Under the pieces are notes generated by a model. The model was given only the letters and a program-made list of their open reading frames with translations. It searched no databases and was not told the origin of the DNA. 33,690 nt of DNA from a virus, in the IMG/VR virus record IMGVR_UViG_3300027996_000105, positions 1 to 33,690 of that record; one strand, given 5' to 3'. Positions 1 to 33,690 of this stretch are shown in pieces. How positions within the stretch are numbered: position 1 is the stretch's first letter; every line of letters starts with the position of its first letter. The translations under genes and the position numbers were made by a program.

Positions 1-1866
1 TCCCGTAGGGTATCCGTAAGTACTTTGCAGCATATCAGAAATGGTAGGGTCTTGAATAACACTACCCATATTAAATTGCCCAGTAAGGTTGTGTTTTACA
101 GCCGAAAACAAGCGATCATTTCTACGCTGCCCAGCATCGCTGTCTGGGAAGTATTTTTCATTAATGTCCCACCCAGGATACCTAGGAACAACATCTGTAC
201 TTGTAGGTAAATGATAAGAATGTAAAGCGTTTATAGTCTTCTCTTCTGAAGTAGTACCTATACCACCATTTTCAGCTATATCTAATTCTGCTAAAATACC
301 TTCAGGTCCCCATAAAGTTCCCCCATAAATAGTTCCAGTTGCCACAGGCTGAGATATAGGGTTAGGTTTATTAATCTCAGTCATTAAAACATCCCTAACA
401 TCAAGGATATCCTTTTGAACCTCTGTTTTACCAACAGCAGGGTTAGCAAATGACAAGGGAGGGTTCGCAGCAGCAACACCAGCCCTTTCGTTATAAGACA
501 ACTCCGCTGTTCTCATAAATGGTCTTATATCAAACAGATCATTAGTTACAATGGCAGCTTGGCCCCTTTTTACAATCACATACGCAATGGGCAATACGCT
601 TTGACCAATTAAAGCCATATTATCTTTTGATAACTGATCTTCAAACAGGGGAGTTAGGTTTAAAAGATCCTCAGGGGAAGGTATATTAGCGTAACTTCCG
701 TTTAATCCAATCTGAGTTTGTAGCTGATCTGCCATAGTAGAATTAATTCTATTATTAAGATCATTAACATCTACTGTATTTTCTGAACTAAAGTAGTTGG
801 CTGGGTTCGATGATAAACTTGCATAATCCACCAAGGGATCATCGAAATATCCTGCTTCGCCCTTGTATTCATTTTCTCCTCCTGGGCCTACTCCGTTATG
901 ACCCGCATTTAAAGCAATAACACCAGCACCTTTAAGAATACCTAGCTGAGGTGCCGATATGGTCATAGGGGCACCACCTGATGGTTTTTGGATTGTAGTT
1001 GAGGTAGCATCAACAGGGTGAGAATATATAAACAATAAGTCTATTCTCGTAGAAGGGTTATGAGTAGTATTGTTAGAATAATCAGTTTCATCAAAATCAG
1101 GAACACTAATTGATAGGGTATCAGCTACATCAACAACCGCTGTTCTAACGGCCCCTCCCCAAAACCTAGTAAACTCAACAGACTCTTGCTGTAAATCGTT
1201 TCGATAAGTCGTATCTCCAAAGTTATTTCCGTAAGATCTCCATATAGCAGCTTTAGTTTTTGGGAGCCCATTAATATCTAGCCCAGGGTTAATTCTAATA
1301 TCCACACTGTTAGCAAACTCAAGAGAAGCATTCACTAAAGGTTCTGAATTATGGTGCTGTAAAAAAGTATAAAGACCGTTATCAAGTAAAGGCTGGTCAA
1401 TTAACTCCCCAGCAAGGGTCTTTAGTACTTCCACAGGTAGTGTGAATTCTTTTTCCTTCTTGTCTGATACATTAGCATAACCGCTGTCAAAAGGGGGACC
1501 CTGACCACCAGGATTAAGCCAGTTCGCATAAACCTCATTAAGTATATTAATGCCTTTATTATAAGCATCATTTATTCTAGCAGTAAACCTTCCTGGGTTT
1601 ACATAAACAGTTCGATCAAACCCATTAACAAAGGGCCTTAGTTCCGCTAAATCAGCCCTACCTATACCAGACACACTTAAATTATTAGCAATTTGATCCC
1701 TAAGGAATAGAATATTCTCCTCTAACTGTTTGATAGGAATGTTATCTATTTCCCAGTAATAAGGATCGTTACTTTTAAAGTATCTCACTGGTTTTACAAA
1801 CTTGTGAGAACTTTCTACAAATTGTTCGGATGCTTCGTTAAGTAAATTATCGTTTAGATCAGCCAT
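1..1866 (-). CDS. Partial virion protein (tail fibre or baseplate anchor type), C-terminus beyond left edge
   Basis: The minus-strand frame is open from an ATG at 1866 to the left edge, giving 622 residues with no stop. The start is backed by a good ribosome binding site (AGGAG, 7-8 bases upstream) and lies 12 bases after the stop of the neighbouring fibre gene. The N-terminus has a motif around residues 35-55 (YYWEIDNIPIKQLEEN, then FLRDQI) that is also present near the start of the next protein upstream. This suggests a common docking segment on the baseplate or a fibre. The rest is rich in N, D, G, S and T with many short beta-prone stretches and no recognised enzyme motif. As the last visible gene of the late run, after the adaptor proteins and the beta-helix fibre, it is most likely a peripheral tail or fibre component. 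The exact role is unknown. Confidence 0.75.
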   Translation of the reverse strand, partial: MADLNDNLLNEASEQFVESSHKFVKPVRYFKSNDPYYWEIDNIPIKQLEENILFLRDQIANNLSVSGIGRADLAELRPFVNGFDRTVYVNPGRFTARINDAYNKGINILNEVYANWLNPGGQGPPFDSGYANVSDKKEKEFTLPVEVLKTLAGELIDQPLLDNGLYTFLQHHNSEPLVNASLEFANSVDIRINPGLDINGLPKTKAAIWRSYGNNFGDTTYRNDLQQESVEFTRFWGGAVRTAVVDVADTLSISVPDFDETDYSNNTTHNPSTRIDLLFIYSHPVDATSTTIQKPSGGAPMTISAPQLGILKGAGVIALNAGHNGVGPGGENEYKGEAGYFDDPLVDYASLSSNPANYFSSENTVDVNDLNNRINSTMADQLQTQIGLNGSYANIPSPEDLLNLTPLFEDQLSKDNMALIGQSVLPIAYVIVKRGQAAIVTNDLFDIRPFMRTAELSYNERAGVAAANPPLSFANPAVGKTEVQKDILDVRDVLMTEINKPNPISQPVATGTIYGGTLWGPEGILAELDIAENGGIGTTSEEKTINALHSYHLPTSTDVVPRYPGWDINEKYFPDSDAGQRRNDRLFSAVKHNLTGQFNMGSVIQDPTISDMLQSTYGYPTG

Positions 1867-1878
1867 TGTTGTCTCCTA

Positions 1879-4800
1879 TTAGATATTCTTATCAATATCA
1901 AATATGTTTGTGGTTTTAAAGCCCTGCCCACGCCCAGGTGTAGCAAGTGAATCAGTACCACCTTCTACACTTGTTGCTCTATAAATTTCCACCAGCTTAG
2001 GTCTTCCCAATATAGGAAGGGATGCGTTTTTTGCGTTAGCAAAGGTATTAGATGCGGAATCATCTAATACAACATTATAGTTACTAGGTAAACAGAAATC
2101 CTTAGGATGGTAATATCCAGATGCTACAAACCCAGATAGTGCGTTCCCTGAAGCATCCCTAGCTGTATCAGTTAAATCAAAGTAAAAATCCTGCATAGAG
2201 GATAGCGTAGCTGAACACCCACCAGATAGGAAGTAACCTTGAGCTAATGTTTGGAACGGTCTATTGTCATAAGACGAGACTTCCGCATCGTAATAACTCA
2301 AAGCTTTTGCTGTAGGGTTAATTTCTAAGAATAACCTAAACGGACCCCAGTTTTGGGGGGTAGCACTAGCACCATAACCATAAGGGTTACTATCACCAAA
2401 TCTCTCCTTAGACCATGCTCTAAAGAATTCCGACTCTGTTGTAGATTCAACACCAGAAAGGCTACTAACAGCAGAGCATCCTAATCCAAAGAAATCAAGA
2501 ATAGACAAGGAGCTAAGAGGCATATTATCATAAAATCCTGGTCCACTCAAAGAAGACATATCCACATTTAGACCAGCAACCGTAGTCGTTAGATTAACTA
2601 ATGAAGGTAGGTTCTTTATAAACTGCTGTCCACTTAAGTAAGGGGAGTCTACAAAGGCATTTAGGGAGGCAGCAGAGCAATCATAGGTAGCGTCAGTATA
2701 GTAAATGCCTCTAGGACCGTGATACCCAGCATTATCTGGGTAGTTGCCACTTACACTTAACTGAGTGGCATTGAGGGTAGATCCCCCAGCCAGAGCCCAT
2801 ATTCTAAGGTCGTTACACCCTCCTACCGTATTCAAAGTAGGGTCTAGGAAAACCTCATCAGCATTTACAGGACCACATATAAAGTTAACATTTTTAACAT
2901 TAACGGTACTATTATTAACTGCTTTTACACATACCCCACCGTTAGTAAGCCCTCTATTATTGTGTACAGTAACAGCAGACTGGTTTTTTAATAGATAATT
3001 ATATCCACCATAACCAGCGGTAGTAGAAGTAAATATTCTAGTTGAAGGGTCGAATATTGGCTGTAAGTTTTCGTTACCACTTACGGAATTTCTGAAAGAA
3101 GTTTCGGACGGTGTATCACCACCCCCGTCCCCTGTAGTATAAGGATAAAAAGTAAATGACCCCGCACTGGTATAAAGAGCATCTTCTTTAGGAGAATCTG
3201 AATTAAGATAAACATCATCAGTAGCGTGTTGAGTAGCCATGTTAGTGTACCAAGACCCTAAATCCCTCATATTAATGGTAGAATTATTATTTGCTACCAA
3301 ACAGGAAACTCTTCCAAAGACTTCAACAGATGTATGATTGGCAGGGTTATCTAAATTCCACTCACTAGTTGCTAGAGTTTTATTATCTGCTTTCATATGT
3401 GGTACAAATGATACAGTTGAATTATTTTCACATAGAACAGCGGAATCTTGTTGAGATATATGAGTAGGGCCTGCTACAATTAAGTTAGAGTTACCATCTA
3501 CATGAATATTTGTACCAGGAACCCCTACTTGCTGTGTAGAAAATACAGTAGATCCACCAGAGGAGCCACGAAGCAAAGCAGTAGAAGAATTTAAAACACC
3601 TAAAAACTTCCCTCTTGTTTTCCTAATCTCACTAGTGAAGCTCCAAAAATAAGGATGAACCAATTCACAAAAGCTATTTTGAAGTTCTACACTAGGAAGA
3701 CCGTATAACGAGGCACTACCGTCAAGTCCAACATTTGTTAGAAGAGTAAATTCACCATGCTTCGTTGGCATAGAATCCGCATAGGTGGGTTTTATTTTAG
3801 AAGAGGTTGCTTTTATATGTTGTCCATTAGCATGGAAGAAATTCTTAGTAAGCCTGTAATTTATACCTTTATCCACTAAAGGCCAACCCGTTGGTTTTAA
3901 TAAGTTTTTATTGTATTGAAAGGTAGACTCCTCAAGCTCAACAGCACCTTTTGTATTACATTGACCGATTATGGAATCAGTTATTAAACTAGATTGCCTT
4001 GCGAGGATGCCCGTTGTGTTATTATAAACATCCAAAACACCATTAAGATCAACAACTGAGGATATTAATTCTACCCCAACCTCACTCTGCTGAACAGTAG
4101 TGATGGGAGTAGTCATCTGATTAAGGGACACTGATAAGCCCCCCGTAAGCTGAGAATTTACTAACTTGATTCCTGTCTTTTGGTGAGCTACGGCAAGAAC
4201 GCTACTAACGCTAGTAGAATAAGAATCTTGATCAAAAGATAATTTTGAATTATTAGCAAGTATACCATAATCTTCCACAGTACCTCTAGTACTGTTATTG
4301 TAATTTCTACAAGCTATAAATTTCCTTCTTAGGCTTATAGAAGAATCATCTACAACAAGACCAGCAACGCCTGCCCTTGCTACCCCACAATTTTCAACAA
4401 CTAAACCTTCAGTATTTGAAATATGAATACCGTAATCATGTATTGGAGTAATAGGAGAAGTCCCACTTGCTGCGTTAACTTGAAATCCCCTAATATAAAT
4501 AGGACCATCACAATTTGACACTTTAACCTTGCGAAGGTAATTACCTGTATAGATTCCTATAATATTAGAGTCAGCGGCAATGCTCTTTCTCCCGTAAGAC
4601 CCGCTTATCATAATAGCAGTTCCATCAGAAAGCAACCCAGAAGTGTCGGTAGTGGTATCTACCACTGGTGATGAGGCTACTTTCACATCAGGAGTATTAA
4701 AATAAACCCTAACCCCAGCTACATCCGTAAGTTTATTGGAAGCACTAGCCAATGAAAGGTTTACATACCCAATCTTATTGCTATCGTCTAAATACTCATT

Positions 4801-5400
4801 AACAACCAAGGACATGGCCTCATCACCAAAAAAGAGAGACGATGTTTGTGTACCTGTATGTAAACAGGAAGTATCAAATACACTACGGTACAAACTACCA
4901 TTATCTATTTTTACTGATTCCGCTCTGCTTATAACCCCATAACTACTTATAAGTTGAGCATTATCCGCTGTTGGCGATTCAAAAGTACTAAAAACCCTAT
5001 TTATAATCTCTAGGGCACCATTACCTACACATTTAACATTATCTAAATTTAGTTCACCTATGTCCCCACTAACTGCTACTTCAATAAGAGTAGGGAATCT
5101 AAGTATTTCTGGTAGTGCGTCTACTGCCCCTTGAAGAGTTGTAAATACATTAGAGGATACGGCTAGATGAGTAGGGATACTTGAAGATACAGATAATACA
5201 AGCCCAGGGACAGAAGAAGTGGGCCACCCAAGTTTCTCCCATAGGTAATCAGTCCTCTCCTCTAAATCATATAAAGGAGTGTTATCTTGCTCCCAGCTAT
5301 AAAAGGAAGAACTGTCAAATTTAGTTACAAACGGATTCCAAAAATTAAATATTTCTGTTCCTGCGCTTACCGTATAAAGGTCTGATTGGTTAAATGTCAT
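1879..5400 (-). CDS. Large beta-helix-like tail fibre or tailspike protein
   Basis: This 1173-residue protein has a short N-terminal docking-like segment (residues about 33-58, SWEQDNTPLYDLEER followed by YLWEKL) resembling the start of the next gene. It is followed by a very long, Asn/Ser/Thr/Val-rich region with repeated short turns of the form 'GIHISNTEGLVVENC' and 'VGVELISSVVDLNGVL', typical of right-handed parallel beta-helices in phage fibres and tailspikes. No catalytic motif for a polysaccharide lyase or hydrolase can be pointed out, so enzymatic activity is not claimed. The ATG begins one base after the stop of the preceding 192-residue gene (TAAAATG) and no Shine-Dalgarno is visible, so it probably depends on translational coupling. 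The likely role is binding of host surface glycans at the tail periphery. An exact 24-base match to the tape measure gene lies inside it at 3693-3716. Confidence 0.75.
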   Translation of the reverse strand: MTFNQSDLYTVSAGTEIFNFWNPFVTKFDSSSFYSWEQDNTPLYDLEERTDYLWEKLGWPTSSVPGLVLSVSSSIPTHLAVSSNVFTTLQGAVDALPEILRFPTLIEVAVSGDIGELNLDNVKCVGNGALEIINRVFSTFESPTADNAQLISSYGVISRAESVKIDNGSLYRSVFDTSCLHTGTQTSSLFFGDEAMSLVVNEYLDDSNKIGYVNLSLASASNKLTDVAGVRVYFNTPDVKVASSPVVDTTTDTSGLLSDGTAIMISGSYGRKSIAADSNIIGIYTGNYLRKVKVSNCDGPIYIRGFQVNAASGTSPITPIHDYGIHISNTEGLVVENCGVARAGVAGLVVDDSSISLRRKFIACRNYNNSTRGTVEDYGILANNSKLSFDQDSYSTSVSSVLAVAHQKTGIKLVNSQLTGGLSVSLNQMTTPITTVQQSEVGVELISSVVDLNGVLDVYNNTTGILARQSSLITDSIIGQCNTKGAVELEESTFQYNKNLLKPTGWPLVDKGINYRLTKNFFHANGQHIKATSSKIKPTYADSMPTKHGEFTLLTNVGLDGSASLYGLPSVELQNSFCELVHPYFWSFTSEIRKTRGKFLGVLNSSTALLRGSSGGSTVFSTQQVGVPGTNIHVDGNSNLIVAGPTHISQQDSAVLCENNSTVSFVPHMKADNKTLATSEWNLDNPANHTSVEVFGRVSCLVANNNSTINMRDLGSWYTNMATQHATDDVYLNSDSPKEDALYTSAGSFTFYPYTTGDGGGDTPSETSFRNSVSGNENLQPIFDPSTRIFTSTTAGYGGYNYLLKNQSAVTVHNNRGLTNGGVCVKAVNNSTVNVKNVNFICGPVNADEVFLDPTLNTVGGCNDLRIWALAGGSTLNATQLSVSGNYPDNAGYHGPRGIYYTDATYDCSAASLNAFVDSPYLSGQQFIKNLPSLVNLTTTVAGLNVDMSSLSGPGFYDNMPLSSLSILDFFGLGCSAVSSLSGVESTTESEFFRAWSKERFGDSNPYGYGASATPQNWGPFRLFLEINPTAKALSYYDAEVSSYDNRPFQTLAQGYFLSGGCSATLSSMQDFYFDLTDTARDASGNALSGFVASGYYHPKDFCLPSNYNVVLDDSASNTFANAKNASLPILGRPKLVEIYRATSVEGGTDSLATPGRGQGFKTTNIFDIDKNI
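3693..3716 (-). repeat. 24-base exact repeat, copy in the fibre gene
   Basis: Identical to 26304-26327 in the tape measure gene. The fibre reads ASLYGLP here in the same frame; flanking bases differ on both sides. Confidence 0.85.
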
Positions 5401-5401
5401 T

Positions 5402-5980
5402 TTAGAATTGAAGTGTCCAAAGGAAAACTAAAGTAAAGAACTTAGTCTTTTTTATGGGTATAAACGGTCTGTAGGCAACTAGTATGGGGTTTACCGTCAA
5501 AGAACCAGTTGGGTTTCTCATGAATAACCCAACCTCATTAAGCTCATCATCGGAATTTGCTGTAGAGTCATCTAATACTAAAGTGAACCTAACAGCAGTT
5601 TTAGACACTCTATGTATGTTAGAGTAAGGTATTCCTGCGAAAGTCTCTGGGGAAGCTAAGATACCGTTTTGTATTGGTTGAAGGTCTTCCACATATAAGA
5701 AACTTTTTAAACCATAAGGTTTCACCCCACCTAATGGGCCAGCAAGCTTGTATGAGGATACTCCATAATCAGTTAAAGAACCAGAGGTCCCAACTTGGTA
5801 ATTAAGTATTTGATAATCAACAATAGAGGTTGAACCAGAAGCCGCATATAGATGAGCTAACCCTACACCCATACCTGAGGTGATGATGTTGTGGTCTGAC
5901 CAATGCTGCTCTTTTGAACCATCAGGGTAAACCTTCCATATTTCTATATGCCCTGTTGGCGTGAACTTATCTTTACTCAT
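5402..5980 (-). CDS. Small tail adaptor protein; minimal member of a three-gene family
   Basis: The 192-residue protein consists of only one domain. Its first 60-80 residues (HIEIWKVYPDGSKEQ, then a glycine-rich turn and YQVGTSG) and its last 60 (LNEVGLFMRNPTGSL to the terminal WTLQF) both align with the ends of the next two proteins upstream (877 and 587 residues), which carry large extra modules. I infer a virion adaptor domain that attaches fibre parts to the baseplate; the family name is not known to me. It has its own ribosome binding site (AGAGGA about 7 bases before ATG) and sits after one of the few gaps in this run, which contains a TATAAT-like box on this strand. It may therefore be separately transcribed with the two fibre genes downstream. 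Confidence 0.7.
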   Translation of the reverse strand: MSKDKFTPTGHIEIWKVYPDGSKEQHWSDHNIITSGMGVGLAHLYAASGSTSIVDYQILNYQVGTSGSLTDYGVSSYKLAGPLGGVKPYGLKSFLYVEDLQPIQNGILASPETFAGIPYSNIHRVSKTAVRFTLVLDDSTANSDDELNEVGLFMRNPTGSLTVNPILVAYRPFIPIKKTKFFTLVFLWTLQF

Positions 5981-6001
5981 TAAGAATCCTCTTCTTTATT
6001 T

Positions 6002-6007
6002 ATTATA
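6002..6007 (-). promoter_or_regulatory. Possible internal -10 box before the 192-residue adaptor gene
   Basis: In the 28-base gap after the 877-residue gene the minus strand reads TATAATAAATAAAG (6007-5994), followed by the ribosome binding site AGAGGA. TATAAT is at the same kind of spacing as at the two divergent junctions. With no -35 element, the function is only suggested. Confidence 0.3.
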
Positions 6008-6008
6008 T

Positions 6009-8642
6009 CTAGAGTGAAACAGTTACTTTCTGTTTTCCTAAGGTTGGTGACAAATATACATTTCCTAAGGGTTCCCAAAAATCATTAACTCTAGGTTGGT
6101 ATTCTCTTGGAACCTTCCCTTGTTCTAAAAGAGTCCCGCTTCCATAAGTCGTATCTGCCTTTAGAGTCTCTTCGTATTGAGCCCAAGAGGTAACAGTCCC
6201 AGACAAAACGGAAGGAGCAGCACTTATAGTACCTCCCCACCCAGGAAGACCAAGCCCACCGAGGCCGCTCTTCAGTCCCGAACATGTAGGGAATAAAAAG
6301 TACTGAGAAAGTGAACCACTTCCATCATAGTTAAGATTTGCGTTAGTCGCTGCGTTTGTTATGCTAACAGGAACTTCAGCAGCCAAATAAACCCTGTACC
6401 ACCCATCTCTCCCAGCCCACTTGTCCTGATATCCAAATTTCCCTATATCGTCAGATGTTCCAGAGAAACACCCAGCACTCAAGTACAAGCCCCCCGTAGG
6501 GTCGAACGCTTTCTTACCATCAACTTCTACAAGATCCAACCCACCACCAGCATTCCACTTAAAAGTGGCCCAGCAACCCGCCCCTTGGGCACCAGGGGTA
6601 ACAGCGTTCCCTGTCTCTTTAAACCCTCTAGAAAATATTTCGATATGTACATGCTCATTAGTATCAACCATGCTAGACTCCTTAAGTATAGGGTGAGGTA
6701 CTTGTACCGCCGAAGGAAGTTTTCTTACATACATGGAAAGTACAATTGAAGACATTGTGGATTCATATTCCATAGTTTGCGATTGTCTCCCAATTCCCCT
6801 ATTCAAAGAATCCGTGTCAAAGGTTGTATATGATCTTCTAATTTTAGGGGGAGAGTCTACTGGTTTTGGTTGACCTGTACTCGCATAATTGGCTTTATTT
6901 ATGAATTGGTTTTCAGGCCAAATATAAATAGCCGAAGTAGCATAGGAAAGAGTAGCATCCTGAACCCCGTCTGGTGCTTTTATATTAGGTAAAATATAAC
7001 TATCCATGTATAACGCCTGAGGGGGTTGTGTAGTGTAGGTATCATTTCCTGAATGGACTTTAATCGTAGGATACCCTGCGTGATAAACCCTACCAGCCCC
7101 TAAATTCTCTCTCCACCATCTATTATTTTTAACTAATAAATCAGCAGCATGATCCGTAATGTCCTGAATACCTATAGAAGCTGAAGGCTGTATCTCATTT
7201 GAAAAATTGTTTGAGTGAGCAAATTTATTGTATTCTATTGTGGGTGGTCCTGATACTATGTTATATGAAGACACCTCAACACTAACACCAGCACCCCCAG
7301 AAACAATAACGGTTCCTGATGTAGTTGATACGGGAATTGTAAGGATAGCCCCACTAACTATAGCAGTTGTGGAAGATAGTAAGGTAGTACTTCCTAAGGA
7401 AGACGGGTCTTCTACTACTATTGCCCCATTAGATGAAAATTCCAAATAAACACTCACAGTATCTAAGCAACTAACATCTAATAAACCAGAAACAATGCTA
7501 CTAGCCCCCGTATTATCTACACCCAACTCCACTATAGGAGGAGCATTACTAGACTTAAAGTATAGCATAAAGTTTGGTGGAGTACTATCCCTTAGCACTT
7601 GAGGGATACCCATACCTCCAGTAAAGCCATCCATACGAAGATCTAGTCTAGTATTTGAGTTATAATAACCTGTGGTATCAATAGCACTTACAGGTATAGT
7701 GATTAAGGTTGACCCTCTAGGGACAAACAAAGGGGAAGCAGCAGAGGAGTCTATCGAATAATGTAACCCAGAAACGGCATCACCATGTAAGGAATAGGAA
7801 AGGTAACCATCATGAGGGGTTGGGGATGTACTTTCTACGAGAATATCATAAGTTGTATTTTTGTCTACTGTATTAAGATAAAAATTAGAACCAACAGCTT
7901 TAACAGCAGGATAGAATCTTAAAACATCCCCAATCCTAAATAGATCCCACTCATCATAATAATTAAGGGTTCTTAACGGAGAAGGGTCAAGTTGTATTAT
8001 CCATTCAACATCTAAGCTAAAATCTGATGTTTTTAATATAGGCTCAGGTAAAGACTTATAGGCAGACATAACTGGTCTAGGGATGAATGTACCTTCTGGG
8101 TTTTCTGAAAACAGTCCAAATTCTTTTATAGAAATACCGTTTAACGATTCCCTATCTATAGTTATTTTAGTATTAACTGACTGATCAGTTAAGTTAGTAG
8201 TTGGGTGATTGGGTAACTTGGCAAGCAGTAAAGATGATGTAGTATAGTTAAGACTTTCTTGAGGGCTAAATGGGTTTGTTACTGTAAGGACCTCTTTGGT
8301 AACTAGCTCAATATCACCATCAGTACCATAACTATCTACAGAAGTTAAAGCAGAAGATAACTCATATATTTTATTATGAGTTGTTAGAGGAAGAGAATAT
8401 GCCCATTCACTATGGTCTATACTTTGGGGGGTTTTAATGGTAGGTAAATCTTGGTGATAACCAGATGTACCAACCTGGAAATACTTAAAATGAAACCTAT
8501 CAGCTAATTGGGTGGGCGCAGTAGTAAACATAGAAGTTATACCTATGCCAAAACCACCAGTTAAAACATTACAGCTATCTTCTAATATTCTCTCCTTTGT
8601 CCCGTCTTTAAAGACTTTGGTTACTGTTACTAAACCTCTCAT
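6009..8642 (-). CDS. Multidomain tail protein: adaptor domain plus Calx-beta-like and lectin-like modules
   Basis: The protein has 877 residues. Residues 1-220 are a complete copy of the adaptor domain seen in the 192-residue neighbour (VFKDGTKERILEDSCNVL, KYFQVGTSGYHQDL, IKEFGLFSENPEGTF, then VEWIIQL). Residues about 235-340 look like a Calx-beta or Ig-like sandwich (SYSLHGDAVSGLHYSI, followed by GSTLITIPVSAID). Residues about 470-850 resemble the concanavalin A/CBM-like module frequent in phage tail proteins: an opening NKFAHSNNFSNE, a middle KAPDGVQDATLSY, GWYRVYLAAEV near the end, and a closing WAQYEE with LLEQGKVPREYQP. The protein probably docks to the baseplate by its N-terminus and presents carbohydrate-binding domains. 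Its start overlaps the stop of the 587-residue gene (ATGA), indicating coupled translation. Confidence 0.75.
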   Translation of the reverse strand: MRGLVTVTKVFKDGTKERILEDSCNVLTGGFGIGITSMFTTAPTQLADRFHFKYFQVGTSGYHQDLPTIKTPQSIDHSEWAYSLPLTTHNKIYELSSALTSVDSYGTDGDIELVTKEVLTVTNPFSPQESLNYTTSSLLLAKLPNHPTTNLTDQSVNTKITIDRESLNGISIKEFGLFSENPEGTFIPRPVMSAYKSLPEPILKTSDFSLDVEWIIQLDPSPLRTLNYYDEWDLFRIGDVLRFYPAVKAVGSNFYLNTVDKNTTYDILVESTSPTPHDGYLSYSLHGDAVSGLHYSIDSSAASPLFVPRGSTLITIPVSAIDTTGYYNSNTRLDLRMDGFTGGMGIPQVLRDSTPPNFMLYFKSSNAPPIVELGVDNTGASSIVSGLLDVSCLDTVSVYLEFSSNGAIVVEDPSSLGSTTLLSSTTAIVSGAILTIPVSTTSGTVIVSGGAGVSVEVSSYNIVSGPPTIEYNKFAHSNNFSNEIQPSASIGIQDITDHAADLLVKNNRWWRENLGAGRVYHAGYPTIKVHSGNDTYTTQPPQALYMDSYILPNIKAPDGVQDATLSYATSAIYIWPENQFINKANYASTGQPKPVDSPPKIRRSYTTFDTDSLNRGIGRQSQTMEYESTMSSIVLSMYVRKLPSAVQVPHPILKESSMVDTNEHVHIEIFSRGFKETGNAVTPGAQGAGCWATFKWNAGGGLDLVEVDGKKAFDPTGGLYLSAGCFSGTSDDIGKFGYQDKWAGRDGWYRVYLAAEVPVSITNAATNANLNYDGSGSLSQYFLFPTCSGLKSGLGGLGLPGWGGTISAAPSVLSGTVTSWAQYEETLKADTTYGSGTLLEQGKVPREYQPRVNDFWEPLGNVYLSPTLGKQKVTVSL

Positions 8643-10402
8643 ACGAATTCAAGCCTCCATCTAATAGTAAGTACTGTGTTAGCGGTTAAAGCGGCCCCTG
8701 GCGTTGGACCCCAATCACTTGTAGCTGATATACTTTCATTAAATACTTTCCTTGAAAAAAGTCTAAACTCCATATCATCACCTGTATCTACATCTTTATC
8801 AATTGATCTAGTAAAAGGAATCCCATTTGATAACATTTTTCTATAATCTAAGGAATAAAGTCCCATTGTCATTATACCACCAAAGGCGTTATTAGTTGCC
8901 ATATCACTTTTTTCTAACTTCATTTCAAACTCTACTAAACCCGCACTAGGGTCTGATGTTTGACATAATAAGAAAAAATCGGATTGGGTTTCCCCTAGCT
9001 CTTGATATCTTGCTCTACTATACCCAAATAAATCTGTACTTCTACTGACATTGGCCCCATTTTTAGTATATCCAATAGATTTTATTGGGTCACTAAAAGA
9101 GTCGTAACTTAAAGAGGATACTAAAGTATAGTTAGAGTTACCAGCCCCAGTAAACCCATGACCACCTAACCACCTACAATCAGACATCATAGCCGATGCA
9201 GCTAAGGTAGGATTAACACTCCAATTATTTAAATATTTATATATATTTTTAAATTTTCCATAAAAACCAGCAAAATTTAAGTTATGGTCTGCTTGTATAG
9301 TCCCATCAATAACAGAGGCATAGTCAGTAATCGACCCAGGCTCCAACCCGCTAAGTGTTGGGTTCTGTATTTTAGGTAAAGTTAGTATAGGATCATATCC
9401 GCTAGTGTTATTCCTAAGGGTTCCAGGGCCATTCAATAGAATTATTGAACTTACATTTGTACTGTCAATACCAGATAAGCATGGGATGGATGAAGCTAGT
9501 ACAGGGAATTCTTGAAAATCTTTAGTTGAATTAAACTCTGATTCACTTCCAAGGAAATAATTCAAAGGTACGCTACCTAAGTTTAGGGAAGGTCTTGCTA
9601 GGAGAACACCTCCTGATGGGGAAGTTGAAGTGTAAGTCCCAGAGTCCGTTGCCCCTCCTGGAAATATATAAGCTTCGGGAGATGTACCAGTAACAGTTAC
9701 CCCACTAGGGGAAACAATACCTAACCGATACCAACCTCCTCCTAAATCTTTAACTAAGGTGTTTCCTGATTTATAGGCACAGGTCCCTTCCCCGTTAGAG
9801 TCCCAGTAAAAGTCACCACTAGTAGTAGTACCATGCCTGTCTAGCCTAAGACTAGTTACCCCTCTACCTGACCCAGTACCAGCACTTATAGCCTCAGGAG
9901 GGTACTCATAATCGTATTTACAATCAATAGTAAATATCATTGGAGCATTAACCATCCCTGATAAATGAGCGTTAAATCCATCGAAGTTCAGATAAGAACT
10001 TGTAGTTACGCCTTGATGGGCATTTACCTTTAAAACATGGCTCGATAAATCAAACGGGCTATTTTCTTCATAAAGACTTGTGTTAATATTAAACTGATTC
10101 CAAGGTAAAGGGGCTGCCCCAATAGTACCAGCACTAACAATAAAATTATGTTTTTTATACTTATGAAGGTTTTGAAGATACCCACCAGTACCTTTACCCA
10201 CAGTAAACCCTTGTATGATATAATTTGAAGCATCAAGAACCCTTTCTTGGACCACCCCACTAACAATAGCTATCGCTGAGGGCATGGTAAGAAAGTCTAC
10301 AACGGATTCAGCAGCACCATCCATAATTAGATTGCTTTCAGATAAGATTAACTCTGATTTTCCATCAGAAGTATTTCTGTATATTTCGACTATGCCTTTC
10401 AT
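8639..10402 (-). CDS. Tail protein: adaptor domain split by a lectin-like insert
   Basis: The 587-residue protein starts like the 192- and 877-residue neighbours (EIYRNTSDGKSELILSESN, then FTVGKGTGGYLQN). Its last 100 residues match their second half (GIMTMGLYSLDY near residue 515, and a terminal TIRWRLEF). The roughly 350 residues between are an insert with a concanavalin/CBM-like stretch (about residues 145-285, including GDFYWDSNGEG and GGGWYRLGIV). The simplest reading is one adaptor domain whose two halves are separated in sequence by a surface module. It begins inside the stop codon of the giant tail protein I gene (TAATG) and its own stop overlaps the start of the next gene (ATGA). It is probably part of the baseplate-fibre interface. 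Confidence 0.72.
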   Translation of the reverse strand: MKGIVEIYRNTSDGKSELILSESNLIMDGAAESVVDFLTMPSAIAIVSGVVQERVLDASNYIIQGFTVGKGTGGYLQNLHKYKKHNFIVSAGTIGAAPLPWNQFNINTSLYEENSPFDLSSHVLKVNAHQGVTTSSYLNFDGFNAHLSGMVNAPMIFTIDCKYDYEYPPEAISAGTGSGRGVTSLRLDRHGTTTSGDFYWDSNGEGTCAYKSGNTLVKDLGGGWYRLGIVSPSGVTVTGTSPEAYIFPGGATDSGTYTSTSPSGGVLLARPSLNLGSVPLNYFLGSESEFNSTKDFQEFPVLASSIPCLSGIDSTNVSSIILLNGPGTLRNNTSGYDPILTLPKIQNPTLSGLEPGSITDYASVIDGTIQADHNLNFAGFYGKFKNIYKYLNNWSVNPTLAASAMMSDCRWLGGHGFTGAGNSNYTLVSSLSYDSFSDPIKSIGYTKNGANVSRSTDLFGYSRARYQELGETQSDFFLLCQTSDPSAGLVEFEMKLEKSDMATNNAFGGIMTMGLYSLDYRKMLSNGIPFTRSIDKDVDTGDDMEFRLFSRKVFNESISATSDWGPTPGAALTANTVLTIRWRLEFV

Positions 10403-13400
10403 TAGTTTATTATATCAATCTCACTATACCTCTGAATATCCACAAGAACCCCAGTAGGCCAATTACCTTGAACAACAATTTCCCTATAATTTAGCCTACC
10501 TCCACCACGGACCCCATTTGGCAGATCAGAGGCTATATTGTTATGTCTTTTTTGGGCAGTAACTGCCTGATTTTTATAGAAACTCATTATCTCTAAAACC
10601 TGAGGGGCTGTTAAATCAACATGATCAGTGAAGTTATGTTTAATATGGCTACCTCTAGTTTTTCCGCTTATATAAACGGAAGACATAGAAAAGTTATTAG
10701 CATAATCTTCTTGCTCTAACCCACCAACATAAGTCTCAGCAGGCTTTAGGGTCCCGTTTGTATAAAATACACTTGGGAGGTTAGGGGTAATTTGGGTATA
10801 AAGTTTTGGTGTTGGTGTTGGGGCCGAACTATTAGAACCTAAAGCAATTGCGGCAGTAACCTTTGAATTATTATAAAACATGTTACCATTAGCATCTACA
10901 GAAATAAGGGTACTTAAAGATAACTCCTTAGAATCTTCTGTGAAAAACCTTATTGTTTTAGGGTTAACAATAGTCTCCAAACTGTAATCATCTACATATT
11001 CATTTATTTCTAACTTAGCATAATCTTTTAAGGTAGTATCCACCACGGACAACCCATCCAGTAACCAAACCTTACTTTCACTACTGTCAGCATAAGGTAC
11101 TAACTCTATAACATACTTTTGATCTTGCCTGTGAACTTGATTGTGAACTTGATAATAATTTAAAGGAACAGCTATGGGCTGATTGTTTGTATTAAATTTT
11201 ATACTATCTGTAACTAGCTGGTTCTTTTTTAGGCTCCATAGCTTATCTAAGGATTCCGTAGTAGAGAAGCAGGAATCCTGACTCTGTTCAATAGATGATA
11301 ACGGGTGTACCATATTATGGGACAATTTACTAAATAAATTATCGTAACCCTGTTTCTTAGTAGTTACTTCAGAAACATTGTACATCTCCCATGTACCATT
11401 TGGTGAATAATTCCAAAATATATTATTTCCGTTATTGTCTTGTTCTGCTTCAGTATGAATCCATACACCATAAGACCTACCACCTGTTATTAAACTGGTA
11501 TCGTCCATAAATATAGATCTAGTGTCTACATTGAATTCGTGTTCTGGTGAAAAGAAAACTCCCTGATCTCCGTAATTGAACGAGTATCTTAACCTGCTTC
11601 CTGGCTCCATTATTCTAAGCCCTAATAAGTTATTCTCTAATAAAGCTGAGTCCTCACTAAGAATATTACCATTATCAGATAAAGAAAATGCCATCATTTT
11701 ATTTTTCGTATTTTGGTCATAAACTACCTCAACGCCACTAAAATAATAGGGGTTTCTATATTCAGCTTTATTTACATATAAGTCTGAGGGGGAGGTCACA
11801 TAAAGGGAATCAGTACCTATAGCAGATAACAAGAATTCGTTAGTATCCTGTATATCAGTGTTTTTGTTATTAGTTTTAGTTGTCCCTACACCTGACCCAT
11901 CTAAGGTTAATAAACCATTCCACATATAAGGTCCATTGATTTTAGAAAGAATATTGCTTCCACCGTTAATGTAACTAGTAAGTAATGTGTATGCGGTATT
12001 CTGGTTGAAGTCTTCTTTGGCAAAGAAGTTCTCATATAAATAAGGCAGCCCCTTGATACTACTTCTGCTACCTCTTCTAACATATTTACCAAATTTTTTA
12101 TTATAAAAATCATCCTTTGTTAGATCATAAGAATCCCACAAATTATTAAACACCTTTTCATAAAAATCTTTCCAATGATTAAATTGGAAAAAATGTTTAT
12201 TTACTTCTAAAAACTTTAAAGTTTTATGATGTGTTTTTAATGATATTAAATCATAAATAAGTTTAGGGAAGTCTTCGATATCATCTCTATACCTGTAAGT
12301 ATGCCCTTCATAAGGCTTTATAGAATCAGCCCCCCTAATATTGAAAGTATTTGAAGTGTCTACCCCCTGAAATACCCCATTAGAATCTACAGTTTCGCAA
12401 GATTCATAAACCCCAGGCAAATCAAAAGTATCTGTTACAGGGACAAAAGAGTTACTACTTAAAATATAACCAAGAGGAATATAACCCCTAACCCCCCAAT
12501 CAGAGGACTTCTTTGATGACCCTGACGCTGATCCTTTATTTAATCTTATAGGAGGATTAAACCCTTCTCGACTGAACCAATCACCCTTCCACAAGTTCTT
12601 TGAATCATCTCTTCTTCTCTTTGAAGACCTTCCAAGGCAAGGTATGTAATCTCCACTAAGAGTTAAAGGGTATCCACTTAAAACATAATTAGTTGAAATT
12701 TGATCTTGAATTATACCAAATCTTAATCTATCTCTTTTAAAAACTGGTAAAGTAGCATGAGCGGTTCGTGATTTACTATCATCATACCCAGGTAAGATAT
12801 TACTACCCAACAAGGCTGCCTTAGTACTCCTCATGTCAACAGAGCATAGCTGATACCCTCCCATAGTACCAGAAGGACTAGGTTGATCTAAGAAGGACAC
12901 AGTTGCTCTAGGAGCCAACGCCACATACGAAATATATGGATCCCCTTTTAATAAATCAATGTGCGTCCTGGGTATAGCCTTAGCGGGAACAAATTTAGGT
13001 ATAGCTTCCAGGGACGCAAAGAAATTCTCTCTATCAAACGCTCCAGGGTTAAAAAAGTCGTTATCTATATGGGTTGATGATAGAGTTAGGTTGAAATGGG
13101 AGGACTTGCCATTCCACATAGGTATAAGATCAAAACTATCCCTATCGTAGTTGTCCATAATTACTGAGTAATTAGGGGCAAGATTCATAGAGGATGTTAG
13201 GAAAAAGAAACCATTATTATAAAATTTTCCGTCTTGTATTCCTCTGATAGTATTATCTAATACATAATCATAAAAGGATACAGTAGAAATGGTAGGGACC
13301 CCTAAACATATAAGTTTATTTTTAAGGAACTCAACCAAATCTTCGGATACAGCACAACTTCTATAAAACTTCTCATGCTCCCATGGCGGTATTTTAAAAT

Positions 13401-14826
13401 CTCTATTTCTGAAATTAAAAGAAAACGAAGAATTAGAAAGATCAAACTTAAAACCCTCTAAGTTGAATAAGTGAGGGAATTTCTCTACAGCTTCTAAAAG
13501 TACATTATCAATTACTAGACGAATAGAATTATCTAGACTTACCCCATCCCGCTCCCCGTTGGATATATCATTTGCCTTTTCTTGAGTCCAAGAATTTAAC
13601 CCACTAAACAGATAGGAATCAGTTTTTAGAAGGTAGTACATTAAGTTAGGAACATATGACTCATAGAATTCGCTATATTGCGATGAGAAATCTAAATCAA
13701 AACTTGGAAGTATAACCTTAATAAGGTTTTCTAAACCCAACCTCGTTCCTTTTTGTTTATACAGGGATACTGCTGACCTTAATTGCCTTCTCCAAGCATC
13801 AGTATTTGATGTATAGAATTCCCACCCTATTATGTCCGCTAAATAAGGAAGTAAATCAGTCGGGCAGTCTTCTATAGACTGTAAGGTTTCTAAAGATATT
13901 ATCTGGTCATTTATATCTGATATCAAAAACCCTGCTGCTCTTTGTAATCTATAAAAGGGTCCACCTGGGAGGATGTCATCGGGGTAAAAATCATTATCAA
14001 TGAAATCAACCATAGAGTCCCTAATATAAGTATCCGATTCTGAACCGTAGGCTTCGGTATACATAACATCAGCCCATGTCTTTATTTTATTTAATGATTG
14101 TGTACCACTCGTCCATATATCAGTTCCTGACGCAAAAGGAGAAGGGAACGCAATTGCTTTAGTGTCAGCATCTGCACAATTCCAAAAACCAGTTTTTAAT
14201 ATCTTTATAGCATCAACTAAACCTATAGAGTAACCAGAGTATAATTTAGTGGCTAATAACTCAGCTAATAAAGATTGAAAATCTAGGTTAGGTGTAGTGG
14301 CAGTTCTTTCATAGTTTAGAATATGGAATAAACCTAAAGATTCTAATAGGTATTGATGAGAAGCCTCGTTATCACTTCCGTAAGCACCTTTTGTTGTCGT
14401 AAATATATCAGTGACAGTGGCATCCCGTCCAATAGCTATTAAAGGAAACAGTGTCTCAGTGAGGAAAGTTTTAAACTCAGCAGAGGTATTATAATTATCA
14501 ATCTCATAACCCAAAGGTTTCATGATAACTAAATCAAATTCAGAAAAAGTAATTTCAGTTAGCTTATTCTGTTTAATAAAATAATTAGGTAACTTTTTAC
14601 TGTATCCTTTACTAGCATCCCAATCAAGAAGGCTACTAAGACTTAAAGGAGTAGAACTAAGGGGTTGTATAAAAAAGTTATTTTTTATAAGATTAATCTC
14701 AGTAGTTAATACTTGTGCTACCAGATCCGTTGAATCACCAGCCTCTAGCTTGTCTAATCCCTTATAATAAGAAGGGGTTATTACTTGAAGAACATCAACA
14801 TAATTTCTCTTAAAAGACTTAGACAT
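10402..14826 (-). CDS. Giant tail protein I-like baseplate protein (1474 residues)
   Basis: The recognisable part is at about residues 290-375: FYRLQRAAGFLISDIND, LLPYLADIIGWEFYT, a DAWRRQLRSAVSLYKQKGT stretch and LGLENLIKVIL. This is the signature of phage tail protein I (P2 gpI type), a baseplate protein that links the wedge to the fibres. P2 gpI is below 200 residues. Here about 290 residues precede the motif and about 1100 follow, so this is a strongly enlarged version. The C-terminal part is rich in aromatic, Asn, Asp and Ser residues and shows no further domain I can name. Its position directly after the gp6/J-like gene (8-base overlap) and before adaptor/fibre genes matches the P2 order J-I-H. 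The role of the extension is unknown; a structural arm or fibre-bearing part is likely. Confidence 0.8.
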   Translation of the reverse strand: MSKSFKRNYVDVLQVITPSYYKGLDKLEAGDSTDLVAQVLTTEINLIKNNFFIQPLSSTPLSLSSLLDWDASKGYSKKLPNYFIKQNKLTEITFSEFDLVIMKPLGYEIDNYNTSAEFKTFLTETLFPLIAIGRDATVTDIFTTTKGAYGSDNEASHQYLLESLGLFHILNYERTATTPNLDFQSLLAELLATKLYSGYSIGLVDAIKILKTGFWNCADADTKAIAFPSPFASGTDIWTSGTQSLNKIKTWADVMYTEAYGSESDTYIRDSMVDFIDNDFYPDDILPGGPFYRLQRAAGFLISDINDQIISLETLQSIEDCPTDLLPYLADIIGWEFYTSNTDAWRRQLRSAVSLYKQKGTRLGLENLIKVILPSFDLDFSSQYSEFYESYVPNLMYYLLKTDSYLFSGLNSWTQEKANDISNGERDGVSLDNSIRLVIDNVLLEAVEKFPHLFNLEGFKFDLSNSSFSFNFRNRDFKIPPWEHEKFYRSCAVSEDLVEFLKNKLICLGVPTISTVSFYDYVLDNTIRGIQDGKFYNNGFFFLTSSMNLAPNYSVIMDNYDRDSFDLIPMWNGKSSHFNLTLSSTHIDNDFFNPGAFDRENFFASLEAIPKFVPAKAIPRTHIDLLKGDPYISYVALAPRATVSFLDQPSPSGTMGGYQLCSVDMRSTKAALLGSNILPGYDDSKSRTAHATLPVFKRDRLRFGIIQDQISTNYVLSGYPLTLSGDYIPCLGRSSKRRRDDSKNLWKGDWFSREGFNPPIRLNKGSASGSSKKSSDWGVRGYIPLGYILSSNSFVPVTDTFDLPGVYESCETVDSNGVFQGVDTSNTFNIRGADSIKPYEGHTYRYRDDIEDFPKLIYDLISLKTHHKTLKFLEVNKHFFQFNHWKDFYEKVFNNLWDSYDLTKDDFYNKKFGKYVRRGSRSSIKGLPYLYENFFAKEDFNQNTAYTLLTSYINGGSNILSKINGPYMWNGLLTLDGSGVGTTKTNNKNTDIQDTNEFLLSAIGTDSLYVTSPSDLYVNKAEYRNPYYFSGVEVVYDQNTKNKMMAFSLSDNGNILSEDSALLENNLLGLRIMEPGSRLRYSFNYGDQGVFFSPEHEFNVDTRSIFMDDTSLITGGRSYGVWIHTEAEQDNNGNNIFWNYSPNGTWEMYNVSEVTTKKQGYDNLFSKLSHNMVHPLSSIEQSQDSCFSTTESLDKLWSLKKNQLVTDSIKFNTNNQPIAVPLNYYQVHNQVHRQDQKYVIELVPYADSSESKVWLLDGLSVVDTTLKDYAKLEINEYVDDYSLETIVNPKTIRFFTEDSKELSLSTLISVDANGNMFYNNSKVTAAIALGSNSSAPTPTPKLYTQITPNLPSVFYTNGTLKPAETYVGGLEQEDYANNFSMSSVYISGKTRGSHIKHNFTDHVDLTAPQVLEIMSFYKNQAVTAQKRHNNIASDLPNGVRGGGRLNYREIVVQGNWPTGVLVDIQRYSEIDIIN

Positions 14827-16411
14827 AATTAAGAACTAGGTTGAAGTTGTTTAACTGGAGAATCTCGTTAAACTCTAAAGTTATTGGATCTTTGTAATTT
14901 GTTATTTCGGCTAATCTTACCTCTGGGATGGCTGTAAATATTTCTCTTGCGATGTCTTGGGGGAAAAAGCTTTCTCCAAACTCTCTATTAGAGACATTGA
15001 AATAATCTAAAATAACTCTACTTGTACTAGCCTTAATGGCAGATTCTTTGTTCTTGAATCTAGCGTCCAAGGTCACCTCAACCACAAGATCAACTGTTCT
15101 AATTAGACCATCTACTACCACTAACTCATCCGTCATCATTTTTTTAGGTTCCATCTCTTCTAGGAGGTTACCCTTAAATGCTATGGATGCTTTTTGAAGT
15201 TGTGTGTCTGATGCTACTTCTACAACATAAACATCAATAATATTTGCTGAACTATATGCCGTTCTAGTTACGGCTATAGCCTTACCTGAGGCTCCCGTAG
15301 AGGATTTAAAGGTATTAGAAAAGGAAGTATAATCATCTAATGAAACAAGTCGGTCCTGTTGTTTGAAGGTTAGTTGTGCGTACTTTTTAACATGTTCAAT
15401 ACTTTCCGAATCTTGACCCCCAGTAAATGGTCGTATATTTGTAACATTTATAGTACTTCCAGGGGTCCCAGCAGTAGTTTTGTTTTCATTAATAACCCCA
15501 GTAGCAGCATTTCCACGAATACCGCCACCCACTCTATAGTTAATAGTATAAGTTGAACCGATAGGGGGGATTTTTGCTGTTACCCCATCTCCGAAAACTA
15601 CTTTAGCTGTAAAATCTGGATTATAAACTACTTCAAAAGCTAATTGATCGGAAGAAGATGTGGATAAAAGAGACTGTACCTCAGTATATGCCTTTGATGT
15701 TAACGGATCCCCTGTATCAACGAATACCTCAACACTACCATCTATAACGGGAGAGTTTGTAAGGGGTACACTTTTAAGAACATCAGCATCAGCAAAAGTA
15801 TTCGTATCAACAACTAAAGTACCTTCTACTAAAACTAAATTGGTCCATAGTTTACCTGCCTCAGATTCGTCAAAAGTTAATTCAATGGTATTAGTTGAAT
15901 TAATATCTAGTATTTTGCCATTCTGTATTTTATACAAAACATAGTTTACTGTTGCCCCATCAACATCGGAGTTTCTAGAGAAGACTCTCTCAGCTACTGG
16001 GATGCTAATGGATCCTGTTGTTAACGGTTCCCCTTCTAAAAGAACCTCTGGTTGCGCTGCCGCTGCCCCAGGACCTCTAAATTTTACTCCAATTAATTGA
16101 AGAAGCTTTCTAATATTAGTTGGATTTTTGGCAGTCTTCAGAAAAGATTCATGAGCAAGCATATCAGCCTTCATGGAAAGAACCGCCCCCATATAAGCTA
16201 CCATTTCTATAAACACCATCCCTAGATCGGATTCCGAGAATAGATTGTAATCTAAGGGGTATACAGCCTTAATGTAATCAATTAAAGCAGCCCTAAGTGA
16301 TAAAAAATCAGTAGCAGCGTAGTCTATAAGGTTTGATTTATCATCATCCTTGAATAAAACTAACTTTAAAAAATCAGAGGCGGCACTTGTGTAAGGTATA
16401 TGTGATGTCAT
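14819..16411 (-). CDS. Baseplate wedge protein, gp6/J family
   Basis: The 530-residue product fits the baseplate J / T4 gp6 / Mu gp47 family. The N-terminal region has the typical helical start 'ESDLGMVFIEMVAYMGAVLS' and then 'NIRKLLQLIGV' (about residues 60-115). The middle has a beta-rich segment with VVFGDGVTAKIPPIGSTYTI (about residue 270), a hallmark of J-like proteins. The C-terminal half (from about residue 335, RLVSLDDYTSFSNTF) ends with alternating strands and PQDIAREIFTAIPEV. In T4 two gp6 copies per wedge form the ring that triggers sheath contraction; an equivalent role is inferred here. It overlaps the gp25-like gene by ATGA and the tail protein I gene by 8 bases, the same W-J-I order as in P2. 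Confidence 0.88.
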   Translation of the reverse strand: MTSHIPYTSAASDFLKLVLFKDDDKSNLIDYAATDFLSLRAALIDYIKAVYPLDYNLFSESDLGMVFIEMVAYMGAVLSMKADMLAHESFLKTAKNPTNIRKLLQLIGVKFRGPGAAAAQPEVLLEGEPLTTGSISIPVAERVFSRNSDVDGATVNYVLYKIQNGKILDINSTNTIELTFDESEAGKLWTNLVLVEGTLVVDTNTFADADVLKSVPLTNSPVIDGSVEVFVDTGDPLTSKAYTEVQSLLSTSSSDQLAFEVVYNPDFTAKVVFGDGVTAKIPPIGSTYTINYRVGGGIRGNAATGVINENKTTAGTPGSTINVTNIRPFTGGQDSESIEHVKKYAQLTFKQQDRLVSLDDYTSFSNTFKSSTGASGKAIAVTRTAYSSANIIDVYVVEVASDTQLQKASIAFKGNLLEEMEPKKMMTDELVVVDGLIRTVDLVVEVTLDARFKNKESAIKASTSRVILDYFNVSNREFGESFFPQDIAREIFTAIPEVRLAEITNYKDPITLEFNEILQLNNFNLVLNYV

Positions 16412-16860
16412 ACTGTAAACTCCATTGGTAGTGTCTGGTTGTTTTCCTTATTCCTTACAGACATTCTAATTATTATTGTAGGTAAACTTGCTGAAGCAAA
16501 AGGGTCATCTACTTCTTCAGAAAAAACAACAATTTTTAATACTACGGCATTTGTAATATACCTTTTAAACTGTGTAAATAGCTTAGTTTTAATCTCGTCA
16601 ATCAGTTGGGGAGTTAATGGCTCAAATAAATATGAGTTTAAATTCAAACCAAAATTAGGAAGCATAACCCTCTCCCCAGGGGAAGTGTGAATTAGTTGCC
16701 TTATCTGTCCTACTAAGGATTCGTTATCTATAGATTTTGAAAAAAGTGTATTTCCTGATCCAAAGGGTACTTTTAGCCCTATGAATTTAGTACCCAGAAT
16801 ATCTTTTACAGTATTACGGGTAACTGAAGGGGCTAAAGTTCCATAGGTTGTAGTGGTCAT
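16408..16860 (-). CDS. Baseplate wedge protein, gp25/W family
   Basis: The 150-residue product has the conserved core of the gp25/W family: VGQIRQLIHTSPGERVMLPN, then FGLNLNSYLFEPL (about residues 50-82), followed by a helix and two or three C-terminal strands. Length and motif are as expected for T4 gp25, P2 gpW and the type VI secretion protein TssE. In contractile injection systems this protein sits in the wedge core and initiates sheath assembly. Start and stop overlap the neighbours by four bases (ATGA on both sides), so it is translated in step with the 915-residue gene and the gp6/J-like gene. Confidence 0.92.
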   Translation of the reverse strand: MTTTTYGTLAPSVTRNTVKDILGTKFIGLKVPFGSGNTLFSKSIDNESLVGQIRQLIHTSPGERVMLPNFGLNLNSYLFEPLTPQLIDEIKTKLFTQFKRYITNAVVLKIVVFSEEVDDPFASASLPTIIIRMSVRNKENNQTLPMEFTV

Positions 16861-19604
16861 TGAATCTTAATGTTTTGGAAAAATGCCTTATGGGCATTGT
16901 AGTTAGTGTTAATCTCACTTGTATCTAGTGGTTTGTCGTAAACTTTAAAACTTCCTACTCGGCCACCTAAGGCACTGCTGAACCCATGGGATCCTAGAAC
17001 AGAGGCTGATCCTCCAATGGAAGTACTACCCATAAACCCACCAGAGCTAGTAGAGTAAGTAATAGGGCTACCATCAGTCCATCCTCCACCAATAACCCAT
17101 GGAGTAAAGAAAGGGTCTAAGGTAGGTCCATTGTCTAGTACAGAGGTAGCACTTGTATTTAAATTGTCTTTTGAATACAAGAAACTAGGGTTATCACCTG
17201 TGCTGATAAAGGAAGGTATTCTGGGAGGTTCTTTATACTGTGTACCGAAAGTAGTACTCATAGGGGCTGTATCCAAAAGCTCGTTATTTAAATATATGCT
17301 AATAAGGTCATTTTGTACATCAAACGAAACATTCATATGTACATAAGTAGATGAAAGATCCCCAAAAGTGTAGCCTGAGGGGGTCTGCTTTGTATGAGGG
17401 ACAATCATACAATCAAAAGTTGTTAAAGTAGACTCACAAGAACCCGACCTGATAAACTCAACAGAATTATTACCACTTGAATCCTGTATGGATTGTGTAG
17501 GGGCTATAAAGAATGCGAAACTTGAAGTGGTACTGCTAGAATCCAGACCAGCGTAATTCAAGGCGATGTCTGTATCACTACCCCTAGTGGCAGTAGTCCC
17601 TTGAGTCTTCATTTGGGGGTCCCTAGTAAAGCCCATAACCATGCCCCTGACTGTATCACTATTACCGTTCCTAGGCATAATATCAGGATCTCCTGTATAG
17701 GACCCTCCTGTATTCTCATTAGCTAAGATAACCTTATAGTAATTATAATCAAGCCAAGCACCTTTTGAGTCTTCAGGTATTTGTGAGTTTCCTCCTGGGA
17801 TCGGATAGGTGCCATTCTCAAACCTATTATAATTTTGAGCGAACGCTTTAGGCATATGAAGCCAGAAATCAAAAGAACATCCCCTAAGGTTAAACATTAA
17901 GTCCTGCATTCTTTTGCTTGGAGGTAATCTAAGATAACTTCCAACATTGGTGGGTTTTAATAATGAACCAGAAGCAGCGAAAGATACTACCCCGTCCAGT
18001 AAGGGAATGCCTAGACCTTGAGAGAAAACCTCAGAAGTTGATCTTCCGACTAATTGCGCGTCTTGGGAAGAATCACTATTACAACTTATAACATTAGTTA
18101 ATACAGAGTTAGGGGGCTCAACCTTAGCGTTTAGAAAGCTATAAATAGCGACTAAGTGATCAGGGGCTACTGCGTCTGATATGGTTAACGCAGGCATGAC
18201 TGTGGAGCTTGCAGAGGGCAAATCAGCGAATGCGCCCGTACCTATGGGTGCTATTTGTAAAGGCGTTAGGGAGAAGGTGTGGGCCGTTGTAACTTGTTTT
18301 ACAAATATAGGCTTAACGGGTAAGATTATTCCGCTTACCTCCCCGTGGTCAATTACTAATTCCCTTTGTTTATCAAATCCAACTTCTAAATTTAAATTTG
18401 ATAAATAACTGAAATCGTTTACAGGGACTTTTCCAGGAAGGAAGGTCTTTTCGTATCCGAACAAATCATAAGCTTTAACGGCAACCTCAATTTGTTTCTT
18501 CCTTTTTCTAATCTTAATGTCAAAGGATTCTATTGTAGAGAAGATACCCTGTTGTATGTTATGAATAATAGCAGAGGTAGGATCATACCCAGAAGCAATT
18601 AAATTCTGCTTATCCCTTTCCATATCCGTTATAATTTTAGACTTATTACCTTGAAGGACTCCTAATGTATGATCCTCGCTGTAGTGTTCAAGCAAGTATT
18701 GCCCATCATCAATATTTTCTATATCAAAAATGGTTCCTACATAATCGTCAAGATCCCCCAAGCTAACCTGAGTACCTTTTCCTCCTAAATTTGGGGAATG
18801 ATCAAGCTTCCACTTGTTTGTGTCTGGTACGAAGCTTAAGTTGCTAATATCATCCAAGGTGGGGATTTCTGACCCATCTGAATACACCCTATTTTGTGAA
18901 TCATAATAAAGACCGTCAACCGATAATAGGAAAGACCCACTCTTACTTTCAGGAGGACCAAAAGTTAGCCTGAATATCTCTTCCTCTTCCTCTTGGTCAG
19001 CATCAGGATCAAAAGCTTCACCATTCTGTCTAGCAATTATGACAGAACCAATCATTTCTAATAAAGCTACTGACTTTTCTATAAAGTCTGCGCTTTGAGT
19101 CATGATTGTTTCTTGCTCAAATAGAAGGGCTGCCGTCTGCTCATTCGAAACAGGATCGGTAGTTATGCTATCCTCCATCTGACCCAGGAAAGACTGTAAA
19201 CAAGCTATAATATCATTAATCTGGTCTATAGTGGCGTTTAGTTGTGCTTGGGCTTCCTGAATAAACCCAATGCCTGCCCCTACAGCACCCAAAAGACCAT
19301 CCATAAAGGAACCTAGGCCACCTAAACCCGAATCTAACCCCCACTCATAGACCCCATCTCCGTCCTTATCGTACAGGCCAATTAAACCAAAAATAAAGTC
19401 CTTGGACGCAGCGATAGCGGTTTGGGCTGCCATTATGCCTTTGTTAATTCCAGCCGTTAGGGCAGCAAGGGCATCCCCAGGCAACATGTTTAGAATGTCC
19501 ATCCCTAAATCAAAAATACAAGGAGGTAGACCAAAAGTTGGAAGGGTTCCTGTCCCAAGAGGGACTCCAACTAACCATTCGGTACTTAAGGGATTAATAG
19601 GCAT
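16857..19604 (-). CDS. Lectin-like (LamG/concanavalin fold) virion protein between spike and wedge genes
   Basis: The protein has 915 residues. Residues 1-140 are glycine-rich and hydrophobic helices, interrupted near residues 75-88 by DKDGDGVYEWGLD, which looks like a calcium-binding DxDxDG loop. A strongly acidic run (DADQEEEEEIF) lies near residue 200. Residues about 515-915 resemble a LamG/concanavalin A-like domain: GCSFDFWLHMPKA, VHMNVSFDVQNDLISIYLNN, WVIGGGW, and GRVGSFKVYDKPLDTSEIN close to the C-terminus. This domain class usually binds sugars or serves as structural decoration. The gene lies between the spike and the gp25-like gene, a place that is empty in P2 (V-W). It is therefore probably a baseplate-associated protein. 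Its start shares a base with the spike's stop, and its end overlaps the gp25-like start by ATGA. Confidence 0.7.
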   Translation of the reverse strand: MPINPLSTEWLVGVPLGTGTLPTFGLPPCIFDLGMDILNMLPGDALAALTAGINKGIMAAQTAIAASKDFIFGLIGLYDKDGDGVYEWGLDSGLGGLGSFMDGLLGAVGAGIGFIQEAQAQLNATIDQINDIIACLQSFLGQMEDSITTDPVSNEQTAALLFEQETIMTQSADFIEKSVALLEMIGSVIIARQNGEAFDPDADQEEEEEIFRLTFGPPESKSGSFLLSVDGLYYDSQNRVYSDGSEIPTLDDISNLSFVPDTNKWKLDHSPNLGGKGTQVSLGDLDDYVGTIFDIENIDDGQYLLEHYSEDHTLGVLQGNKSKIITDMERDKQNLIASGYDPTSAIIHNIQQGIFSTIESFDIKIRKRKKQIEVAVKAYDLFGYEKTFLPGKVPVNDFSYLSNLNLEVGFDKQRELVIDHGEVSGIILPVKPIFVKQVTTAHTFSLTPLQIAPIGTGAFADLPSASSTVMPALTISDAVAPDHLVAIYSFLNAKVEPPNSVLTNVISCNSDSSQDAQLVGRSTSEVFSQGLGIPLLDGVVSFAASGSLLKPTNVGSYLRLPPSKRMQDLMFNLRGCSFDFWLHMPKAFAQNYNRFENGTYPIPGGNSQIPEDSKGAWLDYNYYKVILANENTGGSYTGDPDIMPRNGNSDTVRGMVMGFTRDPQMKTQGTTATRGSDTDIALNYAGLDSSSTTSSFAFFIAPTQSIQDSSGNNSVEFIRSGSCESTLTTFDCMIVPHTKQTPSGYTFGDLSSTYVHMNVSFDVQNDLISIYLNNELLDTAPMSTTFGTQYKEPPRIPSFISTGDNPSFLYSKDNLNTSATSVLDNGPTLDPFFTPWVIGGGWTDGSPITYSTSSGGFMGSTSIGGSASVLGSHGFSSALGGRVGSFKVYDKPLDTSEINTNYNAHKAFFQNIKIQ

Positions 19605-20668
19605 TATATTGAGTTAGAGTTTAGTGTAGGGATGAAAGCAATTCCAGCAGGAATAAGAGGCTGTAAGTTGACCTGACCAAGAGGCGCAGATATATTAATA
19701 TCCCCTGTCTGTGTAAATATATCTATACCTTTCGAGGCCCATATGGTGATTTTCCCACTGACTGGGTTAGTTCCTACAGTTGCTACAAGGTCATTAGCTA
19801 CAATCTCAATCGTACCACCTGTTTTTAGTTGAACTACTCCATCTCTGTGGAGGGGCTGAGTTCTTACAAATACTCTTGGAGGTGTAAGTGGCTTATAAGC
19901 AAAAGCATTTATATTAATACTATTATGCCAACTATCTATATTAACATTACCCTTCTTTTTATTCAGAGGAGATTCTAGAATAGAGCCATCACCATCCCTA
20001 GTAGCAAAATTTACTATCTGTATCACTCCTCCATTACCAGAATTACTTAGCTTCATGTCTCCTACAGTTGTGTGAAAATTCATGTTACCATAGGATTTTG
20101 CGGTAAAAGAACAGGGGCCAGAGCCCCCAGCATTCCCAGAATTATTCATCTTTAACATTACTCTAGGGGAAGTGTCACTAGTTTCTATAAGTATACCTTC
20201 ACGATCAGTATTTCTAGTTAACTTTATTTTATTAGAACCAGCATAAAGCTGGGCATAACTTCGCCTAGTTACCCCAGGGCTTCCACCTTCACTGCTCTCG
20301 TAAACAAACTCTAAACCGCTATTATGGTGATCCTTCAAGCCAACGGTATCCTTATATGAATTTCCTGTTAGAAATTGATCAGACCCTTTTGGGTAATTAG
20401 GTATAGCCTCCTCTTGGGTTTCTAACGACCCTACTATAGTTGACATATAGAAAAACTCCACATCACTGCCGTCATCGGCAGTGGCAACAAGTATAACATC
20501 CCCCTGACGAGGGTAGGCAGTAAACCCGCCCTCTCCAGGAAATATCGAATTGAAAGGGGAGGTATAACATACCTGAATAGGTATTAACCCCTTTAATAAC
20601 TCTGCGGGTATTTTTATATTGTTAGCAGGATTAAAAGTGCTGGTAACTCTTGCTTTTAATAATTCCAT
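19604..20668 (-). CDS. Baseplate central spike protein, gp5/gpV-like
   Basis: The 354-residue protein starts with an OB-fold-like region (residues about 1-80) containing GEGGFTAYPRQGDVILVATA, the sequence pattern of gp5/gpV/VgrG-type spike N-terminal domains (a 'P..GD.VlV' strand followed by a change to 'y..tivG'). The rest has repeated short strands with Gly, Asn and Asp turns and ends with a regular stretch (KGIDIFTQTGDINISAPLG), as expected for a trimeric beta-helix spike. No lysozyme domain such as that in T4 gp5 is present, and no HxH iron-binding tip motif is visible. It probably sits on the hub and pierces the outer membrane or surface layer on contraction. It directly follows the hub candidate (3-base gap). 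Confidence 0.8.
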   Translation of the reverse strand: MELLKARVTSTFNPANNIKIPAELLKGLIPIQVCYTSPFNSIFPGEGGFTAYPRQGDVILVATADDGSDVEFFYMSTIVGSLETQEEAIPNYPKGSDQFLTGNSYKDTVGLKDHHNSGLEFVYESSEGGSPGVTRRSYAQLYAGSNKIKLTRNTDREGILIETSDTSPRVMLKMNNSGNAGGSGPCSFTAKSYGNMNFHTTVGDMKLSNSGNGGVIQIVNFATRDGDGSILESPLNKKKGNVNIDSWHNSININAFAYKPLTPPRVFVRTQPLHRDGVVQLKTGGTIEIVANDLVATVGTNPVSGKITIWASKGIDIFTQTGDINISAPLGQVNLQPLIPAGIAFIPTLNSNSI

Positions 20669-20671
20669 TAG

Positions 20672-23227
20672 TTATTTATCCTCTGTATTTATTGATTTTA
20701 CGGCTTCAGTTGCTAATTGCTGCCTTTGAATAGTAAACTTTGAGTAACAGTCCCCATTTGATATAACATGCTCATAGCCAGATATCATGTATACACCACT
20801 TAAAAACCCTTTTGGAGCTATACCCCTAGTAAGAGCGAAAAAATTAGTATTATTTAGAAATATACAAGGTTTACCTAGTATTATAGGATCAACTAAATTA
20901 AAAAAAGGAATAGTTTTTAAACTTGCCATAGCTACCGTATTGGATAAGCTTTGAATATAGTTAAGGTGGGCCGTCATTCCAGCATAAGATATTTCCCTAT
21001 CAGTTACTTGGTGAGAGCTTTTTATAATTTCTTTAGTTTTCAATTTTATAGCTTCATAAAAAGCTCTTACATCCTTATCAATATTATTATTCTCTGATAA
21101 CTCCCCTAATGTAAGTAATATTGTGTGTGTTGCCGCATTATTCTTATATGCTTTTTCTAACATATAATCTATATTTTTATCAAACTCTTCATCTGAAAAA
21201 GAGACAGGTTTAGATTTCTCAAAAAGAATATCATTAAGGGAAGAGAGGCTGGTTTTTTTAATTATACTAAACGACTCTAATAAGTTAGCAAAGCCAGTTC
21301 CTTTTTCTGTACTCACAACCTCAATGACATTAGAGTTCTTGTTGTTAGCAATAAATGTCGGTACTGATTCTAATGTTTTTAGTACAGACTGTTCTGTTGA
21401 ATAATCAAATGTCGTTTTTTCTATAGAATTAATATCATAAAGTTTAGCAACATTGTCGATATATTCTCTTATATTTTGTTTGAATAAAAATTTACTGGCA
21501 TTAGTATGCCAAGCCTGTGTGGTAGAGTTTTTAAAAGGAATCTGTAATTGACCAATATAAATTCTCATTATGTGTTCTGAATAACTTGGAGAAAAAGGAG
21601 CTATTAGTCCATTACCTATTATATAATCAGTATAAATTTTTATAGTTTTTTTACCAAGAGTACTCTTCCTCATTGTAAAATTAAAGACTTCCCACTCTGT
21701 TTGAAAATGTAGTTTTACCCCAGACCATGTTGACTGAGTTCTTGTTGTTTTGGATTCCTTTGTAGTATACCAATTCCTATAGAACCCGCTATGTGAGTTT
21801 TTAGGTGACGGACCCCCTCTTGTGTCTTTCTTCCCACAAAGCTGATCTAGGAAAAGAATCTTGTGTTGATCGTTAGTAATGATTAGGGGAGAAGTGTCTA
21901 CATTATCCAAAGGGTAACCCCCTTCGGATAGCCCAAAAAATCTATACATGTTTCTCATGGAATCCATTACAACATCTTCGTAATATCTACTTGTTTTCTT
22001 TCCTCCTACTTTAGGTTGTTTATGGGTAATTGTTAGAAAATAAGTGTTTTCTTTAGTTTTGGGGTTCGTCTCTTCTTTTCTTATGAGTATGTTAAATAAC
22101 TCTAAAATTTTGGATAAAGCATCAAGTCTATATATTTCTGGGGGGGTAGGGTCATAAAATCTCTTTCCTTTTTTTTCGACCGCTTCATCTATTTTTTGTC
22201 TAAATAAACTAGTTAATTTAGGTGATAAAAAAACAAATGGATACACATCATCAGGTCCATTCGTTACCAGGAACTTCTGGTAAAGGTTTTCTAATAAAGT
22301 TACTATTAAATCTTCCCCATAATGGGAAGCTTTAATAAGAAAGGAGGCTTCATTTGGGCCAGAAAGCATTGGATCATACATGCCTGGATTTGAGGGTTGG
22401 TTAATCTTTGTTTCCTCTAATACTAATAGGGGTGGACCTATTATATCCGAAGACTCAAATCCCAAAATATCTCTCCAATTAGAGGTAAAATAATTATCAA
22501 CCTCAAGCTTATTCATAGCACCTGAAGATTCAGCATTTTCCAACTTACTTTCAGCAGCAGTTATATCAATCACCATATTATTTGAAGAATCTTGTGTTAT
22601 AAAAAAAGAAGATAATACAAATTTCCTCCAAGTCGCAGACTTACCTGTACCATTACCGTATTTTAAATAGAATTCATGAGTTTCTGTGTTATCAAACTTA
22701 TCATCTATTTCCTTCATTATCTTCTTTGCTGTTCTATCCTTTGCTTCTTTTTTGAACGGCCAGGGACGATTCCCGTCTGAATCAGTTGGTCTAAAAAATT
22801 CATATACGACATCCGTGGCATTTTCATCCTTATTGGAAAGAACTTCGTTTAACTTTTCCTCGAATTGCCTTTTTCTTTTTTCTTCATCTGTCTCTTCTTC
22901 AGCAGCCTTATTATTTTTAGTACCCCCAACAACAGCCCTAACTTTCTCGAAATAAGTTCTGTATAAGCTAATGATACTTTGATCGAAAAGTCTAGGTACA
23001 AACACCATTTCTGGGTCTAAAAATTTTAAGAAAATAGTAGGAGTATCCGAAGTTTGCCCTTCCCCTGTGATCTTTTTCTCAGAAAAAGAAATAAGGTTGC
23101 CTTCCTGTAAAGTAAGAAGAACAGATTTGCTATCTTCTACATCCCCAATACCTTGGGCAACCAAACTGTCCGTGGTTAGTATTACATAAGGAGAACCTAC
23201 ATTTAAGTTATTATCAAATTTAGACAT
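20672..23227 (-). CDS. Probable baseplate hub protein (gp27/gpD-like position)
   Basis: This is an 851-residue protein without a clear named domain. Its place immediately before the spike gene and after the gp53-like gene is where the hub (T4 gp27, P2 gpD) is normally found. Features that fit are an early strand pattern (TPTIFLKFLDPE near residue 68) and a C-terminal beta segment, GVYMISGYEHVISNGDCYSK then FTIQRQ, similar to the last strands of hub proteins. It is about twice the size of gp27. A highly charged insert (EEETDEEKRKRQFEEKLNEV, about residues 110-130) and long Lys/Glu/Asn-rich helices explain part of the excess. The assignment is inferred from position plus weak sequence resemblance, not from a clear family motif. 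Confidence 0.55.
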   Translation of the reverse strand: MSKFDNNLNVGSPYVILTTDSLVAQGIGDVEDSKSVLLTLQEGNLISFSEKKITGEGQTSDTPTIFLKFLDPEMVFVPRLFDQSIISLYRTYFEKVRAVVGGTKNNKAAEEETDEEKRKRQFEEKLNEVLSNKDENATDVVYEFFRPTDSDGNRPWPFKKEAKDRTAKKIMKEIDDKFDNTETHEFYLKYGNGTGKSATWRKFVLSSFFITQDSSNNMVIDITAAESKLENAESSGAMNKLEVDNYFTSNWRDILGFESSDIIGPPLLVLEETKINQPSNPGMYDPMLSGPNEASFLIKASHYGEDLIVTLLENLYQKFLVTNGPDDVYPFVFLSPKLTSLFRQKIDEAVEKKGKRFYDPTPPEIYRLDALSKILELFNILIRKEETNPKTKENTYFLTITHKQPKVGGKKTSRYYEDVVMDSMRNMYRFFGLSEGGYPLDNVDTSPLIITNDQHKILFLDQLCGKKDTRGGPSPKNSHSGFYRNWYTTKESKTTRTQSTWSGVKLHFQTEWEVFNFTMRKSTLGKKTIKIYTDYIIGNGLIAPFSPSYSEHIMRIYIGQLQIPFKNSTTQAWHTNASKFLFKQNIREYIDNVAKLYDINSIEKTTFDYSTEQSVLKTLESVPTFIANNKNSNVIEVVSTEKGTGFANLLESFSIIKKTSLSSLNDILFEKSKPVSFSDEEFDKNIDYMLEKAYKNNAATHTILLTLGELSENNNIDKDVRAFYEAIKLKTKEIIKSSHQVTDREISYAGMTAHLNYIQSLSNTVAMASLKTIPFFNLVDPIILGKPCIFLNNTNFFALTRGIAPKGFLSGVYMISGYEHVISNGDCYSKFTIQRQQLATEAVKSINTEDK

Positions 23228-23229
23228 CG

Positions 23230-23526
23230 TTATAAGGTTGGGATAAGAATGGGATCACCAGAATTAAACCCTTCAAAAGGATCTGTCACTCCGTTGAAGT
23301 GCATTAAAAACCACCATTTCGAGGGAGAATCATAGAATGTATCAGATATAAGGTCTGGTCTATTGGCATGCATAATTGGGACTCTACCCTTCTCATAATT
23401 ATAAGAACTTTCCATATTAGAAATACGATCATCCATTAAAGTACCTACAGAAGTGGTTACAAGAACCCCCTTATGGTTTATTTCAATAACCCCACTAGAA
23501 TATCTACTTAAACTGTAATCCCTCAT
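23230..23526 (-). CDS. gp53-like (LysM-type) baseplate protein
   Basis: The 98-residue protein contains RPDLISDTFYDSPSKWWFLM followed by HFNGVTDPFEGFNSGDPILI. This parallels the part of T4 gp53 around 'RPEELANAIYGNPQLYWVLL', and the LysM-like pattern 'D.P..wW.i...N...dPf....G..l.IP' found in small baseplate proteins and tail protein X. It is much shorter than T4 gp53 (196 residues) and corresponds mainly to the peptidoglycan/LysM-like core. It overlaps the upstream 304-residue gene by ATGA and is followed after three bases by the hub candidate. A role in joining wedge and hub is inferred. Confidence 0.72.
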   Translation of the reverse strand: MRDYSLSRYSSGVIEINHKGVLVTTSVGTLMDDRISNMESSYNYEKGRVPIMHANRPDLISDTFYDSPSKWWFLMHFNGVTDPFEGFNSGDPILIPTL

Positions 23527-24437
23527 AGTTTTATTATGCCTCCAGGATCCATAGTCGGGTATCCTTGCGCGTTAGGTTTATCTTCATTATATAAAGAATC
23601 CCACCCAGGCGTAAGTCTTTTATCATCACCATACGGAGCGAAATCCCCACCTTTTAACCTAACTTCTCTAAGGGATAAGCTAATCTTTAGTCTTCTGGGG
23701 AGTAAGGTTATGGGGTCGTAACCTACTTCCTCATCATTATCTATACTGTAGGACTCACATATACAAGGTACACTCATAAACATTATGCCATGAGTTAAAG
23801 TAATTATAGGTGGACCTAAGTAAGGTCTTTTTGAATTTGTTAGGACACAAGACCTTATTAAGTTTACCCAATACATTACTTGATAAATACTTTTAATTCT
23901 TTCAGACTGTACGGAACTAGAGGTTTTACCCGCAAGTAATGGATTAGGACCTGTTGTGACTGTAGTAGGTGTAGGGAGTACCTCATTAGCTAATGAAGGA
24001 CTTATCGCTTTAAATAGCTTCCTTTCATTATCAGTAAGACTATCAGAAAAAGCAGTATCAAATTGACCAATTAGATTAGCATAAGTATAGTTATCGTTAA
24101 ATGATCCAAAGTTATCTGTTTGAAAGTAAGAACTCTTTATTCCGTCTTTATCAGTTACATTCGCTGCTGTCGGGTTAATTAAAGTATGCTCTTGGATATT
24201 GGGTAAAGTTATATTAAAATCTAAAGCCAACTTACGAGACTTTGCGCCTAAGTAAGCAAAAATAGAACCATTAGAGCCTATAGGCGTATATTCGCTGTAA
24301 TTTGATTCTAAAGATTCCTTAATAGTAATGTTTTCAATAAAAGGAAGCTGCCGTGTAAATATATCCCCATTTGTTTTCTTAAATTCAAAAACGAGTAGTG
24401 ATTTATCTTCTAAATGTGGATCCATACTAAATGCCAT
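23523..24437 (-). CDS. Probable tail-tube/baseplate junction protein
   Basis: The 304-residue protein follows the tape measure gene and precedes the gp53-like gene, the place of tube-initiator or hub-cap proteins (T4 gp48/gp54 class; the DUT/XkdP-type genes in other phages). It has an N-terminal beta-rich region with SIFAYLGAKSRKLALDFNIT and a C-terminal region PPIITLTHGIMFMSVPCICE, followed by a strand-turn-strand ending in RRLKISLSLREV. These resemble a tube-like beta-barrel of baseplate proteins. The start has a good ribosome binding site (TTAGGAGATAAATT before ATG). The family cannot be fixed from the sequence alone; the call rests on position and general character. Confidence 0.5.
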   Translation of the reverse strand: MAFSMDPHLEDKSLLVFEFKKTNGDIFTRQLPFIENITIKESLESNYSEYTPIGSNGSIFAYLGAKSRKLALDFNITLPNIQEHTLINPTAANVTDKDGIKSSYFQTDNFGSFNDNYTYANLIGQFDTAFSDSLTDNERKLFKAISPSLANEVLPTPTTVTTGPNPLLAGKTSSSVQSERIKSIYQVMYWVNLIRSCVLTNSKRPYLGPPIITLTHGIMFMSVPCICESYSIDNDEEVGYDPITLLPRRLKISLSLREVRLKGGDFAPYGDDKRLTPGWDSLYNEDKPNAQGYPTMDPGGIIKL

Positions 24438-24447
24438 AATTTATCTC

Positions 24448-26787
24448 CTAAATATTTCCTGTGGCAAAAGGGTTTACCTGAGTGCCTATTAACGCTGCGG
24501 TTGTTTCCTTTACTGCGGATACAATATCTTTCCCTTTAAAGGCATCCCCTTGCTCTAAAAGTTTAGTAAGTACTTTATTTAGCATTTCTTGTTTGGTTTC
24601 TTCCATACGCCTTAGTTTATAATCTACATCTGCTAAAGCGGCTTCTGTCCAGATGTCTGGGCCTGTCAAAGGGGTTTCCCTCTCCAGCATATCTTTTTCC
24701 CTAGCCCTAGCCTCCCCAGCATCAAGGGCTAAACTATCTGAAGCCATGCCATTTATGGATTCTAATAGTTTATTCATACTATTAAAAGTGGAATTCTTGT
24801 CCGAATCAGCATCACCAAACCACCGACCAAGCCCAGGGATCATAGAAAGTACATCGTAAATACCTTCAACAACACCAGCTACTCCTTGAATAACGAAGCC
24901 TATTGCTCCAGCTACAACCCCAACTATATCCATTACAGCCGCAATTGCTGGTCCGAAGGCCCTAACAATAAGATTCATTATGCTTCCCACTAAAAGAGAT
25001 AATCCTCCTATAAGTAATTGAAAAGGTTTAAGTAACCCAACAGCAATATTTTTCAAAGGATCCATAACAATCTCTTTAAAAACGGATAAGGTATTCTTGA
25101 GAGCGTCCCACATTGCTATGGCTGGTTTTTGGGCGTTTTCTAGTTTTTCTCCTACAATTCTTAAATTCGTAAGAAACTTATCAGTTCCTCCAAAGGTAGC
25201 AGATAAGGCTCGTCTACTAGTGTTAGCGGCAGCACCCTGAAGTCTTGATGCTACTTTTGATCCTTCTATAATTCCTTGAATAGCCTCTTGTGTACCTATG
25301 TTTCCCATAGCCAATTGATCCCCAAGACCCTCAACCCCAAGAATAGCTTGCATATTAAGATTTGCGTTAGCACTAGTAAGCTCCTTCATCAAGCTGCCTA
25401 CTAATTGAGAGTTCTCTTGCCCAAGCCTTGCTGTTAGGTCTGCTGTAACTCCAGTAGCAGTGTCAAGCCCCCCCATAACGGAAAGCAATTGGAAGTTTTC
25501 TGACAACTGACCAACAGCCTTAACCATAGAGTCAGTTGTTGTTCCATATTTTAGAGAATTATCAACTATATTTTTAGAAAGACCATCCATCACATCTTCC
25601 TGATGGCTTCCCGTTGCTATGATATCTTGACCTAGCTTAACAACCGCACCAAAATCTTGCCCACTAATTTTGGTCCTAGTTGCTAAATTGATTAAGTTTG
25701 CGTTGGTTTTATCAAATCCAGCGACCCTAAGTTCTGCTAAGGCTTTAACAGCTAACCCGAATCCTACGGTATTCTTTTCTAGAGACTCAGTGTTCCCTTT
25801 AAGCTCGGTATGTAAATTAGTGTTAACTACTGAGAGCCTTTCACTAATATCATTCATTTCGTGGAGGGTTTCAGTTAGTTTTTCAATTGCCATTTTAGCA
25901 AGTTTTAAGCCTGCTTCCATAGCCAAAGCAGGACCCCCACCTAGGGCTGTTAAACTTGCTCCAACACTATCCTTAAGCTTCCCAAAGAAACCCCCCCCCT
26001 CAAAATCAAAGCTCCCCTGCCCAGGGTGATCGGGAGGGTCCCCTGTACCTCCAGCACCTCCAGCACCTCCCTCTGAGATTCCATTGAAACCCATAGAGGT
26101 GCTTGCCCAATCCCCCCCGCCGCTTAATCGGGAGGTGAGGGATCCAATTAGGCGTGATAACAAGCCTTGTTGGGGGGTTGCTTGGACTGGTTCTGGGCGA
26201 TCTAGCGGTGCGGCATGGCCCGTGGATGCATCGCTGAACAGGGCCTGCCTAGTGCGACCTCCTGCTAAGGCTTCATTTAAAGCCGTAGATGGCATAGATG
26301 GTATAGGAAGACCGTATAACGAGGCACCCTCACCTAATCCAGTACCTACTGCTAAGGCTTCATTTAAAGCCGTAGATGGCATAGATGGCATAGATGGCAT
26401 AGGAGGGCCTATAAATCCCTCATCTATATTGTCTACAGGTGAAGCGGGAGGAGTAGTGTTAGAAAGTAAATTCGTAAGTTTGGTCAGGGCCTCGGTATTC
26501 GTTTTAATAACAGTTTCTAGTTCAGCATTAGCTGCGAAGAGAGTATCGTGTAATTTTGTTAACTCTTGGAGGGACTCTGTGATGGATACGAAAGGATCAA
26601 CCATTGTAGTATCCCCGTTACTCTCTTTCTTAAAGCTATTTAGAACTGTTTTAACAACACCCTCAGTACCACTCAGTTTCTTGACAGAATTATCAATAGA
26701 TTCTACGGAGGTTTTTAAGGATAGTAAGGTCTGGGAGACATTTGTCATCCCTTCGATTAATGTCTGTGTTATTCCATTATTATCCAT
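24448..26787 (-). CDS. Tail tape measure protein
   Basis: The 779-residue protein has a coiled-coil-like N-terminus (residues 1-105), a Pro/Gly/Ser-rich repetitive linker (about 115-265), a long helical middle, and a strongly hydrophobic block at about residues 575-655 (GLLKPFQLLIGGLSLLVGSI, then AIAAVMDIVGVVAGAIGFVI). This arrangement is characteristic of tape measure proteins, which set tail length and may insert into the host membrane at DNA entry. Using the usual 0.15 nm per residue, the full length would suggest a tail of about 115 nm; the linker may not count. The ribosome binding site is strong (GGGAGG a few bases before ATG). The linker carries internal DNA repeats, an unusually GC-rich stretch (about 26100-26290) and a run of nine G at 25991-25999 on this strand. 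Confidence 0.88.
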   Translation of the reverse strand: MDNNGITQTLIEGMTNVSQTLLSLKTSVESIDNSVKKLSGTEGVVKTVLNSFKKESNGDTTMVDPFVSITESLQELTKLHDTLFAANAELETVIKTNTEALTKLTNLLSNTTPPASPVDNIDEGFIGPPMPSMPSMPSTALNEALAVGTGLGEGASLYGLPIPSMPSTALNEALAGGRTRQALFSDASTGHAAPLDRPEPVQATPQQGLLSRLIGSLTSRLSGGGDWASTSMGFNGISEGGAGGAGGTGDPPDHPGQGSFDFEGGGFFGKLKDSVGASLTALGGGPALAMEAGLKLAKMAIEKLTETLHEMNDISERLSVVNTNLHTELKGNTESLEKNTVGFGLAVKALAELRVAGFDKTNANLINLATRTKISGQDFGAVVKLGQDIIATGSHQEDVMDGLSKNIVDNSLKYGTTTDSMVKAVGQLSENFQLLSVMGGLDTATGVTADLTARLGQENSQLVGSLMKELTSANANLNMQAILGVEGLGDQLAMGNIGTQEAIQGIIEGSKVASRLQGAAANTSRRALSATFGGTDKFLTNLRIVGEKLENAQKPAIAMWDALKNTLSVFKEIVMDPLKNIAVGLLKPFQLLIGGLSLLVGSIMNLIVRAFGPAIAAVMDIVGVVAGAIGFVIQGVAGVVEGIYDVLSMIPGLGRWFGDADSDKNSTFNSMNKLLESINGMASDSLALDAGEARAREKDMLERETPLTGPDIWTEAALADVDYKLRRMEETKQEMLNKVLTKLLEQGDAFKGKDIVSAVKETTAALIGTQVNPFATGNI
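26262..26388 (-). repeat. Direct repeat in the tape measure linker
   Basis: A 40-base unit occurs at 26262-26301 and 26349-26388, 87 bases (29 codons) apart, with no mismatch seen. Both copies encode PSMPSTALNEALA. The second copy is followed by further 9-base units (CCATCTATG on the minus strand) giving MPS-MPS. The sequence between the copies encodes ASLYGLP. Confidence 0.85.
26304..26327 (-). repeat. 24-base exact repeat, copy in the tape measure gene
   Basis: This 24-base segment is identical to 3693-3716 in the beta-helix fibre gene and is read in the same frame (ASLYGLP in both). Confidence 0.85.
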
Positions 26788-26789
26788 AA

Positions 26790-27242
26790 TTACCTCCCTA
26801 ACCTAAATCTAGTTAAACCACTAATGTTGGTCTTATAAAATGTCTTGTACCTTCTCTTCCCCAGTAATATAGAAAACATACTTTTAAAATACCTATAGGT
26901 CCCTATTTTCCTAAGTACATTAATATCATTATTATATAGGGATCCTAAAATTGCCTTTAAAGAATCAACAGAGGTCCTCTTAAGATCAAAGCACGATAAC
27001 AGCTTATTTCCCGTGTTAGCATTCGTGAAAAAGGGGTCCCTGGTGCCTGTCCTTTCATTTAATACACATAAAACCATAAAGGTTTTACCATCATAGCTAA
27101 ACATGGCGATGTCCATTGGCCTAAGCTGGGACCATCCTTCAACGACAGGTTCAGTCTTGAATGAAGCGTCCTCCCTAGTAATCATGAATATCTTTTCTAC
27201 CAATTCTAGGCTTTCTTTTTTATTTTCAGATTTTATAGACAT
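26790..27242 (-). CDS. Hypothetical protein upstream of the tape measure gene
   Basis: The 150-residue protein is not recognised. It has a mixed N-terminal half containing RPMDIAMFSYDGKTFMVLCV, and a basic, tyrosine- and arginine-rich C-terminus (KRRYKTFYKTN, then RFRLGR). It ends two bases before the tape measure start, so it is very probably co-translated with it and may act as a tail assembly factor or hub component. The start is the first ATG of the minus-strand run and follows the divergent junction with the plus-strand island; the Shine-Dalgarno upstream is weak (only TTCCTTC-type bases are present), so the start is less certain than for its neighbours. Confidence 0.7.
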   Translation of the reverse strand: MSIKSENKKESLELVEKIFMITREDASFKTEPVVEGWSQLRPMDIAMFSYDGKTFMVLCVLNERTGTRDPFFTNANTGNKLLSCFDLKRTSVDSLKAILGSLYNNDINVLRKIGTYRYFKSMFSILLGKRRYKTFYKTNISGLTRFRLGR

Positions 27243-27299
27243 TTCATTTGAAGGAATCGACTTCTACCCCCTATTATATAAATATATACTATTTAATTA
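27243..27299. promoter_or_regulatory. Divergent promoter region with T4-late-like box
   Basis: This 57-base gap separates the minus-strand tail run from plus-strand island 1. TATAAATA at 27277-27284 on the plus strand is the exact T4 late promoter consensus. On the minus strand TATAAT (27278 back to 27273) overlaps it back to back. No TTGACA-type -35 element is visible on either side. From spacing, the plus-strand start would be near 27291, only about 9 bases before the first gene. Assignment is by motif only. Confidence 0.45.
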
Positions 27300-27572
27300 A
27301 TGAATACAGAGAATTATGAAATAATAGAGTTTATAGACTTACTTGATTACACCTTTAGTGATAAGTTTGTTGAAAAGTGGCGATATAAGTACTCTATCGC
27401 CTTTATTAAGAAGTTTCAGTTTAGAATACTTAAAGGTATTAGTGAAAAAAAGGTAATAAAGAAAAAAAGTCTTTATCAGTACCTAAGTAAGAAGTGTAAA
27501 TATAACAGTGAACAAATAGATAGTTTCTTTTTAGATATAGAGGTAGATATCTACTATCCATTGGTGATGTAA
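27300..27572 (+). CDS. Small lysine-rich hypothetical protein, first gene of island 1
   Basis: The 90-residue product is rich in Lys, Tyr, Phe and Ile and predicted to be mostly helical; no family is recognised. The stop codon overlaps the next start (TAATG), so it is co-translated with the Fe-S nuclease and then the primase; a role in replication or recombination is inferred only from this linkage. The ATG at 27300 has no Shine-Dalgarno sequence (TTTAATTA precedes it). A leaderless or near-leaderless start from the TATAAATA box is possible. Confidence 0.6.
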   Translation: MNTENYEIIEFIDLLDYTFSDKFVEKWRYKYSIAFIKKFQFRILKGISEKKVIKKKSLYQYLSKKCKYNSEQIDSFFLDIEVDIYYPLVM

Positions 27573-28348
27573 TGGAATGTAACACAATAAGCAACTCAAA
27601 AAGGGAATCCTTTAACAAATGTAGACTTAAGTATAAGTTTAATTATGTGAACAGATTTGAAGAAACAGACCCAGGGAATACTGGAGCCTTACATTTTGGC
27701 TCTTTTATACACGAAATCCTTGAAAAAGGGGTTGGGGCTATTAAAGTAGATCAGCTTTGGTCTATAGCCAATGATATAAAAGACAAGTACACCTTCCCAG
27801 AATCCTACAACAAGAAGATTGAGGTGTGTCTTAAGAACTTTCTTAGGTTCAATGCCCAGCTACCCAAGGACTCTCTTGTTGAGCATCATTTCAGGGAACA
27901 GCTTACCCCAGATGTTCTCCATGAAGGGTATATTGACCGTATCATAAAATCACCCAATGGGTCTGTGATCGTCATTGATTACAAAACTAGCAAGAGGGAG
28001 AAGAATAAGTTCCAACTCTTTAGTGATACCCAGGGCAAGTCGTATGTGTATGCCGTTCATAAGTTAACCAACACCCCTATTCGGAAGATTTCCTTTGCCC
28101 ATTATTACCCGTTAACTAATAATTTAGTTTCCGTCACATATACTGAGCAGGCTATCCTCCAGCATGTAAAAGACATTATCGGTGATGTAAAAAAGATACG
28201 CGAATGTACCGAGGATGATCTTTATCCCTCAAAAAACGAATTTTGTGACTGGTGTAGTTACAAAAGCATCTGTTCTCTCTATAATGACCCCACGACAGTA
28301 GCCAGTAGGCTAAACGAGTGTAAGGTAAAACCAAAGAGAAAACGATGA
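27572..28348 (+). CDS. PD-(D/E)XK nuclease with Fe-S cluster cysteines (Cas4/RecB-type)
   Basis: The 258-residue protein carries the RecB/Cas4 nuclease motifs in order: His47 in FGSFIHEIL, Asp122 in EGYIDRI, Asp136 and Lys138 in VIDYKTS, and Gln154/Tyr158 in DTQGKSYVY. Four cysteines are placed as in the Fe-S nucleases (Cas4, AddB): Cys17 near the N-terminus (FNKCRLKY) and Cys225, Cys228, Cys234 near the C-terminus (FCDWCSYKSIC). A single-strand-dependent exonuclease or end-processing enzyme acting in phage recombination, replication or host DNA turnover is the likely role. No CRISPR array or cas1 is present, so this is a phage-type Cas4-like protein rather than a CRISPR component. It is coupled to the 90-residue gene (TAATG) and to the primase (ATGA). 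Confidence 0.88.
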   Translation: MECNTISNSKRESFNKCRLKYKFNYVNRFEETDPGNTGALHFGSFIHEILEKGVGAIKVDQLWSIANDIKDKYTFPESYNKKIEVCLKNFLRFNAQLPKDSLVEHHFREQLTPDVLHEGYIDRIIKSPNGSVIVIDYKTSKREKNKFQLFSDTQGKSYVYAVHKLTNTPIRKISFAHYYPLTNNLVSVTYTEQAILQHVKDIIGDVKKIRECTEDDLYPSKNEFCDWCSYKSICSLYNDPTTVASRLNECKVKPKRKR

Positions 28349-29277
28349 TTAGAGAGTGGGTTCAGGAAAACATTAAAAGTGGAAGATTACAAAGCGGTGG
28401 CCGTGAGTATGTAATCCCTTCTCTCTTTTATGAAGATGATTGGAAGATGCATATGTCTATCAATCTTGAAACTGGACTTTGGAGATGTTTCAAGTCGGGT
28501 GAGACTGGGAACTTTTATAAGCTAGTCTCCCTTGTTCGTGGAGTACCTTACCAGAGAGGTAAGGAAGTGTTCTATAGCTTCTGTATTGAGAATGGTAAAC
28601 TTCCTGAGGAAAGTGAAGCAAAGATAATAATCCCTGAGTCCAAGAGTATTACTCACTCTGAGTTTGTTGAAGTTGAAGAAGGTTCTTCTGCTTGGAACTA
28701 CCTCCAATCTAGGTCACTGAATCCCACTAGGTTTTATGAGTGTAACTCAGGTAAGTTCAAAGGGAGGGTTATTATCCCCTTTGAAGACAGGGATGGTTTA
28801 TTCTATTTTACTGCTCGCTCCCTTAGCCCTGATACCTTTCCTAAGTATTTAAACCCAGCATCTGAAGAGGGGGTGAAGGCTTCCCATGTACTCTATCCCT
28901 ACGCGCACTCTGAGGAGCCCCTATATGTCGCTGAGGGCGCGTTTGACGCTATCGCCATCAAGGAGGCGGGTATGAACGCAACATGTACAAATGGATGCTC
29001 TCCGTCCATTATACAGATGCAGTACCTTAAAGCCTACCCTGGGGAAATTGTGATCGCTTATGATAATGATGAGGCAGGAAGGGAAGGTTTAGAAAGGTTT
29101 GAACGATTACGAAAAAGGTTGTGTATAGATAATATTTCCTATGTGTTTCCTGAAGGGGAAAAGGATTGGAATTCCATCCTTATAAATAAAGGAGAGTCTG
29201 CCTTGCGACAAACTCTCCAAAATTATAAAAAATATAGTTGGGAAAATAATATGGATGTTATCGTCAGCGCACTGTGA
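28345..29277 (+). CDS. DnaG-type DNA primase with degenerate zinc finger
   Basis: The 310-residue protein has a TOPRIM catalytic core: Glu197 in LYVAEGAFDAIAI, and Asp240/Asp242 in IVIAYDNDEAGREG. The DnaG N-lobe motif is also present (GRVIIPFEDRDG, then ARSL and KYLNP, residues about 140-171). It would lay down RNA primers for lagging-strand synthesis. The N-terminal 65 residues correspond to the CHC2 zinc-binding region by layout (IPSLFYEDDW, SINLETGLWRCFKSGETGNF), but the usual CPFH and CxxC ligands are reduced to Cys48. It is shorter than bacterial DnaG and lacks a helicase-binding domain. It overlaps the nuclease gene by ATGA, and its 3' end overlaps the convergent 302-residue virion gene by 14 bases. 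Confidence 0.85.
   Translation: MIREWVQENIKSGRLQSGGREYVIPSLFYEDDWKMHMSINLETGLWRCFKSGETGNFYKLVSLVRGVPYQRGKEVFYSFCIENGKLPEESEAKIIIPESKSITHSEFVEVEEGSSAWNYLQSRSLNPTRFYECNSGKFKGRVIIPFEDRDGLFYFTARSLSPDTFPKYLNPASEEGVKASHVLYPYAHSEEPLYVAEGAFDAIAIKEAGMNATCTNGCSPSIIQMQYLKAYPGEIVIAYDNDEAGREGLERFERLRKRLCIDNISYVFPEGEKDWNSILINKGESALRQTLQNYKKYSWENNMDVIVSAL
29181..29218 (-). terminator. Minus-strand hairpin terminator inside the primase gene
   Basis: On the minus strand GGAGAGT (29218-29212) pairs with ACTCTCC (29197-29191), a 7-bp stem with a 14-base loop, followed by a T-rich tail (TTTATTTATA, 29190-29181). It begins 46 bases after the stop of the minus-strand gene 29264-30172. The tail is broken by A, so strength is uncertain. 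Confidence 0.5.
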
Positions 29278-30172
29278 AGTACATTAACGGTGAGATAATA
29301 GTCTCACTCATTAGAGTATATTTTACCTCTAAAGAATAAGTTCCTGTACCTGCCCCAAGATTGGGGATACTTCCATCAGTTAAGACAGCAGTATCTAAGG
29401 AGTAAACCATAGTGCTATCTCCTGTAATGTTAATGAAGGCTGAAGTATCAGCATAGCTTTTAACTTCAACCCTAGAAGGTAGGTTAGAATCTTCATTGTG
29501 CTTAAGGATTCTAAACTTAGAGTTTTGAATTACTCCTTCTGCTAAGGTATTCTTTACAGTCTGATCAATATTCTTGTTCATTACTGTAACCTCAGTAGCA
29601 ACTTTGAGCCCTATAACCTCTCCTAGTCTTATCTTGTTAGGTATAAGGCTAGTTCTTGATTTTAGTAAAAGTGGCTCTGTGATAGCTACGAAAGAATCAG
29701 GGAAAAGCTTCACTTCATTTATGAATACGGTCCAATCAGTATTTTCAGATACTTTTACGGTCCACACATCAATGTATTCCCCGATGGAACTAGCTTGGTT
29801 TAAGATAGTCGTTCCAGACCGATCAAGGCTACTGACGCTTTGGGTTCCATCAAGAACTACTGCGTATTCTCCAGTACCCACCTTGTAAATGGAAGAAGCA
29901 CTACTAGCATCTGTATTGAAGGTGCTTGTATCCTTTACGCCAGTCCACCTGAATTTAACAGTACTTGCAGCAGTATCAGAAATTAACTGAGTACCAGATG
30001 CTAGTATAGTCTGAGGGGACACATTTTGAGATTTTAGGAAAAAACTTACGGAGCTAACCGCATATAAATCCTGGTAAACCCCGTTATTGATAATATTAAG
30101 TCGTAATATGTCCCTAGAAAGGGTTCCTGGCCTATTGTGTCTTTCAACGACTGTTACTCCGTTTAGCAGCAT
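29264..30172 (-). CDS. Unidentified beta-rich virion protein
   Basis: The 302-residue protein is rich in Ser, Thr, Val and Asn and reads as a succession of beta strands. It has no hydrophobic segment and no enzyme motif. I do not recognise the family. The ribosome binding site (AGAGGAAAG, about 9 bases before ATG) lies inside the frameshift extension of the chaperone gene upstream, whose stop is 29 bases inside this gene, so the two are linked on one message. Placement after a tail chaperone and before the tail genes suggests a tail, neck or sheath-end component; the sequence does not decide. Its 3' end overlaps the primase gene by 14 bases in the opposite direction. Confidence 0.68.
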   Translation of the reverse strand: MLLNGVTVVERHNRPGTLSRDILRLNIINNGVYQDLYAVSSVSFFLKSQNVSPQTILASGTQLISDTAASTVKFRWTGVKDTSTFNTDASSASSIYKVGTGEYAVVLDGTQSVSSLDRSGTTILNQASSIGEYIDVWTVKVSENTDWTVFINEVKLFPDSFVAITEPLLLKSRTSLIPNKIRLGEVIGLKVATEVTVMNKNIDQTVKNTLAEGVIQNSKFRILKHNEDSNLPSRVEVKSYADTSAFINITGDSTMVYSLDTAVLTDGSIPNLGAGTGTYSLEVKYTLMSETIISPLMYFTVR

Positions 30173-30341
30173 TTATACTTTCCTCTTGGGATATAACTTC
30201 CTCTTTAAAGAAGCCTAAGAAGTGGTTTCGTTCAGATCGGTTCATATTCTTAACATCAGAATACGAAAATCTACACCTTCTAACAAGTATATAGGCTTCC
30301 CTAAGAAGATTTTCCAAATTGTTTTGGACTAGCTCACTGAG
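30144..30341 (-). CDS. -1-frame extension of the gp26-like chaperone (probable frameshift product)
   Basis: The -1 frame relative to the gp26-like gene is open from upstream of its stop (in-frame stop upstream at 30380-30378) down to TGA at 30146-30144. Read from the slip site it adds 65 residues (LSELVQNNLENLL, REAYILVRRCRFSYSDV, then MNRSERNHFLGFF), giving a long form of about 299 residues with the normal form being 237. The pattern 'Y...d...M...eR..fl' is what follows the CxxC region in the C-terminal part of longer T4-type gp26 proteins and small gp51-like proteins. There is no plausible independent start: TTG at 30317 and ATG at 30245 both lack a Shine-Dalgarno. It is too short to be picked up by simple gene finding. 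Confidence 0.7.
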   Translation of the reverse strand, partial: LSELVQNNLENLLREAYILVRRCRFSYSDVKNMNRSERNHFLGFFKEEVISQEESINAAKRSNSR

Positions 30342-31042
30342 AAAAAATTTTTGTCTAACGGAAGCTCCATTTTGGAGTCATGCCCACACGCACTACATCT
30401 CGCCATAACCTCAGTGCTTATACCAAATCCTTCACACATGATTTCCGAAATCATGGTATTAACATCCCCTGCGGGGAGCTTGGATAGGACCTTTTGAATA
30501 ATCATAGGATCATCGTACTCATCAAACTTTAAGATAAATCTCCAAAGATTATCTAACATTTTGCTAGTATCTGAAATAACTTTCTCATCCGACACAGAGG
30601 CTCGCCTTAGTAGAACTTTCTTTTTACACATCGGAAGATCTATTTCTACTTTTTCTGAGCCCCCTTCTAGGGGCGCAACAGGCATCTCGTTAATGTCTAT
30701 GCTAATTGTTTGCTGTTCCTTACAAGAAGGGCACGACATATGGAATTTATAAACAGAACCGAAAGATAACTCTCTTAATTTAAATAGTAGATAAATCTTA
30801 TCAATTAGTAGGATTTTGTTTAGATCTAAGCCCGTCACGCACTTTTCGATTAAAAGGGTTGAGGGGTCTTCTCCTTTATTGGAAAGAGCAACCATTTGCC
30901 TCTCTTCTTCAAAAGTAATAGGCTTAATTTTAGCTATTCCTCCTGAGGGTAGTTCTATTTCTGTTTCCGTGTTTGTAGGTAGGTCTGATAAAAGACCCTC
31001 TACAATAGAGTCTACATCAATTTTTTCTTCATTTATAGCCAT
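30329..31042 (-). CDS. gp26-like tail/baseplate assembly chaperone with two CxxC pairs
   Basis: The 237-residue protein resembles the T4 gp26 / T4-type baseplate protein family: an N-terminal ELPSGGIAKIKPITFEEE, a helical middle with DKIYLLFKLRELSFGSVYKF, and a zinc-ribbon-like arrangement of CPSC (Cys104, Cys107) and CSAC (Cys216, Cys219). Members are hub assembly or tail chaperone proteins. It is the first gene of a minus-strand unit starting at the divergent junction with the helicase gene; GGAG lies about 11 bases before ATG. The last codons contain a double slippery sequence (see frameshift site), so a longer version ending in the -1 frame is expected. Confidence 0.78.
   Translation of the reverse strand: MAINEEKIDVDSIVEGLLSDLPTNTETEIELPSGGIAKIKPITFEEERQMVALSNKGEDPSTLLIEKCVTGLDLNKILLIDKIYLLFKLRELSFGSVYKFHMSCPSCKEQQTISIDINEMPVAPLEGGSEKVEIDLPMCKKKVLLRRASVSDEKVISDTSKMLDNLWRFILKFDEYDDPMIIQKVLSKLPAGDVNTMISEIMCEGFGISTEVMARCSACGHDSKMELPLDKNFFSVS
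30341..30352 (-). promoter_or_regulatory. Probable programmed -1 frameshift site (tandem slippery heptamers)
   Basis: On the minus strand the last codons before the stop read AAA AAT TTT TTC. This contains two X XXY YYZ heptamers in frame, A AAT TTT (30350-30344) and T TTT TTC (30347-30341). The zero-frame stop TAG follows at 30331-30329. Twelve bases downstream a small hairpin, TCCAAA-ACAA-TTTGGA (30328-30313), could add a stimulus, though it is weak. Confidence 0.7.
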
Positions 31043-31062
31043 ATATTTAAAAGCTCCATTTC

Positions 31063-31077
31063 ATTATAGTCTATAAT
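31063..31077. promoter_or_regulatory. Palindromic divergent -10 pair (ATTATAGTCTATAAT)
   Basis: A perfect 15-base palindrome with a single central base sits in the 40-base gap between the chaperone and helicase genes. It contains TATAAT on the minus strand (31068 back to 31063) and TATAAT on the plus strand (31072-31077). Typical spacing would start plus-strand RNA at about 31084, on the helicase ATG, and minus-strand RNA near 31056. No -35 element is visible. Confidence 0.5.
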
Positions 31078-31082
31078 AAAGT

Positions 31083-32444
31083 ATGAAAATTGTTGTAAGT
31101 AACAAAAAATCTAAACTTATTACAGATAACCCAGAGATACTAAAAGTATTGGGTAACTTATATAGTTTTAAAGTTCCAGGAGCAGAGTATACACCTTCCT
31201 ATAGGCGAAGGCAGTGGGATGGAAAGAAGAGATTCTTTTCTAATACTGGGTCTTTTGGGACTGGGATGCTTGAATCTGTTCTAGCAGATCTAAAGAAAAT
31301 AGAGTGTACTCCCGACATTGAGTATAAGTATGAGTCCTCTGAAGAAGTAAACCGTAAGACCATAGATAACTTTACATACTTCGACTACCAAGAAGAAGCT
31401 ATAGACTATGGGCTAAAAGCTAAGAGATGTATTATCCAGGCTCCGACTGGTGCTGGTAAGACTCTTATTATGGCGGGTCTAGTAAAATCGTTAGCTCCTA
31501 AGAAAATTGTTATACTTTTTAACGCTAAGGGTTTACTAAAACAGACTTATGATTTCTTTACTAAGGAGTGTGGTTTAGAGGATGTTGGTGTTTGTTTTGG
31601 AGAAGGGTATCAAGATGGAAATATAATGTTATGTACTGTTCAAAGTATAGGACGCATCCTTGATAACTATGTTGCTGACGCTGATGTCATCATGGTAGAT
31701 GAAGTACATGAGTTCGCAAACGGTGACACTACCGTAGCAGCCATTGAGAGCTTCCCTGAGGCAAAGTACAGGTATGGGTTTACTGCTACAGTTCCTACTG
31801 AGAATATCCCTAAATGGACCCTTATAGCAGCCTTCGGCCCTATATACACCTGTAAACAGACCTCCGACTTAATTGAGGAAGGAGTTCTTACGAAACCGAT
31901 CATACAAATGGTCCCTGTACCAGAATCCGAGGTAGCCGAAGATCTTGGATATAGGGATACTTACGAAACTCTTATTGTTCACAATAAAGAAAGAAATGAC
32001 CTTATTAAAGGCATAGTTGACCAAATAAAAGAAAGCCATGGAAAAGCAAGAATACTTATTCTCGTCAGAGATCTTGAACACGGTAGAATCCTTCAAGAAT
32101 CACTTAAAGGAGACACTTTCTATTTGCGAGGAGAGGATGATATCAGCAGTAGGTATGCCACAATACGAAGCTTTACGAATTGTGAAGGAAACTCAATACT
32201 TATTGGAACTAAAATTCTCCAAACAGGAGTTAACATCAAAGAGATCACACATTTCATCAATGCTAGAGGACTTAAAAGCCCAATTGCTACTATCCAAGCA
32301 CTTGGCAGGGCCTTACGCAAACACGATAGTAAAGAGGTCGTATATGTCTATGATTTCATGGATAACGGAAAGTATCTCGCAGCACACGCTAGAAAAAGAC
32401 TAAACACTTATAAAAAAGAAGGACATGAGGTAATAGAATTATGA
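31083..32444 (+). CDS. uvsW: UvsW-like superfamily 2 helicase
   Basis: The 453-residue protein shows SF2 motifs: APTGAGKT (residues 120-127, motif I), VDEVHE (motif II, 205-210), GFTAT (232-236, motif III) and QALGRALRKHDSKEVVYVYD (motif VI, about 405-425). The N-terminal 60 residues (NLYSFKVPG, then YRRRQWDGKKRFF) match the double-stranded-DNA-binding N-terminus of T4 UvsW (FSFEADG, NWDGRIRL). UvsW resolves branched intermediates, unwinds R-loops and helps switch from origin-dependent to recombination-dependent replication. The match begins at the first Met, so the ATG at 31083 is real even though no Shine-Dalgarno precedes it (TATAATAAAGT), suggesting a leaderless or unusually initiated message. 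Its end overlaps the 74-residue gene (ATGA). Confidence 0.9.
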   Translation: MKIVVSNKKSKLITDNPEILKVLGNLYSFKVPGAEYTPSYRRRQWDGKKRFFSNTGSFGTGMLESVLADLKKIECTPDIEYKYESSEEVNRKTIDNFTYFDYQEEAIDYGLKAKRCIIQAPTGAGKTLIMAGLVKSLAPKKIVILFNAKGLLKQTYDFFTKECGLEDVGVCFGEGYQDGNIMLCTVQSIGRILDNYVADADVIMVDEVHEFANGDTTVAAIESFPEAKYRYGFTATVPTENIPKWTLIAAFGPIYTCKQTSDLIEEGVLTKPIIQMVPVPESEVAEDLGYRDTYETLIVHNKERNDLIKGIVDQIKESHGKARILILVRDLEHGRILQESLKGDTFYLRGEDDISSRYATIRSFTNCEGNSILIGTKILQTGVNIKEITHFINARGLKSPIATIQALGRALRKHDSKEVVYVYDFMDNGKYLAAHARKRLNTYKKEGHEVIEL

Positions 32445-32665
32445 AATCAATAGAAGAACTAAAGAAGAAAAGAGGAAGGCTTACCGAAGCTGAAGTAAAT
32501 TCAATAGGTACTATAAAAAGTACATTAGCTCAAATAGAAAAAAACCCAGAGATTTCAATTTCTGGGTTAAGAGAACTTCAAAACATCTACTCTACCATTA
32601 GGGTACTAAAAGAAAGCTATACTGAAAGAGTTATCAACCTTCTTAAAGAAGGAAATAAACTTTAA
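32441..32665 (+). CDS. Small helical hypothetical protein after the helicase
   Basis: The 74-residue product is charged and predicted to form two helices with coiled-coil character ([14 protein letters not shown], and [20 protein letters not shown]). It is not recognised. It overlaps the helicase stop (ATGA) and has GAGG before its start, so it is co-translated and may assist the helicase, as the small UvsW.1-type proteins do next to UvsW in T4-like phages (inference by position). The codons at 32543-32568 also form the minus-strand terminator of the collagen-like gene. The stop codon overlaps that gene's stop on the other strand. Confidence 0.65.
32538..32568 (-). terminator. Strong minus-strand rho-independent terminator inside the 74-residue gene
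   Basis: On the minus strand AACCCAGA (32568-32561) pairs with TCTGGGTT (32550-32543), an 8-bp stem that can extend inward by two pairs, directly followed by a T run (GGGTTTTTTT, the seven T at 32544-32538). It lies about 94 bases past the stop of the collagen-like gene and would keep late transcripts from running into the helicase gene in antisense. Confidence 0.75.
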
Positions 32666-32676
32666 AGAATCCTTCT
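32647..32676. repeat. Inverted repeat across the overlapping stop codons
   Basis: AGAAGGA (32647-32653) and TCCTTCT (32670-32676) form a 7-bp inverted repeat with a 16-base spacer that contains the two overlapping stop codons (plus-strand TAA 32663-32665, minus-strand TAA 32664-32662). Neither side has a clear T run, so a terminator function is only possible. Confidence 0.3.
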
Positions 32677-33690
32677 AATAGTTAAGTAACTTTGTCCCGC
32701 AGAAGTAAGAACGGAACCAGTTGCGGTTGTTTCTCTTGTAGCTCCAACTCGTAAGATATCGCCACCAGCAAAAACATGCATGAAGGTAGAAATACTATAA
32801 CTGGCTTGCTCATGGGCAGTTGAAACTCTAATATATCCAGTTTTAGCTGCTGGGCCAAAGTCTACATTGTTTTTCACGCACCTTAGAACAGATGCAGTAC
32901 GCTGCGAGTTATCATCCTCCTCAACTCCGACAGTAAAACCAACTTCATATGTTCCTGCTGTATTAATGGTTACTTGATTTCCCCCACCAGCAACAGTATA
33001 GTCAGTCGCAGCAGCACCCCCAGTAATATCTGTAGTACCGAAGGCAACATATTGTCGAGTTGCACCGTTAGTTTCAGAACCTCCAGCCGTATCAACTAGT
33101 TGGATAAAGGATTGGTAATATCCATTAGCCTTATCAGCAATAACTTCTTCCGCATCCGTTAGGAATTGAGGTAAGTCGGCCATTGTTTTAGTGACAGCAC
33201 CCTTCTTAAATAGATAATTAGAGGTAGCACTAAAGTAAAGATTAGTACCTATATTTACCAAATAGTTATCACCTGAGCTTAATCCAAAACTGCTACCAAA
33301 TATATTACCAACTTTACCCTGAGCAGTAGCGTCATCATAAAGTATACCACCAGTTATAGTTCTAGCCCCATTGGTAAGCAGATACTGGGTATGGTCATCA
33401 TCGCTTAACCCAGTTAGGGCTCCATGATCACTAGGTCCCGCTGCGCCACTTGCGCCTGTTGCTCCACTTGCGCCTGTATCACCTGAAACACCCTGAATGC
33501 CTTGAATGCCCTGAATGCCTTGAATGCCTTGAATGCCTTGAGCCCCTGTTGCCCCACTTGCGCCTGTATCACCTGAAACACCCTGAATGCCTTGAATGCC
33601 TTGAGCCCCTGTTGCCCCACTTGCCCCTGTTGCCCCACTTGCGCCTGTTGCCCCACTTGCGCCTGTACCACCTGAAACACCCCTAATGCC
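32662..33690 (-). CDS. Collagen-like fibre with C1q-like head, N-terminus beyond right edge
   Basis: The minus-strand frame is open from the right edge to TAA at 32662, giving the last 342 residues. The first 86 visible residues are Gly-X-Y triplets (for example [16 protein letters not shown]), a collagen-like stalk. A junction [18 protein letters not shown] follows, a motif often found at the end of phage collagen stalks. The remaining 230 residues end in a C1q/TNF-like beta domain ([26 protein letters not shown], then SYLTIRRIL). The whole is likely a trimeric fibre with a receptor-binding head. A TTG at 33261 could be mistaken for a start, but the frame continues upstream without a break. 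A terminator follows on this strand at 32538-32568. Confidence 0.85.
33433..33690 (-). repeat. Nested collagen-type DNA repeats
   Basis: The stalk DNA is built of 9-base units (Gly-Ile-Gln; Gly-Ala-Ser; Gly-Ala-Thr) grouped in larger near-identical blocks. One block holds five Gly-Ile-Gln units and the other two, with the same flanks ([13 protein letters not shown]). Different copy numbers within identical flanks indicate slippage or unequal recombination. Confidence 0.85.

Follow-up and report, generated by a model that had tools for sequence, protein, structure and literature searches.

We describe here a locus that very probably (we put it at about 92%) encodes a tail assembly chaperone pair of the lambda G/GT type, made by -1 frameshifting, in an uncultured phage with T4-type contractile tail genes. 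It lies on the minus strand of a 33,690-nucleotide stretch of viral DNA, IMG/VR record IMGVR_UViG_3300027996_000105, to which we refer as the window. The first part of the locus, the short form (TAC-N), is a gp26-like zinc-ribbon protein of 237 amino acids that runs from an ATG start codon to a TAG stop codon (31042-30329, stop at 30331-30329), and the last codons of its gene read GAC AAA AAT TTT TTC TCA GTG AGC TAG. The -1 frame is open from 30377 to a stop at 30146-30144, and within it lies the gp51-like extension (TAC-C; 30144..30341, minus strand), 65 codons reading LSELVQ...SNSR followed by TGA. Beyond the stop codon of the short form this frame holds only two start-like codons, a TTG at +14 and an ATG at +86, neither of which is preceded in the window by a Shine-Dalgarno-like sequence, and initiation at the ATG would yield just 33 residues of the extension. 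Residues 1-234 of the short form joined to the 65 residues of the extension give a predicted long form of 299 amino acids. An earlier note on this DNA, made from its letters alone, had given sizes of 237 and about 299 residues and a -1 frame open for 65 codons with no usable start, and both descriptions were correct. Stop-codon readthrough was considered and rejected: it stays in frame 0 and reaches the next stop after 28 residues that are not the conserved extension.

Both parts of the locus can be placed in T4 protein families. The short form matches Pfam family PF12322 (T4_baseplate) with an E-value of 8.4e-19 and 68.6 bits, against a curated cut-off of 24.5, which confirms the gp26-like identity first suggested for it, and it matches phrog_150 (baseplate hub) with an E-value of 2.3e-20. 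Compared directly with the PHROG families, the extension has just a weak match, to phrog_634 of gp51 (E 0.18, residues 4-62 of 65). Searched against a small set of targets, a cyanophage-extension HMM recovers T4 gp51 (E 6e-6) as well as the extension of the window (E 1.1e-5), and hhalign gives 89%. The extension aligns with cyanophage gp51 and with the C-terminus of T4 gp51, a 33-residue segment of which pairs in the HMM alignment with LREAYILVRRCRFSYSDVKNMNRSERNHFLGFF of the window. Together with a predicted fold that resembles P-HM1 gp51, these results bear out the proposal that the -1 peptide is a gp51-like C-terminal part.

The end of the short-form gene had been noted to hold two canonical slippery heptamers. 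Both are present, in phase with the pattern X_XXY_YYZ that marks programmed -1 frameshift sites, and they overlap: T_TTT_TTC (30341..30347, minus strand), the proposed shift site, encodes Phe-Phe at residues 233-234, and A_AAT_TTT spans 30344..30350 on the same strand. A heptamer and an open frame are weak evidence alone, because in-phase T_TTT_TTY occurs 7 times in the ORFs of the window against 7.1 expected from codon shuffles, and because long open -1 frames also run past the stop codons of several other window genes, where they are explained by overlap with the next gene. The frameshift reading is settled by five relatives, in all of which the gp26 part, the -1 extension and T_TTT_TTY are retained. 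These uncultured relatives, each on a separate contig, were found through the neighbouring UvsW-like helicase; the window gp26 protein used as a query had found no matches among viral contigs, distant homologues varied too much for their profile to serve as a query, and megablast of most of the window against the phage collection returned no nucleotide match. Their gp26 parts are 34-78% identical to that of the window and their extensions 47-86% identical, with the extension in the -1 frame every time, and in all five the site, T_TTT_TTC or T_TTT_TTT, stands three codons ahead of the stop. Comparison of gp26 homologues had been set as a check beforehand, and on this point every relative (5/5) retains both the slippery site and the open -1 frame. 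The Phe-Phe pair is invariant in 18 aligned proteins. A_AAT_TTT is found in the window and in relatives L015, L017 and L021 and is missing from L016 and L018; of the two heptamers only T_TTT_TTC is therefore conserved, and A_AAT_TTT is probably not a functional site. RNA folding of the window and its relatives revealed no conserved hairpin in the 69 nucleotides downstream of the site; the window has a hairpin 12 nucleotides past the site, which its closest relative, L015, lacks, and z-scores are weak. Programmed -1 frameshifting does not always need a stimulatory RNA element.

Purifying selection acts on the extension from the stop codon onwards, the part before the internal ATG included. Between the window and L015 pN is 0.07 and pS 0.53, across four closer pairs pN ranges from 0.07 to 0.21 against a pS of 0.47-0.68, and in the part upstream of the internal ATG pN is 0.06 against a pS of 0.47. 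The last of these values bears directly on the possibility that the extension is a separate small gene with its own ribosome binding site, which is how cyanophage gp51 has been annotated. Cyanophage records, for example that of S-RIM50, start gp51 at an internal ATG, and in the relatives of the window an ATG matches the one at +86 in position, exactly or nearly so. However, this codon specifies a conserved methionine inside the extension domain, the stretch upstream of it is constrained, and neither it nor the TTG has a Shine-Dalgarno-like sequence in the window. Moreover, the frame relation and the slippery site are constant, and in T4 gp51 the extension domain is fused to a gp26-like part. 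We therefore regard separate initiation as very unlikely. The -1 frameshift by which the earlier note had joined the gp26-like and gp51-like parts is instead supported, at the level of sequence, by the five relatives, by T_TTT_TTY and by pN below pS.

The same arrangement, with T_TTT_TTC, is found in other phages, namely the cyanophages, which share about 20% identity with the window in the gp26 part and in which gp51 is annotated as a separate gene (as in S-RIM50), and Aeromonas phage Aeh1, in which the extension is unannotated. A cyanophage gp26 query recovered 80 viral contig loci, among which there are 60 distinct sequences with the stop codon covered. The gp26 gene ends NNT TTT TTC NNN stop in 60/60 of these, and in all 60 the -1 frame then encodes a gp51-like product, which in a few cases runs past the contig end. 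The codon before Phe-Phe, which codes for Ser, Ala, Asp or Asn, ends in T throughout the set; for 21 cluster representatives the probability of the pattern under their own codon usage is about 10^-18.7, a value that ignores shared ancestry and is a guide only. In Aeh1 the gp26 gene ends GAT TTT TTC GAC TGA, and the -1 extension occupies a gap before the next gene (L105:12836-13001). T_TTT_TTC is also present in Atu_ph07 and Cassandra, and T_TTT_TTT in XacN1. In a further uncultured phage, LR756511 (L003:3609-3881), the ATG of the -1 extension overlaps the stop codon (TAATGG), so this extension may be started separately.

The conserved feature of these sites also bears on the choice between ribosomal slippage and slippage of the polymerase. 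A homopolymer run does lie at the shift site, and transcriptional slippage on the T6 run could in principle cause the shift. For slippage by a polymerase, runs of 6-7 are short, and what is conserved is a phased heptamer in which the codon before Phe-Phe has to end in T, as tandem tRNA slippage requires, so that we hold a transcriptional origin to be highly improbable. There is next to no chance that a single continuous gene was split by a mistake of sequencing or assembly in the A5T6 run: homopolymer runs are error-prone and both parts form one protein in T4 gp51, but the same break occurs at the same place in five relatives on separate contigs, in 60 cyanophage-type genes and in the isolate genomes of Aeh1, S-RIM50, Atu_ph07 and Cassandra.

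Frameshifting at the locus would also explain two peculiarities of published genomes. Cyanophage gp51 was described as lacking about 200 N-terminal residues, and Aeh1 as lacking gp51 (Sullivan et al., 2010; PMC3037559). Both observations follow from a frameshift: the short cyanophage gp51 and the 'missing' gp51 of Aeh1 would be frameshift products that annotation has split or missed.

To place the two parts structurally, the short form and the extension were folded separately with AlphaFold2. The model of the short form is confident (pLDDT 83.5), and when it was compared with 991 solved chains the best match was YqbN of B. subtilis (3klu; Z 6.7, rmsd 4.4, 88 residues aligned), a relative of the PBSX-type chaperones. 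The second was the HK97 tail assembly chaperone (2ob9; Z 6.4, rmsd 2.9, 68 aligned), which resembles the predicted N-terminal fold of the short form. Only these two exceed Z 5 among the 991 chains, the third-best reaching 4.2. Since neither Z-score reaches 8, and below this value a resemblance may arise by chance, the match is support rather than proof that the short form has a tail assembly chaperone fold; to this extent the parallel with lambda G/GT drawn in the earlier note is strengthened. Foldseek against the PDB gave no significant match, and nor did a sequence search of solved structures; the two chaperone matches came from the alignment to the 991 chains. SP-15 and further gp26-type proteins are among the neighbours of the short form in viral models. 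The extension model is helical and confident (pLDDT 88); alone it had no clear match among solved structures, and its model neighbours, with weak E-values, include P-HM1 gp51 and several proteins annotated as tail assembly or tape measure chaperones. A 293-residue phage protein, A0A6J7X6V4, matches both the short form and the extension and may be a natural fusion of the two.

A model for expression of the locus can be drawn from these features and from the chaperones of other phages. In lambda, the tape measure protein is prepared by two chaperone forms, a short one in the majority and a long one in the minority (PMC5009743). The likeness to lambda G/GT and to P2 E/E+E' lies in a short form accompanied by a rarer long form, and in a -1 slip shortly before the first gene ends; the window locus is likewise predicted to give a short form and a longer form with a common N-terminus, joined by a frameshift, as in a G/GT-type pair. 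Family scans showed no sequence similarity to the lambda and P2 chaperones, and unlike them the gp26-type short form has zinc-ribbon elements in addition. According to the model, the majority of ribosomes would complete the 237-residue short form, while a minority would slip back by one base on T_TTT_TTC; that slippage takes place, and at what rate, we infer from the anatomy and conservation of the site. The peptidyl-tRNA-Phe and aminoacyl-tRNA-Phe would re-pair in the -1 frame by tandem slippage, allowing the ribosome to bypass the stop codon of the short form and to append the 65-residue helical gp51-like domain of the 299-residue long form. If the pair works as lambda G/GT does, the tape measure protein would be coated by short copies in large number and by a few long ones, whose extra domain would bring in tail tube subunits, and both forms would have left by the time the tail is complete. 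Genes that are routinely annotated as 'baseplate hub' or 'baseplate hub assembly catalyst' would then be likely to function in tail assembly as chaperones.

T4 itself was named in a review as an exception to G/GT frameshifting (PMC5009743). T4 gp26 and gp51 both match PF12322 over the entire model and are paralogues; gp51 is the longer of the two and carries the C-terminal domain, and it is required and is not in the final particle (PMC3004832). T4 gene 26 ends GAG TTC TTT GAG TTA CTA TAA, with no slippery site at its end and with the -1 frame closed, and of the 1339 phage records that match gp51, 1334 do so over 80% or more of its length at a single place. The T4-type enteric phages therefore have a short gene and a long gene, an arrangement that resembles the 'two-gene form' put forward for phage 0305phi8-36 (PMC2147016). 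As such a form T4 fits the rule to which it was held to be an exception, a point apparently made already by Vladimirov et al. (2022; Virology 566:9-15), to judge from the papers that cite it. The window differs from T4 in having one gene with a -1 site in place of two paralogous genes, and in belonging to an uncultured lineage.

The earlier note knew of no such device in the T4-type family, and this does not stand. As cited in PMC10885494 and PMC12846349, Vladimirov et al. (2022) identified the tail assembly chaperone genes of T4-like phages; the former paper credits them with a short gene and a longer fusion gene in some of these phages, and the latter with poly-T slippery sequences in T4-like TAC-N genes. 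On these accounts, the T4-like gp26/gp51 systems share with the window PF12322 and the gp51 C-terminal domain, the short and long forms and a poly-T signal. In another myovirus group, Pakpunavirus Adele and the Vandenendeviridae, a poly-T site that is conserved, together with a -1 frame that stays open, has also led to a -1 frameshift being inferred (PMC12846349), although there the site is given as GTTTTT and the viruses are of other families. Going by these citations, other phages, T4-type phages included, were already known to have the device, so that the window is a further case of it, from a diverged and uncultured lineage.

The point that is possibly newer concerns a different frame. In SP-15, LIS04, GXN1, Mel-JY01, LuckySocke, BRock and LR756508 the gp51-like extension at the end of the gp26-like gene lies in the +1 (or -2) frame. 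SP-15, LIS04 and GXN1 have in common NCC CGA TTY directly before the stop codon, a possible +1 site. At the position of the extension LIS04 has no annotated gene, and SP-15 has just a 39-residue fragment. We lean, if only slightly, towards the view that the gp26/gp51 family has switched its means of making two forms several times. The lineage of the window would use -1 slippage on T_TTT_TTY, as would the cyanophages, Aeh1 and a number of large phages; SP-15, LIS04, GXN1, Mel-JY01 and Streptomyces phages would use a shift of +1 (or -2); and in the T4-type enteric phages the gene would have been duplicated and the slip site lost. If so, frameshifting would be ancestral and the exception of T4 derived.

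The surroundings of the locus differ from those in some of the phages just mentioned. In LIS04 the gp26-like gene is annotated beside a tape measure gene, and in SP-15 and S-RIM50 a long gene follows the gp26-like gene in the equivalent place. In the window another gene and replication genes lie between the chaperone gene and the likely tape measure gene. The next gene downstream (29264..30172, minus strand, from the ORF list) starts within the 3' end of the extension and encodes 302 amino acids with no confident Pfam or PHROG match. A possible tape measure protein of 779 amino acids (24448..26787, minus strand) has no family match, and this weak assignment comes from composition: the protein is rich in Ala and Gly and has one strongly hydrophobic segment near residue 614. 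Several large minus-strand proteins of the tail region, of 354 to 1173 amino acids (1879-5400, 8639-10402 and 16857-23227), have no PHROG match. The chaperone gene adjoins that of the divergent UvsW-like helicase (31083..32444, plus strand; phrog_16 DNA helicase, E 1.1e-77), and plus-strand replication and recombination genes for a PD-(D/E)XK nuclease, a primase and this helicase (27300-29277 and 31083-32444) interleave with the minus-strand tail genes.
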